Shown here in pieces: positions 1-64,000 of a stretch of 64,000 bases of DNA. Where the stretch lies: the NCBI RefSeq assembly GCF_013042245.1, contig NZ_JABDQL010000025.1:1-64000 (forward strand), written 5' to 3'. Numbering within the stretch: position 1 is the first letter of the stretch; each line of letters begins with the position of its first letter. Position numbers and translations under genes: made by a program. Source of the stretch: Winogradskyella sp. (lineage in GTDB: Bacteria > Bacteroidota > Bacteroidia > Flavobacteriales > Flavobacteriaceae). Below the pieces are notes generated by a model. That model did not search any database. It saw only the letters and a list, made by a program, of their open reading frames with translations, and was not told the origin of the DNA.

Positions 1-108
1 TATAAAGTTACTGAATATTATATCGTAAAGTTATTTCCGAAATTTTTCCCCATTGGGCAATAGAAAAATTGCCCCAGAAAAATTTCAGAATAACTTTACT
101 TACACACT

Positions 109-1116
109 TTATGGTTTGGTGCCTGTTGTTTCGTTAAGGTGTAATTTACTTTTTACCATAAGTGTTTTGTGCTTAATCTTTGTATCAGAACTCAATTCGT
201 CTAATAATAGCTTGGCAGAAGTTTTACCTATTTCAAAACCTTTTTGGTCTACTACGGAGATTCGAGGACTTGACACATATTTTGAATCCACATACCCAAA
301 ACCAATAACAGAAATATCCTTAGGTACATTTTTATTAAGCTTCTTCGCCATATTTAATGCCATAATACCTGTGATATGATCTATAGAAATAATGGCGTCT
401 ATATCTGTATGATTTTTAAGATACCTTAAAATAATTTCATCTGGGTTAGAAGCATTATCAAGTTTTAAAACACTGGAGTGAAGACCTGCTTCTTGAATTG
501 CTCTAGTATATCCTTTGATTCGAGATTGTCCAACGCTTAACTCTTCAATATTACTAATTAATAGTATTTGGCTTCTCTTCTCATCTTCAATAAGGTATTT
601 TGTAGCTTCATATACTGTCTGAAAATCGTCCACAACAACTTTGCTACAACTTACATCATTTAGTACGCGATCGAACATAACTATCGGCGTAGTTTTTCCA
701 ACGCTTTCAAAATGCTTTACTCTATGCTTATTTTGAGTTTCTCTAGCTACTGCAACTATAAATCCATCTACACTACCTGTTGATAATAAATTAAAACTAC
801 GCTGTTCTTTCTCTAAGCTTTCGTTAGATATACAAACCGTCATGTCGTAATTGTGTTGCTCTAATGTAGTCTCAATACCGTGAACAACTTCTGCAAAGAA
901 AGGATTCATTAAGCTAGGCACTACAACGCCTATAACCTTCGTTTTACTAGATTTTAGCTGCTGAGCAATACGATTTGGTTTGTAGTTAAGCTCATTGGCC
1001 AATTCTGTAACGCGACGTTTTGTAGCATCGCTTATTTCACTACTATCGCTCAAAGCTTTAGAAACTGTAGACACTGAAACGTTTAATAATTTTGAAAGTT
1101 CTTTAAGTGTTACCAT
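109..1116 (-). CDS. LacI-family transcriptional regulator
   Basis: N-terminal LacI HTH (MVTLKELSKLLNVSVSTVSKALSDSSEIS...RVTELANELNYKPN) followed by a periplasmic-binding-like sensor domain (VIGVVVPSLMNPFFAEVVHGIE). Confidence 0.93.
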   Translation of the reverse strand: MVTLKELSKLLNVSVSTVSKALSDSSEISDATKRRVTELANELNYKPNRIAQQLKSSKTKVIGVVVPSLMNPFFAEVVHGIETTLEQHNYDMTVCISNESLEKEQRSFNLLSTGSVDGFIVAVARETQNKHRVKHFESVGKTTPIVMFDRVLNDVSCSKVVVDDFQTVYEATKYLIEDEKRSQILLISNIEELSVGQSRIKGYTRAIQEAGLHSSVLKLDNASNPDEIILRYLKNHTDIDAIISIDHITGIMALNMAKKLNKNVPKDISVIGFGYVDSKYVSSPRISVVDQKGFEIGKTSAKLLLDELSSDTKIKHKTLMVKSKLHLNETTGTKP

Positions 1117-1143
1117 TATTTTTTTTAAATGTTTTTATAAATG

Positions 1144-3264
1144 CTATTTAAAAAGTTGATTTACTGCACTATCAACTGACTTAACCGGCAACTTACATGT
1201 GCCATCTACACATACGTATATATATGTTTCGCCCTCATTAAATCTGTTTCTCATTATTGGTACTTCACTCTCTGCTAATGCTCCTGCAATTAATATATTA
1301 GGCAAATAGTATTTATTAAGTTCTTTCAATTTATCTAAAGCTTTTTCTCCAGAGACAGCAACTTCATAATAAGGGTTAGAGTAGTTTAGGTATAAACTTA
1401 ACCAGTTTGAAAAACTTGAAGGAGATTTTCCTATATTATCTTTCATATTACTTAACATTTGCCTAGCAATATTTTTGTAATCTTCATTTGAATAGAAATG
1501 ACTTAATTTGAAAAGACTTTCTGCTAACATAGAATTTGAAGATGGAATAACATCATCTACAATTTCTATTCTTCTTGTAATTAGAGTCGTCTCCGAATCT
1601 GGTGTAAAATAAAACATCCCATTATTTTTATCAAAAAAATGAGTTATGGTATAATCTAATATACGTCTTGATAGTTTTAACCAATCTTCATCTAATGTCA
1701 CTTCATATAAGCTAATATAAGCCGAAATTATACTTGCATAGTCTTCAGAAAATCCTTCAATTGAAGTAATTTTATTCTTGTAATTATGAAAAAGACCACC
1801 CTCTTTTCTTAATTGGTTCTCTTTAATAAATTCAGCACTTTTGAGAGCCTTATCTAAATAGTCATTATTGCCTAAAACCCGATAAGCATCAACATAAGCT
1901 TTTAGCATTAGACCATTCCAAGAGGTCAATACCTTATTATCTGTCCTTGGTCGTTCTCTTTTTGCTCGCTCCTCAAATAACCTTTTCTTCCAAAGACTTA
2001 CTTTTTCAACTAAACTTAAAACACTAAGATTATTAGAGTTTGCAAATTCTTCATCTGTCATGTTTTTAAATAAAACATAATTATTATTCTCCCATTTTCC
2101 GATGACATTAATATTATAATAAGACGAAAACAAGTTATAATCTTCTTTTAATGTCTCTTTAAGCTCTTCTTTGGTCCATCTGTAAAAAACACCTTCTTCT
2201 AAAATATTATTATCTGTTTTACTATCGGCATCAATTGATGAATAAAATGCCCCATTAGCTTGAGTGAGCTCTCTGTCAATAAATTCTAATGTTTCAGTTA
2301 CAATCGTTTTGAATAAATCGTTTTTAGTGATTTGATATGCTTTCGAATAAAGGCTTATTAACTGGGCATTATCATATAACATTTTTTCAAAATGAGGTAT
2401 ATGCCATTTCTTGTCTGTAGAATACCTAGAAAATCCCCCACCTATTTGATCGTATATACCACCATTTGACATTTTAGTCAGCGTATTGGTTATGTAATTT
2501 TGAAGATTTTTATCACCGTATTGATGACTATACCTAAGAATAAAATTTAAATGACTTGGCATAGGGAATTTAGGAGCTTTATTCTGGCCTCCGTATTCAT
2601 TATCTAGTTCATTTTTCCACTGTTCAATATTAGCTTTTAAGAAATCTTTACTAAAAACTACCTTATTAGTATTTAATGTAATCAAATCAGAATTTTTAAC
2701 ACCTTCGGTTAGCTGCTTAGCATATTCTGTTACTTTATAAGGGTCATTTTTATATAATGAAGACATTTCTACAAGTACTTTTTTCCACTGCTTTTTGGTA
2801 AAATATGTTCCTCCAAAAACTGGTCTACCATCTGGCAATGCAATACAATTTAGAGGCCAACCACCGCTTCCTGTTATTAATTGCACAGCGTTCATATAAA
2901 TTTGATCTACATCGGGACGCTCTTCTCTGTCTACCTTAATACTAACAAAATTATCGTTCATTAATTTTGCAATAGAATCATTCTCAAAGCTTTCTTCTTC
3001 CATAACATGACACCAATGGCACGCCGAATAACCTACTGAGATTATAATAAGTTTATTTTCTTTTTGGGCTAGTTGTAAAGTTTCATTATTCCAAGCTTTC
3101 CACTCTACTGGATTATAGGCATGCTGAAGTAAATAAGGACTGGTTTCATTTATTAAATCATTAGCCTTAAGACCAGCTTTATTGGTATTGGCTGCATCTT
3201 TACTTTTTAAGCAACTAATCGCCAATAGAATAATGAATGTGTAATAAATAAGTCTTTTATACAT
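1144..3264 (-). CDS. Thioredoxin-domain protein, DUF255/YyaL (SPATA20-like), with lipoprotein-like signal
   Basis: Motif YSACHWCHVMEEESFEN and downstream (alpha/alpha)6-type region (GGGFSRYSTDKKWHIPHFEKMLYDNAQL) typical of the family; N-terminus LLAISCLKS resembles a lipobox. Confidence 0.9.
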   Translation of the reverse strand: MYKRLIYYTFIILLAISCLKSKDAANTNKAGLKANDLINETSPYLLQHAYNPVEWKAWNNETLQLAQKENKLIIISVGYSACHWCHVMEEESFENDSIAKLMNDNFVSIKVDREERPDVDQIYMNAVQLITGSGGWPLNCIALPDGRPVFGGTYFTKKQWKKVLVEMSSLYKNDPYKVTEYAKQLTEGVKNSDLITLNTNKVVFSKDFLKANIEQWKNELDNEYGGQNKAPKFPMPSHLNFILRYSHQYGDKNLQNYITNTLTKMSNGGIYDQIGGGFSRYSTDKKWHIPHFEKMLYDNAQLISLYSKAYQITKNDLFKTIVTETLEFIDRELTQANGAFYSSIDADSKTDNNILEEGVFYRWTKEELKETLKEDYNLFSSYYNINVIGKWENNNYVLFKNMTDEEFANSNNLSVLSLVEKVSLWKKRLFEERAKRERPRTDNKVLTSWNGLMLKAYVDAYRVLGNNDYLDKALKSAEFIKENQLRKEGGLFHNYKNKITSIEGFSEDYASIISAYISLYEVTLDEDWLKLSRRILDYTITHFFDKNNGMFYFTPDSETTLITRRIEIVDDVIPSSNSMLAESLFKLSHFYSNEDYKNIARQMLSNMKDNIGKSPSSFSNWLSLYLNYSNPYYEVAVSGEKALDKLKELNKYYLPNILIAGALAESEVPIMRNRFNEGETYIYVCVDGTCKLPVKSVDSAVNQLFK

Positions 3265-3329
3265 GATGTGCTAAACTGAAAATATATTCATTTATTATTG
3301 AATGTAATGAATTATAAAAATAATAAATT

Positions 3330-3367
3330 AAAAAAAGAGGTCGTCTAAAAATTATTTAGACGACCTC
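3330..3367 (-). terminator. Rho-independent terminator downstream of the T9SS protein gene
   Basis: Perfect 13-bp inverted repeat GAGGTCGTCTAAA/TTTAGACGACCTC with 5-nt loop, followed by a U-tract on the minus strand. Confidence 0.85.
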
Positions 3368-3392
3368 AATATAATTATGTTATAAAACCAAA

Positions 3393-5123
3393 TTAGTTTT
3401 TTACTAATCTGATTGTTTTAACAGCATCACCTGAATAAAATTTTGCTAAATATAAACCTGTTTTTAAACTAGAAGCATGAATTGTTGCTTGCAGGTTATT
3501 AGGACTTAAAGTTTGAACTTTTTTACCTAAAATATCAAAAATCTCAATGGTATCTATAACAGAACTAGAAGCTTCAATATTCCAAACATCTATTGTTGGA
3601 TTAGGGTAGATTTTAAATTGATTAGCGTTAAAATCTGTATTACTTAATGAAGCACCACTAATTTTTAAAGTAAAAGGACCAGGAGCTCTACCCGTACCAT
3701 CATCAGTTACTCTTACGTAGTAAGTGTTTCCAGAAGTAATACCAGTTACTGCAACATTGGTTCCTGGGTTACAGGCTACCTCTGTTAAACTACCACAAGC
3801 ACCACTGAATATAGCTACATTTGGTGCAGTAGTTTCTAAATAAAATTCATCACTATCTGCTACTACTGAATACCATACATCTGAAATTACTCCCATTGGA
3901 TCACAAGAAGTTGTTTGCCCAGAATCTGTTGCCCCAACATTACTTATTTCAATCGTACTACCATCTAATGGAATAGGTGTAGCTTCAGCACATGAGTCAT
4001 TTACATTATAGAAATATAAATTATCAAAATAAATTGGACCTAATGTAGGTGCGCCAGCACCACCTTGAAGGATAACTTGTACTAGAGCAATATTATTTCT
4101 AGTTAAAGGTGTACCATTAAAACTATCTAAATCAATATCTGCAGAATACCATACCCCTGAGCCTATGGCATTAGCATCAAAATTTGTAAATAGACTTGTG
4201 TTACCAGCACCACTAGGATACTGATTAAAATCAATTAGAAAAACTTGTATTTCTTGGGAAGCAGCTACATCTCCCTCAATATAAAAATCAAAGTGCATCT
4301 TGTCGAAACCTGAGAGGTCTAAAGGTGTACCACCCAAATATAGATATTGCATTCCTTGACCATTAGCTCCAACCGATAATCGTCTTGTATCATCAGGATT
4401 TTCTACGGTAAAATTCTCAAAAGTAGTAGGTCCAAACGTTTCTACACCAGATGGCACTGCGTCAGTATATTCATCACTAAATACAGATATCACATCAGAC
4501 GGATTTCTTATAGGTGCTAGTGGCGCTGCTGTAGATGGTGGTGATGGGCAAGCATCACAATTAGGGCCACCACAGTCAATTTCTGTTTCACCATTATTTA
4601 ATATACCATCATTACATAAATCAACAATCTCTGTAAGAGATACATTGTCAATATAAATTGTTTTTCCACTGTTAGCTGTACCTCCCATATCAAAAAACAC
4701 TCTACCATTGGTAGTTGATGCATTATTAAAGGTCATCGTATGTGTAAATGTTTGCGAAGTAGTCGTTAATGCAGGATTAAAAGTAGGTGCACCTCCAAAA
4801 CCTCCAAAATTCTCAGAAATACCCGCTATCATTGTAGCAGTACCTGCGTCAACATATGCATCATAAGAAAGCTCATAACCTTGACCTTGTGTTAGGTCTA
4901 AGACTTGTTGTAGGTTAACTCTCCATGTATCAGCTGCATTGACAATAATTGCAGCATTAACGAAATTTCCTGTACCATCATCAATGACATTGATATTTGT
5001 ACCACCATCAGAGTTGCCTCCCCAAGGCGCAGAACCAGCCTCAAAATCACCGTTGGTGACCAGTTCTTGAGAAAAACCTAATGAAATAGTCAATAGGGCA
5101 ATAAAAAAAGTAATTTTTTTCAT
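3393..5123 (-). CDS. Secreted carbohydrate-binding-like protein with T9SS C-terminal sorting domain
   Basis: Signal peptide; N-terminal NGDFEAGSAPW...YIDNVSLTE CBM4/9-like module; internal VISVFSDEYTD module; C-terminal IYPNPTIDVWNIEASS...TIRLVKN sorting domain. Confidence 0.8.
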   Translation of the reverse strand: MKKITFFIALLTISLGFSQELVTNGDFEAGSAPWGGNSDGGTNINVIDDGTGNFVNAAIIVNAADTWRVNLQQVLDLTQGQGYELSYDAYVDAGTATMIAGISENFGGFGGAPTFNPALTTTSQTFTHTMTFNNASTTNGRVFFDMGGTANSGKTIYIDNVSLTEIVDLCNDGILNNGETEIDCGGPNCDACPSPPSTAAPLAPIRNPSDVISVFSDEYTDAVPSGVETFGPTTFENFTVENPDDTRRLSVGANGQGMQYLYLGGTPLDLSGFDKMHFDFYIEGDVAASQEIQVFLIDFNQYPSGAGNTSLFTNFDANAIGSGVWYSADIDLDSFNGTPLTRNNIALVQVILQGGAGAPTLGPIYFDNLYFYNVNDSCAEATPIPLDGSTIEISNVGATDSGQTTSCDPMGVISDVWYSVVADSDEFYLETTAPNVAIFSGACGSLTEVACNPGTNVAVTGITSGNTYYVRVTDDGTGRAPGPFTLKISGASLSNTDFNANQFKIYPNPTIDVWNIEASSSVIDTIEIFDILGKKVQTLSPNNLQATIHASSLKTGLYLAKFYSGDAVKTIRLVKN

Positions 5124-5189
5124 AATTTTTTTAGTTATAATTTATTAAGGTTACAATATCTAAATTTTAATTTAAAAAACTGTTAAATA

Positions 5190-5210
5190 CACCCATACAA
5201 CACCAATACA
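5190..5210 (-). promoter_or_regulatory. Candidate regulator-binding direct repeat, copy 1
   Basis: Minus strand TGTATTGGTGTTGTATGGGTG = TGTATT-N5-TGTATG-GGTG, 67 bp upstream of the 5123 start; similar to 26355-26375 and 34231-34251. Confidence 0.4.
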
Positions 5211-5343
5211 AAATGCTAAACAAATACTATATGTTGTATTTTTTATAAGAACACGTGAAATCGTGAAAAATATATAGCAAATTGATTATAAAATTCTTAA
5301 TTGCTAGGTATTAGTTTTTTTTTAAAATAAGATATACTTTAAT

Positions 5344-8300
5344 TTATTTTTCGAATAAAGTTAAAGGTCCATTATTATTGGAAATGACTATCAGATTATT
5401 TTTATCTGTACGTTCTATAATTTGAATATCTCTACTATCTGATGGAACATAAAAACCACTTTCCAAAGGAGATATAAACTCAAAATCATTAGAACCATTT
5501 CCTAAGAGTACAGTACCAAATCCTGCATCATATCGTGTTGTTTCAACCTCAACACCATAATGATTACCTACAGTTATAATATCGTTAAAACCATCTCTAT
5601 TAAAATCCATTACTAAAGATGATTTTATTGGTGAAAACTGAGCTTGGATAGGTAAAGATTGTCTTTTAAGAATTCCTTTATCATTGATTAATACAATACT
5701 CTCAAAGCTATAGATTTCATAAACTATGGCATCATCAACTTTGTCTTCTGGCAAAATATCTAATAATTTAGATGATGCGAAGCTATTATAATCTTTAAAT
5801 TTTTCAGCCACATAGGGCATTTGTTCACTCGTACATTCTCTACCTCTCAGTGGCACATAGTCATCTTTATAAAATTTAGCCAACACAACATCATTAGTTC
5901 CGTTATTATCAAAATCATTGGCATAAACTTTAAACGGGTATTCTTTACTGGCTTTAAACTTGTTGTTTTTACCAAGGTTACCTATGATGTAGTCATCATC
6001 ACCATCATTGTCTAAATCACTTTTAGTAATTGACCACCATATACCTCTAGTATCATCAAGTCCGTATTTAGATGTGGTATTCTCAAAATTACCTTTATTA
6101 TTTGTTAATACAGTTATGGTCATCCACTCGCCAACTACAATGAGATCATCATCACTATCATTGTCAACATCTGTAAAAACAGCATCAGTAACCATACCTA
6201 TATTGTCAAGGCTTGAAGCAATATTAGACGAGGCTTTTGAATAAATCCCGTTATCATTGATTAGCAAATAACTTGTGGCTGGAAAACCATATTGTCCTTG
6301 AATAAGCCTTGTACCAACAAAAAGGTCTAAATCTCCATCTTGATCAATATCTGAAGATTTGACACATTGAGAACTCTGATAAATATTAGGAATTGCATTA
6401 TTATTTTTAACAAAATTTCCATTACCATCATTGATATACAACCTGTCCTTTAGTTTAGTATCTCCTTGCTTAAATTCACTTCCGCCACTAGCAATATAAA
6501 TATCATTATCACCATCATTATCAACATCTAAAAACAAAACACCAAGATCTTCAGATAATTTATCACCTTCCCAAGGTTGTGATTTATTTTTAATGAATTG
6601 TCCTTCTTCGTCCTGTAAATAAAGAATACCACTTTGCCCTGATGGCCCACCAATAAAAAAATCTTCAATTTTATCACCATTTACATCTCCTACAGCTGTT
6701 AATGGTCCATTTTGTGAAATATTATGTGGTTGTAAAACTTGTTCTTTATATTCATCGTATTCATTTTCTTTATGAACAAAATCAAAACCATAATCTGATG
6801 TTTTTAGTTTTGAAACAATGGACTGGCTATTAACATCTGTTTTTGGATATATTTTTGAATTGGAATATTTTGCAGTGATTACATCATTAGCTCTAACATT
6901 ATTATAGATATTTGATTTTCCATCTGTCCATATAACCTCAACGTTGTCAACTTGAGTGTCTTTCCCTAATCCAAAAAATAAATTTGGCTCCACAGATGAC
7001 AAATACCCTCTTGTTACAGAATTTTCTGCAATTTGTGTTTGTCCATTATGTGTGATTATTGCTTTAGCACCATAACCAAAGGTATTCTTATTTGGCCCTT
7101 CTAACTTAATCTTTAAAAAATTACCTGTAGCGTTGTTTCTATATACAAAGGCTTCCGATTCCATATTGTTAACTACAACATCTAAATCACCGTCATTATC
7201 TAAATCACCATAGGCCATCCCACTTGAAAAACTAGGTGTATTAAAACTCCAGTCTTTAGCAACCTTCTCAAATTTAAAGTTACCGTTGTTTTTAAACGCG
7301 TAATTAGATATGGGTTGTGAAGGCGCATCTTTACTTAATTGAAAAAAATTATCTATGGTCGTTTGGTCTTTATCTAAAGTCTCTAACACAATTCTATAAT
7401 CGTTGTTATCAACATCTTTTTTAATGCCATTAGATACAATAATATCTTTAAAGCCATCATTATCTAAATCGACAATTAGGCTAGACCAACTCCAATCTGT
7501 ACTAGATACACCAGCTAAATTCCCAATATCAGAAAATCCTCCTAATCCAGAGTTAACTTGAAGTGTATTTGTCATGTATTGGTATTGACCTCCAGCGTCT
7601 ACCATCATATTAAAAGCCTCAGTACTCATAGAAGCCATATTTGTTTTGGACCTGTAATGGTCTTCGGGCGTCATATCTGTTGTCATTAAATCTATAAACC
7701 CATCATTATTAATATCACCAGTATCCGTACCCATGCTTAACTGAGTAATATGTTTTAATTCTTCATTGATAACATTTCGAAACGTACCATCTCCGCTATT
7801 GTAATACATAAAATCAGGCGCATCATAGTCATTGGCAATATACAAATCTACCCATCCATCATTATTAAAATCAGAGGCACTAACACTTAATCCATAAGCT
7901 AACTCTCTTGAAATACCAGCTCTCTCGGATACATCTTTATATACACCATTATCGTTAAGATAAAGTCGATCCTTAAAAGAATTTATATCTTTTTTAGAAA
8001 TTTTGTTAGTAATAAGAAGTTTTTTATCAGCTGGCTGGTTAACCTGATACATATCTAAATCGCCGTCATTATCCATATCAAAAAAAACAGCTTCAGTAGA
8101 AAAACCTATATCTGCCAAACCATAAGCTATTGCAGATTCTGTAAATGTTAAATCTTGATTATTAATATACAATTGATTTCTTCTGTCCTTAAGATTAAAA
8201 GAATTTCCATTTCTACTAACGTATATATCTAAGTATCCATCTGAATTAACATCTGCCATGGTGACGCCCCAAGTCCATCCCGGATTAACAGCTGCTTTAG

Positions 8301-8640
8301 ATTTTATTGTTATATCATCAAACTTCAGATTTCCTTTATTAAGATATAATCTATCATTCACTTGGTTTCCACCAAAAAACACGTCTGGTAAACCATCATT
8401 ATTAATATCTCCTATGGCGACTCCAGACCCGAGATAAATTTGACTAAAAAAATAATGATGAAATCTCTTGGATTCTTTAATGCTATTATTAAAATCTATA
8501 CCTGTTTGCTCAGAAGGCAATAATTCAAATCCTCCTATTAATTCTTCAGGATAAAGATTACGTTTTGAACCATTATTACATGAAATAAACAGTAAATTAA
8601 GAACTAGAAACAATGTTATAAATATATTAAATCTTTTCAT
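5344..8640 (-). CDS. VCBS/FG-GAP repeat lipoprotein with ASPIC/UnbV-like domain
   Basis: Many DxNxDGxxD repeats (GDINNDGLPDVFFGG, DVNSDGYLDIYVSRNG, DLDNDGDLDVVVNN); ASPIC-like segment NFLKIKLEGPNKNTFGYGAKAIITHNG; lipobox-like LLFISCNN. Confidence 0.88.
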   Translation of the reverse strand: MKRFNIFITLFLVLNLLFISCNNGSKRNLYPEELIGGFELLPSEQTGIDFNNSIKESKRFHHYFFSQIYLGSGVAIGDINNDGLPDVFFGGNQVNDRLYLNKGNLKFDDITIKSKAAVNPGWTWGVTMADVNSDGYLDIYVSRNGNSFNLKDRRNQLYINNQDLTFTESAIAYGLADIGFSTEAVFFDMDNDGDLDMYQVNQPADKKLLITNKISKKDINSFKDRLYLNDNGVYKDVSERAGISRELAYGLSVSASDFNNDGWVDLYIANDYDAPDFMYYNSGDGTFRNVINEELKHITQLSMGTDTGDINNDGFIDLMTTDMTPEDHYRSKTNMASMSTEAFNMMVDAGGQYQYMTNTLQVNSGLGGFSDIGNLAGVSSTDWSWSSLIVDLDNDGFKDIIVSNGIKKDVDNNDYRIVLETLDKDQTTIDNFFQLSKDAPSQPISNYAFKNNGNFKFEKVAKDWSFNTPSFSSGMAYGDLDNDGDLDVVVNNMESEAFVYRNNATGNFLKIKLEGPNKNTFGYGAKAIITHNGQTQIAENSVTRGYLSSVEPNLFFGLGKDTQVDNVEVIWTDGKSNIYNNVRANDVITAKYSNSKIYPKTDVNSQSIVSKLKTSDYGFDFVHKENEYDEYKEQVLQPHNISQNGPLTAVGDVNGDKIEDFFIGGPSGQSGILYLQDEEGQFIKNKSQPWEGDKLSEDLGVLFLDVDNDGDNDIYIASGGSEFKQGDTKLKDRLYINDGNGNFVKNNNAIPNIYQSSQCVKSSDIDQDGDLDLFVGTRLIQGQYGFPATSYLLINDNGIYSKASSNIASSLDNIGMVTDAVFTDVDNDSDDDLIVVGEWMTITVLTNNKGNFENTTSKYGLDDTRGIWWSITKSDLDNDGDDDYIIGNLGKNNKFKASKEYPFKVYANDFDNNGTNDVVLAKFYKDDYVPLRGRECTSEQMPYVAEKFKDYNSFASSKLLDILPEDKVDDAIVYEIYSFESIVLINDKGILKRQSLPIQAQFSPIKSSLVMDFNRDGFNDIITVGNHYGVEVETTRYDAGFGTVLLGNGSNDFEFISPLESGFYVPSDSRDIQIIERTDKNNLIVISNNNGPLTLFEK

Positions 8641-8698
8641 TTATAATTTATAATTATGTGATTAGTAAAGATAATGAATATCTAAGTGTGATATATTA

Positions 8699-8734
8699 AA
8701 AAAGCCTCTTGTGTTAAACACTAAAAGGCTTTTT
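8699..8734 (-). terminator. Rho-independent terminator downstream of the cytosolic GH17 gene
   Basis: AAAAAGCCT ... AGGCTTTTT stem in the 3640/8753 intergenic gap, with an additional inner GTGTTTAACAC dyad. Confidence 0.75.
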
Positions 8735-8752
8735 GTTAGTTTAAATTTTGAT

Positions 8753-9670
8753 CTAAAATTTTAAATTCTCATGTTTATCCCATAGACCCCAATAGGCACC
8801 AACATCACCTTCGTCGCCAGTTTTCCATGATTCGTCAAAAGATGAAAAGTAAAAAATTGGGATTTCATTTTCGTTTGTCCAACGAATGGCATCTATAAAA
8901 TACTTCATTGCGCCTTCTGGTCCTGCTTGCGCACCTCTTAGTCCGCCACCTTCGCTTGGCCAACCTGTTTCAGTAATAATGATAGGCTTTCCTTGAGCGG
9001 CATCTACAACCTGACCATACATAGCTTGCATGTGTCCTAGTGCATATTCAATTGGACAACCTTCCCAATACGGATAGAGGTTAGCTAATATGACATCAGA
9101 ATGTTCTACCAACTCTGGGTGACGAGAAAACTCATAATAGGCATCTACATATCCTACAGGAATATCTAAACCTGCCAAAGCTTCCTTAACGCGTTTTATG
9201 TAGCCTAATAGTTCTTCTAATGATAAGTCATTGCGATATAATACTTCATTTCCAACAGCTGCTACATCTACATGACCCGCTTTTGCTAAAGCTATTAAAC
9301 CTTCAATTTCTTTTTCGTTATCTTCTTTGTCATCGCTTAACCAAGCTCCAACTAAAGTTTTTAGACCGTGTTTTTTTGCAACAACTGGAATGTGCTCATT
9401 ACCCTCAATACAAGAAAAAGAACGAATAGCTCCTGTAAATGGTTTTAAGATTTTTACACGACGTTCGACTTGTTCTATACTAATTTCGTCTCCAGGTTCT
9501 TGACCATCTTCGTACATGCTAAAGCATATACCGTGCATGCCATCTTGTATCGTTTTACGCCATAGGGCTTTTAATTCTTCTAATGAATATTTTGACAAAT
9601 CAATACCCTGAGTATTAATTTGACTGTAACCGTCTTTTTTAAAATGATATCCTTCTCTGTATCCTCCCAT
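8753..9670 (-). CDS. GH17 family beta-1,3-glucan hydrolase/transglycosylase-like protein, no signal peptide
   Basis: GH17 acid/base motif AAVGNEVLYR and nucleophile motif IIITETGWPSEGG; hydrophilic N-terminus MGGYREGYHFKK. Confidence 0.88.
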   Translation of the reverse strand: MGGYREGYHFKKDGYSQINTQGIDLSKYSLEELKALWRKTIQDGMHGICFSMYEDGQEPGDEISIEQVERRVKILKPFTGAIRSFSCIEGNEHIPVVAKKHGLKTLVGAWLSDDKEDNEKEIEGLIALAKAGHVDVAAVGNEVLYRNDLSLEELLGYIKRVKEALAGLDIPVGYVDAYYEFSRHPELVEHSDVILANLYPYWEGCPIEYALGHMQAMYGQVVDAAQGKPIIITETGWPSEGGGLRGAQAGPEGAMKYFIDAIRWTNENEIPIFYFSSFDESWKTGDEGDVGAYWGLWDKHENLKF

Positions 9671-9871
9671 TATAAGTTGTGTTTTTATTAACTATTTGAG
9701 TCAAAATTTAAGGCGCAAAAATAGTATAAAAGGTTAACTCCTATAGTGTTATGTGTTTAATTTTAAATTAAAACTAAAGAATTTTTATAATGCTATTTTT
9801 TTATAGATTATTTTTCATTTTTAATAAAAATAACAGCATATTTTAATAAAATCATATGATTTTATGATTCT

Positions 9872-11506
9872 CTATAATTCTCCTCTTCTTTTAACTAATT
9901 CTATTTTAATCTCTCTGGATCTAGTTTCGTTTAAATTGTACTTCCACATAATCAAAACAGCAATAAAAGCTGTCAAGGCTGGTATAACAATATCTGCTAT
10001 TCGTAACTTTGTCATAGTTTCAGCAGTTTGAGTCACAGCTCCTTCATCAAAACCAACTAAACTTAATATTGCTCCTCCAAGTACTAATGCAATGGCCTGT
10101 CCCAACTTTACAAACCACCAGTATATAGCACCAAAGGTTCCTTCTTTTCGTGGCATTCCGTTTTCTAATTCATCTAAATCACAAACATCAGCCGTCATAC
10201 TCATCATTAAAGTAAATAAACCTCCTAACCCAAAAGCCATAAGTGGAATAGGCAAAAACATTAGCCAAGGGCCACCTTGACTAGTATCCATACTAAACCA
10301 TGACATACCTATACTATCTAAAAAAGGGTTGATTGCATCAAATACTGAAGCTAAACCACTGTTTAAGCCTTCTCCTATACTAGATTCATTAAATTGTTTA
10401 TTTAACTCATTATCAAAACCCCACCATTTAAGACCATAACCAATTATAGATATAATGGTAGAAATGATAAAGGCCTTTCGTTTTCCCCATTTGTTGGCAA
10501 TACGAGAGATAATTGGTATAACCATAAAAGCAGTTATTAAGGCTGTCAGTGAAGCAAACCAAGCTGGCCAAGTACTTGCCAAGCCATAGTCTCCATTGTA
10601 AATATAAAATACAATTATGAAAAAACTGAAAGAAGCCACCATTTGAAATCCATTGAATACTAAAAATGTTGCGCTACATAATTTCATGAAAGGTTTATTT
10701 TTAAATACTTCTTTTATACCTATCCATAGCTCTTTGAAATTAGATGATATTGTTTTTAAGCCAATTTCTTTTCTGTTTTCCATTTTTCCAGCATCAAGAC
10801 CTTTACAGAATAATGCAGGTAATATTCCAAGAATAGCACAAACTAGACCAACGATTAACGATAAATTACGAACGCCTGTGCCTTGCAATTTTTCAGTAGT
10901 TACTTTTTGCAATTCATCACCTGTAAGCCCCATTTCTCCAATAGCTCTCAGAACTTCATCACTTATAGGAAATACGGTTGGGTCAGCTATAACTACCCAA
11001 AACCAAGGTACCAACATCCAGGCAATTTGTCCGACGGTATTAGCAAATGCCATTAAACGTGTGCGCTCATTGTAATCGGTAGTCATTTCATATCCTAAAC
11101 CTACCAACGGAGTTGCATACATTGTATTTCCGACGAGAAATAATAGAGACATTAAAAGAAAATACCAAAAATTAAACATCACGGAATTATCTTCACTCAT
11201 TTGAAATAAAAGAGCAAATAATATACCGCTGAGGATGGCTCCTACAAAAATATATGGTCTTCGTCGTCCCCATTTAGACTTCGTATTATCAGAGATAAAA
11301 CCCATTATTGGGTCAGTAATAGCATCAAATATTCTTGGTAAACCGCCTAACAAACCTGCTAAAAACGGATCCATTCCAAATGCTGTTACTAAAAAAAACA
11401 TGAAAACCGCTAATGCTCCTGGCAGTAAATTAAGTACTAAATGACCAGAACCAAAGGCTGCTTTTTGCCCAAAAGGAACTTTATCTTTTTTTGCTGTAAT
11501 AGACAT
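9872..11506 (-). CDS. MFS sugar transporter, GPH/glycoside-pentoside-hexuronide-like
   Basis: Polytopic protein; DPIMGFISDNTKSKWGRRRPYIFVGA motif typical of GPH/SLC45-like transporters; located between GH genes. Confidence 0.88.
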   Translation of the reverse strand: MSITAKKDKVPFGQKAAFGSGHLVLNLLPGALAVFMFFLVTAFGMDPFLAGLLGGLPRIFDAITDPIMGFISDNTKSKWGRRRPYIFVGAILSGILFALLFQMSEDNSVMFNFWYFLLMSLLFLVGNTMYATPLVGLGYEMTTDYNERTRLMAFANTVGQIAWMLVPWFWVVIADPTVFPISDEVLRAIGEMGLTGDELQKVTTEKLQGTGVRNLSLIVGLVCAILGILPALFCKGLDAGKMENRKEIGLKTISSNFKELWIGIKEVFKNKPFMKLCSATFLVFNGFQMVASFSFFIIVFYIYNGDYGLASTWPAWFASLTALITAFMVIPIISRIANKWGKRKAFIISTIISIIGYGLKWWGFDNELNKQFNESSIGEGLNSGLASVFDAINPFLDSIGMSWFSMDTSQGGPWLMFLPIPLMAFGLGGLFTLMMSMTADVCDLDELENGMPRKEGTFGAIYWWFVKLGQAIALVLGGAILSLVGFDEGAVTQTAETMTKLRIADIVIPALTAFIAVLIMWKYNLNETRSREIKIELVKRRGEL

Positions 11507-11517
11507 AATTTTATTTT

Positions 11518-13017
11518 TTAGTTAGTTGGTATGATTATAGTTTGTAATGCTTGCGCATTTATAGGTATATAAATAGACTTTTCTTTTAAAGATAAACTGA
11601 AATTCTGCTCTGTTTCTCCTTCATTAAAAACAACAACTGCTATGGTTCCATCTGGATTTTGAGCTGCAGTTACTTGTAATGCTTTATTAGAATTTTCAAC
11701 GCCTATAACCTCAGCTCCGGGACGAATATATTTGCTAAAGTGTGCCATAACATAGTATAATGGCGTAAAATAAACCTCGTCAGCGTTTGGGTCTACAATT
11801 ACTGGTGCTGCACACCAATTCTCGAACCAGTTTGGTCCGCCTTGACGGTCTAAAACCATATTCCAATCTACCCAACCATCAACCCAATTATTTAAACAAC
11901 CAATAATATCTCTGGCGTATCTGTTTACAGGAGCATATTTAGGATGTAAATACTTTTCTTCTTCGGATGCCCAGTCCCAGCCCCAATCTGTGGCTTCTTT
12001 GCTCCAATACCAATTATCATCTTTCCATGCCGGGACTTCAGAGTCTACACAACCTTCAGTTTCGATGAGCAATTTATTAGGTGCCTTGTTATGTGCATAC
12101 TGTAATTCGTCTGCAAAAATCTTATATGTACTTTCATACCAATGAATAGCACTCCCATCAAAGTATTTCGAGGTTTCTTCATTCTTGTACATAGAATCTA
12201 CCCATTCTTTTAATCCAGCACGATTTTGGTCATAACCTAGAATTATTTTATCGCCATGACCATCAGCTTCTAATTTTGGCCCTAAATGATTCATCACAAA
12301 ATTGGTCATCTCATCGGGAGTAAAGTGCATACTTTCCCAGTTATTACCATTTCCATGTGGTTCATTTTCTACAGTGAAACCCCAAATATCGATACCCTGT
12401 TCTTTATAGGCATCTACATATTTTGAAAAGAATAGCGCCCATGTATCGTAATATTTTGGCAGTAATTTACCTCCAACCCATTCGTTATTATCTTTCATCC
12501 AAGGTGCAGCTGTCCAAGGTGAAGCAAATATTTTAAACCCGTTTTCTGAAGTTGCCATAGCATCTTTAATCATAGGAATTAAATCATCCATATCATCTTC
12601 GATTGTAAAGTGTTCTAACTCCATATCATCAACTACAGGTGAGTATGAATATTGTGATAGTGAGAAGTCACACGAGTTCATATGCGTTCGCGTTAATGAA
12701 TAATTTGCGCCTTTAGTACTAAAATAAGCTTCGATAATTTTATTTCTATTTTCTTTACCCAATTGATTGAGTAAATAAGCAGAAGATTCCGTGAACGCAC
12801 CACCAAAACCAGTTATTCTTTGATATTTCTTATCGGTATCTAACTTTACTATTGTGGTAATATCTGCATTTGAAACTTTAGCTAAATCTGTAATCTCGGT
12901 TAACTGATTTCCACTTTTGGAAGTTTCGTATACCGTTACAGGCAGTTCTTTCTTGTTACTTTCACAACTCATTATTAAAATTAAAAAACAAATGCTATAA
13001 TATTCTAATGATTTCAT
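11518..13017 (-). CDS. GH30 family glycoside hydrolase, probable endo-beta-1,6-glucanase/glucosylceramidase-like lipoprotein
   Basis: GFGGAFTESSAYLLNQL, GFTVENEPHGNG (acid/base) and LLIETEGCVDS (nucleophile) motifs; N-terminal MSCESNKK lipobox. Confidence 0.9.
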   Translation of the reverse strand: MKSLEYYSICFLILIMSCESNKKELPVTVYETSKSGNQLTEITDLAKVSNADITTIVKLDTDKKYQRITGFGGAFTESSAYLLNQLGKENRNKIIEAYFSTKGANYSLTRTHMNSCDFSLSQYSYSPVVDDMELEHFTIEDDMDDLIPMIKDAMATSENGFKIFASPWTAAPWMKDNNEWVGGKLLPKYYDTWALFFSKYVDAYKEQGIDIWGFTVENEPHGNGNNWESMHFTPDEMTNFVMNHLGPKLEADGHGDKIILGYDQNRAGLKEWVDSMYKNEETSKYFDGSAIHWYESTYKIFADELQYAHNKAPNKLLIETEGCVDSEVPAWKDDNWYWSKEATDWGWDWASEEEKYLHPKYAPVNRYARDIIGCLNNWVDGWVDWNMVLDRQGGPNWFENWCAAPVIVDPNADEVYFTPLYYVMAHFSKYIRPGAEVIGVENSNKALQVTAAQNPDGTIAVVVFNEGETEQNFSLSLKEKSIYIPINAQALQTIIIPTN

Positions 13018-13032
13018 GTTTGATTATTACTG

Positions 13033-14325
13033 TTAATGTGAAGCCATGACTTCATCTGTATTTGGTGGGACTAATACGTCTTCCATCAACTTGTCTTTAT
13101 CACCGTCATAGGTTTTCTTAATTGGGTTTCCATCTCTTGTTAATCCCTCAAAAATACCTTTATCTACTAAATCCCAAATAGGGTATTTTGCTTTTCCATC
13201 GATGGTGAACAATCCAAAATGATTCTCCGAGCCTTTAGGATTTTTAGCATCTTTCCATTGCTCATTAAAGGCTTCAAAATAAAAACATGAAATACCCGAA
13301 TTGTTTGTCCATTCTCTCATCTGCTGATGGAATAAGCCTTGTTTGTACTCATCCGTTGCTCTTGAACCATGATTCCCATATTGTCCATTGGATACAGAAG
13401 CCCAACCTGTTTCGCCAATATGTATAGGCTTATTTACTCCTAAACTCTTCATGTAATTGCTGACGCTATCGTATTGCTTTTGCGAGAACTTGATAGCACG
13501 CTCCATAGCCATTTCTATCTTAGTTAAACCTGGCATGGTCTTATGCGCATCAGGAACATACCAAAACTCGGGGTTATAATGTGTGTTATGGTAAGGGTAA
13601 GTGTGCATTGAAATGTAGTCTACCGCCTTTATTAAATCTTCTAAATCCTTAACATGGTAGCTGTCTTCGCCACCACCCCAAGACGCAAAATCATCAGAGC
13701 TCGTAATCCATAAGTCTTTTGGTAATTTTCCTTGAGCTTTTAGGTCTTGTAAATGGTTAACCCACTTTAAGATTACATTTGGCTGTACGTAATAACTCGT
13801 TGCCCATTTTACCATAGCTTCGTTACCTACGGCAATAACTTTTACAATATCTGGATATTTATTTGCTAAAGCTACAGCTCTTTGTATTTCTCCTGCGTTA
13901 TTAGGACTTTCTACATCATGGTTGGGCACTTTATCTGTCCAAGCATTGAGACAATCTATCCAAGCACCTAACATAACGTACATTTCAAAATTCTTATCCT
14001 CATTTTTAAGCTCAGTAATCGCTTTTAGTATGTTTGAGGCATGAGGCAATTTAGGCTGTACATTGTAAGTGCGGATTATTTTAATCCCCATTGCAGACAT
14101 AATCTTCAAATCTTCCTTTAATTGAGGAATAGTCGGTTGGCTGTCTCTCGATTTTTTTCTGTAACCTCCGTAAGAAATAGCCAGATAGTCTGGATTTCCT
14201 AATATATCTTTTGCTGTCACTTGGTTTTGTGTCTGAATTATTTTTTCTTCTTTACGTTTTTGTCCACATGAAAATATGACTAAACTTAACACGATACAAA
14301 ATAATATGTTAAGGCTATATTTCAT
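13033..14325 (-). CDS. GH17-like glycosidase, lipoprotein
   Basis: IAVGNEAMVKW and IHIGETGWAS catalytic motifs, IRTYNVQP barrel start; lipobox VIFSCGQK. Confidence 0.85.
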   Translation of the reverse strand: MKYSLNILFCIVLSLVIFSCGQKRKEEKIIQTQNQVTAKDILGNPDYLAISYGGYRKKSRDSQPTIPQLKEDLKIMSAMGIKIIRTYNVQPKLPHASNILKAITELKNEDKNFEMYVMLGAWIDCLNAWTDKVPNHDVESPNNAGEIQRAVALANKYPDIVKVIAVGNEAMVKWATSYYVQPNVILKWVNHLQDLKAQGKLPKDLWITSSDDFASWGGGEDSYHVKDLEDLIKAVDYISMHTYPYHNTHYNPEFWYVPDAHKTMPGLTKIEMAMERAIKFSQKQYDSVSNYMKSLGVNKPIHIGETGWASVSNGQYGNHGSRATDEYKQGLFHQQMREWTNNSGISCFYFEAFNEQWKDAKNPKGSENHFGLFTIDGKAKYPIWDLVDKGIFEGLTRDGNPIKKTYDGDKDKLMEDVLVPPNTDEVMASH

Positions 14326-14326
14326 C

Positions 14327-17300
14327 TTATTTTAATATTGAAGGGTTAATATGAGCAGATAAACTTTCAACTTCAGAGTTTCTTGTAAAAATCTTTTCGC
14401 TTACTTCAGTATTAAGATTTAATCCATCAGATTCCTCTCTAGTTCCGTCAACATAATTAATTGTGATAGAATTAGCCTCTCCTATTGTATAAATTACGGG
14501 AACTTGACAGTATGTAAAAGCTAAACTATTTTCAGAAACCTGAATAGATTTTGATTTACCACTAACAGAAATATAATCAAATGTTTTACCTACTTCTAAA
14601 AACTCTTCTTTTCGTAATAAACATGGATTAAAAGTTAATTCTCCTGCTTTAACAAAAACCCCTAATTCACCAATACGACTTAGAATATCTTCTTTAACCT
14701 GACCTGTCATTCCTGGTTGTTGGCCACCTTTTCCTGCTGGTGTATGCGAATATGGATCTGTTGGAAATGCACCATACAACTCAGGAGATTTATGTACTCC
14801 AATACCTTCGTTGATTTCATAATAATGTTCTAAAAGTCGTCCCACAATTTCGTCACTTTCATTATTTTGTACGGCTCTCAAACAACTTTCTTGAACGGCT
14901 ACTAATAATTTAGAAACCATGTGCCAATAAATAGAACCTAAGCCTTCATAGCCATAGAATGTACCTGAACGTCCTGTAAAAGCTTTGTGGTTAAAGACGC
15001 TCTCATAAATTTGAAGCACTTGTTCTTTTTCTGCATTTATGAGTCCTTCATACTTTGTATCGAGGCTCTCTAATACATCAGATAAGCTGTTAGCATTATT
15101 AAGATTTCCATTGAAATGATAATCGCCATTGACATCCTTTGTTACAACTTGCTTATTACCATTATTTATTAATGTTTTTAATAAGTCTGATTGTTCTACC
15201 TCTACCTTTGGAATTGTATTTTTTTCCATAAAGCGTGGTAAATCCTTGTTTGGGTATAGTAAAAAACTATACTGATCTGGGCGGAAAATTTTACTATTTT
15301 TCATACTATCCAGAGCAGCCAAAGCTTCATTAGAACTCAAATAACCAGAGCTTAAGGCCGCTACTTGACCTTCTAACATTTCATCCAGATAAGATATCTT
15401 AACCTCATTATTCGCTGTTATTGTAATGAGATTGTATGCGTGGTGCATACCATCTTCTCTTACATTTGCAACAATACTATGCTCTAAGTATTGAAGTGTA
15501 ACATTTATAAATTTGCTTAACTCTTCTTTTTTAATTACAACTTTACCTCCACTAAAAGCATTGTTGTAAATGTTTGTTCTAAACTCACTTCCTTCTTGAC
15601 CCAAACCATCTAAAATTACTTTACGGTCTTTGTCTGAAATTTTATTTGCTAGAACATATTGATATTTTTCTAAGGTTAAATGAACGCCATCAAAAAAGAT
15701 TTTTAACTCTTCTGAAATTTCTATAGTATCTTGAGGTGAATTCTGTATTATAGTATTGAAAAATTTAAGAAAACGTCTCAGATAATTTAAAGTTACCATA
15801 GACACACCATTACCAACAAGAGCATTATTAGCGTCGTTCCATTCAGGGCGTTGGGTATTTAACCAAATACCAGCTTCTGGTACAAAATTAGACACCTTAG
15901 CCAATACTGTAGCCAGTATTTTTTCTACAAAGTTTACTTTGTATATAAAAAAGTTTTTATCTCTTAAAAGTGCACCATCTGCTCCAAGTTGTTCTCTTTT
16001 TATCTGAATTTGTTTTTCAGAATTTTCATCAAAATCTATAGTATCTTTTGGATCTTTGAGAATATCTTGGTATGATTTGATTCTATATGGCACATTAGCA
16101 TAGACAAATAAATCTTTATCAAAAAAGCTAGCTAGTTTTCCAGGTTTATGGTACTCTATAAATTCTAAAAACTTAAGTAAATAGATAATTTGATGATCGC
16201 CCCAGTACCCAATATAAGACCAAGGGTCATCTGGCTCAATAGTTTCCCAATCAAAACCGTCTTTTGTTACACGATATGGATTGTAACCATCAAAGGTTGT
16301 AGCGTTTAAAAATTTATGAATCATACTCTCCACAAATTCAGGATAAGCATGTGCTAAAGCTTCCCAATTCTGAAAAATATCTCGCCAATTGCCTTCATAG
16401 TCCAAAACTTTAGAGCCGTCTACTTCATTACGTGTATTGATTGAAAACTTATTCCAAGGGCGACTTGGATCACCATGTCTACGACTAAATTTTAGAGGCA
16501 TATATTCTAGGCAAAGTCTTCTAAAATTTTTATCGGTACTCGCGTAGGCTAAATCTTTTAAATGAAACAAAGAAAATGTTTCAGGTAAAGCATTTAGAGC
16601 CTCAGTGTTTTTTGCAAACACTTTTTTGTTGGCTTTGGAAATATAATTTTTAAAATCCCACTTTTCAATATTGTAGTTATCATCAAAAATTCCTCCACGC
16701 ATAATATTAAATAGCGTGTTGGCAAAATGTCTTGTGTCTCTGCGGTTATCGTTTGTTAACTGTAAAGCATCTGAGGAAGCGTTGAGCTTAATTAGTTTTT
16801 CTGTCCCGAGATCAATATTGTTTTGAAGTTTGTCTTCAATGGAATCATCTGTTTTAATCTCATGCATGAGTGCAACAACATCTACATGGTCTTGATTAAC
16901 ATTAGCAATAATTGTCCATGTTTTTTCTGAATCTCCCTTAAGTTGAATTTCAGAATTGATAAAATAAGCCCCTTTTTCAGCTTTTACATCATCTTCTTCT
17001 AAAACTGAACCTGTTTTTCTAAAAGTATCTAGCTGAAGAGAAGATACTAAATATGTAACATCTTCCAATCCTTTTGACCATACTACATTAGCTTTTAGAG
17101 CTTCACTAGGCTCTGCTTTATCTACGATTATAGCACTTAAGGCATAGATACCTAACCCATATTCTTTTTCTAACTGATTACGCTTGTAAGCATCTACCAA
17201 ATTACTGACACGCATTTGTGTGTCGGAAGGTACGCCGTACGGTAAAATATTTTGAAGTCCGTCTAAAAGTTTTACGCTGACGTTGGACTTTCCATGATTG

Positions 17301-17785
17301 ATGATGGATGATTTTTTTACAAATCCGTAAACATCACTTGAGTTCCATTCGTAACGAAACGTAAGTTTTAAGTCATGGTTAGTTTCTTCAAAAATGACCT
17401 TATTACCATGCACATTTTTGTATAGATTTCTAGATGTTTGATATAGTCCTTGTTGCCGAATTGAAAATGGCTCCCAAAGGTGTTTATTATCTACCCAAAA
17501 AATAGATTTACTTCCTGTGATTTCGGCAGATTCGGTAATCTTATCGTCAGTATAATAAGGAAATAGTGCATATTCACTGTTTTTTCTGCCTGCCGAAACA
17601 CCACCATTACTTGATAAAAACATCCAATGATTAGAGTCACTAACAATACTCATGAAAAACGGACGCATTTGGTCACTATTAGAGATTTTGAAATATGACT
17701 CTCCATTAATATCAACTGTGTCGATGTTAATGTGTTTTTCAGAATTAGAAATTGAATAATTATGTGTAGAAGCAGTATTGCTCAT
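14327..17785 (-). CDS. GH149-like beta-1,3-glucan phosphorylase (clan GH-Q), cytosolic
   Basis: 1152 aa with no signal peptide; GH94/GH-Q-like segments (LLDGLQNILPYGVPSDTQ, DYEGNWRDIFQNWEALAHAYPEF, DPWSYIGYWGDHQIIYLLKFLE); size and GH17/GH30 context match GH149. Confidence 0.7.
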   Translation of the reverse strand: MSNTASTHNYSISNSEKHINIDTVDINGESYFKISNSDQMRPFFMSIVSDSNHWMFLSSNGGVSAGRKNSEYALFPYYTDDKITESAEITGSKSIFWVDNKHLWEPFSIRQQGLYQTSRNLYKNVHGNKVIFEETNHDLKLTFRYEWNSSDVYGFVKKSSIINHGKSNVSVKLLDGLQNILPYGVPSDTQMRVSNLVDAYKRNQLEKEYGLGIYALSAIIVDKAEPSEALKANVVWSKGLEDVTYLVSSLQLDTFRKTGSVLEEDDVKAEKGAYFINSEIQLKGDSEKTWTIIANVNQDHVDVVALMHEIKTDDSIEDKLQNNIDLGTEKLIKLNASSDALQLTNDNRRDTRHFANTLFNIMRGGIFDDNYNIEKWDFKNYISKANKKVFAKNTEALNALPETFSLFHLKDLAYASTDKNFRRLCLEYMPLKFSRRHGDPSRPWNKFSINTRNEVDGSKVLDYEGNWRDIFQNWEALAHAYPEFVESMIHKFLNATTFDGYNPYRVTKDGFDWETIEPDDPWSYIGYWGDHQIIYLLKFLEFIEYHKPGKLASFFDKDLFVYANVPYRIKSYQDILKDPKDTIDFDENSEKQIQIKREQLGADGALLRDKNFFIYKVNFVEKILATVLAKVSNFVPEAGIWLNTQRPEWNDANNALVGNGVSMVTLNYLRRFLKFFNTIIQNSPQDTIEISEELKIFFDGVHLTLEKYQYVLANKISDKDRKVILDGLGQEGSEFRTNIYNNAFSGGKVVIKKEELSKFINVTLQYLEHSIVANVREDGMHHAYNLITITANNEVKISYLDEMLEGQVAALSSGYLSSNEALAALDSMKNSKIFRPDQYSFLLYPNKDLPRFMEKNTIPKVEVEQSDLLKTLINNGNKQVVTKDVNGDYHFNGNLNNANSLSDVLESLDTKYEGLINAEKEQVLQIYESVFNHKAFTGRSGTFYGYEGLGSIYWHMVSKLLVAVQESCLRAVQNNESDEIVGRLLEHYYEINEGIGVHKSPELYGAFPTDPYSHTPAGKGGQQPGMTGQVKEDILSRIGELGVFVKAGELTFNPCLLRKEEFLEVGKTFDYISVSGKSKSIQVSENSLAFTYCQVPVIYTIGEANSITINYVDGTREESDGLNLNTEVSEKIFTRNSEVESLSAHINPSILK

Positions 17786-17810
17786 TATTTATTTTGGTTA
17801 TTTATAAGTT

Positions 17811-17855
17811 AAAAAAGGCTAACATTATCTATATTTTGATTGCTTGTTAGCCTTT
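17811..17855 (-). terminator. Terminator between the susC-to-SGBP block and the GH149/GH17/GH30/MFS block
   Basis: Perfect 10-bp arms AAAGGCTAAC/GTTAGCCTTT followed by a U-tract on the minus strand. Confidence 0.7.
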
Positions 17856-17877
17856 AAATTGTATGTCTATAATTTAT

Positions 17878-20700
17878 TTACTCTAAACGAATATTATCGA
17901 AATAGAATACTTCGTTTGCTGATAATACGTCTAAATCAGTACCATCTGGATTATTTGGCTTAATTACTAACTGATTAACACCTGTATTACTTGGAGGTAT
18001 CCCCGTAAAAACAATTTCTACTTCGGTCCATGTGTTTGCATTAGTTATAGTTGCAAATTGTGGACCTGGATTTCCTGAATTTGGATCCTGTGGACTACTA
18101 TTAATTTCGAATCGCATTACAACATTAGCTACAGGAGAGTATACTTTGAATTTAAAGGTACCAGTAGCGTTAAAATTATTAGGGAATGCATTTTGTACGC
18201 CTGCAAACCTTTGAGTTCCGCTAAATCGTTCAACTTTTAGAACGCTGGCTGAGGTATTTATTCCTGAAGGATCTGGATTATCATCTAAGCTTACTGCAAT
18301 ACCATTCTCAGGGCTTGCAAAAGTACTTGTAAAGGATTCACAAGCTTCAAAATCTACTGGAAATGAAGTTGCTGGTTCGGCACCAGTCGTACAACCACCG
18401 CCGGTTCCTCCACCTCCACCACCTGGCGTTCCATAGACCATTAGATCATCAAAGAAATAGGTGTTTGTGTTTTGTTGATTAAAACCAAAGAAAATTACGA
18501 TTTTATCAAACTGTGGCGTTGCTGTTGCAGAAAAATCAAACGTGAGCTCTGTCCATTCATTTGCATTAGTTACAGTTTGTGGAATTTCTACAAAATTACC
18601 TGCATTACCGATTTCTTCCAATTTCAGTAATACTGGTGTGTTAGCGTCTGGAGACCATACTTTTAACTTAATTCCTTCAACACTATTAAAATCTAATTTA
18701 TCAGTTAAATCTAACTGTAAATTGTCAAAACCTGAGTTTCCAAATCTAGCAACCTGACCTACTCGACAAGAACTATTAACAGAATTATCAAAATCTGGAT
18801 TGTCAATCACTGAAAATCCTACATTATCTTCTATGAACGTTGGTGAATCTGTCTGGAAAGATACATTTAAATCTGTTGCGGCAGCTGACTCAGATGTTTC
18901 AGGGACACAGATACCTCCACCACCGCCACCGGCTCCGTATACCATTAAATCATCAAAGAAATAGGTATTAGTATTCAGCTGATTGAATCCAAAGAAAATA
19001 ACCATTTTATCAAACTGTGGTGTTGCTGTAGCAGCGAAATCAAAGGTTAATTCTGTCCACTCATTAGCATTAGTTATTGTTTGTGGAATCTCAACAAAAT
19101 TTCCTGCATTACCTATCTCCTCTAACTTAAGTAAAACAGGTGTGTTGGCTTCTGGAGACCATACTTTAATCTTTATCCCTTCAACGGCATTAAAATCTAA
19201 TTTAGCTGTTAAGTCTAACTGTAAATTATCGAAACCTGAGTTTCCAGCTCTAGCTACCTGCCCAACACGACAAGAGTTATTGACAGCGTTGTCAGAATCT
19301 GGGTTATCTATAACACTAAAGGCTATATTATCCTCAATAAATGTTGGAGAATCTGTTAAAAACGTGATATTTAAATCTGCTGCTGCAGAAGATTCTGAAG
19401 TCTCTGCTGTACACGCAGGAGCAACAACTGAAGTGCCTTGAATAATATCATCTATATAAAACGTACCTGCGGTTGTTCCTGGTCCATCTACAAATAATAC
19501 CATATCATTATAAGCACCAGTAGAAGATAACGTAAAGGTTAATTCTTCCCATCCAGTTCCCATATGCATTTGAGAATCTTCTACATTGCCTTCAGTTCCA
19601 TCCTCAAATTTTAATAACACTGGTAACGCTTGTGTAGCATATAATTTTAATGTTACAGCATTTTCAGTAGAGAAGTCTATAGGTGTATCTAAATTAAAAA
19701 ATGCATTTTCGAATGCAGCACCTACATTGGTTATCTCACCAACTTTTGAAGCTACATTATTAATACCAGATTGTTCTGGATTGTCAATAACTGTGAAGTT
19801 GACATTACCCACTATTTTACTTGCATAATCTATGGTTTCGCAATCAAAATCAATTGGAAATTCTAAATCTGTAGCAGTGCAAGGAATGTCATCTGTATTG
19901 ATTTGAGAAATATCATCTATATAGAAAGTACCCGCTGTAGTTCCTGGGCCATCTACAAAAAATGTTGTTGTAGAATAACTTCCTGCGGAATCAAATGTAA
20001 AATACAATGCTTCCCATCCTGTACCACCATGACTCGCAGTAATCTCAGTATCAGCAGCCGAACCATTTTCTAATTTTAAAAGAATATCAATTGGTGCATT
20101 AGACCAGAATAATACTTTTACTGTTTTGTCTGTTGATAAATCTAAATCTACACCAAGGTCAAAAAACAAGCCTTCAAAAGCAGCACCACTATTTACAATT
20201 TCTCCAACATTTGAAGTATTAGGGTTAGCTCCAGATGGGTCTGGATTTTCAACTATTTGAAAAGCAACGCCATTAAATACAGTAGCATCATAAACTACTA
20301 AAGGATTATCAAAAGAAATTGGAAATGCAATAACCTCTGGAATACTAATAACAATGACATCTTCAAAGGTATCTGAATCACCAGCAACATTAGTGGCAAT
20401 TAGCGTAACTGTATATGTTCCTGATTCAAAAACGATTATAGGATTAACTTCCGAAGTTTCTCTTATATCATCTGGGTTATTATTATTTACAATAGTCCAC
20501 TGATAATTATCTGCATTGGTAGATGTATTTAAAAATGATACAACTCCTGTATCTTGATTTATAGTCTGCGTGAATTCTGCATTTATCTGTGGTAAAACTG
20601 CATCATCTTCATCACATGCTAAATAAGCTAAAGCCAAAAATAGGACTGATAGCAATTTTATTCCTCTGGTTATTTTTTTCATAATATTAGTGTATTGCAT
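17878..20700 (-). CDS. Multi-modular surface glycan-binding lipoprotein: PKD domain plus five CBM-like modules
   Basis: Lipobox LALAYLACDEDD; PKD-like segment (FLNTSTNADNYQWTIVNNNNPDD...TYTVTLIATNVAGDS); five repeats each containing a (D/E)NP(D/E) motif and most ending in a (Y/F)(I/F)DD or FDN motif. Start likely internal at MKKITRG (~20682). Confidence 0.8.
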   Translation of the reverse strand: MQYTNIMKKITRGIKLLSVLFLALAYLACDEDDAVLPQINAEFTQTINQDTGVVSFLNTSTNADNYQWTIVNNNNPDDIRETSEVNPIIVFESGTYTVTLIATNVAGDSDTFEDVIVISIPEVIAFPISFDNPLVVYDATVFNGVAFQIVENPDPSGANPNTSNVGEIVNSGAAFEGLFFDLGVDLDLSTDKTVKVLFWSNAPIDILLKLENGSAADTEITASHGGTGWEALYFTFDSAGSYSTTTFFVDGPGTTAGTFYIDDISQINTDDIPCTATDLEFPIDFDCETIDYASKIVGNVNFTVIDNPEQSGINNVASKVGEITNVGAAFENAFFNLDTPIDFSTENAVTLKLYATQALPVLLKFEDGTEGNVEDSQMHMGTGWEELTFTLSSTGAYNDMVLFVDGPGTTAGTFYIDDIIQGTSVVAPACTAETSESSAAADLNITFLTDSPTFIEDNIAFSVIDNPDSDNAVNNSCRVGQVARAGNSGFDNLQLDLTAKLDFNAVEGIKIKVWSPEANTPVLLKLEEIGNAGNFVEIPQTITNANEWTELTFDFAATATPQFDKMVIFFGFNQLNTNTYFFDDLMVYGAGGGGGGICVPETSESAAATDLNVSFQTDSPTFIEDNVGFSVIDNPDFDNSVNSSCRVGQVARFGNSGFDNLQLDLTDKLDFNSVEGIKLKVWSPDANTPVLLKLEEIGNAGNFVEIPQTVTNANEWTELTFDFSATATPQFDKIVIFFGFNQQNTNTYFFDDLMVYGTPGGGGGGTGGGCTTGAEPATSFPVDFEACESFTSTFASPENGIAVSLDDNPDPSGINTSASVLKVERFSGTQRFAGVQNAFPNNFNATGTFKFKVYSPVANVVMRFEINSSPQDPNSGNPGPQFATITNANTWTEVEIVFTGIPPSNTGVNQLVIKPNNPDGTDLDVLSANEVFYFDNIRLE
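18437..18905 (-). repeat. Tandem intragenic repeat unit A (CBM-like module 4)
   Basis: Nearly the same coding sequence as 18941-19409; period ~504 bp (168 codons); both encode SPTFIEDN..FSVIDNPD...TNTYFFDDLMVYG. Confidence 0.85.
18941..19409 (-). repeat. Tandem intragenic repeat unit B (CBM-like module 3)
   Basis: See unit A; the two units are separated by poly-Gly linker codons. Confidence 0.85.
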
Positions 20701-20703
20701 TAT

Positions 20704-21594
20704 TTATTTTTGATAAACTCGTACATAGTCTACAAGCATAGTTTGTGGAAATACTGTTTCGGCATTTGGTGGTCCTGGTAAGTTACCTCCAACTGCTACA
20801 TTTAGAATAATGTAGAATGGTCGGTCATTAAACACCCATTGTCCTTCGCCATTGGTTTCTTCTTCAATATCTTCAGGCGTAATTTGATTGTAAAGTACAT
20901 CATCTACATAATAGTTTATATAATTTGGACCCCACTCAATTCCGTAAACATGAAATTCTGTATCTACTCTGGTATCGTCAAAAGTGTAGGCTTTAGATAC
21001 AGATTCTGCACCAGAGAAATTTGGACCATGAACAGTTCCAAATATTCGAGTTGGTTCGTTTCCAACATTTTCCATAATGTCTATCTCACCTATTCTAGGC
21101 CAAACTTCTCCATCACTATCATCTCCTAACAACCAAAATGCTGGCCACATGCCTTGTCCGTATGGCAAGCGAATACGCGCTTCAAAACGCCCATAAAGTT
21201 GTTGAAACTTATTTTTTGTTTGTAACCTAGCTGATGTGTATTGGGCACCATTAAAGTTTTCTTGTTTTGCTGTAATTAATAAAAATCCATTTTCAGTAGT
21301 TACATTATCTGTTCTATCTGTATAATATTGCAGCTCATTATTGCCCCATCCAGGAATGCCTTCAGCTGTGCCATCACCGATATCAAAATTCCATATCGAT
21401 GTATCTATTTCTCCGTCTTTATCAAAATTATCTTCGAGAACTAGATTATCGAAAGTTGCAACAGTTTGGGTTTCATCGGTATTACAGCTTGATAAAAACA
21501 CAAGCACTGCAAAACCAAGTAGGATATGGTTTAAGGTTTGTTTTTTTCTTATTTTCATAGTCTTTAGTTTCATTTTTTTAATAAAATATTTCAA
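20704..21594 (-). CDS. GH16 family endo-beta-1,3(4)-glucanase (laminarinase-like), lipoprotein
   Basis: GH16 catalytic signature GEIDIMENVG and MWPAFWLLGDD; lipobox LVFLSSCNTDE; start may be internal. Confidence 0.93.
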   Translation of the reverse strand: MKYFIKKMKLKTMKIRKKQTLNHILLGFAVLVFLSSCNTDETQTVATFDNLVLEDNFDKDGEIDTSIWNFDIGDGTAEGIPGWGNNELQYYTDRTDNVTTENGFLLITAKQENFNGAQYTSARLQTKNKFQQLYGRFEARIRLPYGQGMWPAFWLLGDDSDGEVWPRIGEIDIMENVGNEPTRIFGTVHGPNFSGAESVSKAYTFDDTRVDTEFHVYGIEWGPNYINYYVDDVLYNQITPEDIEEETNGEGQWVFNDRPFYIILNVAVGGNLPGPPNAETVFPQTMLVDYVRVYQK

Positions 21595-21597
21595 ATT

Positions 21598-23034
21598 TTA
21601 GTAGAAATAAATATTATCTATAAATAAGTTAGATATTGTTGGGTTTGCTGGACCATCTTCGGAATTAAACAACAATAGTCCAATACGTGATAGGTCGGTT
21701 AAACCAGAAAAGCTAGATAATGGGATGTCAAAACTTACCCAAGTATCCTGCGCAAGCTCACTACCATTTATCAAATAAGAACCAACGGTCTCAGTAGCAC
21801 CGTAATTAGTGAGTTGTAATAGAAGTCTATCTCCAGACTGCAGTGCCTCTTGTACATTGATATCTATATGCAGCGTGTTAAGATTAGTAGCATTTACTGG
21901 TGCTACTGCTTCAGCTGGGAATATAACATCGTTAAATACGATACCTACAAAGTTTAAATCTGTGTAACTAATTATTGATTGGTCACCAACTGGAACAACG
22001 CCTCCTAAAGTATTTTGAAAAGGTTCAAAAAATGAATTATACCTTGATACAGGAATATCAGTATATGCATCACTAAATAAGGAAACAACAGATGATGGGT
22101 CTTGCGTTGGTGTTGGCGCAAAATCGAAAGCTCCTATAGATGTAATTTCTAATGAGCCTTCAGCTAATACTCCACCCAATTGTGCAGTAATTGTTGCAGT
22201 ACCTTCGCCTATGACCGAAATTTGCCCAAGTTCGTTAACAAAAGCTACATCAATATTTGATGACTCAAAATCAAAATAAGATGGTGAAACACCTACTGTG
22301 ACATTGCTTCCATCTTCAACGTTAAATGTTTGTGTTAATCCTGTAGTTCCTAGTGTTGTTCCTATAAATGATTGCTGTATTAAATCTTGTCCACTAAATA
22401 TTCTTGGTCTTGGTTGTGCTACGGTACCTAAATTCTCAAAACGTAATTCATCTATCCAAAACGTAAAACCAAAACCATTAGTACTATTAGATCCTGCTGA
22501 AAATATAAACATTCCTTTCTCTTGTATTAATTTTGACGGATCCGGAATTGGTATGGTATACTTTCTCCAATCTGTTGAAAGCTGTATGTTCTCTCTTGCC
22601 ACAGCAAATTTATTTTGAACAAAATCAGTACCAAAACCTGCTAAACCAACCGTAGCCGTAGTCGAACTTTTGGCCCAGAAGGTTAACGCATCAAAACCAC
22701 TTAGGTCTCTACCATTTCCTCTATCTAAAAATATACCACCTATAAACCCTCCGTTTGGATCGTTAGGAGCGGGAACATCTATTCTGATTGAAGACCTTCC
22801 TTCAAAAGCTTCATTATCATCTGTCCCAAAACCATCTGGGTTTGCCCCTGCAGCTGGATCAAAGGAAACAAAAAACTCATCGGTTAAACCTACAGGTGCG
22901 TCAGTAAAAATATCTCCATCACTTGGAAACGAAGCAAACTGGACATCATCAGACAATCCCCTTTCACAGCCTAGGACGACTACAGCTATTGCCAAAAACG
23001 TGAATACTTTATTTATGTTATTAATTTTCTTCAT
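21598..23034 (-). CDS. Surface glycan-binding lipoprotein with Ig-like (BIG2) domain
   Basis: Lipobox VVVLGCERG; carbohydrate-binding-like N-terminal module; VSPSYFDFESSNIDVAFVNELGQISVIGEGTATITAQLGG BIG2-like segment; C-terminal VVSLFSDAYTD module. Confidence 0.7.
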   Translation of the reverse strand: MKKINNINKVFTFLAIAVVVLGCERGLSDDVQFASFPSDGDIFTDAPVGLTDEFFVSFDPAAGANPDGFGTDDNEAFEGRSSIRIDVPAPNDPNGGFIGGIFLDRGNGRDLSGFDALTFWAKSSTTATVGLAGFGTDFVQNKFAVARENIQLSTDWRKYTIPIPDPSKLIQEKGMFIFSAGSNSTNGFGFTFWIDELRFENLGTVAQPRPRIFSGQDLIQQSFIGTTLGTTGLTQTFNVEDGSNVTVGVSPSYFDFESSNIDVAFVNELGQISVIGEGTATITAQLGGVLAEGSLEITSIGAFDFAPTPTQDPSSVVSLFSDAYTDIPVSRYNSFFEPFQNTLGGVVPVGDQSIISYTDLNFVGIVFNDVIFPAEAVAPVNATNLNTLHIDINVQEALQSGDRLLLQLTNYGATETVGSYLINGSELAQDTWVSFDIPLSSFSGLTDLSRIGLLLFNSEDGPANPTISNLFIDNIYFY

Positions 23035-23042
23035 CTTAAAAA

Positions 23043-26000
23043 TTATTTTCCAATATTAATGTGTACATAAGTTCTAATTTCCCATTCTTGTCCATTATCA
23101 AAGCCAATAGGACTTATAGGTGGTACTGGTGGAAATGTGTTTGGAGCAACAAAATTGGGTCCAAATCTTGGTGAGAACTCATTTAAGGATCTCCAAGTAC
23201 CTCTTATACCTATTCTTGTGCTTGGCAAAATAAACCAATCAGGCTTACCTAAACTAGTTGATAAGTCAACCATTAACTGTAAAGGAAATGTAAGGTTAAA
23301 GTCTCTATGGTAATCGAATGGACCCCAATCATTAATTTTTACATGTGTTTGAAGCATCATTTTCTTATAGATTGCTCTAATATCACCACCAAAACGTTTA
23401 ATTAATCTATCGCTATCACCATTGGCTTGTCCGTTTCCATAATAGAAGTTACCAATTATTCCTAAATCATTAGTAAGTTTTGATACCATTCTAGAATTAA
23501 TTTCCCATAAATCTTCAGCTGGAGCTGATTGTGGAAATGCAAAGAACTGTCTGTTAGCTAAGAAACCTATGTGAGCATCAGTTGTAGTTGGTAAACGACG
23601 ATAGGTAAATCCTAGATTTGCTGCAAACTTCGCATCTTCTGCTCTATCATTATTCCATTCATACATCCAAGTTCCTGGTGTAGGATCGTAGGTCAACAAC
23701 ATTTCGTATCCATATGTCTCACGACTTCCATCACGTACTGCAAATGGGTCATCGATAACATTTCTTAATCTACCTGTACCACCAACGTCATTTGGCATAG
23801 GTGCTACTAGAGGTTTTTGATACATAAAATTTGGTGCTATCTGAAAATCTCCTTTGGAGAACGTAAATCCTGAAAGCATACTTACTCTATTTCCGCTTCC
23901 TGAATCTCGTAATCTCCAACCAGTAAAAGTTTGTGTTTGGTCTGCACCACCATTAGCTACTAAGCCCATATAACTTGCTTGACCATACCAATTGAACTGA
24001 CCGCCTTGATACATAACTTTAAACTTTCCTCCCCAGTTATCAGAAGATTGTATTTTATCATTGTAGACGATATAGTTTCCAGGAGTACCTCTAACATCTT
24101 GAAATGTTACACCATTTAAAGGACTTCCTGACCAAATACCTCCTACCATTACATTAAACTTTCCGAAGTCTTTCTCAACGGCTAAAGTTGCACGCTGAGT
24201 TGGAAAAGCTGGTATAATACCACTTCGTACTTGATTGGCATCTAGTACACGTTGTCCAGTCTCAGGATCAATTTGTATTTCTGTTTGGAAATCTCTGTGG
24301 TAAATACCAGTTATATCGTAACCCTTATAATTTTTAGAATACTTGAATAACATTGTAGGGTTTGCTCCCCACCAAAGTTGAGGTCCAATAGCTGCTTTTA
24401 GCCCCTTAAAATCACCCTTTCCATCAATTTCAGCGCCTAGAATTTCACCCCCATATATGTCTAAGTTAGGTCCATAATTAGCTTCTGGGTACAGTCCAAA
24501 AAAGTCTCCTTCATAACCCCAATGGTAATGACCGGTTCTATAAAAACCTCTTAAGTCAAAATCTTTAGCGTTCCACTCAAATTCAGCATTGTAAACTTGA
24601 ACTCTATTATTATCGTTTAGAATTATTTCTTCACCATTTGCTCCTTCAACAGTTACAGGCCTTGCTCTATTTTCGTAAAAAATTTCATCTATAGGGTTTT
24701 GAGCAACGTTACCAACAATATTAAAATTCACATTGGCACGCATGTTTGAAGAAGGTTTACCTTCGACTCCAATAAAATAAGACTGCATATGATCGAATCC
24801 TAATTGATTAGGAAATGCATCTGAAGTTGGATCTGGGTTATCAGGTGTTGTAATCAAGCTACCACCCGTACTGAATGTAGAAAATCTTGCACTAAGTTGG
24901 CTTATACTAAGCTTACCTCCATCTTGTGCGCCTAAGGCTGCCTTATCACCTCTGGCTTTTAAAACTGCATCCATTAAATTAATATTGTTGAAATAGTTTT
25001 CAACAAAAGCAGAATCAACGCCTTCATCATAAGGGTTTAATTGGTGTGCTTCTTTAAGTGCATAATATACAGCACGTGGATATAACTCATAAAGACCTCT
25101 TTCGTTTGTTGGACCTTTAGCACATATTCCAAACCATTCTTCATTCATATTATTACCACCTGGAGCTAAATCTCTTTTATAACCTCCATTTGCCCATGTT
25201 GCTACTGTATTGTGAACATCAAAATCTTTTGTTTGATTCCATTTCCACCATCCATCACTAGATTGAAAAGTGAAACCACCAATAGAGTTACCTGATTTAC
25301 CTAATCCTGCAGCATTTTGATAAATTTCTTTCCAATTACCTATGTTATAATATGCTTGTGAATATTGATCTTCCTTATTATCCATAGCATTAAAAGCATC
25401 TGCACCAAACTCCGCAAATAAAATAGGCATATTCAATTCATCATTTACTCTCTGAAAAGCATCACTAAAAGAGATACCTCGGTACATATTAGTACCATAT
25501 ATATCTATATCAGTACAATATTCTTTTACTATATCTAGATATAATAAATCACCATTACAAATAGCCACAGGTACAGAATTGTCTATTTTTTTAATTTCTA
25601 ATGAAGCGTCATTAAAAGCTTTGTAAAGCCCTTCAGCTGCTAACCTAGTACCTGGATCAACACCATCTATAGGTATATCTTCAGTTTCAGCTCCTGTCCA
25701 AGATAAATGATAATTATTCTCGTTACCTACCATATACAATAACAGACCTGGCGTATTTTTATACTTTTTTGCCATGTCAGTGACCTCTTTCATCAAGACT
25801 TCTCGAGTAGCTTGATCTGTATAATCTGTTTGAGGAACCCAAGCACCATTTATGGTCAAACCATATGCGCCAAACTGCGTATTAAGCATAGTATAAATTC
25901 CGTAATTTTCATAGATATACGTAATCCATTTTGGTTCTAAGCCATATGTACGTATTGCATTAACACCCATATTTTTAAATAAGGACATTTCGGAATCTAA

Positions 26001-26222
26001 TGCAGATTTTATAATGTCATCAGATTTATTCCAGATACCTTTATCTAGTATCCCATTGCCTATTGGGACATAATCCCAATTAATACCATTGATTATCATC
26101 TGTTTGCCATTTGCAATCAGTTTTTTTCCATCAGCGTCAGACACAACGGACACTTTATTTACTTGGGCAAAAATGGATGTTGAAATTAGGATTGTGAATA
26201 ATCCAAGAAAGATTTTCTTCAT
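23043..26222 (-). CDS. Glycosidase TIM barrel (GH2-like, clan GH-A) fused to C-terminal outer-membrane beta-barrel-like region
   Basis: Signal peptide; YMVGNENNYH (E168 acid/base) and PILFAEFGADAFNAM (E271 nucleophile); ~600 C-terminal residues of alternating aromatic/hydrophobic strands ending EWEIRTYVHINIGK. Confidence 0.72.
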   Translation of the reverse strand: MKKIFLGLFTILISTSIFAQVNKVSVVSDADGKKLIANGKQMIINGINWDYVPIGNGILDKGIWNKSDDIIKSALDSEMSLFKNMGVNAIRTYGLEPKWITYIYENYGIYTMLNTQFGAYGLTINGAWVPQTDYTDQATREVLMKEVTDMAKKYKNTPGLLLYMVGNENNYHLSWTGAETEDIPIDGVDPGTRLAAEGLYKAFNDASLEIKKIDNSVPVAICNGDLLYLDIVKEYCTDIDIYGTNMYRGISFSDAFQRVNDELNMPILFAEFGADAFNAMDNKEDQYSQAYYNIGNWKEIYQNAAGLGKSGNSIGGFTFQSSDGWWKWNQTKDFDVHNTVATWANGGYKRDLAPGGNNMNEEWFGICAKGPTNERGLYELYPRAVYYALKEAHQLNPYDEGVDSAFVENYFNNINLMDAVLKARGDKAALGAQDGGKLSISQLSARFSTFSTGGSLITTPDNPDPTSDAFPNQLGFDHMQSYFIGVEGKPSSNMRANVNFNIVGNVAQNPIDEIFYENRARPVTVEGANGEEIILNDNNRVQVYNAEFEWNAKDFDLRGFYRTGHYHWGYEGDFFGLYPEANYGPNLDIYGGEILGAEIDGKGDFKGLKAAIGPQLWWGANPTMLFKYSKNYKGYDITGIYHRDFQTEIQIDPETGQRVLDANQVRSGIIPAFPTQRATLAVEKDFGKFNVMVGGIWSGSPLNGVTFQDVRGTPGNYIVYNDKIQSSDNWGGKFKVMYQGGQFNWYGQASYMGLVANGGADQTQTFTGWRLRDSGSGNRVSMLSGFTFSKGDFQIAPNFMYQKPLVAPMPNDVGGTGRLRNVIDDPFAVRDGSRETYGYEMLLTYDPTPGTWMYEWNNDRAEDAKFAANLGFTYRRLPTTTDAHIGFLANRQFFAFPQSAPAEDLWEINSRMVSKLTNDLGIIGNFYYGNGQANGDSDRLIKRFGGDIRAIYKKMMLQTHVKINDWGPFDYHRDFNLTFPLQLMVDLSTSLGKPDWFILPSTRIGIRGTWRSLNEFSPRFGPNFVAPNTFPPVPPISPIGFDNGQEWEIRTYVHINIGK

Positions 26223-26354
26223 TATTTGAGTCTGTTTATATAATCCGAATTATTGATAATTTACTTGAGTTTTAATATAACATTTGTAAACTATCATCTC
26301 TAAAATTGTAAAGTTCATAAATATATGTTTAAATACTGTGAATTAGATAAATTA

Positions 26355-26375
26355 CACCTAAACAAAAAACATACA
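26355..26375 (-). promoter_or_regulatory. Candidate regulator-binding direct repeat, copy 2
   Basis: Minus strand TGTATGTTTTTTGTTTAGGTG; 2 mismatches in 21 bp to the susC-upstream copy; 133 bp upstream of the 26222 start. Confidence 0.5.
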
Positions 26376-26563
26376 CTAATGAAAATGTTTTTCGATGTTG
26401 TTACTATAGTTAAACATTAGTTTTAAATAATTGATTTTTAAACTTTAAAAATTAAAAATATTCTATTTAAATTTAAAAACCAACAAAATGTTGTGGTAAT
26501 ATTGTATTAAAATCTATTGCGGTATGGGTGTTTTTTTTGTTTCTTAATATTGTATGGTGAAAA

Positions 26564-26604
26564 TTAATATGGGAATGTGCAAAGACTGCAAATTCCCATA
26601 TTAA
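26564..26604 (-). terminator. Hairpin/terminator between the 312-aa lipoprotein gene and the GH-barrel gene
   Basis: Perfect 13-bp arms TTAATATGGGAAT/ATTCCCATATTAA with 15-nt loop. Confidence 0.6.
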
Positions 26605-26630
26605 AATTAATGACATGTTTTTCATGGAAT

Positions 26631-27569
26631 TTATTCAGCTATCAGAATGAAACCCCAGTCAAAATCACCATTACCGTCCGTACTTTTTACTGTCATTTCA
26701 TTAGCAGATCTGGACAGTATTTGATATTGGTGATTTCCTCCTATATAATAACCTAAAAAACCTATACCAGATAAGTTCAGAGTCTCTACCCCACCAGGAG
26801 CAGTTAAAGACCACTGTTGTGAATAATCTTCGTACACATAATTAATTATATCAGCACCATCTTGTTCACCTCCTCCAACGCCTCCAAGCTCATTAATCAA
26901 TACTTCGCGTCCAAATACTGTACCTGACACATCAGTTGTTGGATCATCATTTGTATTATCAACGATATGCGTAAAGGTTCCATCCTCATTAAAAACATAT
27001 CTATCATCGTACATACCTACACCCGCTTTACCCTCCGCAGGTGAAGCAAAAAATGAAAAAGGATCTCCGCCTGCTGGACCTAAGCCAAAATGACCGTTTG
27101 CTTCGCTTTTTATTCTCCAAACTCTAGAACCGTCTCCGCGTAACATTTCTAATAAATCTGCTGGTGGTTCATATAAAGATAATACATCGATATTAAAAGT
27201 AATGCTTGATGAAACTCCTCCTGTTCCTGTTGCAATTGCTGTTACTGAGAACGTATTTTCTCCAAGGATGGAAAAAATATGATCTACACCATTAGGGCCT
27301 TGAAGTTTGTTCTCTCCTTGTACAACGACTTGATAATTGATGGCATTATCTGCACTAACCATAAATCTAACTTGACCACTACCTAATCCAGGAGCTTCTG
27401 TTACGTCTAGCATTCCATCGTTATCAATATCATCTAAATAAGTAACTTCAACCTGAATATTTGTAGGTGTTATCAAATCCCCAAACTCTTGATCCTCGTC
27501 TTGGCAGCTATTAAAAGTTATAGCAATTAATAAGGCCAATATTGAGCTTATATATTTATTATTTTTCAT
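26631..27569 (-). CDS. PUL-associated lipoprotein, putative glycan-binding
   Basis: Lipobox FNSCQDED; two-part protein with Ig-like N-terminus and C-terminal domain (RVWRIKSEANGHFGLGPAGGDPFSFFAS...) located in the susCD operon. Confidence 0.6.
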   Translation of the reverse strand: MKNNKYISSILALLIAITFNSCQDEDQEFGDLITPTNIQVEVTYLDDIDNDGMLDVTEAPGLGSGQVRFMVSADNAINYQVVVQGENKLQGPNGVDHIFSILGENTFSVTAIATGTGGVSSSITFNIDVLSLYEPPADLLEMLRGDGSRVWRIKSEANGHFGLGPAGGDPFSFFASPAEGKAGVGMYDDRYVFNEDGTFTHIVDNTNDDPTTDVSGTVFGREVLINELGGVGGGEQDGADIINYVYEDYSQQWSLTAPGGVETLNLSGIGFLGYYIGGNHQYQILSRSANEMTVKSTDGNGDFDWGFILIAE

Positions 27570-27656
27570 GTGTTTATATTTATTGTTTTTTTAAGGACAT
27601 ATGCTGTTCGCTATTAATCATTCCATTGGGTGATAATATGTTTAGCATGCTCGTTT
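27567..27656 (-). repeat. ~90-bp dispersed repeat, copy A (ends at the start codon of the 27569 gene)
   Basis: Reverse complement AAACGAGCATGCTAAACATATTATCACCCAATGGAATGATTAATAGCGAACAGCATATGTCCTTAAAAAAACAATAAATATAAACACATG matches 44291-44379 with 6 mismatches and 1 indel by eye. Confidence 0.93.
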
Positions 27657-27693
27657 AATAATATATCAATTTATTAATACTTAACTCTTAATA

Positions 27694-29664
27694 CTATAAT
27701 TGAGATAAGGATACGTTATCTATATTTACTAATCCTGTTTCTGCACCTACATCAAATAACACCCTTGCATCTGTTGCTCCAAAGCCCGAGGCTGTTAATG
27801 TAAGTGTATATGTTGTTCTTACAGAAGATATATCTACTGGCTGTGATGTATTCGCAAAACTACCGCCACTGAGACCAATACCCGCAATAATGGATCTGTT
27901 GCCATCAGACCATGCATCAAAAGTCAATACATAGGTTTGATCTGCTACAATTTCCAATTTCTGACTCATATTTACATCAAAGGCATTACCTGCAGATGTG
28001 ACATTAACAGAGTAATATGTATTGTTTCCATCTGTAACAACAGGTGCTGGTGAATTATCATCTACCCCAACTATCCAAGGATCGCTACCATTTTGAAAAT
28101 CGCCATTGACAACTAAATTACCGTTACCCACAAAAAGGGAAACATTATCAATATTAACCAAGCCTATCTCTGCACCTAAATCAAAGAGAACTCTAGCATC
28201 AACTGCTCCAAAACCAGTGGCAGCTAACGTAAGAGAATAGGTTGTTCTATCTGTAGTGATATCTACAGGAAGAGAGTTATTTGAGAAATCTCCTCCGGAA
28301 AGGCCAATACCTGCAATAATTGACCTATTAACAGCTGACCAAGCGTCAAAAGTTAAGGTGTAAGTATTACCCTCAATGATTTCAACTTTTTGGCTAATAT
28401 TTACATCAAATGCATTACCTGCAGAAGTTACATCTACAGAATAGTATGTATTACCTGCATCAGTTGTTACTGGCGCAAGATTATCATCATTTACACCGAT
28501 AATCCAAGAATCACTTCCTAACTCAAAATCACCATTATTTAATAATCCATCATTAAATATTGAAGCTGCTGGGCTTTTATAGAAGTATAGATTATCTACA
28601 AATACAGTTGCTCTATTTCCTAATGCATCAAACAATAATTGTGTGACTTGAGAACGATCCATATCAAAATCATCTAAAGGAATATCTACACTTACCCATT
28701 GATCTTGAATAACATCCCCAACGTTTTCAATATCTTCTTGGGCAGGAGTTAATTGCGTGTTAACAATTTTAAATCCAAGAGTTGAACCATCTGCAGTCCA
28801 ATAATCAAAATGCACAAACTCCATAGCTGTTAAATCTGTTGGATTTGTATAATCAGTAACAATACCCGTAAAAGCTAAGTTTGTATAATTGACAATATTA
28901 TCACCTTCAACTTGAATTTCTGCAAATTCTGTATCGGACCAGTCTGTTGGAAATTCTGTTGTTACAATATTATCGTATGCATCACTGTAAATAGATATAA
29001 CATCCGCATCTTGTCTAAATGGTGGTGTTGGTGCTGCTGTAATAGGTGCCAGAATCTCGGTCACTTCAAATTCTTCAGTATAAACAAAGGTTTCGATAGC
29101 GGCACTCATGACAGTTACAGTGATGGTGTAAGTTCCTGCTTGTAAATATTCAAAAACCAATTCTTCATCTATATTAGCTGAGAGTACATCATTATTACCG
29201 TTACCAAAATCAACTTCATACATTGTAGCAAAGTCTGCTGTAACATTGACTCTTACAGTATTAGAGACTACACCATCATTCTGAATATCGACAATGACAT
29301 TTTGTGGTGGTTGAAATGAAACGATAAGTTGGTGAGATGATATTGTCTCTTTACCATTAATTGCAATAGACTTTAAGCTCACCAAATATTCGCCTTCAGA
29401 ATAAACATGGTCGATACTTTCGCCGACATCTAATAGGCCTGAAGATCCTGTGCCGTCACCAAAATCTAGTTCAAATTGTACAGCTCCATCTGCATTTGGT
29501 ATTAAGGTTACTAAACCTGTATTATCTTGTGTAACGCTAAATGATACACTTGTATTTGTAGGTGCCTCAGCATTACTTACAAAATTTAAATCTCTTTCTT
29601 CTGTTTCACACCCTAACATCATAATAGCGACGAAAAAGGTAAAAATATACTTTATGTTTTTCAT
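27694..29664 (-). CDS. Surface glycan-binding lipoprotein: PKD-like domains, VIS-FSD-Y module and two tandem CBM4/9-like modules
   Basis: Start placed at MKNIKYIFTFF; lipobox IMMLGCETE; duplicated NGDF..GS..WI.GV.D....PV.TD..NTYYSV.VTSAGNAFDVN.SQK modules. Confidence 0.8.
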   Translation of the reverse strand: MKNIKYIFTFFVAIMMLGCETEERDLNFVSNAEAPTNTSVSFSVTQDNTGLVTLIPNADGAVQFELDFGDGTGSSGLLDVGESIDHVYSEGEYLVSLKSIAINGKETISSHQLIVSFQPPQNVIVDIQNDGVVSNTVRVNVTADFATMYEVDFGNGNNDVLSANIDEELVFEYLQAGTYTITVTVMSAAIETFVYTEEFEVTEILAPITAAPTPPFRQDADVISIYSDAYDNIVTTEFPTDWSDTEFAEIQVEGDNIVNYTNLAFTGIVTDYTNPTDLTAMEFVHFDYWTADGSTLGFKIVNTQLTPAQEDIENVGDVIQDQWVSVDIPLDDFDMDRSQVTQLLFDALGNRATVFVDNLYFYKSPAASIFNDGLLNNGDFELGSDSWIIGVNDDNLAPVTTDAGNTYYSVDVTSAGNAFDVNISQKVEIIEGNTYTLTFDAWSAVNRSIIAGIGLSGGDFSNNSLPVDITTDRTTYSLTLAATGFGAVDARVLFDLGAEIGLVNIDNVSLFVGNGNLVVNGDFQNGSDPWIVGVDDNSPAPVVTDGNNTYYSVNVTSAGNAFDVNMSQKLEIVADQTYVLTFDAWSDGNRSIIAGIGLSGGSFANTSQPVDISSVRTTYTLTLTASGFGATDARVLFDVGAETGLVNIDNVSLSQL

Positions 29665-29674
29665 AATCTTTTTT

Positions 29675-31141
29675 TTAATATCCAGGGTTTTGTTCCCATA
29701 TTCCACCAGCTAAATCAATCTCTAGTTGTGGTATTGGAAATATTTCGTGTTTACCCGATTGGAATCCATCAATCTCGTTAGCAGCTCTTCCGGTACGTAC
29801 TAAATCAAAAAAGTGATGACCTTCACCCACTAATTCAACACGTCTTTCGTTGTAAATAGCAGTCGTTAAATTTGTTGCTGTAAGCGTTATGTTATTGTCC
29901 GCATTACCAAAAGCTCTTTCTCTAACACGGTTTACATAACCTTGCGCTCTTGTATCATCAATGTTACCTCTATTTAATGCTTCTGCAGCCATTAATAGTA
30001 CGTCAGCAAAGCGAATTGCTCTGTAATTATTTGGGTTAGTTAAATTAGCATCTCCAGTATTCGCATCGCCTTGTCTAGCAATATACTTTCTGTTGAAATA
30101 GCCAGTATGCTCAAATCCAGTAGCAAAAGTTGCACCTGTATCAGCAGCCCATGCTTCAATATCCAATATTGCTGTATCTAATCTATTGTCTCCATCTTCA
30201 AATTCATCTACAACTTCCTGTGTTGGCACATTAAAACTAAATCCAGACTCAAAAACAGGCCCATTATAGTTTCTAATACCATTAAACCCAACAGCTATAT
30301 TGCCTTCGCTACATTGCAAACACCCAAAACCTGCACCTTCTTCATCTGTGTATTGGACTTCAAAAACAGATTCTACGTTGTTTTCATTATCATTTTCAAA
30401 TAACGTACTATAATCCGTGACTAAGTCATAAGGCCCATTCTGTATTAAATTTTCTAAAACAGGAGCTGCTAAATCAAATTTGTCTTGATATAAATAAACC
30501 TTGCCTAAAAGCGCTTGCGCCGAACCTTTTGTAGCTTGCCCAACGATGGGCTGAACATAAGGCATATTATCAACAGCATAGATTAAATCTGCCTCTATCT
30601 GAGCATATACCTCAGCTTTTGCTGTCCGCTCTAAACCAAATTGCTCTCCAAAAAGAATTCTCTTGTCAACTACTAATGGCACATCTCCAAACCATTTCAC
30701 TAACTCAAAGTAGTAATAAGCTCTTAAGAATCTCGCTTGAGCTAATATGTTTTCTTTACCCGGAAAATCTGTTTTATCCTGAAACTCAAGTATAAAGTTT
30801 GCTCTATTGACACCAGAATACATCCAACCCCATATATCTACTAATTGCTGATTGATAGGGGTATGTCTCATGTCATCAATTTCTTGAATACCAAGAACAT
30901 CATTTGCATTTTCTCCTCCAGCTAAAGTATTATCAGAAGCAATTTCTCCTAACATTACATTTATATACGTAGTTTGAAGTAAATCATAGGCTCCAATAAG
31001 AGCATCTTCATAATCTTGTTGTGAATTGAAAAATGCATCTGAATTTTCAAATGGAGCTTCAACGTCCACAAAATCGTCGCCACATGATGCTACCAAAAGC
31101 GTAGCTATCATTATATATATTATTTTTTTTGTCTTTATCAT
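29675..31141 (-). CDS. susD: SusD/RagB family nutrient-binding outer-membrane lipoprotein
   Basis: Lipobox LLVASCGDDF; ARFLRAYYYFELVKWFGDVPLV; NYRAIRFADVLLMAAEALNR; C-terminal IWEQNPGY. Confidence 0.96.
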   Translation of the reverse strand: MIKTKKIIYIMIATLLVASCGDDFVDVEAPFENSDAFFNSQQDYEDALIGAYDLLQTTYINVMLGEIASDNTLAGGENANDVLGIQEIDDMRHTPINQQLVDIWGWMYSGVNRANFILEFQDKTDFPGKENILAQARFLRAYYYFELVKWFGDVPLVVDKRILFGEQFGLERTAKAEVYAQIEADLIYAVDNMPYVQPIVGQATKGSAQALLGKVYLYQDKFDLAAPVLENLIQNGPYDLVTDYSTLFENDNENNVESVFEVQYTDEEGAGFGCLQCSEGNIAVGFNGIRNYNGPVFESGFSFNVPTQEVVDEFEDGDNRLDTAILDIEAWAADTGATFATGFEHTGYFNRKYIARQGDANTGDANLTNPNNYRAIRFADVLLMAAEALNRGNIDDTRAQGYVNRVRERAFGNADNNITLTATNLTTAIYNERRVELVGEGHHFFDLVRTGRAANEIDGFQSGKHEIFPIPQLEIDLAGGIWEQNPGY

Positions 31142-31145
31142 GGCC

Positions 31146-34100
31146 TTAAAATTTTAAATTCATTCCTAATAAAAAGGTTCTCGGATTTGGATAGAAACCA
31201 TTATCGATACCTCCTCCAATTGGAGCTCCTGATGATGTTGTTGGGTCATATCCTTGATACTCAGTCAGTGTGAAAAGATTTTGGACTGATACATAGAATC
31301 TCATTTTACTTATTGTACTATCTTCAAGAAAATCATCTGACAAACTGTATCCCAATTGCACATTTTGAAGTCTAACAAATGAACCATCTTCAACATAAAA
31401 ATCAGAGAAAAGTATGTTTGAGTTTGCCCCTGTTGTTACTCTAGGAAAGGTGTTACTCGTTCCAGGCCCAGTCCATCTATCTAAATAATTAATAGTCCTA
31501 TTGGTCAATCTTTCATTACGCTCATAATTTCTTACGATATCATTTCCTACTGAAGCAAAAGCATAGGCTATAAAATCAAAATTCTTGTATTCTAAGTTTA
31601 GATTTAATCCAAACGTCATATCAGGGATTGGATTACCAATATTTGTACGATCATCGTCATCAATGACACCGTCATTGTTTATATCAACAAAAATCAAATC
31701 ACCAGGTCTAACGTTATCATTTATTGTTGCAGAATTATCTATTTCACTTTGCGTCTGGTATATTCCAGCGGTTTTAAATCCACGAAAATAGCCTATTGGT
31801 AACCCAGCCTCCATCCTAGAAGGAAAATCTTGACCAATACTAAATGCGCCTCCAGGAACAAAATCCACATCTTCAGCAACTTCAATTACCTCATTGTTCA
31901 ATGTAGTCATGTTAAATCTAGCTGAGACTTTAAATTCATTGGTAGGGTCATTAGAATATCCTAAGGCAATTTCTAGACCACTATTCTCGATAATACCAGC
32001 ATTTACAACAGGAGGTAAAGCTCCTGGAGCATTTGGACCTAGTAAACCACTAACTGGTGATGTAATTAATAAATCTTCGGTGCGTCTTTTATAATAATCT
32101 AATGTCAAATCAAATCTATTATTCAAGAATCTAGCATCTATACCAACATCAAATGTTTTCTGTTTTTCCCATTTAATACCAGGGTTAGCAATAATTCCAG
32201 TCGCTACACCAAATGCTCGAGTATTATTGTAAACATAAGTTGCTTCTCCTCCTAGGGTTGACACAAAAGCAAAAGTAGGAATTCTATCATTACCGAGAAT
32301 ACCATAAGATGCTCTTACTTTTAGAAAATCAATAAAATTATTATCCGCTAAAAAGTCTTCGTCTGAAGCCACCCAACCTGTTGATACAGAAGGGAACCAA
32401 CCGAATTTATTTTCTGGTCCAAAGTTAGATGAGCCATCTCGTCTTATTACAGCAGACAAAAGATATTTACCTTTGTAATCATATTGAAATCTTCCAAAAT
32501 ATGATAATAAACGTGAGTCAAAGAATGGATTATTGGGTAAGCCTACAAACAAACTTTCTGATTCAGTAGCATTTTCTATGCTTGCATCTTGAATAGAGTT
32601 GCTTGGAATACCAAATCCCCTAAACCCTCTATAAAAGCCTTCTGATTTAAATATTGAAGTTCCTAATAAGACTTTAACATTATGAGTGTCGTCATAAAGT
32701 TTTTCATACTTCAAAAATGCATCAAAGGTATAATCTCTGAAAATATTAGCTGTTTCTACAATTTCTTCTCTTCCTCGATTTACATTAAATACCTTTCCAC
32801 TTCCATAATTTCGTGAAGGTCTAAATATTTTTGCCTTATCATCTGAATAGTTGAACTGATAATTTACTTGAGCTGTAAAATCATTTAAGAAGTTATATGA
32901 TAAACCGACAACGCCACTTATTCTATTTACCTGGCCCCTATCATAGGTATCAGCTATTTGGTCTAGAGGATTAATTACCTCATTTCCTAATCCCTCTGCC
33001 AAAGCCCCTCTAACACCTTCTATGGTTGGAGCAATGTTTAAAGCATTAAAAAGAACAGAACCAATACCTCCTTCATTTAGTCTATTTCTATTTGTATAAT
33101 TCCAAATTACACCAGCATTAAACTTGAAGTTATCTAAGAAATCGAGACTGTAATTTAAGCTTTGATTAAATCTTGTAAAATTAGCGCTATTCCCGCCTAC
33201 AATACCATCTTGAGAAAAAATTGAGCTACCATAAGCAAAAGTTTGATTTTCGCTACCACCACGTATACTTACTGCTGTACTATATTGTGCTGCATTTTGA
33301 AAGATTTCATCTTGCCAATCTGTACCCTGACCTAAGTCAGCAACATTAGTAAATGGCAAAGGATCTCCTGCAGCTGCAAAAGCTTCGTTAGCTAATAACG
33401 CGTATTCTGTTGCATTGAGTGTTGGTAATTTTCTAGTTGTCTGCTGAAAACCTCCAAAAGCATTAATTTCTACAGTTAATGGCATATTTTTTCTACCTGT
33501 TTTGGTTTTAATAAGAATTACACCATTGGCAGCTCTTACACCGTAGATACCAGCAGTAGCATCCTTAAGAACGTTTACACTTTCAATGTCGTTAGGATTT
33601 AAAACACTCAAATCTTCAATTACGTTACCATCAACTAATATTAACGGTCTATTATCGCCATTGGTAGAAACACCTCTGATATTAATAGTTAAACCAGCTC
33701 CCGGAGCACCAGAGGTAGATGTAATATTAACACCAGCTACTTGTCCTTGTAGAGCCTGCTCTACTCTTGTAGGTTTTAATTCTTCTATGGTACTACTTGA
33801 AATTACAGAAACTGCACCTGTAACTTCCTTCTTTTTTTGGGTACCATAACCAATTACTACTATTTCATTAAGAGATTCTGCATCTTCAACAAGATTTACT
33901 GTAATTGGGTTTGCATCAATAATTGTAACCTCTTGAGTTTTGAAACCTACGTAAGAGAATACTAGTGTAGAATTTAGCGGAACGTCACTGAGCGTGAAAT
34001 TTCCATCAAAGTCTGTTGAAGTTCCTTTGGTTGTATTTTTCAAAATGACGTTTACCCCTGGCAAAGGACCACCCGTGGACGCCTCGACTACTGTACCCCT

Positions 34101-34172
34101 TACATCTATATTTTGAGCATACACAACGGATGCAAAAAAAGCAAAGAATATTGTAAAAATTTTTAAATTCAT
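31146..34172 (-). CDS. susC: SusC/RagA TonB-linked outer-membrane receptor
   Basis: CarboxypepD_reg-like N-terminus (VRGTVVEASTGGPLPGVNVILKNTTKGTSTDFDGNF), plug VVIGYGTQKKKEVTGAV, DGNVIEDLSVLNPNDIESVNVLKDATAGIYGVRAANGVILIKTK. Confidence 0.97.
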   Translation of the reverse strand: MNLKIFTIFFAFFASVVYAQNIDVRGTVVEASTGGPLPGVNVILKNTTKGTSTDFDGNFTLSDVPLNSTLVFSYVGFKTQEVTIIDANPITVNLVEDAESLNEIVVIGYGTQKKKEVTGAVSVISSSTIEELKPTRVEQALQGQVAGVNITSTSGAPGAGLTINIRGVSTNGDNRPLILVDGNVIEDLSVLNPNDIESVNVLKDATAGIYGVRAANGVILIKTKTGRKNMPLTVEINAFGGFQQTTRKLPTLNATEYALLANEAFAAAGDPLPFTNVADLGQGTDWQDEIFQNAAQYSTAVSIRGGSENQTFAYGSSIFSQDGIVGGNSANFTRFNQSLNYSLDFLDNFKFNAGVIWNYTNRNRLNEGGIGSVLFNALNIAPTIEGVRGALAEGLGNEVINPLDQIADTYDRGQVNRISGVVGLSYNFLNDFTAQVNYQFNYSDDKAKIFRPSRNYGSGKVFNVNRGREEIVETANIFRDYTFDAFLKYEKLYDDTHNVKVLLGTSIFKSEGFYRGFRGFGIPSNSIQDASIENATESESLFVGLPNNPFFDSRLLSYFGRFQYDYKGKYLLSAVIRRDGSSNFGPENKFGWFPSVSTGWVASDEDFLADNNFIDFLKVRASYGILGNDRIPTFAFVSTLGGEATYVYNNTRAFGVATGIIANPGIKWEKQKTFDVGIDARFLNNRFDLTLDYYKRRTEDLLITSPVSGLLGPNAPGALPPVVNAGIIENSGLEIALGYSNDPTNEFKVSARFNMTTLNNEVIEVAEDVDFVPGGAFSIGQDFPSRMEAGLPIGYFRGFKTAGIYQTQSEIDNSATINDNVRPGDLIFVDINNDGVIDDDDRTNIGNPIPDMTFGLNLNLEYKNFDFIAYAFASVGNDIVRNYERNERLTNRTINYLDRWTGPGTSNTFPRVTTGANSNILFSDFYVEDGSFVRLQNVQLGYSLSDDFLEDSTISKMRFYVSVQNLFTLTEYQGYDPTTSSGAPIGGGIDNGFYPNPRTFLLGMNLKF

Positions 34173-34230
34173 AAGTTAATTTGATTAGTGCACTAAAATT
34201 AATAACTGTAGTGTTTTAAGACTGGTTTAT

Positions 34231-34251
34231 CACCTATACAAAAAATATACA
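34231..34251 (-). promoter_or_regulatory. Candidate regulator-binding direct repeat, copy 3 (susC upstream)
   Basis: Minus strand TGTATATTTTTTGTATAGGTG = TGTATA-N5-TGTATA-GGTG; two TGTATA half-sites 11 bp apart, 59 bp upstream of susC. Confidence 0.5.
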
Positions 34252-34419
34252 GAATTGATTTTTTGAAATAAACTTTACAAATCTGTGATAAAAAATCTGG
34301 TTTTAAACAGATTACATAAATAATCGAAACAAAAATATTATAGACTATAAATTTTATTGTTATTGTAAAAATTAATTTGTTGTGGCTATGTTGTGTTATT
34401 TTAAAACCATATACTTTGC

Positions 34420-37248
34420 TTATATCTCCAAAATATGATTTGTTAAACTGGCCTCATGTGGTAATTTCATCTTTTTACGCAAACGATATCGTTTAACTTC
34501 TACACTTCGATGAGAAATATTTAAAAGTGGCGCAATTTCTTTAGAAGAAAGATTAAGTCTAAGGTATGCACAGAGTTTTAGATCGTTAGGGGTAAGTACT
34601 GAATACTTCTTTTTAATTTTCTTTAAAAAGTCCTTATCAGCATTATTGAAAGCTTCTTCAAAAAATTTCCAGTCTTCAGTATTATTAATGTTTCTATCAA
34701 TAATTTTAATAATCTTATTGAGTTCCTTTCCTGTTTCTAAAGTGTTTAACTCTCTTTTTAAAGTATTAAGAAACTCATTCTTTCTTATAAGCGTCATTGT
34801 AGACAAGCCTAACTCTCTATTCTTGTTCTCGATATCCTGCTGTAGACTCTTATTTTTATATGCCATAAGTTGTCTCTGGTTCTCCAAATCTTTTATTTCA
34901 AGCTCTTTTGCTTTTGCTTTTAACAATGCTTTCTTTTGCTTTTTATAATATAGTCTATTGAAATATTGTATCGTAGCTGCTATAATAAGAAAAAGGAATA
35001 TATACCCTATTATTGCTATTGGCTTTAGGTACCAAGGTTTTTCTAAAGAAAAATTGAAAGAAGCCGTATTAGACGATAGATTATTACCTACTTTTGCTTT
35101 GACCTCAAAAGTGTAGTCTCCATATGGTAGGTTCTCAAATAAAACATTAGATTGGTTTGACCATGCACTCCAAGTATCATAAATCCCAAGTAGCCTGTAT
35201 TGGTATAGAGATGGAGAGAGCTTATTATAATCTGGCACACTAAAATTAAATTGCAAATTATTCTGTTTATTCTTTAACTTCACCTCACTAGAAATATCAA
35301 TAGGTAGGACGTCTTGCTTTAATGTAGAATACGATGCATTGTTGATAGAAATTTTGTATTGCTTATTACTAAATCTATCTAAATCAATAATTAAATATCC
35401 ATCTGTTGTTCCAAGTAGATATAAATTATATTTGAGGTAAAGAATATTTTCAAAACCCAGTTTACTTTGTCTCAAATCGCTCGGCAAATCAATTGTTTCT
35501 ACTGACGGTGTATCTGTAAGCTTTCCAGGCTGAACAAATATGAGTTGATTTTTTAAAAACCCCCAAAGGACATTATCTGCTTCATTATATACCAGCTTAC
35601 CAGAAACATAGTCGGAATTTGAAAAAGCGTTCTTAAAAATTGAATTACTTTCAAAAGTGTTATCCTTCTTATTATAAGAGAACAAACCATCTTCATAGTT
35701 ATATAGTACGTCTCCTTTATATCTAATTAAACTAGAGCCTATGCTTTTACCAATATCAATCTGACTATGACTCAGTACAGTCATAAAGTCATCATCTAGT
35801 TTTAGCTTATATACACCCTTGTATTCATGACTTACTAAAATTTCTGTAGTGCTAACAAATTCGAAATAACGAGAAGATATATCAAAACCCTCAATTTTAT
35901 GACTTAATTTCCAATTCCCCGTTTGTGCTTTTTCAATAATACTTAACCCATTATAACTTCCTTGAATAAGTTGATTGATTCTATTAGGAGCTTTTTTAAT
36001 TGACCAAATACCCTCTTTTGAAGAGATAAGAGTTGCTATACTATCCTTAATCTCAAAACTTCCTTTATCGTGACCACAAAATAATGTCCCATCTATTTGT
36101 TTTAGAAACCAAACTTGCCCTTTTGTTCCTTCTACCAATTCAAAGTTTCCATTAGTATTAATTGGCTTATAGAACAAACCTTGATTTGTTCCTAGATATA
36201 AATTTTTTTCTGTTTTCTCAGAAGCATAAACCGTACCTAAATATCCTTGCCCATCAGTGTAAACTCGATATGGTGAATCTAAATTCAAGACATTAACACC
36301 ATTATCTAAACCTAGCCAAACATTTCCTGTCACATCCTGAAAGGTCGAAAGCACAGTATTATTAGAAAGACCAGAATTTTTATTTATCTGGAATAGTAAA
36401 TTTCCTTCTTTATCCAACTTTATAACACCATTAGAAATTGTACCTAAAATAAAGTTTCCATTTCTTAATCTAATACTACTGTAAACGCTAACTTGATCTA
36501 AAATAGCATTAGATGTAATATCCCATTTTGTTATAGCATTATCCCGATATTCATAAAATCCAAAATCTTCTGTATGGAAGAGTAAACTATTATTATACTC
36601 ATAAATATTTACTAGCTCCTTGTCTCTAATAATAATGTCGTTGGTAACGAGAATTGGTTTTCCGTTCTCAATTTTAGATATTCCTATGCCTTGCTCTTGA
36701 AAGTATATAGCCTCACCTAACTTAAACGCTTTAATTATTTTTGACTTTGAACCGATAATACCAAAGCTATTACTCGCTGTATTAAAAATATAGATACGGT
36801 CTAATGATTGAAATAGAACAAATTCTTCAAAAGGAATAATATTCCAGAACTCTTCATCTTCAATGAGTTCTTCTTCTAAATTATTGATTAACGACTGATA
36901 CACTAGTCTTCCAAATGCATCTCTTTGCCAGTATCCAAAATCCATATAACTACCCGTGTAAATGAAGTCATTAATTACAGCAACTGACCTTACGATAGTC
37001 TGATTGGGCATTTTATAAGTATTCCATCGTGCTCCATTATATTCTAGTAGTCCTTTATTATTAGCCACATAAATATTTTTATCCTCACTCTGATCTATGG
37101 ACCAGTTTTGATTACCTGCATTATAATTTTGAGAAGTAAATTGCTCAATAGGAGGTATTTCTTGAGAAAAAACAAAACTCAAATTGAAGAATAAAAAAGC
37201 GCTTAAAAAAAAATTGAATGTCGGTATTCTTAACTTTTCAAAAGGCAT
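34420..37248 (-). CDS. PUL regulator: two-component-regulator propeller repeats, Y_Y_Y domain, TM helix, coiled coil and LuxR-type HTH (no kinase domain)
   Basis: LSNNTVLSTFQDVTGNVWLGLDNGVNVL propeller; LFENLPYGDYTFEVKAKVGN Y_Y_Y; C-terminal LTPNDLKLCAYLRLNLSSKEIAPLLNISHRSVEVKRYRLRKKM; start placed at MPFEKLRIPTF. Confidence 0.88.
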   Translation of the reverse strand: MPFEKLRIPTFNFFLSAFLFFNLSFVFSQEIPPIEQFTSQNYNAGNQNWSIDQSEDKNIYVANNKGLLEYNGARWNTYKMPNQTIVRSVAVINDFIYTGSYMDFGYWQRDAFGRLVYQSLINNLEEELIEDEEFWNIIPFEEFVLFQSLDRIYIFNTASNSFGIIGSKSKIIKAFKLGEAIYFQEQGIGISKIENGKPILVTNDIIIRDKELVNIYEYNNSLLFHTEDFGFYEYRDNAITKWDITSNAILDQVSVYSSIRLRNGNFILGTISNGVIKLDKEGNLLFQINKNSGLSNNTVLSTFQDVTGNVWLGLDNGVNVLNLDSPYRVYTDGQGYLGTVYASEKTEKNLYLGTNQGLFYKPINTNGNFELVEGTKGQVWFLKQIDGTLFCGHDKGSFEIKDSIATLISSKEGIWSIKKAPNRINQLIQGSYNGLSIIEKAQTGNWKLSHKIEGFDISSRYFEFVSTTEILVSHEYKGVYKLKLDDDFMTVLSHSQIDIGKSIGSSLIRYKGDVLYNYEDGLFSYNKKDNTFESNSIFKNAFSNSDYVSGKLVYNEADNVLWGFLKNQLIFVQPGKLTDTPSVETIDLPSDLRQSKLGFENILYLKYNLYLLGTTDGYLIIDLDRFSNKQYKISINNASYSTLKQDVLPIDISSEVKLKNKQNNLQFNFSVPDYNKLSPSLYQYRLLGIYDTWSAWSNQSNVLFENLPYGDYTFEVKAKVGNNLSSNTASFNFSLEKPWYLKPIAIIGYIFLFLIIAATIQYFNRLYYKKQKKALLKAKAKELEIKDLENQRQLMAYKNKSLQQDIENKNRELGLSTMTLIRKNEFLNTLKRELNTLETGKELNKIIKIIDRNINNTEDWKFFEEAFNNADKDFLKKIKKKYSVLTPNDLKLCAYLRLNLSSKEIAPLLNISHRSVEVKRYRLRKKMKLPHEASLTNHILEI

Positions 37249-37494
37249 GATATTTTTTTTGTTAAGGTAGTAAAAAGATTTAAAAGACCTAAAAACAAGT
37301 TTTTTTTGGAATAAAAATTCAAAAATGTATAGGTATTGTTGACAGTACAACATGTATGTAGGTCAATAATGATGAATCTTTAGAAAATTAGGATTTCAAA
37401 ATTCTAAACAGAAAGTAGGTTAAGCTTAAGATTTCTAAAGCAATAAAATTTAGATAAGTACTTGATAAAAAAAGAATTGATTTCTATATAAAAC

Positions 37495-37525
37495 AAAAAA
37501 AGTCACGCGTAATGCATGACTTTTT
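37495..37525 (-). terminator. Terminator downstream of the tRNA-Gly/tRNA-Leu pair
   Basis: AAAAAGTCA ... TGACTTTTT stem just 3' of tRNA-Leu on the minus strand. Confidence 0.65.
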
Positions 37526-37530
37526 ATCTG

Positions 37531-37614
37531 TACTGAAGGCGGGACTTGAACCCGCACGACCCAAGGGTCATTGGATTTTAAGTCCAACGTGTCTACCAAT
37601 TCCACCACTTCAGC
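37531..37614 (-). tRNA. tRNA-Leu (UAA)
   Basis: Minus strand GCTGAAGTGGTGGAATTGGTAGACACG...GGACTTAAAATCC...GGTTCAAGTCCCGCCTTCAGTA; class II variable arm; anticodon TAA; CCA not encoded. Confidence 0.96.
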
Positions 37615-37658
37615 ATCTTGATTGTAAAACTACAATCAAACTTGGTATGTTATAATTG

Positions 37659-37730
37659 AGCGAAAGATGGGATTTGAACCCACGACCTCCACCTTGGCAA
37701 GGTGATGCTCTACCCCTGAGCTACTTTCGC
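37659..37730 (-). tRNA. tRNA-Gly (GCC)
   Basis: Minus strand GCGAAAGTAGCTCAGGGGTAGAGCATCACCTTGCCAAGGTGGAGGTCGTGGGTTCAAATCCCATCTTTCGCT; anticodon GCC. Confidence 0.96.
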
Positions 37731-37838
37731 AATTTTTTAATGAACTAATTCGCTTTTAAAGCGGAAGCAAATTTAAACTATTTATTAAAAATGCAAAGTA
37801 TATTTTAAAAATAAATTGAAATTATTTTTATAAGAATT

Positions 37839-40451
37839 TTAAGCTTGTTTTTTCTTTTGAAGCATGCGTTTTATTTCATTCAGTTTCATTAACGCTTCAA
37901 CAGGAGTTAATGTGTCTATGTCGGTATGTAAGATTTCATCTTTAATTTCTTCTAATAACGGGTCATCTAAATTGAAAAAGCTTAATTGTAAATCATCATT
38001 TAAGTTTTTTACTTTATCTGTTAACTCTTCGCTAGAATGTGACTTTTCAAGTTTTGATAAAATTTTATTTGCACGTCGTATCACTTGTTGCGGCATTCCT
38101 GCCATTTTTGCAACATGTATACCAAAGCTATGCTCACTTCCACCTTCTACCAACTTCCGTACAAAAAGCACATTATCTTTAAGTTCTTTAACGGCAACAT
38201 TGAAGTTTTTAATTCTTCCAAATGTCTCCGTCATTTCATTTAACTCATGATAATGCGTAGCGAAAAGTGTTTTAGGTTGTGCTGGATGTTCGTGCAAATA
38301 TTCGCTAATTGCCCAGGCAATAGAAATGCCATCATACGTGCTTGTTCCGCGACCAATCTCGTCGAGAAGTACTAAGCTTCGTTTTGAAATATTATTCAAA
38401 ATAGAAGCTGTTTCATTCATCTCTACCATAAATGTAGATTCGCCCATTGAGATGTTATCACTGGCACCAACACGCGTAAAGATCTTATCTACTAAACCAA
38501 TTCTCGCTTCTTTTGCAGGCACAAAACTCCCAATTTGAGCCAATAAAACAATCAATGCTGTTTGCCTTAAAATCGCTGATTTACCTGACATATTTGGTCC
38601 AGTTATCATTATAATTTGTTGGGATGCTCTATCTAAAAAAACATCGTTGGCAATATATGCTTCGCCAAGTGGCAATTGCCTTTCGATTACAGGATGACGC
38701 CCATCCTTTATTTCTAAATCATAACTATCGTCAATCTGCGGATAATTGTAATCGTTTGCTTTTGCCAAACTTGCAAATCCGCATAAACAATCAAGTTGCC
38801 CAATTAATTGAGCATTTTGTTGTACTTGTAAAATAAACTGGTGCATCCAAGTGACCAAATCAACAAATAATTGCTGTTCTATGGCTAGAATTCGCTCTTC
38901 AGCACCGAGAATTTTAGCTTCGTATTGTTTTAATTCTTCAGTAATGTAACGTTCAGCATTAACCAATGTTTGCTTTCGTATCCATTCTCCAGGCACTTTA
39001 TCTTTATGAAGATTGCGAACTTCTATATAATAACCAAACACATTATTTGAGGCTATTTTAAGCGAGGTTATTCCAGTACGCTCACTTTCACGTTGCAGCA
39101 TACTATCTAGATAGTCTTTACCAGATTTTGACAAACCTCTAAGCTCATCTAACTCTGCTGAGAAACCTTCTGCTATTGTATGACCTTTTAAAACATTTAC
39201 CGGTGCTTCCTCGTTAAGTGTTTCTTTAATTTTTTCACGAAGCAGATCGCAATTATTCAAATTACCACCGAGAATTTTTAAGGCTTCATTATCGCACGCT
39301 CGAGCAACAGATTTAATCGGGACAATCGCTTCCAACGAATTTTTAAGCTGAATAACTTCTCTTGGACTCACCTTTGTAGTCGCAATTTTTGATATCAAAC
39401 GTTCTATGTCGCCGATGTGCTTTATTTGATTCTGGATTTTTTGTAATTCCGATTCATTATTCAATAAATACTGTACAACCTCATGACGCTGTTTTATCTT
39501 ATCGGCATGTTTCAACGGTAACGCCAACCAACGTTTCAAAGTACGCCCACCCATTGCAGAAATCGTTTTATCTATAACATTTATAAGCGTGACAGCGTTG
39601 GTGTTTGTAGAATGGTATAATTCTAAATTTCGGATGGTAAATTTATCCATCCAAACATAATCGTCAGTTGCAATTCTTGAAATTGTTGTAATATGCTCCA
39701 ACTTATTATGCCGCGTTTCACTTAAATAATGAAGCACAACACCTGAAGCAATTATACCTTCGTATAAATCTTCAATACCATAACCTTTTAATGTTTTTGT
39801 ATCGAAGTGTTTTATTAATGTTTCATTAGCATAATCGGCTTGAAACACCCAATCTTCGAGATAAAAAGTATGAAAATCATTTCCGAAGGTTTCAGTAAAC
39901 TCATTTCTACATTTTTTTGAAATTAAAACTTCACTCGGACTAAAATTTTGAAGTAATTTATCTGCATATTCTGCATTACCTTGTGACGTTAAAAACTCGC
40001 CTGTAGAAACATCTAAAAACGAAATACCAATGTACTTTTTATCAAAGTGAACAGCACATAAAAAGTTGTTCGATTTAGAATGTAAGATATCATCATTAAG
40101 TGCAACACCTGGCGTTACCAATTCTGTCACACCTCGTTTTACAATTTTTTTAGTTTGTTTTGGGTCTTCGAGTTGGTCACAAATTGCCACACGTTCTCCA
40201 GCTTTAACCAACTTTGGCAAATAGGTATTTAATGAATGATGCGGAAAACCCGCCAATTCTGTTTCACTCTCACTACCTGCACCGCGTTTAGTTAAAATAA
40301 TATCTAAAATCTTAGAAGCTTTTATGGCATCACTACCAAAAGTCTCATAAAAATCCCCAACACGAAATAACAACAAAGCATCAGGGTACTTTACCTTTAT
40401 AGCATTGTATTGCTTCATTAGTGGTGTTACTTTTTTTACCTTTTTAGCCAA
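37839..40451 (-). CDS. mutS: DNA mismatch repair protein MutS
   Basis: [34 protein letters not shown]; Walker [50 protein letters not shown]. Confidence 0.98.
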
Positions 40452-40573
40452 GAGTTTTGTGTATTTTTGCCGAGATAGTTATCGGGATTGTAAGATTGCT
40501 AATGTAGCTAAATACCTTAGTTTTATAAAGCGATTATACTAGAAGTTATCTACAAAAAAACCAAGATTTCAAC

Positions 40574-41113
40574 ATGCGAAAATTAAAAAATAGCGAATTA
40601 GACCGTTTAGATATTAGCGAATTTAAACAGGCAGAAAAATCGCCAATAATTATTGTTTTAGATAATATTAGAAGTCTAAATAATATCGGTTCTGTCTTTA
40701 GAACAAGCGATGCGTTTTTGATTGAAAAAATCTATTTATGTGGCATAACAGCAAAACCGCCTCATAACGATATCCGTAAAACCGCCTTAGGAAGCACCGA
40801 AACGGTAACTTGGGAATATGCCAAAAATACTATTGAAGTTATCGAAAAACTAAAATCCGAAAACGTAAAAATTTGCGCAATCGAACAAGTAGAAAACGCC
40901 ACAATGCTCAACGATTTTAAACCTCAACCTGAAAATAAACACGCCTTTGTTTTTGGAAATGAAGTTAAAGGTGTATCTCAAGATGTTGTTGATGCTAGTG
41001 ATGTGGTTCTTGAAATTCCACAATTTGGAACGAAGCATTCTTTGAACATTTCTGTGAGTTGTGGTGTTGTGGTTTGGGATGTTTTTGCGAAGTTAAAAAA
41101 GAAGCCTATCTAA
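40574..41113 (+). CDS. TrmH/SpoU-family RNA 2'-O-methyltransferase
   Basis: VLDNIRSLNNIGSVFRTSDAF, FVFGNEVKGVSQDV, LEIPQFGTKHSLNISVSCGVVVWD motifs. Confidence 0.92.
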   Translation: MRKLKNSELDRLDISEFKQAEKSPIIIVLDNIRSLNNIGSVFRTSDAFLIEKIYLCGITAKPPHNDIRKTALGSTETVTWEYAKNTIEVIEKLKSENVKICAIEQVENATMLNDFKPQPENKHAFVFGNEVKGVSQDVVDASDVVLEIPQFGTKHSLNISVSCGVVVWDVFAKLKKKPI

Positions 41114-41161
41114 ATCTTTCCTGAGGAAGACTTTTTTACTATTGCCTTAAAGTTAAATCTA

Positions 41162-41815
41162 TTGAAAAATTTAAAAAAATCTTGGCCAACAAAAGCCGTA
41201 ATGCAACAAATCTACGAGCAGCATTTTTGGGGTGGAAATGATTATGATTTTTATTCTGGAGAAGGCTCACATAAAGCTAAAATTATTGAAGCTTATATTG
41301 AAGCTGTATCTGAGTTTCTAAAGTCAAAGAACAATACACTTACAGTTTTAGATTTGGGTTGTGGCGATTTTAATATTGGAAAACATTTTGTACCCTATTC
41401 TAAAAAATATATTGCAGTAGATATTGTAGATAATTTGATTAAAAGAAATATAACTAAATTTCAAGTTGAAAATTTAGAATTCCGCTGTCTTGATATTTCA
41501 AAAGATAAATTACCAAAAGCAGATTGCGTGATTTTAAGACAAGTGCTTCAGCATCTATCTAACTCTGAAATTAAAGCTATTTTAAAAATGCTTTCAAACT
41601 ATAAATATATTATCTTAACGGAGCATTTACCCTTGGGAGATTTTACGCCGAATAAAGATAAGGTCACTAACTTAGGTATTCGTTTAAAGCAAAATAGCGG
41701 AGTTACTGTTTTGGCTTCGCCTTTTAACTTTAAAATTTCATCGAAAAGGGTTTTAAACGAAATTGTTTTAGAAAATAGTAAAGGTAGAATTGAGACACTC
41801 TTGCTTACCTTATAG
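41162..41815 (+). CDS. Class I SAM-dependent methyltransferase
   Basis: Motif I VLDLGCGDFNIGKHF; VILRQVLQHLSNSEI; start codon appears to be TTG. Confidence 0.8.
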   Translation: MKNLKKSWPTKAVMQQIYEQHFWGGNDYDFYSGEGSHKAKIIEAYIEAVSEFLKSKNNTLTVLDLGCGDFNIGKHFVPYSKKYIAVDIVDNLIKRNITKFQVENLEFRCLDISKDKLPKADCVILRQVLQHLSNSEIKAILKMLSNYKYIILTEHLPLGDFTPNKDKVTNLGIRLKQNSGVTVLASPFNFKISSKRVLNEIVLENSKGRIETLLLTL

Positions 41816-42308
41816 GAATCCAAATTTCCTCCTCATTTTCTACTTGCATTGGGTTGTAGCTTGGTGGTAATTTTTCGAAATGCGGACGATTATCCAACTC
41901 AAAGTTTTTTGATGCTAACCAAGTAGAATGTAGTTCGCGCCACAATTCAATAAATTGTTGCACTGAACCTTTAAAATTAATCACTACGTATTTTCCTTTT
42001 GAAATGGTTAACGTATCCAAACCTTCTGGTATGTTATTAAAATTATTGACCATTACTCCAATCCATTTTTCAAACGTTTGATGCGGATTAAATTTTTCAA
42101 AATCAAAAGTATCATACTGTTGAAGTGAAATCGTAAAATCATCTGCACGTTCGTCTATTTCGCTCAACCTTGGCATAAATTTTCGTGCTATTTGCCTAGT
42201 AATTTGACCATTATTAGTAAAACTTACTTCAGCTTTTACACCGACAATTTTAATGCTACCTAATTCAACTATCTTGTACTCCATCAATTTAATTGGTTTA
42301 ATATCCAA
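41805..42308 (-). CDS. GyrI-like/AraC effector-binding domain protein
   Basis: MEYKIVELGSIKIVGVKAEVSFTN...GKYVVINFKGSVQQFIELWRELHSTWLASKNFELDNRPHFEKLP; start may be MEYKIV. Confidence 0.75.
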   Translation of the reverse strand: MDIKPIKLMEYKIVELGSIKIVGVKAEVSFTNNGQITRQIARKFMPRLSEIDERADDFTISLQQYDTFDFEKFNPHQTFEKWIGVMVNNFNNIPEGLDTLTISKGKYVVINFKGSVQQFIELWRELHSTWLASKNFELDNRPHFEKLPPSYNPMQVENEEEIWIPIR

Positions 42309-43408
42309 AGATAATCTTCTCTGTTTTTTACAAAATCCCGATCAGAAATATCAATGATTTTAACGTTTAAATCTGTTTGAGATTTTAAAAACTCTAAATA
42401 TCTTGAATTTAATTTTTCGAGATATTCATCCTTGATATCACTCTCATACTTTCGCCCACGCTGTTTTATATTGGCTTGTAAACGCTCTGTGTTTTGATAG
42501 AGGTATACATACAAATCTGGCTTTGCAATGTCTTTATATACTTGATAAAATAATTTAAGATACAAACGGAATTCATCTTCAGGCAAGGTCACTTTAGAGA
42601 AAATCAGTGATTTATTAACGTCGTAGTCACTAACCATAAAATCTTTAAACAAGTCTAATTGCGATAAATCGTCACTAATTTGTTGATATCTATCTGCCAA
42701 AAAAGACATCTCTAAAGTAAAAGCATAGCGTTCAGGTTCCTTATAGAACTTTGGTAAAAACGGATTATCTGCAAAACGTTCTAAAATAAGTTTTGCATTA
42801 AAATCGTTTGAAATTTTATTTGCTAAACTTGTTTTTCCTGCGCCAATGTTTCCTTCAATTGCAATGTAATTGTAGTTTCCAAATGTGTAAGACTTTCTTG
42901 GGTTTTTAAGCCAAATATTAATCGATTCAATTTCTGAACCGTCTTCACAGACTTCAAAAAGCTCTTCAATGGTCTTATCCAAAATAGGATGTTTAAAATC
43001 TTTTACAATATTTAGTAAAGGCTGTAAAACAAACTTTCGGTTTTGGATTTGTGGATGTGGGACAATGAGATTTTTCTCGTTAATAACCTCATCTTCAAAA
43101 AGTAAAATATCTAAATCTATCTCTCGAGACTGATAGCCGTTTTCAGATTTTTTTGTTCTTCCGAGTTGCTTTTCTATATCCTGTAAAATCTTAAGAAGTT
43201 TCCTTGGCTTCAGCTCTGTTTCTACTACAATGCAAGCATTATAAAAATCATCACCATCAAAACCAACAGCGGATGTTTTGTATACGTTAGATAGCTTTTT
43301 TATAGCACCAATGTTTTTAAAAATAGTATCTACAGCCAACTGCAAATATTGCAATTTGTTTCCCTTATTACTGCCTAGTGCTATGTAAACGCGTTTTGGT
43401 GGTTTCAT
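42284..43408 (-). CDS. folK: Bifunctional HPPK (FolK) - deoxynucleoside kinase fusion
   Basis: N-terminal VYIALGSNKGNKLQYLQLAVD and SREIDLDILLFEDEVI (HPPK); C-terminal YIAIEGNIGAGKTSLANKIS P-loop with dNK-type LERFADNPFLPKFY. Confidence 0.93.
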   Translation of the reverse strand: MKPPKRVYIALGSNKGNKLQYLQLAVDTIFKNIGAIKKLSNVYKTSAVGFDGDDFYNACIVVETELKPRKLLKILQDIEKQLGRTKKSENGYQSREIDLDILLFEDEVINEKNLIVPHPQIQNRKFVLQPLLNIVKDFKHPILDKTIEELFEVCEDGSEIESINIWLKNPRKSYTFGNYNYIAIEGNIGAGKTSLANKISNDFNAKLILERFADNPFLPKFYKEPERYAFTLEMSFLADRYQQISDDLSQLDLFKDFMVSDYDVNKSLIFSKVTLPEDEFRLYLKLFYQVYKDIAKPDLYVYLYQNTERLQANIKQRGRKYESDIKDEYLEKLNSRYLEFLKSQTDLNVKIIDISDRDFVKNREDYLWILNQLN

Positions 43409-43478
43409 TGGATTGGCAAAATAATCAAAAGAAATATTAATAGATTATCTTTACATCAACTATTTATTAACGATTTTA

Positions 43479-44183
43479 ATGCAGTTAAAGGACAAACTTC
43501 TTGCCCAACGTATATATCTTTTTTTGGGCGCACTATTCATAACATCTTTAGTTGTATCTAACCTTATTTTTCAGAAGTTTTTTTATTGGTATCCTATAGA
43601 CGTAGAGATTTTTGGTTCTAAACTTTTTGAAATTTCAGTAGGGATTTTACCCTACCCTATTACATTCTTAATTACAGATTTAATTAGTGAAATCTATGGT
43701 AAAAAACGAGCTAATGATATTGTTATAGCTGGTATTTTTGCATCTTTATTTTCAGTAGGTATCATTTTAGTGGCAGATTATGTACCCGCTTTAGACAATT
43801 CGCCTTTAGACGATAAGACTTTTAAATTTGTATTTAGCAAAACTATAATTGCTGTAGGTTCAAGTATGTTTGCATACCTATTTGCACAATTTATAGATAT
43901 TAAAATTTACCATTTCTGGAAAAACCTTACCAAAGGAAAACACTTATGGCTACGCAATAATTTTTCTACATGGATTTCACAATTTTTAGATACATTATCC
44001 ATAATAACATTACTATGCTATTTTGGTGTTTTACCTTGGGACAGTTTTCAAGGCTTACTCCTTAGCGGCTTTTTATTTAAAGTTTTGGTGGCTTTTTTTG
44101 ATACCCCTTTTCTATATCTAGGCGTATACTTTTTCAGAAAGCGTTTTAAACTTAAAGTTAATGAAGAAATAGATTTAATCTAA
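43479..44183 (+). CDS. Queuosine precursor transporter (YhhQ/VUT family)
   Basis: Polytopic; LPYPITFLITDLISEIYGKKRAND and LRNNFSTWISQFLDTL. Confidence 0.9.
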   Translation: MQLKDKLLAQRIYLFLGALFITSLVVSNLIFQKFFYWYPIDVEIFGSKLFEISVGILPYPITFLITDLISEIYGKKRANDIVIAGIFASLFSVGIILVADYVPALDNSPLDDKTFKFVFSKTIIAVGSSMFAYLFAQFIDIKIYHFWKNLTKGKHLWLRNNFSTWISQFLDTLSIITLLCYFGVLPWDSFQGLLLSGFLFKVLVAFFDTPFLYLGVYFFRKRFKLKVNEEIDLI

Positions 44184-44290
44184 AGCCGAAGAAAATCCTA
44201 AAATCTTCATAATCTTAGTATAAATTCAGTCTTTTAGATTGTTTTTTTGTATTATAACAAAGACTTTTACGTTACAATTAATTCTTTATG

Positions 44291-44379
44291 AAACAAGCAT
44301 GCTAAACATATTATCACCCAAAGGAATGATTAAGAGCGAACAGCATGTGTCTTAAAAAAACAATACATATAAATACATG
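44291..44379 (+). repeat. ~90-bp dispersed repeat, copy B (ends at the AsmA-like start codon)
   Basis: AAACAAGCATGCTAAACATATTATCACCCAAAGGAATGATTAAGAGCGAACAGCATGTGTCTTAAAAAAACAATACATATAAATACATG; inverted relative to 27567-27656. Confidence 0.93.
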
Positions 44380-47010
44380 AAAAAAATATTCAAAATACTC
44401 GGTATTTTACTTACCATTTTTTTAGTTATACTCATAAGTGTTCCGTTCTTTCTAGAATCTAAAATAGATGCTATCGTTCAAAATTATGCTGATAAAAATC
44501 TTAATGCAGATTTAAGTTTTGAAGACATTAGCTTAAGTCTAATCAGTAGTTTCCCAAAAGCAAAGGTTAGTGTAGAAAATATGAAAATTGCAACCAAAAC
44601 TCCTTTTGAAAACGAGACTTTAGCCGCCGCAAAAAATCTATCTTTTGAAATGCCTTTGAGAGAACTTTTTAAAGGCTCCGAAGAACCTTTGACCATTAAC
44701 CAAATTATTGCAGATGAGTTGTTATTAACTCTAAAAACAAATGCTTCTGGAAATGTTAATTATAATATTGTGAAGCCTTCTGAAGATACTCAAAACAATA
44801 GTGCATCTGAATCAAAAGCCTTTAGTTTTGATATTGAACATTATGAGATTAACAATAGTGCTTTTACATACGTAGACGAGGAAAGTAATACAAAGCTCTA
44901 TGCCACTGAAATTAATCATAGTGGTAATGGTATTTTTTCTGGTGGCCTTTCAGAATTAGACACAAAAACCAAAGGTAAGATAAGCCTGTCCATAGATAAT
45001 ACAGAATATTTAAGTAATAACATCGTAAAACTCGACGCCCTAATTGATTTGGATTTAGAGCAAAACAAATACACCTTTAAGGACAATACTGGTTTTATTA
45101 ATGCACTTCCATTAGAGTTTAAAGGCTATGTTCAACTTGTGGAAAAAGGTCAAGAAATTGACATTAGTTTTAAGAATCCGGAATCTTCATTTAAATCATT
45201 TTTAGCAGTTATACCAAAATCTTACGCCAAAAATATTGAAGATGTTAGTACTTCGGGAAATTTTACCCTAAACGGAAAAATTAAAGGTTTGGTTTCTGAT
45301 AAGACAATTCCAACTCTTAATATCAAAATCAATTCTAATAACGCTTCCTTTAGATATCCAGACTTACCCAAAAAAGTAGAAAATATTGTCATCGACGCAT
45401 CCTTAAAAAATACAACAGGTAATGTTGACGATACTTATATAGACATCAATACGCTTAATTTTAAAATAGACGAAGATGCTTTTAAGTCGGAAGCACATAT
45501 CAAAAATCTTACTGGAAATATAGTGGTAGATGCCAACCTTGATGGAGTTCTTAACTTAGCCAACATTACTAAAGCATATCCTGTTGAATTAGACAATCAA
45601 CTAAGCGGTATTTTGAAAGGAAAACTCAATACAGCTTTTGACTTTAATGCAATTGAAACTAATGCTTATCAACGAATAAAAAATAATGGAACTGTTTCTG
45701 TTGAAGATTTTATTTTTTCGTCTGAAGACATTGTAAATCCTATTCAGATTAATACCGCTGAATTAAGCTTTCGACCTGGTAGAGTAACTCTAAATAAATT
45801 TGAAGCCTTAACAGGAAAAAGTGATATCAACGCAACTGGACAAATAGATAATCTTCTCGGTTTTCTACTGAGTGACAAAAAACTGCAAGGCGATTTTAAA
45901 GTCACTTCCAACAACTTTGTGATTTCAGATTTTATGGTTGAAGATGAAGCTGCTTCCGAAACATCTAACAAATCGACTTCAGATACAGAATCCCTAAAAA
46001 TTCCAGAATTTTTAGATTGTACCGTCTTTGCGAATGCACAAAACGTGGTTTATGATAATTTAAATCTTAAAAACGTTAGCGGAACACTTAGAATTAAAGA
46101 CCAAAATGCGAGTTTAAGTCAAATGACCACTGATCTATTTGATGGCAAATTAGCAATTAACGGCAATGTATCTACAAAAGGCAAAAAACCTAAGTTTGAT
46201 ATGGCGTTAGGCATGCAAGAGTTTGATATTTCTCAATCTTTTAGAGATTTAGATTTACTAAAAGTCTTAGCTCCTATTGCAAAAGTATTGCAAGGAAAAC
46301 TCAATTCTACCATACAATTAAATGGAGTTTTGGATGAAAATTTTTCTCCAGATTTAAATACTATTTCTGGCGATGCTTTAGCTGAATTAATAACTACAGA
46401 ACTATCGGCTTCTAAAAGTAAAATTCTCGAAGGTTTAGATCGTAAATTCAACTTTATAGACTTTGAAGATTTAGATTTAAAAGACCTTAAAACCAAGTTA
46501 AGTTTTGAAAATGGACAAGTTTCAGTAAAGCCTTTCACTATAAATTATAAAGATATCCCAATTGAGGTCTCCGGAACACATAGTTTTTCAAATACTATGA
46601 ATTACAATGCAGTACTACAAGTCCCAGCAAAGTATTTAGGCACAGAGGTGAATACTTTGATTAATAAGATTAATGATGCTGAAGTAAACAAAATCACGAT
46701 ACCGGTTACTGCGAAAATTGGAGGCACATTTTCGCAACCAAATATCACTACGGATTTAAATAGTGGTGTTTCTGATTTAACAAAACAACTTATCGAAATT
46801 CAAAAACAAAAACTTATTAATAAGGGTACTGATAAAGTCAACGACTTGTTAGGTGGTCTTTTAGGAGGAAATACAAAAAAGTCAACAGATTCGACAAAAG
46901 TAGACTCTACAACGACTAATCCTAAGGATAATATAAAGGATGGTGTAAAAAATATCTTGGGTGGAATTCTGAAAAAGAAGAAAAAACAGCCAGATTCGAC
47001 CAAAAATTGA
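44377..47010 (+). CDS. AsmA-family outer-membrane/lipid transport-type protein
   Basis: N-terminal TM helix; repeated DxSFEDISLSLISSFPKAKVSVENM; C-terminal AsmA-like VLQVPAKYLGTEVN...TVTAKIGGTFSQPNI pattern. Confidence 0.85.
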   Translation: MKKIFKILGILLTIFLVILISVPFFLESKIDAIVQNYADKNLNADLSFEDISLSLISSFPKAKVSVENMKIATKTPFENETLAAAKNLSFEMPLRELFKGSEEPLTINQIIADELLLTLKTNASGNVNYNIVKPSEDTQNNSASESKAFSFDIEHYEINNSAFTYVDEESNTKLYATEINHSGNGIFSGGLSELDTKTKGKISLSIDNTEYLSNNIVKLDALIDLDLEQNKYTFKDNTGFINALPLEFKGYVQLVEKGQEIDISFKNPESSFKSFLAVIPKSYAKNIEDVSTSGNFTLNGKIKGLVSDKTIPTLNIKINSNNASFRYPDLPKKVENIVIDASLKNTTGNVDDTYIDINTLNFKIDEDAFKSEAHIKNLTGNIVVDANLDGVLNLANITKAYPVELDNQLSGILKGKLNTAFDFNAIETNAYQRIKNNGTVSVEDFIFSSEDIVNPIQINTAELSFRPGRVTLNKFEALTGKSDINATGQIDNLLGFLLSDKKLQGDFKVTSNNFVISDFMVEDEAASETSNKSTSDTESLKIPEFLDCTVFANAQNVVYDNLNLKNVSGTLRIKDQNASLSQMTTDLFDGKLAINGNVSTKGKKPKFDMALGMQEFDISQSFRDLDLLKVLAPIAKVLQGKLNSTIQLNGVLDENFSPDLNTISGDALAELITTELSASKSKILEGLDRKFNFIDFEDLDLKDLKTKLSFENGQVSVKPFTINYKDIPIEVSGTHSFSNTMNYNAVLQVPAKYLGTEVNTLINKINDAEVNKITIPVTAKIGGTFSQPNITTDLNSGVSDLTKQLIEIQKQKLINKGTDKVNDLLGGLLGGNTKKSTDSTKVDSTTTNPKDNIKDGVKNILGGILKKKKKQPDSTKN

Positions 47011-47033
47011 TGTTTTTTTAGCTATTCTAAATA

Positions 47034-47062
47034 AAAATTAGTTAAACATAGCTAATTTTTTT
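47034..47062 (+). terminator. Terminator downstream of the AsmA-like gene
   Basis: AAAATTAG...CTAATTTT stem followed by T-run. Confidence 0.55.
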
Positions 47063-47117
47063 GGAATTGTCATTTATTACAGTAAGTTGTTATTTGGAAC
47101 AATTCTAAAAACTATAC

Positions 47118-47981
47118 ATGAGGCAATTAAAGATTACCAAGCAAGTAACAAACAGAGAGGACAAATCATTAGATAAGTACTTACACGATATAAGTAAAAT
47201 ACCATTGATAACTGCAGAAGAAGAAGTAGAGCTTGCACAACTTATTAAAAAAGGTAATCAACAAGCTCTAGATAAACTCACAAAAGCAAATTTAAGGTTT
47301 GTTGTTTCTGTAGCAAAACAATATCAAAATCAAGGCTTAAAATTACCAGACCTTATTAACGAAGGAAATGCTGGACTTGTAAAAGCAGCTAAACGTTTTG
47401 ACGAAACTAGAGGTTTTAAATTTATCTCTTACGCTGTATGGTGGATTCGACAAGCTATACTTCAAGCTTTGGCAGAGCAATCACGAATTGTGCGCCTACC
47501 ACTTAATAAAATTGGTACCATTAATAAAATTAGAAAAACTTACGCTTATTTGGAGCAAGTGAATCAAAGACCTCCTAATTCTGAAGAAATTGCAAGAGAA
47601 CTTGATATGAGCATAAGAGAAGTAAAAACTTCTATGAAAAACTCTGGTCGCCACCTTTCTATGGATGCGCCTTTAAAAGCTGATGAAGATTTTAGTCTTT
47701 ACGACGTGGTGTCTCAAAAAGATTCGCCAAGACCAGACAAAGAATTAATGCAAGAATCTCTAACTCTAGAGATTGAACGCCTATTAGACACTTTACCGTC
47801 TAAAGAAAGTGATGTCATAAAATTAAGTTTTGGTATAGGAGAAAAAAAACCAATGACTCTAGAAGAAATTGGACAAATCTTTGATGTTACCCGCGAACGT
47901 GTAAGACAAATAAGAGAAAAAGGAATTAGAAGATTAAAACATTCGAGCAAAAATAAAATCTTGAAAACCTATTTGGGGTAG
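47118..47981 (+). CDS. rpoD: Primary-type sigma-70 RNA polymerase sigma factor
   Basis: Regions 1.2/2 ([85 protein letters not shown]) and 4.2 ([28 protein letters not shown]). Confidence 0.96.
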
Positions 47982-48014
47982 TCTACTCTAAATGAGGAAA
48001 AAACTAAAAAAAAT

Positions 48015-48037
48015 TATAACTTATTTAATAAGTTATA
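48015..48037. promoter_or_regulatory. Perfect 23-bp dyad adjacent to putative rpsU promoter
   Basis: TATAACTTATT-T-AATAAGTTATA; followed after 1 bp by TATCTTCG (TAnnTTTG-like). Confidence 0.5.
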
Positions 48038-48084
48038 TTATCTTCGCACACTCTTTAGTAAAATAGACAATACAAAATACTGAT

Positions 48085-48279
48085 ATGATTAAAATAGAAA
48101 TCAAAGAAGGCGAAAACATAGAAAGAGCTCTTAAAAGATATAAGCGTAAGCATAGAAATGTTCAGATTATGCAAAACCTTAGAGAGTCTCGTTATTTTAC
48201 AAAGCCTTCTGTAAAGCGTAGAAGAGAAATCCAAAAGGCTTCTTATATTCAAGGTCTAAGAGACGCTGAGAATATATAA
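48085..48279 (+). CDS. rpsU: 30S ribosomal protein S21
   Basis: MIKIEIKEGENIERALKRYKRKHRNVQIMQNLRESRYFTKPSVKRRREIQKASYIQ. Confidence 0.97.
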   Translation: MIKIEIKEGENIERALKRYKRKHRNVQIMQNLRESRYFTKPSVKRRREIQKASYIQGLRDAENI

Positions 48280-48295
48280 GCTATAACATAAAATT

Positions 48296-48325
48296 AAAAA
48301 AGCGACCGATTAGGTCGCTTTTTTT
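48296..48325 (+). terminator. Rho-independent terminator downstream of rpsU
   Basis: AAAAAAGCGACC-GATTA-GGTCGCTTTTTT. Confidence 0.9.
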
Positions 48326-48357
48326 GAGCTCAAATTGTCAAAAAAACAACTTGCTCA

Positions 48358-48609
48358 CTACCTGAATTTTTCTTCTTCAATTTTAACTTCTATAGATTCT
48401 ATTGGGTAATCTTCGTAAAAATGCTCAAAAGTTTTATCTGTTGTATAGTTGTCTGTCAATACTTTATAAACCATAACGATAATTAAAATTTGTCCAATCA
48501 CAGTTAAATAAAACACCCAATTAAAAGGAAAGTTCATGGCACACATAAGGGTTATAGTAACTAGAAGTAGTGTAGTTATAGCTACATAAAACATAGGTGA
48601 TACTTTCAT
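48358..48609 (-). CDS. Small membrane protein of unknown function
   Basis: 83 aa, two hydrophobic segments, intact ORF in intergenic space between terminator and pseudogene. Confidence 0.55.
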   Translation of the reverse strand: MKVSPMFYVAITTLLLVTITLMCAMNFPFNWVFYLTVIGQILIIVMVYKVLTDNYTTDKTFEHFYEDYPIESIEVKIEEEKFR

Positions 48610-48714
48610 AATATTTTTATGTATAAATTAATTTAAAAAATATTAAACAAAAAGTTATTTAACGCATTTATAACATCATTGTAAGGTTTTTAGAAACTAT
48701 CCTACAAAGTTTAC

Positions 48715-49264
48715 ATGATACTCTTATACACATTAATAGGGATTACAGCTTCAATGATTAGTGCACTACCTCTAGGCGCTTCAAATATTGTGGTAATTTA
48801 TACAACCATAAAACAGAATTTAAAACTGGCTATGAAAGTTGCATTTGCCGAAGGAGTAGCTGAAGTCCTAATTTAATACTATGCTTTAAATTATAATATG
48901 CTTGTCAAAGGTTTTTTTTAAGTAATCAATGGCTTCAAGTTTTGATAGCTATTCTATTATTGGGTATTGGAAGCGTTATTTTCTTCAAAAAAAGGAAAGA
49001 TCAAAAAGAAAAAAACGCTAAAAAATCGATTTCTTAAATCTAAGTATGTGACTGGTTTTTTGCTAGGTTTACTCAATCCTCCCGTACTAGTGTTGGCTAT
49101 TAGTTTATGGTGTTATAAACAATAGTGTTGCTATGCTTTCAATAGAATCTCCAGTATCAGTTTTACTATTATTCTTTCTTAGTGTTTACATAGGAAAAGT
49201 CCTGACACTATATGCATACGGTAGATTTAGCATTACAATGAAGAAAAAATTCAATAAATATTAA
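48715..49264 (+). pseudogene. Decayed LysE-like transporter gene
   Basis: Piecewise translation MILLYTLIGITASMISALPLGASNIVVIYTTIKQNLKLAMKVAFAEGVAEVLI* ... FLKSKYVTGFLLGLLNPPVLVLAISL ... with in-frame stops and frame changes; no ORF in the track here. Confidence 0.65.
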
Positions 49265-49339
49265 TCAATTTATTAATAAAGTGACAAACCCTTTACTTTT
49301 TAAAGTTGGTATTGTACAGTTTGTTGAGCTAAACTTTAT

Positions 49340-50131
49340 TTAAATGATGATATCCACAACCATACCTTCATTAGCTCTAATATTAAAAACGGTGTTGTCT
49401 TCAAAAATGAAATACTGCCCTTTGACACCTACTAATTTGCCTGAGTAACTTCCTTCCTTTTTTAGGTTCAAACTTCTTGGTTTTTCAGGGTATTGATGTA
49501 CAGGAAAATGAAGATGTGTTTCTTGATTATGAGCAATAAAGTAGTCTCTAACCTCAGCAGGAATATGTACTTTTAACTTATTTCGCCATTCTTTTAAATC
49601 CTCGTCTACATTATCATTCTTTAACATTTTCCGCCAATTGGTTTTATCTGCAACAAAATCCTTAAGAGCTACTTCTGTTAGTCCAGCAAGATATCTGTTA
49701 GGCACTTCTACAATTTCTATGGCTTCGTGTGCACCTTGGTCGATCCATCGTGTTGGTAATTGTGCTTTTCGAGTTACCCCAACTTTTACATTACTAGAAT
49801 TTGCCAAATAAACAATATGCGGCTGCAATTGTACTTTTTTTTCGTACTCCAAATCTCGGTCTTCTTTTCCCAAATGTGCTGTACTTAATTCTGGTCGCAT
49901 AATCCAATCTCCAGCATTTGGGGTGTCAAAAAAACAACTTTTACAGAAACCTTGTCGGTAAATTTCTTTGCTAAGTCCACAGTTTAAACATTCTTCACCA
50001 GCAAAAGTTATGGTAATGGTTTTATCGAGTAACTGATTAACATGTATAAAGTCACTTTTAAACACCAAATAATACTGAATGGGGTCTTGAAAATCCGTTT
50101 GCATTTTAGTAAGAACTCCTGTATAAACCAT
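49340..50131 (-). CDS. DUF2797 family protein
   Basis: CxxC pairs (ECLNCGLSKEIYRQGFCKSCFFDTP) and HIVYLANSSNVKVGVTRKAQLPTRWIDQGA. Confidence 0.85.
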   Translation of the reverse strand: MVYTGVLTKMQTDFQDPIQYYLVFKSDFIHVNQLLDKTITITFAGEECLNCGLSKEIYRQGFCKSCFFDTPNAGDWIMRPELSTAHLGKEDRDLEYEKKVQLQPHIVYLANSSNVKVGVTRKAQLPTRWIDQGAHEAIEIVEVPNRYLAGLTEVALKDFVADKTNWRKMLKNDNVDEDLKEWRNKLKVHIPAEVRDYFIAHNQETHLHFPVHQYPEKPRSLNLKKEGSYSGKLVGVKGQYFIFEDNTVFNIRANEGMVVDIII

Positions 50132-50230
50132 AATAAAATTTAGTAATTTTAGCTGTTGATTTTTTTATTAAAAATATTTACTTAGCATATTAACGCCTAA
50201 TGCCGTTTAGCGGTTAAAGATAACCAATCC

Positions 50231-51745
50231 ATGCCAATTCCTATAGTCAATTCTATTGCTTCGTGGTTTTTAAAAAAACGGTTTCATCAGATTGAATTGT
50301 TTTTAAAATACCCTCAGGATGTACAAAACGAATTACTTTTTAGTCTTTTAAAATACGCTAAAGATACCGAAGTTGGTAAGCAGTATGACTTTGCATCTAT
50401 AAAAACTTACGAAGAATTTAACCAGCGTTTACCTGTTGTTAATTATGAAGATGTACAGTCTCAGATTGAACGCTCTAGACTAGGCGAACAAAACATATTT
50501 TGGCCTAAGTCTATAAAATGGTTTGCAAAATCTAGCGGTACAACAAACGCTAAAAGCAAATTTATTCCTGTAAGTACAGAGTCTTTAGAGGACTGTCACT
50601 ACGCAGCTAGTAAAGATTTATTGTGCATGTATTTAAACAATAATCCTGAGTCGCAACTGTTTACTGGAAAAAGCTTAAGGTTAGGTGGCAGTAAAGAATT
50701 ATACAAAGAAAACGGAACAGCTTTTGGGGATCTATCTGCAATCCTGATTGACAACATGCCATTTTGGGCAGAATTTAGTAGCACACCAAGCAGTAAAGTT
50801 TCACTCATGAGTGAGTGGGAAACCAAAATGCAGGCTATCGTTGATGAAACTATAAATGAAAATGTTACGAGTCTTGCTGGTGTTCCATCTTGGATGTTAG
50901 TGCTATTGAATAATGTATTGGATAAAACTGGAAAAGATAATCTTTTTGATATCTGGCCAAATCTTGAAGTTTACTTTCATGGTGGTGTAAGCTTTAACCC
51001 ATACATAGAGCAGTACCGTTCTATCTTACCTAAAAAGACTTTTAAGTTTTACGAAATTTATAATGCTTCTGAAGGTTTCTTTGCCATACAAGACCAAAAC
51101 TATTCTGGAGATTTGTTACTCATGCTAGATTACGGTATTTTTTATGAGTTTATACCTATGAATACTTATGGTACTTCTGAGCAGAAAGTTATTCCACTTA
51201 GCGAGGTAAAAATTAATACCAATTACGCAGTCATTATCACAACCAACGCAGGACTTTGGCGTTACAAAATTGGTGATACGGTAAGATTCGTGAGTATAGA
51301 CCCTTACAGAATTAAAGTGTCAGGAAGGACCAAACATCATATCAATGCTTTTGGAGAAGAGTTAATTATTGAAAATGCGGAAGATGCACTTAAGAAAGTC
51401 TGTAAACGTACAGGTGCTGAAATTGTAGATTACACTGCTGCCCCAATATTTATGAAAGGTAAAGAAAAAGGAGCGCACGAATGGTTGATAGAGTTTAAGA
51501 CACCTCCAAATGATTTTAATTACTTTTCGGAATTATTTGATAATGCTTTAAAGTCTCTAAACTCTGATTACGAAGCCAAACGTTATAACAATATGACGTT
51601 GAATAAACCTAAAATCCATCAAGCGCGTCATAACTTATTTTATGACTGGTTAAAGCAAAACGATAAATTAGGCGGACAACATAAAGTACCAAGATTATCA
51701 AACACAAGAAACTATATTGATGAGTTACTTAATTTGAACTCCTGA
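50231..51745 (+). CDS. GH3 auxin-responsive promoter family (acyl-adenylate type) protein
   Basis: ATP-binding SSGTTNAKSKFIPVS; YNASEGFFAIQDQN; LWRYKIGDTVRFVS; ISGRTKHHINAFGEELI-like segment. Confidence 0.93.
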   Translation: MPIPIVNSIASWFLKKRFHQIELFLKYPQDVQNELLFSLLKYAKDTEVGKQYDFASIKTYEEFNQRLPVVNYEDVQSQIERSRLGEQNIFWPKSIKWFAKSSGTTNAKSKFIPVSTESLEDCHYAASKDLLCMYLNNNPESQLFTGKSLRLGGSKELYKENGTAFGDLSAILIDNMPFWAEFSSTPSSKVSLMSEWETKMQAIVDETINENVTSLAGVPSWMLVLLNNVLDKTGKDNLFDIWPNLEVYFHGGVSFNPYIEQYRSILPKKTFKFYEIYNASEGFFAIQDQNYSGDLLLMLDYGIFYEFIPMNTYGTSEQKVIPLSEVKINTNYAVIITTNAGLWRYKIGDTVRFVSIDPYRIKVSGRTKHHINAFGEELIIENAEDALKKVCKRTGAEIVDYTAAPIFMKGKEKGAHEWLIEFKTPPNDFNYFSELFDNALKSLNSDYEAKRYNNMTLNKPKIHQARHNLFYDWLKQNDKLGGQHKVPRLSNTRNYIDELLNLNS

Positions 51746-51896
51746 TGTTTTAATCGGTAGAATTAGCAACCTGAAATTCTATATTGATTAATACGGTATC
51801 TTATCTAAAATGATTTGAATAAGCAAACATCGCATGTGCATTTATAGAAATTAACGAACCGCTTATATTTTTAGAAGTTACTTAATCCAAAAAATA

Positions 51897-51923
51897 AAAA
51901 CCCATGAGAAAATCATGGGTTTT
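51897..51923. terminator. Bidirectional terminator between the convergent GH3-like gene and clpX
   Basis: AAAACCCATGA-GAAAA-TCATGGGTTTT perfect 11-bp arms. Confidence 0.8.
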
Positions 51924-51953
51924 ACTTTTCATGAATATGTCTAAGTTGTCGTT

Positions 51954-53186
51954 TTACGAAACCGCTTTTAATTTCTTAAGTGTGGATTTCGTTAATTTCT
52001 CTTCTGCATAAGTTTTTGTAACATTAAGCTTAGTTTCATCAGAACCAGGCATATAGAACATAGCATCTGTTAAAATTTCTTCACAAAGCGAGCGTAATCC
52101 ACGTGCGCCTAGCTTATACTCTATGGCTTTATCTACAATGAACTCTAAAGCACCATCTGTAATATTTAAATCAACCTCATCCATTTTAAACAATTTTTTG
52201 TATTGTTTTACAATGGCATTTTTTGGTTCAGTTAAAATAGCTCTTAAGGTTTTTGCGTCTAATGGATCCATGTGTGTTAACACTGGTAATCGTCCAATAA
52301 TTTCAGGTATTAGACCAAAATCTTTCAAATCCTTTGGAATAATGTATTGTAGAATATTATCATTATCTACATTATCATCGGAATTGATAGAACTATAACC
52401 GATAGCCTGCATATTTAAACGTTTAGTAATTACACGCTCAATTCCATCAAAAGCACCGCCAGCGATAAATAAAATATGCTCAGTATTTACCTCAATAAAT
52501 TTTTGGTCTGGATGCTTACGACCACCTTTGGGAGGTACATTTACAACTGTACCCTCTAATAATTTTAATAACGCTTGCTGAACGCCCTCACCTGATACAT
52601 CTCTAGTAATTGATGGATTATCACTTTTACGAGCAATCTTATCAATTTCATCAATAAAAACGATTCCTTTTTCAGCTTTTTCAAGATTGTAATCTGCAGC
52701 TTGAAGTAGACGTGTTAAAATACTTTCAACATCTTCGCCAACATATCCAGCTTCTGTTAAAACCGTGGCATCCACTATCGCTAAGGGCACATTAAGCATA
52801 CGGGCTACAGTTTTTGCCATAAGAGTTTTACCTGTACCTGTTTGTCCAACCATGATAATGTTACTTTTTTGTATCTCAATGTCATCATCTGTTGGTGGTT
52901 GTAATAGTCGTTTGTAATGGTTATATACAGCAACAGACATCACACGTTTTGTATACTCCTGCCCGATGATGTATTCGTCCAAAAACGACTTAATTTCTAT
53001 AGGCTTTTTCAGCATCAATTCGGCGCTCAACTCAGCATTTGCATCTTGTTTAGATTCTTCAATGACGATACCATTTGCTTGTGTAATACAGCGGTCACAA
53101 ATATGCGCGTCTAATCCTGCAATAAGCAAATTGGTTTCTGGCTTTTTCCTACCACAAAACGAACACTCTAATTCTTCCTTTGCCAT
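51954..53186 (-). CDS. clpX: ATP-dependent Clp protease ATP-binding subunit ClpX
   Basis: Zinc-binding [26 protein letters not shown]; Walker [26 protein letters not shown]. Confidence 0.98.
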
Positions 53187-53239
53187 AATCTTAATATTTC
53201 TAAATTTAGTTTAGAAATGTTTATTCATTATTATTTTTC

Positions 53240-53914
53240 TTACTTTCTTCCTAAGACCTCATCAATCATTCCGTATTCTAATGCTTCACTAGACTTCATC
53301 CAATAATCGCGATCAGAATCTCTTTCTACGTCTTCGTATGATTTACCAGAATGATTTGAGATAATCGTATATAATTCTTCTTTTACTTTAATCGTTTCAC
53401 GAACAGCAATCTCCATGTCCTTTACCTGTCCTTGAGTTCCGCTCATTGGTTGATGAATCATCACTCTTGAGTGTTGAAGCGCAGAACGTTTTCCTTTTTC
53501 TCCCGCACATAACAATACTGCTGCCATAGACGCTGCAATACCTGTGCAAATAGTAGCAACATCTGGCTTAATAAATTGCATGGTATCATAAATTCCTAAA
53601 CCAGCATAGACTGATCCTCCGGGAGAATTGATATAAATCTGAACATCTTTTGATGCATCCACACTTTGTAAAAATAATAATTGTGCTTGGATGATATTAG
53701 CCACTTGGTCATTAACACCAGTACCTAAAAAGATAATACGGTCCATCATTAAACGAGAGAATACATCGAAAATAGCGATGTTCATTTGACGTTCTTCTAT
53801 GATATTTGGCGTCAAATTCGTAGGATACATACTTTCTATAATCTTACTGTAGTAATTACTATTTATACCTTGATCTTTGGTTGCAAATTTTTCGAATTCT
53901 TTTCCGTAATCCAT
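53240..53914 (-). CDS. clpP: ATP-dependent Clp protease proteolytic subunit ClpP
   Basis: YINSPGGSVYAGLGIYDTMQ, CTGIAASMAAVLLCAGEKGKR, HSRVMIHQP. Confidence 0.98.
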   Translation of the reverse strand: MDYGKEFEKFATKDQGINSNYYSKIIESMYPTNLTPNIIEERQMNIAIFDVFSRLMMDRIIFLGTGVNDQVANIIQAQLLFLQSVDASKDVQIYINSPGGSVYAGLGIYDTMQFIKPDVATICTGIAASMAAVLLCAGEKGKRSALQHSRVMIHQPMSGTQGQVKDMEIAVRETIKVKEELYTIISNHSGKSYEDVERDSDRDYWMKSSEALEYGMIDEVLGRK

Positions 53915-53945
53915 ATTTTAAATTCTGTTTATCGTTATAATTAAT

Positions 53946-53975
53946 AAGGCGTAAAATCATTAGATTTCACGCCTT
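53946..53975 (-). terminator. Hairpin downstream of tig
   Basis: TAAGGCGTaAAATC-ATTA-GATTTcACGCCTTA. Confidence 0.65.
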
Positions 53976-54002
53976 AAAGATACAATTTATATTGCTAAAT
54001 GA

Positions 54003-55325
54003 TTAACTGTAAAATTCTTTTACAAAATCATCATAAGAGATTTCTTTTGTTTTTAAGTTTGCTTCTGCCTTATAAAGATTTAAAAGCTTTTGACTCATCA
54101 GTTGCTCATTTAAACGCTTTACCTCATCTTGATTAGATAAAATACGAGCAGCAATGTCTTCTAATTCTTTTTCGGAAGGATTCATTTGACCAAATTGTGC
54201 CATCTGACCTTTAATCATTTGCATTGCAAAAGCTCTTAATTCTTCGAACTGAACTTGAAGCTTATGTTCTGTAATTAACTTACCTTCGATTAATTGGTAG
54301 CGCATGCTTTTTTCAGACTTTTCGTATTCTTCTTTAGCTTGCTCCTCAGTCATTGGCTCTTCACCTGCGGTTTGCATCCATTTCTGAAGAAATTCTGCTG
54401 GTAAATCAAACTTTGTACTATCTATTAAGTATTCAGTAACATCATTTAAGAGCTTCTGATCACCTTGTTGTACAAATTGCTTTTCAGTATCCTCTTTAAT
54501 TTTTGCTTTTAGTTCTGTTACAGACTTTACGACGTCTTTTTCAAATAATTTATCGAACAACTCTTGGTCTAAATCTACTAATTCACGTTCATTGATTTCT
54601 GAAACTTCAAAGTTAACTTCGACATCTAAGTGTTGAGCATCATCATGAGACACTTTTAAAAATGTCATTAAATCGTGAGCGTCATTAAATAAATTTTTTG
54701 TCTTAACCGTAATAATATCACCAACTTTTACCCCAACAAACTTTTTAAGATTTGTTTCTCCTTTTATTTTGTTGAGCTCAAATGTAGCTACATTATCGAT
54801 ACCAGCTTCTTCATTTGTGAACTTACCAGTAACTTCAGAGTTTTCGGTGATTTCGTTTTGAGAAACGATTTTACCATATTGTTTCTGGATGTGCTTGATT
54901 TGATTATCAACCATTTTATCATCGGCAACAATCTTGTAATGTGTAATTGCTTTTTTCCCTTTCAACTCAACATCAAATTCCGGAGCTAATCCTAATTCGA
55001 ATTCAAATGTAAATGCATCGGCATTCCAATCTAAATCATCCTGTGCTTTTGGTAACGGATTACCTAAAACATCTAATTTTTCTTCAACTAAATACTTACC
55101 AAGAGCATCTTGTAATAATTTATTTACCTCATCTACCAAAACAGCTTGTCCGTATTGCTTTTTTACCATTCCCATTGGCACATGCCCTTTTCTAAAACCT
55201 GGAATGTTAGCAGATTTACGGTAATCTGTTAAGATTTTTTCAACTTTATCGCTGTAATCTTCCTTAGCGATATCTACTTTAACGACTGCGTTTAACGCGT
55301 CTATGTCTTCTCTTGTAATATTCAT
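54003..55325 (-). CDS. tig: Trigger factor
   Basis: MNITREDIDALNAVVKVDIAKEDYSDKVEKILTDYRKSANIPGFRKGHVPMGMVKKQYG; start placed at MNITRED. Confidence 0.94.
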   Translation of the reverse strand: MNITREDIDALNAVVKVDIAKEDYSDKVEKILTDYRKSANIPGFRKGHVPMGMVKKQYGQAVLVDEVNKLLQDALGKYLVEEKLDVLGNPLPKAQDDLDWNADAFTFEFELGLAPEFDVELKGKKAITHYKIVADDKMVDNQIKHIQKQYGKIVSQNEITENSEVTGKFTNEEAGIDNVATFELNKIKGETNLKKFVGVKVGDIITVKTKNLFNDAHDLMTFLKVSHDDAQHLDVEVNFEVSEINERELVDLDQELFDKLFEKDVVKSVTELKAKIKEDTEKQFVQQGDQKLLNDVTEYLIDSTKFDLPAEFLQKWMQTAGEEPMTEEQAKEEYEKSEKSMRYQLIEGKLITEHKLQVQFEELRAFAMQMIKGQMAQFGQMNPSEKELEDIAARILSNQDEVKRLNEQLMSQKLLNLYKAEANLKTKEISYDDFVKEFYS

Positions 55326-55401
55326 TGTTTTACAATCTAAAATTGGGCTGCAAAAATACATATTTTTTTACAACGCAACAATAGTTTTAAGGTATTGGTT
55401 T

Positions 55402-55752
55402 TTAGGCTTTTTTCTCCTCTTTTAATAGTGAATGTAAGATGGACTGTAAAATAGAAAGCAGAATACTGAACAGTAAGGCCGTCCAAAAACTTGAAACCGC
55501 AAAACCATCAATAAGTTTATCTGCTAGAAGAATAATTAAAGCGTTAATTACGAGAAGAAACAATCCTAAAGTAAGAAGGGTCACCGGCAAAGTAAAAATA
55601 ATTAGTACAGGCTTTACCAATAGGTTTAAAATAGAAAGTACTACAGCTACACTAATAGCACCTACATAGCCGTCAACAGTGACACCACCCAAAAAATGTG
55701 CTAAAACAAAAACAGCAAATGCGTTAATTAATAAACGAAGAATTAAATTCAT
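55402..55752 (-). CDS. Phage-holin-family (Mycobacterial 4TM-type) small membrane protein
   Basis: FLGGVTVDGYVGAISVAVVLSILNLLVKPVLIIFTLPVTLLTLGLFLLVINALIILLADKLIDGF. Confidence 0.85.
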   Translation of the reverse strand: MNLILRLLINAFAVFVLAHFLGGVTVDGYVGAISVAVVLSILNLLVKPVLIIFTLPVTLLTLGLFLLVINALIILLADKLIDGFAVSSFWTALLFSILLSILQSILHSLLKEEKKA

Positions 55753-55779
55753 AATAACTTTTTTAGATTCAATCTAGAT

Positions 55780-56547
55780 TTAAGCATTTATAAATTGAGT
55801 AACAACTCTATAAAACCCTGCAGGATTTTCAGCATGCAACCAATGCCCTGCATCACTAATTGTTTCTATCTCTGCATCCGAAAAATGACGATGAATAATT
55901 CCTTCATCTGTAGGTCTAATATATTCAGACTTATCGCCACGCAGAAATAAGGTTGGTTTTGAGAATGTAGAATGGATAGGTAAGGCTTCTCCAACTTCGG
56001 AAACGTATTCTTTTAGAACTGGAAGATTTATTCGCAACCCTAATTGCCCCTTTTTCTCCCAATAAAGATTCTTTAGTAAAAACATACGTGTCCCTATTTC
56101 GGATATATAATTGGCTAAAGCTTTATCCGCTTCTCCTCTGGTTTTTAAGACTGAAAAATCTAAACTTGACAAACCTTCTAGTATAGCATCATGATGTACT
56201 GGATAATAACGTGGTGAAATGTCTGCAACTATTAATCTACTCACATATTCTGGATACTTTGTCGCAAAGAGCATAGCGGTTTTTCCTCCCATGGAATGTC
56301 CTAGAAGAATAATATCTGTGAGCTCATGTTCATTACAATAGGCTTTTACATCTTCCGCCATAACATCATAATCAAAATCGTACGAATGAAAACTACGTCC
56401 ATGGTTACGTTGGTCTACCAAATGGACTTCGCAGTCTAAGTCTGAAAACTCACGTGCCAAAGTTTTCCAATTATCGCCCATACCTAAAAACCCATGGAGA
56501 ATGACGAAGGGGTTTCCGCTACCAATTATATTGCTGTATAAAATCAT
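55780..56547 (-). CDS. Alpha/beta hydrolase (YbfF-like esterase)
   Basis: VILHGFLGMGDNWKTLAREF; nucleophile elbow LLGHSMGGKTAM; SDAGHWLHAENP. Confidence 0.92.
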   Translation of the reverse strand: MILYSNIIGSGNPFVILHGFLGMGDNWKTLAREFSDLDCEVHLVDQRNHGRSFHSYDFDYDVMAEDVKAYCNEHELTDIILLGHSMGGKTAMLFATKYPEYVSRLIVADISPRYYPVHHDAILEGLSSLDFSVLKTRGEADKALANYISEIGTRMFLLKNLYWEKKGQLGLRINLPVLKEYVSEVGEALPIHSTFSKPTLFLRGDKSEYIRPTDEGIIHRHFSDAEIETISDAGHWLHAENPAGFYRVVTQFINA

Positions 56548-57257
56548 GATAAGCGATGTAAATACATTTGTATCACATTTTCAATTCCCAGATACAAACT
56601 TTCAGAAATAAGTGCATGACCGATTGAAACTTCTAATAAACCTTCAATATTTTCTTTAAAAAATTTAATATTATCCAATGACAAATCATGTCCTGCATTA
56701 ATACCTAAACCTAATTTATTAGCTACTACAGCACAATCTGAATAAGGCTTTATAGCCTTAGTGTTCCCTAAACCGTATTCATGAGCAAAAGCTTCAGTAT
56801 ACAATTCAATACGGTCAGTCCCAGTTTCTTTAGCACCTTCTATTTGCTTCATATCTGGGTCTATAAAAATTGAAGTTCTTATATTATTTCGTTTAAATTC
56901 TGAAATCACTTCAACCAAAAAATCTTTATTTTTTAAAGTATCCCAACCTGCGTTAGACGTAATGGCATCAACACTATCCGGCACTAAAGTCACTTGTGTT
57001 GGCTTCGTTTCTAAAACTAAGTCTACAAACTTAGTTATTGGGTTGCCCTCTATATTATATTCGGCATGCACAATAGGCACTAAATCTCGTGCATCTTGAT
57101 AACGTATGTGGCGCTCATCTGGTCTTGGATGAATCGTTACACCTTGAGCACCAAAACGCTGCACATCTTTTGCAAATTGTACCACATTTGGCACATCACC
57201 GCCTCGGCTATTTCTTAGCGTTGCTATTTTATTAATATTAACACTGAGTTTTGTCAT
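56544..57257 (-). CDS. pdxJ: Pyridoxine 5'-phosphate synthase PdxJ
   Basis: LSVNINKIATLRNSRGGDVPNVV, GVTIHPRPDERHIRYQDARDL, GINAGHDLSLDNI, EVSIGHALISESLYLG. Confidence 0.97.
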   Translation of the reverse strand: MTKLSVNINKIATLRNSRGGDVPNVVQFAKDVQRFGAQGVTIHPRPDERHIRYQDARDLVPIVHAEYNIEGNPITKFVDLVLETKPTQVTLVPDSVDAITSNAGWDTLKNKDFLVEVISEFKRNNIRTSIFIDPDMKQIEGAKETGTDRIELYTEAFAHEYGLGNTKAIKPYSDCAVVANKLGLGINAGHDLSLDNIKFFKENIEGLLEVSIGHALISESLYLGIENVIQMYLHRLS

Positions 57258-57347
57258 TTGTGTTTGGTTTTGAGGACAAAAATACAAAGTATAACGCCCT
57301 TTTTATGCTAATTTTTGATTAATTTGCAAGCCTTAGGAAAACGATTT

Positions 57348-58004
57348 ATGCAACTACAAGATTACATTATTAACGATATAAAACCACTTAGTATTAATGA
57401 TACTATTGGCAATTTGCAATTGCTTTTTAATCAGTTAACCTATTCGCATATTCCGATTGAAAAAGACGGCATTTACCTAGGCTGTATCCCTGAAACAGAT
57501 GCACATTGCTTTGAGTCTGAAAAGTTAATTTCTGATTGTAGTTATACTGCTGAAGGTTTTTTTGTAAGAAACTCTACAAACTGGCTAGATGTTTTAGAAG
57601 CATTTGCTCAAAACAATAGCAACATCATGCCTGTATTAAGTCTAGAAAACAAATATCTAGGCTACTATGAGCTTAATGATATCATTCATTTATTTAATGA
57701 AACACCTTTTTTTTCTGAACCAGGTAGCATCTTAATTGTTGAAAAAGGCATCCAAGACTATTCATTTAGCGAAATTAGTCAAATTGTAGAATCTAACGAT
57801 GCCAAGTTACTCGGTGCTTTTATTTCAAAAATTGAAAATGATTTAGCCCAAATCACACTAAAAATAGGACATACAAGTTTGAATGATGTTATTCAAACTT
57901 TCCGTCGTTACAGCTATAATATTATTGCTGGTCATGAAGATGACAGTTACTTAAAAAGCTTAAAAGACCGCTCAAAATATTTAGATAAGTACCTAAACAT
58001 ATAA
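57348..58004 (+). CDS. CBS-domain protein
   Basis: Two degenerate CBS motifs (YTAEGFFVRNSTNWLDVLEAFAQNNSNIMPVLSLENKYLGYYELNDII); start at MQLQDYI likely. Confidence 0.78.
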   Translation: MQLQDYIINDIKPLSINDTIGNLQLLFNQLTYSHIPIEKDGIYLGCIPETDAHCFESEKLISDCSYTAEGFFVRNSTNWLDVLEAFAQNNSNIMPVLSLENKYLGYYELNDIIHLFNETPFFSEPGSILIVEKGIQDYSFSEISQIVESNDAKLLGAFISKIENDLAQITLKIGHTSLNDVIQTFRRYSYNIIAGHEDDSYLKSLKDRSKYLDKYLNI

Positions 58005-58006
58005 TT

Positions 58007-58885
58007 ATGAAGGTTGCTATTTACGGTCAAAACTACACTAACGAGAACAACCAAAAGGCTTTTGAAGTTCTTCTTGAAAACCTTAAAGGTTATAAAACTG
58101 AAATTTTTATTGAATCTCAATTCTTAAAACTTCAAAAAGAGATTTTTCATAATGACTGGCCTTTTGGAATATTTACAGAGCTTGATAATTCATACGATTT
58201 ATTAATAAGTATCGGTGGTGATGGTACTATTTTAAGAGCGATTACTTATGTTAGAAATTTAGATATCCCTATTGTTGGTATTAATACTGGTAGACTGGGT
58301 TTTTTAGCAACAGTACAAACCAATGAGATTGAAGATGCATTAGTAGATATTTTTGAAAATAAATATAAAATATCTGAACGCTCTTTACTTTCTGTTGAAG
58401 TTACTCCTGAAAACCATTTAGTAACAGAAACCAATTTTGCACTAAATGAGATAACTATTAGCCGAAAGAATACCACATCCATGATTACTGTAGAAACCCA
58501 TCTCGATGATGAATACCTCACATCTTATTGGGCTGACGGACTTATCTTATCTACGCCAACAGGTTCTACAGGCTATTCTTTAAGTTGTGGTGGCCCTGTA
58601 ATTTCTCCAAGCACCGAAAGTTTTGTTCTAACTCCAATTGCACCTCATAATCTAAATGCAAGACCATTGGTTATACCTGATCAAACTGATGTTAAACTTA
58701 GAGTAAGCGGTAGAGAAAATCAATTTTTATTATCGTTAGACTCCAGAATAATTACACTTCCAAATACTGCTACAGTAAAAATCAAGAAAGCAGCATTTCA
58801 TATTAATATGGTTGAACTTTTAGATGAAAGCTTTATTGATACTTTGAGAAAAAAAATGCTTTGGGGTGAAGATCGCAGGAATTAG
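58007..58885 (+). CDS. nadK: NAD kinase
   Basis: LISIGGDGTILRAITYVRNLDIPIVGINTGRLGFLAT; TPTGSTGYSLSCGGPVISP. Confidence 0.97.
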   Translation: MKVAIYGQNYTNENNQKAFEVLLENLKGYKTEIFIESQFLKLQKEIFHNDWPFGIFTELDNSYDLLISIGGDGTILRAITYVRNLDIPIVGINTGRLGFLATVQTNEIEDALVDIFENKYKISERSLLSVEVTPENHLVTETNFALNEITISRKNTTSMITVETHLDDEYLTSYWADGLILSTPTGSTGYSLSCGGPVISPSTESFVLTPIAPHNLNARPLVIPDQTDVKLRVSGRENQFLLSLDSRIITLPNTATVKIKKAAFHINMVELLDESFIDTLRKKMLWGEDRRN

Positions 58886-58934
58886 ACAATAAATATCTAT
58901 AAATACTGTTTTCTATACGACAATTTATATCAAA

Positions 58935-58966
58935 TTGTCATAGACTAATCTTAATTGTTATATTTG
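58935..58966 (+). promoter_or_regulatory. Bacteroidota-type sigma promoter (TTG ... TATATTTG)
   Basis: TTG-N21-TATATTTG upstream of 58984 start; resembles TTTG/TAnnTTTG consensus. Confidence 0.5.
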
Positions 58967-58983
58967 CAAACTTTCAAAAATTT

Positions 58984-59673
58984 ATGAAGTATCTACTGCT
59001 AGTTTTATTAAGTATACTGGGAAGCCAAACTACTAATGCACAAATCTATGAATTTGGAATATTTGCTGGCGGTAGTAATTTTATAGGAGATGTAGGCGCT
59101 ACTAATTATATTTCTCCAAATCAGGTTGCACTTGGCGCTATTGTTAAGTGGAATAGAAGTCCAAGACATGCCTTTAGAGCTTCTGTTATTTTTTCAGAAT
59201 TAAAAGGAATTGACAGTAAATCTGATGACCCTAGACGCATTCAGAGAGGTTATGAGTTTTCAAATGGTATTTTAGAGTTTTCTGCTGGTTTAGAGTTCAC
59301 TTTTTTTGATTGGGATTTACACGATGCATCTTCAAAAGGCACACCGTATTTATATACTGGAATTACTACAGCAGGTCATGATAATTTTTATTTTGATAAT
59401 AACGGAACTCTAACTTCTGAAAATACAACAAGCTGGGCATGGGGTATTCCTATGGTTTTAGGGTACAAAGTCCTACTCAACCCGTACATTATAATAGCCG
59501 CAGAAGTTGGCGCCAGATATACATTTACTGACGAGATTGATGGTAGTATCCCAGACGCTGATTTTAGAGAACAATTTAGTTTTGGTAACATCAATAACAA
59601 CGACTGGTATATGTTCACTGGAATAACACTAACTTACACCTTTGGGCAAAAACCCTGTTATTGCGATTTCTAA
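58984..59673 (+). CDS. DUF6089-like outer-membrane beta-barrel protein
   Basis: Signal peptide; EFGIFAGGSNFIGDVGATNYISPNQ...RHAFRASVIFSELKG; located upstream of uppS/bamA. Confidence 0.8.
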   Translation: MKYLLLVLLSILGSQTTNAQIYEFGIFAGGSNFIGDVGATNYISPNQVALGAIVKWNRSPRHAFRASVIFSELKGIDSKSDDPRRIQRGYEFSNGILEFSAGLEFTFFDWDLHDASSKGTPYLYTGITTAGHDNFYFDNNGTLTSENTTSWAWGIPMVLGYKVLLNPYIIIAAEVGARYTFTDEIDGSIPDADFREQFSFGNINNNDWYMFTGITLTYTFGQKPCYCDF

Positions 59674-59674
59674 A

Positions 59675-60415
59675 ATGAATTTAAAAGACCAACTAGACAC
59701 TTCTAAATTACCAAATCATATAGCTATTATCATGGATGGTAATGGTCGTTGGGCTAAACAAAAAGGATTAGTAAGAGTACTTGGTCATGAAAGAGGAACA
59801 AAAGCTGTACGAAAGACTATTGAGGCATGTGCTGAAATTGGTATACAACATTTAACACTTTACGCTTTTTCTACTGAAAACTGGAATAGACCAAAATTAG
59901 AAGTGCAAACTCTAATGAAACTTTTGGTTAAATCTTTAAAAAAAGAGATAAAAACACTTCAAGACAACAAAATTAAACTAACAGCCATTGGAAGCTTAAA
60001 AGATTTGCCAAAAAAGGCTTTTGACGAATTAGAATTTGTTAAAGAAAAAACCAAAAATAATGAACATATGACATTAACTTTAGCCTTAAGCTACGGTTCT
60101 CGCGAAGAACTTGTTAATGTTGTTAAAGAATTATTATTTAAAGTTAAAAATAATATAATTTCTGCTGAAAGTATTGACGAATCAATTATAAATAAGCATC
60201 TTTACACGCAAAATTTACCAGACGTAGATTTGCTAATTCGCACTAGTGGAGAACAACGAATTAGCAATTTTTTATTATGGCAAATTGCATACGCAGAATT
60301 ATATTTTACAGATGTCCTTTGGCCAGATTTTAGTAAAAAACATCTAATTGAAGCTATTAAAGATTATCAAAATAGAGAACGACGATTTGGAAAAACAAGC
60401 GAACAGCTTACATAA
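59675..60415 (+). CDS. uppS: Isoprenyl transferase (undecaprenyl diphosphate synthase)
   Basis: IAIIMDGNGRWAKQKGLVRVLGHERGTKAVRKTIEACAEIGIQHLTLYAFSTENWNRP; DLLIRTSGEQRISNFLLWQ. Confidence 0.97.
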   Translation: MNLKDQLDTSKLPNHIAIIMDGNGRWAKQKGLVRVLGHERGTKAVRKTIEACAEIGIQHLTLYAFSTENWNRPKLEVQTLMKLLVKSLKKEIKTLQDNKIKLTAIGSLKDLPKKAFDELEFVKEKTKNNEHMTLTLALSYGSREELVNVVKELLFKVKNNIISAESIDESIINKHLYTQNLPDVDLLIRTSGEQRISNFLLWQIAYAELYFTDVLWPDFSKKHLIEAIKDYQNRERRFGKTSEQLT

Positions 60416-62960
60416 AAGCATAATACTACCAGCATTGCAAAAATTCTACACTTTAGTATTTCTTCTAGCAGTACTTATTCCTTTTAATTCTTTTGGACAA
60501 GCCGCTAAGACTTATACCATAAATGAAATAACAGTAACAGGAAATACGGCATTTAATGCAAATACAATTATAACTTTTTCAAGACTTAAAAAAGGGCAAG
60601 AAGTTTCTATTGGAGGTGAAAAAATTGGAGAAGCCGTAAAAAAACTCTGGAAATCTAATTTATTTAGTGCCATTGATATTTATTTCACGAATATAACTCC
60701 TGAAAATACTGTTGACATAGAAATCAATTTATCGGATTTACCTGAGCTAAACAAAGTAAAAATTGAAGGTGTAAAAAAAGGCAAAAAAGATGAAATTTTA
60801 GACGAAAATAATCTAAAACAAAAAGTAAAAGTTACAGAAAATCTTGTTACAACAACAAAAAACTACCTCACCAATAAATATAAGAAAAAAGGGTTTCTTA
60901 ATACCAGAGTAAACGTCACAACTTCGGAAGTTACAAATGATTCTATTGAAAAGAAGCGCGTCAATATGTTTATTAACATTGACAAAGGTAACAAGGTAAA
61001 AATCAAATCCATTTCATTTAACGGTAACGAAAAGCTTTCAGATAAAAAGCTTAGAAAGGCTCTGAAGAACACTAAACAAAAGAGTCTTAGTCCGCTTCGT
61101 ATTTTAAAACGTTCAAAATACGTAGAAGATGATTATAAAGAAGATTTAGTAAGCCTTGTGGACAAATACAAAGAAAATGGTTACCGTGACGCTCGTGTCA
61201 TTAAAGATTCTATTATATATAATGACGACAAAACCATAAGCCTTGTTATAGACGTTGAAGAAGGTGAAAAATATACCTTCGGAAAAATAGATTTCGTAGG
61301 TAATACTGTATACAGTGACCAATTTTTATCTCAAATATTACGTATCGAAGAAGGTGACACCTACAATGGTGTAGAATTAAAGAAACGTATCGCCAACGAA
61401 GAAAAGCCAGATGGTATAGATATCACTAACATATATCAAAACACGGGCTACATGTTCTCCAGAATTGATCCTGTAGAAGTTAGTGCCGATGGTAATGTTA
61501 TTGACTTAGAAATTAGAGTTATAGAAGGTAAACCTGCTTATTTTAATAGTGTAACCGTAAAAGGTAATGATGTTACAAATGACCACGTTATTTACAGAGA
61601 AATACGAACTAGACCAGGCGAATTATATAGCAGAGCAGATATTATAAGAACTATCAGAGAACTTGGTCAACTTGGATTCTTCAATGCACAGGCTATAGTC
61701 CCAGATATTAAAAATCCTAATCCAGTTGATGGTACATTAGATATAGAATATACTGTTGAAGAACAAGGCTCTAGCCAAATAGAACTACAAGGTGGTTACG
61801 GTGGTGGTGGTTTTATTGGTACACTAGGATTGTCATTCAATAACTTCTCATTACGAAATATTTTTAATGGTGAAGCCTACAAACCTGTACCAAGAGGAGA
61901 CGGACAGAGTTTAGCACTAAGGCTACAGGCAAGTCAGTTTTTTCAAACCTATAGCTTCTCATTTAGCGAACCTTGGTTGGGTGGTAAAAAACCTTTTCAA
62001 TTATCGTCCTCCATATCTTACTCTAAACAATTTCAGTTTAATCCTGGGTCTAGAAGAGCAGACCGAAGCCAAAGTTTTAATATATTGGGTATAACAGTTG
62101 GTGTTTCCACACGTTTAAAAGAACCAGATAATTATTTCTTATTGTCTCATGCTTTGAGTTTTCAGAATTATGATCTTAACAACTTCATATCAGGACTCTT
62201 TCAGTTTCAAAATGGGTCATCTAATAATTTAGCATACACTATAGGACTAACAAGAAACAGCACTTATAACGATCCTATTTATCCTACGGGTGGTTCTAAT
62301 TTTTCTGTTTCTGCTAAGTTATCATTGCCTTACTCATTATTTAACGGAGTAGATTATGGTACGCTTAGAGAAGAAAGAGAAGACCCAAACACATCAGCTG
62401 AAAGAATTGCTGAAATTGACCAAGAGCGTTTTAAATGGCTAGAATTTTATAAAGTTAAATTTAAAGCAGACTGGTATACTGAGGTTGCAAAAAAATTAGT
62501 ATTAAGGCCAAGTATAGAATTTGGTTTCTTAGGAGCATATAATAATGATAGAGGTGTAATTCCTTTTGAGCGCTTCTTCCTTGGAGGTGATGGTTTAGGA
62601 AACTTTGCCTTAGATGGAAGAGAAATTATACAATTAAGAGGTTATCCAAACCAATCTTTATCTTCACAAGATGGAGGATCTATATACAATAAATTTTCTT
62701 TAGAACTGCGCTATCCTGTAACTATAGAAGGTGCAACTAAAATCTTTGGTCTGGGCTTTGTCGAAGGTGGTGCTTCTGTCAATAGTTTTAGAGATTTTAA
62801 TCCATTTAACTTGCAACGTTCAGCAGGCTTAGGTGTTAGGATTTTTATGCCAGCCTTTGGTTTATTAGGTATAGATTTTGGTCACGGTTTTGACCCATTA
62901 CCAGGACAATCACAAAAGAATGGTTGGGAAACACACTTTATTATTGGACAACAATTTTAA
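60387..62960 (+). CDS. bamA: Outer-membrane protein assembly factor BamA (start uncertain, non-ATG likely)
   Basis: Signal peptide FYTLVFLLAVLIPFNSFGQ; POTRA repeats; C-terminal barrel with FFLGGDGLGNFALDGREIIQLRGYPNQS; TTG at 60387 or 60435 are candidate starts. Confidence 0.92.
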   Translation: MEKQANSLHKSIILPALQKFYTLVFLLAVLIPFNSFGQAAKTYTINEITVTGNTAFNANTIITFSRLKKGQEVSIGGEKIGEAVKKLWKSNLFSAIDIYFTNITPENTVDIEINLSDLPELNKVKIEGVKKGKKDEILDENNLKQKVKVTENLVTTTKNYLTNKYKKKGFLNTRVNVTTSEVTNDSIEKKRVNMFINIDKGNKVKIKSISFNGNEKLSDKKLRKALKNTKQKSLSPLRILKRSKYVEDDYKEDLVSLVDKYKENGYRDARVIKDSIIYNDDKTISLVIDVEEGEKYTFGKIDFVGNTVYSDQFLSQILRIEEGDTYNGVELKKRIANEEKPDGIDITNIYQNTGYMFSRIDPVEVSADGNVIDLEIRVIEGKPAYFNSVTVKGNDVTNDHVIYREIRTRPGELYSRADIIRTIRELGQLGFFNAQAIVPDIKNPNPVDGTLDIEYTVEEQGSSQIELQGGYGGGGFIGTLGLSFNNFSLRNIFNGEAYKPVPRGDGQSLALRLQASQFFQTYSFSFSEPWLGGKKPFQLSSSISYSKQFQFNPGSRRADRSQSFNILGITVGVSTRLKEPDNYFLLSHALSFQNYDLNNFISGLFQFQNGSSNNLAYTIGLTRNSTYNDPIYPTGGSNFSVSAKLSLPYSLFNGVDYGTLREEREDPNTSAERIAEIDQERFKWLEFYKVKFKADWYTEVAKKLVLRPSIEFGFLGAYNNDRGVIPFERFFLGGDGLGNFALDGREIIQLRGYPNQSLSSQDGGSIYNKFSLELRYPVTIEGATKIFGLGFVEGGASVNSFRDFNPFNLQRSAGLGVRIFMPAFGLLGIDFGHGFDPLPGQSQKNGWETHFIIGQQF

Positions 62961-63103
62961 GTTTGGCACGGTATTTTCTATAGGCTAAATAACATTTCAT
63001 AGTGGTGTTAAAATTTTTAAGAATATATTTCGTTTATTTGAAGTGTTGCTTACCCTCTTAGAGAATAAAAGCGGCTAATTAAAATAAATAAAAACCATTA
63101 CTT

Positions 63104-64000
63104 ATGAAATATAGAGTTCTTTACATATTGGCAATTATTGGTCTAATAGGTTTTAGCACCTTTGCACAACGTGTTGCTGGTGCTAGAATTGGATACATTG
63201 ATACAGAATTTATTCTCCAAAATGTACCTGAATATCAGCAAGCAAATTCGCAATTAGAAGAAAAGCTTACAAAGTGGAAATCTGAAATCGAAAAACGTTT
63301 AGCTGATATTGAAACCAAAAAGAAATCTTTAGAAAACGAAAAAGTGCTTTTAACTAAAGAACTTTACGAAGAACGATTAGAGGATATTTCTTTTGAAGAA
63401 GCCGAAGTTTTAGATTATCAGCAAAAGCGTTTTGGTCCAGGTGGAGATATGGTGATACAACAAACTCAATTAATACAACCTATACAAGATCAGATTTTTG
63501 CAGCCGTCAATGAAATTGCTGAAAACAAAAAATATGATTTTGTGTTTGATAAAAATGCTGATTTTTTGATGTTGTATTCTGCAGAACGTTTTGATATTAG
63601 TGAACAAGTTTTGCGAATAATAACTAGGACATCTGCCAGAGAGCAAGCAAAAACTAAAAAGGAGAAAAGAAAACTTGAAAAAGAAGAAGTTGTACCTGAA
63701 GTCAATAGTAATAGCACAAAAGATGAACGAGCAAAAGCTCTAGAAGAACGTAAAGCTCAGCGCGAAGCAGATTTAAAACAAAAACGTCTTGACCGAGAAA
63801 AAGCTTTAGAGGAGAGAATACAAAAAGTAAAAGAGGCTAGAGAAGCAAAAAAGAAAGAGGCTGAAGCCCGTCGTCAAAAGGTTTTAGACGCGAGAAATAA
63901 GAGTAAAACTCCTGATGAAGAAAATGAGGCAAAGAAAAAGGCAAGTGATTCTACTGCAAGCAGTACAGGTAGTGCTTTAAACGAAAAAGAGAAAACTGCT
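63104..64000 (+). CDS. OmpH/Skp-family periplasmic chaperone, truncated by window end
   Basis: ATGAAATATAGAGTT... encodes signal peptide then VAGARIGYIDTEFILQNVPEYQQANSQLEEKLTKWKSEIEKRLADIE; open to window end. Confidence 0.9.
   Translation, partial: MKYRVLYILAIIGLIGFSTFAQRVAGARIGYIDTEFILQNVPEYQQANSQLEEKLTKWKSEIEKRLADIETKKKSLENEKVLLTKELYEERLEDISFEEAEVLDYQQKRFGPGGDMVIQQTQLIQPIQDQIFAAVNEIAENKKYDFVFDKNADFLMLYSAERFDISEQVLRIITRTSAREQAKTKKEKRKLEKEEVVPEVNSNSTKDERAKALEERKAQREADLKQKRLDREKALEERIQKVKEAREAKKKEAEARRQKVLDARNKSKTPDEENEAKKKASDSTASSTGSALNEKEKTA

Follow-up and report, generated by a model that had tools for sequence, protein, structure and literature searches.

Few carbon fluxes in the ocean are as large as that of laminarin, and the way Bacteroidota take it up is usually interpreted in terms of the SusC/SusD system. 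SusC/D expression has even served as an indicator of glycan use (PMC6298971). A gene in a 64,000-nucleotide stretch of Winogradskyella sp. DNA (contig NZ_JABDQL010000025.1, positions 1 to 64,000, hereafter the window) raises the question of whether glycan cleavage and passage across the outer membrane can be joined in one polypeptide that works without this pair. The original prediction, made from the sequence alone, was that a 1059-aa protein carries a glycosidase TIM barrel fused to its own outer-membrane beta-barrel, which would tether the enzyme or let its product through. We consider it reasonably probable that this fusion imports laminarin-type beta-1,3-glucan across the outer membrane as a unit made of one polypeptide.

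The ORF is present at 23043-26222, starts with ATG and is read on the minus strand, a point on which the prediction was silent (Table 1). The signal peptide (MKKIFLGLFTILISTSIFAQ), the YMVGNENNYH motif with E168, PILFAEFGADAFNAM with E271 and the C-terminus EWEIRTYVHINIGK are all as described, and Q20 is invariant among 49 homologues. A chance ORF or a misassembly is ruled out by the relatives: tblastn confirmed at least 584 stretches in Bacteroidota contigs, and the 80 best of these extend over virtually the full query at 64-93% identity. Within its own genome the fusion gene is a single intact copy. Pfam identifies only PF02836 (residues 33-290, E = 2e-9), and the protein is annotated only as a GH2 TIM-barrel protein, the kind of label under which the original prediction had supposed that homologues may exist. 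Of 248 genomes sampled evenly across the phylum, 35 give a match, from the genus of the window to other classes, and the fusion is carried by hundreds of Bacteroidota, marine ones and some from the gut. A full-length relative in a Bacteroides finegoldii record lies in an operon with genes for GH16, BglX and HP478 (the 478-aa partner lipoprotein of Table 1) and without SusC/D.

Table 1. Features of the fusion gene and its polysaccharide utilization locus (PUL) in the window.
Feature	Position	Strand	Basis or remark
Regulator, Y_Y_Y and LuxR-type HTH	34420..37353	-	
SusC TonB-dependent transporter	31146..34172	-	PF07715 Plug, PF13715
SusD	29675..31141	-	PF07980
Fusion gene, 1059 aa: signal peptide, clan GH-A TIM barrel, predicted 24-strand outer-membrane beta-barrel	23043..26222	-	
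Type I signal peptide, residues 1-20 (MKKIFLGLFTILISTSIFAQ), no lipobox Cys	26163..26222	-	Assigned by eye
Catalytic TIM barrel, residues 24-395; putative acid/base E168, putative nucleophile E271	25038..26153	-	PF02836, GH158 profile match, AlphaFold2
Codon of E168, putative acid/base, GNENNY motif	25719..25721	-	
Codon of E271, putative nucleophile, AEFGADAF motif	25410..25412	-	
Helical linker between enzyme and barrel, residues 396-437	24912..25037	-	AlphaFold2 helices 404-412, 416-431
Predicted outer-membrane beta-barrel, residues 438-1059, 24 predicted strands	23046..24911	-	AlphaFold2, Foldseek, loop pattern
Predicted extracellular loop 3, residues 564-592 (GHYHWGYEGDFFGLYPEANYGPNLDIYGG), aromatic and acidic	24447..24533	-	94% mean conservation
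Partner lipoprotein HP478, 478 aa	21598..23034	-	Ig-like and weak CBM-like matches
GH16 family lipoprotein, third member of the conserved triad	20704..21594	-	PF00722
CBM-containing protein, 940 aa, probable glycan binding	17878..20700	-	CBM_4_9
GH149-like beta-1,3-glucan phosphorylase, 1152 aa	14327..17785	-	Synteny with published PULs; no Pfam match
GH17 lipoprotein, periplasmic by basic post-Cys residues	13033..14325	-	
GH30 debranching enzyme	11518..13017	-	PF02055
MFS sugar transporter, inner membrane	9872..11506	-	PF13347
Second GH17, no obvious signal peptide	8753..9670	-	PF00332

Single-sequence AlphaFold2 was unusable (pLDDT 28.6), and all structural statements rest on an alignment-based AlphaFold2 model built with 49 homologues (mean pLDDT 73, pTM 0.51, many loops below 50) from a shallow alignment of 49 rows, each of at least 65% identity. 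Because the confidence of this model is moderate, the exact strand count, the closure of the barrel and the placement of the enzyme are uncertain. TM-scores in Foldseek comparisons with the PDB were low, as expected where each match covers part of a long chain.

The N-terminal half is modelled as a (beta/alpha)8 barrel, with TIM strands at residues 44-48, 89-93, 110-115, 160-165, 219-224, 241-246, 267-272 and 313-318. E168, within an NE motif, lies just past strand 4, and strand 7 ends with E271; this is where clan GH-A enzymes have their acid/base and nucleophile. All 108 fused sequences share both residues, and likewise N167, R91, N245, Y247 and W325. The complete clan GH-A-like catalytic half that had been foreseen is upheld. 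A classical GH2 enzyme is rejected because no N-terminal sugar-binding and Ig-like sandwich domains precede the TIM barrel, which follows directly after the signal peptide with PF02836 as the only domain found, and the NCBIfam beta-galactosidase model scores 20 against a cut-off of 999. By structure and profile matches the enzyme stands nearer to the beta-1,3-glucan enzymes of GH158, GH157 and GH72. A profile of the catalytic half has its best PDB match in GH158 (E = 4.9e-6, over weak single stretches), where the GNE and TE(W/F)G motifs line up, and the Pfam GH72 beta-1,3-glucanosyltransferase family matches 12 of 24 members (best E = 1.3e-5), the window protein itself giving no match. On account of this GH158 and GH72 profile similarity, our best guess is that the catalytic half is a beta-1,3-glucan hydrolase or transglycosylase.

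Foldseek returned LaGH157, BuGH158 and GH2 enzymes on the catalytic side. The best structural matches are the laminarinases BuGH158 (PDB 6PAL) and LaGH157, at 10-15% identity in the Foldseek alignments, and these families share with the fusion a place in beta-1,3-glucan PULs. GH158 is an endo-beta-1,3-glucanase family, and its member BuGH158 requires E137, E220 and N136 (PMC7157763). The GH158 TIM barrel carries a C-terminal Ig-like domain; in the AlphaFold2 model of the fusion a helical linker and a membrane barrel follow instead.

This C-terminal half is predicted to be an outer-membrane barrel, as originally proposed, and not a soluble beta-sandwich. The model shows 24 long antiparallel strands from residue 438 to 1057 (the grouping into 24 is our count), joined by segments of 7-34 residues at odd positions versus mostly 2-3 at even positions (exceptions 6, 12 and 20; Mann-Whitney p = 1e-4), and the Foldseek matches on this side are the BtuB, FrpB, PfeA, ZnuD, PirA and MOMP barrels. 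The even strand number, long outer loops, short turns and type I signal peptide of the prediction are those of an outer-membrane barrel. A sequence search of the C-terminal half gave no Pfam family and no meaningful PDB relative, so the barrel assignment rests on predicted structure. Among 248 Bacteroidota genomes a profile search found no barrel-only protein, the substantial matches all being fusions or fragments of fusions. We also compared the fusion with two known kinds of barrel protein. It is not a TonB-dependent transporter of the SusC type: Pfam finds no plug (PF07715) or TonB link in the protein, a TIM barrel stands in the place of the plug, and 24 strands are predicted versus 22. Nor is it a type Va autotransporter, having 24 predicted strands versus 12 and no autotransporter Pfam match.

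The predicted barrel is conserved to the same degree as the enzyme (mean frequency of the commonest residue 0.76 vs 0.77). Three of its outer loops (564-592, 615-621 and 967-977) reach 94-97% conservation and contain many aromatic and acidic residues; in a simple anchor one would expect variable loops, which suggests that the barrel is more than that. The first of these loops (loop 3) is a possible glycan site or pore constriction.

Tethering of the enzyme at the cell surface, one part of the original prediction, does not fit the standard barrel topology. Because the strand number is even and the long loops follow odd strands, the N- and C-terminus of the barrel are both predicted to be periplasmic, with the enzyme on the periplasmic side, which would place cleavage at the pore exit and not at the cell surface. 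The export signals of relatives that lack the barrel and are made as lipoproteins are intermediate as to membrane side. The opposite arrangement, in which the barrel does no more than anchor the protein or let it secrete itself, with the TIM domain passed through to the cell surface as in autotransporters, would agree with the helical linker directly before strand 1, as autotransporters have it, and with the surface exposure of many glycan-active enzymes of PULs (PMC7157763). We judge it unlikely, given the predicted topology, 24 strands in place of the 12 of classical autotransporters, the strong conservation of the outer loops, a barrel conserved like the enzyme, and a close genetic linkage to HP478.

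That linkage is a regular feature of the relatives. HP478 lies directly downstream of the fusion in 98 of the 99 loci with enough sequence, and GH16 is present in 96 of these 99. The fused loci are laminarin-type PULs that also contain GH149-like, GH17, GH30 and MFS genes, and in 53 loci the gene immediately upstream of the fusion is a relative of the regulator. One full-length fusion of 1081 aa (L172, genome G264) departs from the triad, its neighbours including neither HP478 nor GH16.

In the window the order is regulator, SusC, SusD, two binding lipoproteins, fusion, HP478, GH16, and then the CBM protein, GH149-like phosphorylase, GH17, GH30, MFS transporter and second GH17. HP478 and GH16 follow the fusion at 8 and 3 bp spacing and a 408-bp gap precedes it, so the fusion heads a compact fusion-HP478-GH16 block. 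This AT-rich gap (window 26223-26630) separates the SusC/D block from the fusion gene and may hold a separate transcription start; the flavobacterial promoter motif TTG...TAnnTTTG is absent from it. HP478, in which acidic residues follow the lipid Cys as they do in SusD and GH16 but not in the GH17 lipoprotein, is a probable surface glycan-binding protein, and the GH16 lipoprotein is probably a surface endo-beta-1,3-glucanase. Directly past the downstream end of the PUL lies a 1098-aa FG-GAP/ASPIC-UnbV repeat lipoprotein (window 5344-8640), and a gene nearby (window 3393-5123) encodes a protein whose C-terminal sorting domain is of the type IX secretion kind.

The genes of the PUL bear on a further reading, that the barrel exports beta-glucan, comparable to the PgaA and BcsC barrels, while the TIM domain trims or transglycosylates it in the manner of GH72. 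Exporters do join periplasmic parts to barrels, and the GH72-like similarity would suit such a role; the neighbours, however, are catabolic (GH16, GH17, GH30, MFS and phosphorylase) and no glycan synthase was seen among them, which makes export or remodelling highly improbable.

Whether the fusion bypasses SusC/D has a divided answer. In the window the claim fails, as a SusC/SusD pair (29675-34172) lies directly upstream; across relatives it is supported. Where at least 8 kb of upstream sequence is available (85 fused loci), SusC/D is absent from 61 upstream flanks and shares one gene run with the fusion in 22, and in three genomes of 99-100% completeness (G051, G066 and G144) the fusion is present without any domain of either SusD family tested. 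In two loci (L043 and L066) a regulator gene separates adjacent SusC/D and fusion blocks, a layout that suggests two modules joined into one PUL.

Relatives without the barrel provide a second comparison. Forms of about 430-475 aa with the catalytic half only occur in families f21 and f29 and in genome G119 (loci L103, L104/L176, L105, L111, L163-L169 and L171); most have a lipobox Cys, many adjoin GH149-like genes, and where measured the catalytic half is about 48-55% identical. HP478 is found in 103 of 108 fused loci versus 0 of 13 barrel-less loci, an absence that is partly truncation, many of the barrel-less contigs being short. In family f21, three of five barrel-less loci (L103, L163 and L165) have SusD, two of them a SusC-SusD pair, upstream of GH16 and the enzyme, and four fused relatives have no SusC/D nearby. 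The correlation argues that barrel and HP478 together do a job comparable to that of SusC and SusD. A strict trade-off between barrel and SusC/D would be too strong, since genomes with the barrel-less forms of family f29 have neither barrel nor SusD and 22 of the 85 fused loci have both. From these f29 genomes it also appears that the enzyme does not always depend on a dedicated import partner.

The same counts weigh on the possibility that a non-transporting barrel merely fixes a periplasmic enzyme to the inner face of the outer membrane, as a lipid anchor would in the barrel-less relatives. The lipobox Cys of most of these forms allows that membrane attachment is what counts, and 22 of the 85 loci have SusC/D in the same gene run. 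Against this stand the 61 flanks without SusC/D and the three genomes without SusD, the conserved outer loops, and the cost of a 620-residue barrel as a substitute for a lipid anchor; we regard it as a minor possibility.

The import reading that we prefer draws on computed features (ORF, conservation, domain order, gene context and SusD-free genomes) and on a predicted barrel, strand count and topology; from these we infer transport, substrate, catalytic activity and cooperation with HP478. The neighbouring GH16 would make gluco-oligosaccharides at the surface, and HP478 would capture them. The plug-less 24-strand barrel would act as a wide porin and select gluco-oligosaccharides through its conserved outer loops with their aromatic and acidic residues, and the clan GH-A domain at the periplasmic pore exit would cleave or transglycosylate the incoming beta-1,3-glucan chains. 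Cleavage at the exit could keep the gradient inward, with hydrolysis as a presumed sink, and GH17, GH30, MFS and phosphorylase would complete breakdown and uptake. The fusion-HP478-GH16 module could replace SusC/SusD, and in the genome of the window it is combined with a SusC/SusD pair. That wide porin, glycosidase and surface lipoprotein form a widespread SusC/D-independent, plug-less machine for glycan import that replaces SusC/SusD for beta-1,3-glucans is a broader proposal, to which we give an even chance.

In this proposed scheme the fusion takes the same pathway position as SusC/SusD, with a surface lipoprotein partner and a barrel of similar size, for which Foldseek returns barrels of TonB-dependent transporters. 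It differs from SusC in having no plug or CarboxypepD_reg domain, 24 predicted strands versus 22 and an attached enzyme, and HP478 differs from SusD in giving no SusD match. The nearest described concept is the MFS-GH17 fusion FbGH17b of Formosa (PMC6246565), where a single polypeptide from a similar PUL likewise combines a transporter with an enzyme for laminarin; there the transporter is an inner-membrane MFS protein and the domains are unrelated, whereas here an outer-membrane barrel is predicted. Excerpts of a study of Muricauda lutaonensis list a "GH2 beta-glycosidase" at the position of the fusion in its laminarin PUL (PMC13188888). Loci from two strains named in that study (L078 and L032) have the fusion in the same gene order, and the listed enzyme is very probably the same protein; in these excerpts its name is an annotation only, it is placed before uptake, and the barrel goes unmentioned. 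In agreement with the expectation that the architecture is not known as a characterised one, we found no report of a fusion of enzyme and outer-membrane barrel in open-licence PubMed Central text; an earlier description may exist outside it. If the import reading is true, there would be a second outer-membrane route for laminarin, without SusC/D, which surveys would miss because the protein is labelled only "GH2", and nature would offer an example of an enzyme fused to a channel, with cleavage and import possibly coupled.

To place the barrel-less forms relative to the fused ones we used a tree from a quick search without bootstrap and with a distant outgroup. On this tree the barrel-less forms are nested among fused forms and three changes are needed. 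In genome G119 (L111:3369-3737) the enzyme gene ends at the barrel boundary and the next approximately 55 codons still resemble the start of the barrel, which by sequence resemblance is a decaying barrel remnant. Given the nesting and this remnant, the fused state is most simply taken as ancestral and the barrel was probably lost three times. In another genome of the same genus as G119 (L112, G235:C53:1310-3330) the fusion gene is fragmented by in-frame TAA stops across the enzyme and early barrel, and looks like a pseudogene or an assembly error. Two more distant, lipoprotein-like relatives of the enzyme half (about 23-24% identity; L107:8148-9203 and L108:8553-9545) lie in clusters with GH17, GH149-like and MFS genes, and possibly represent a further family of beta-glucan enzymes.
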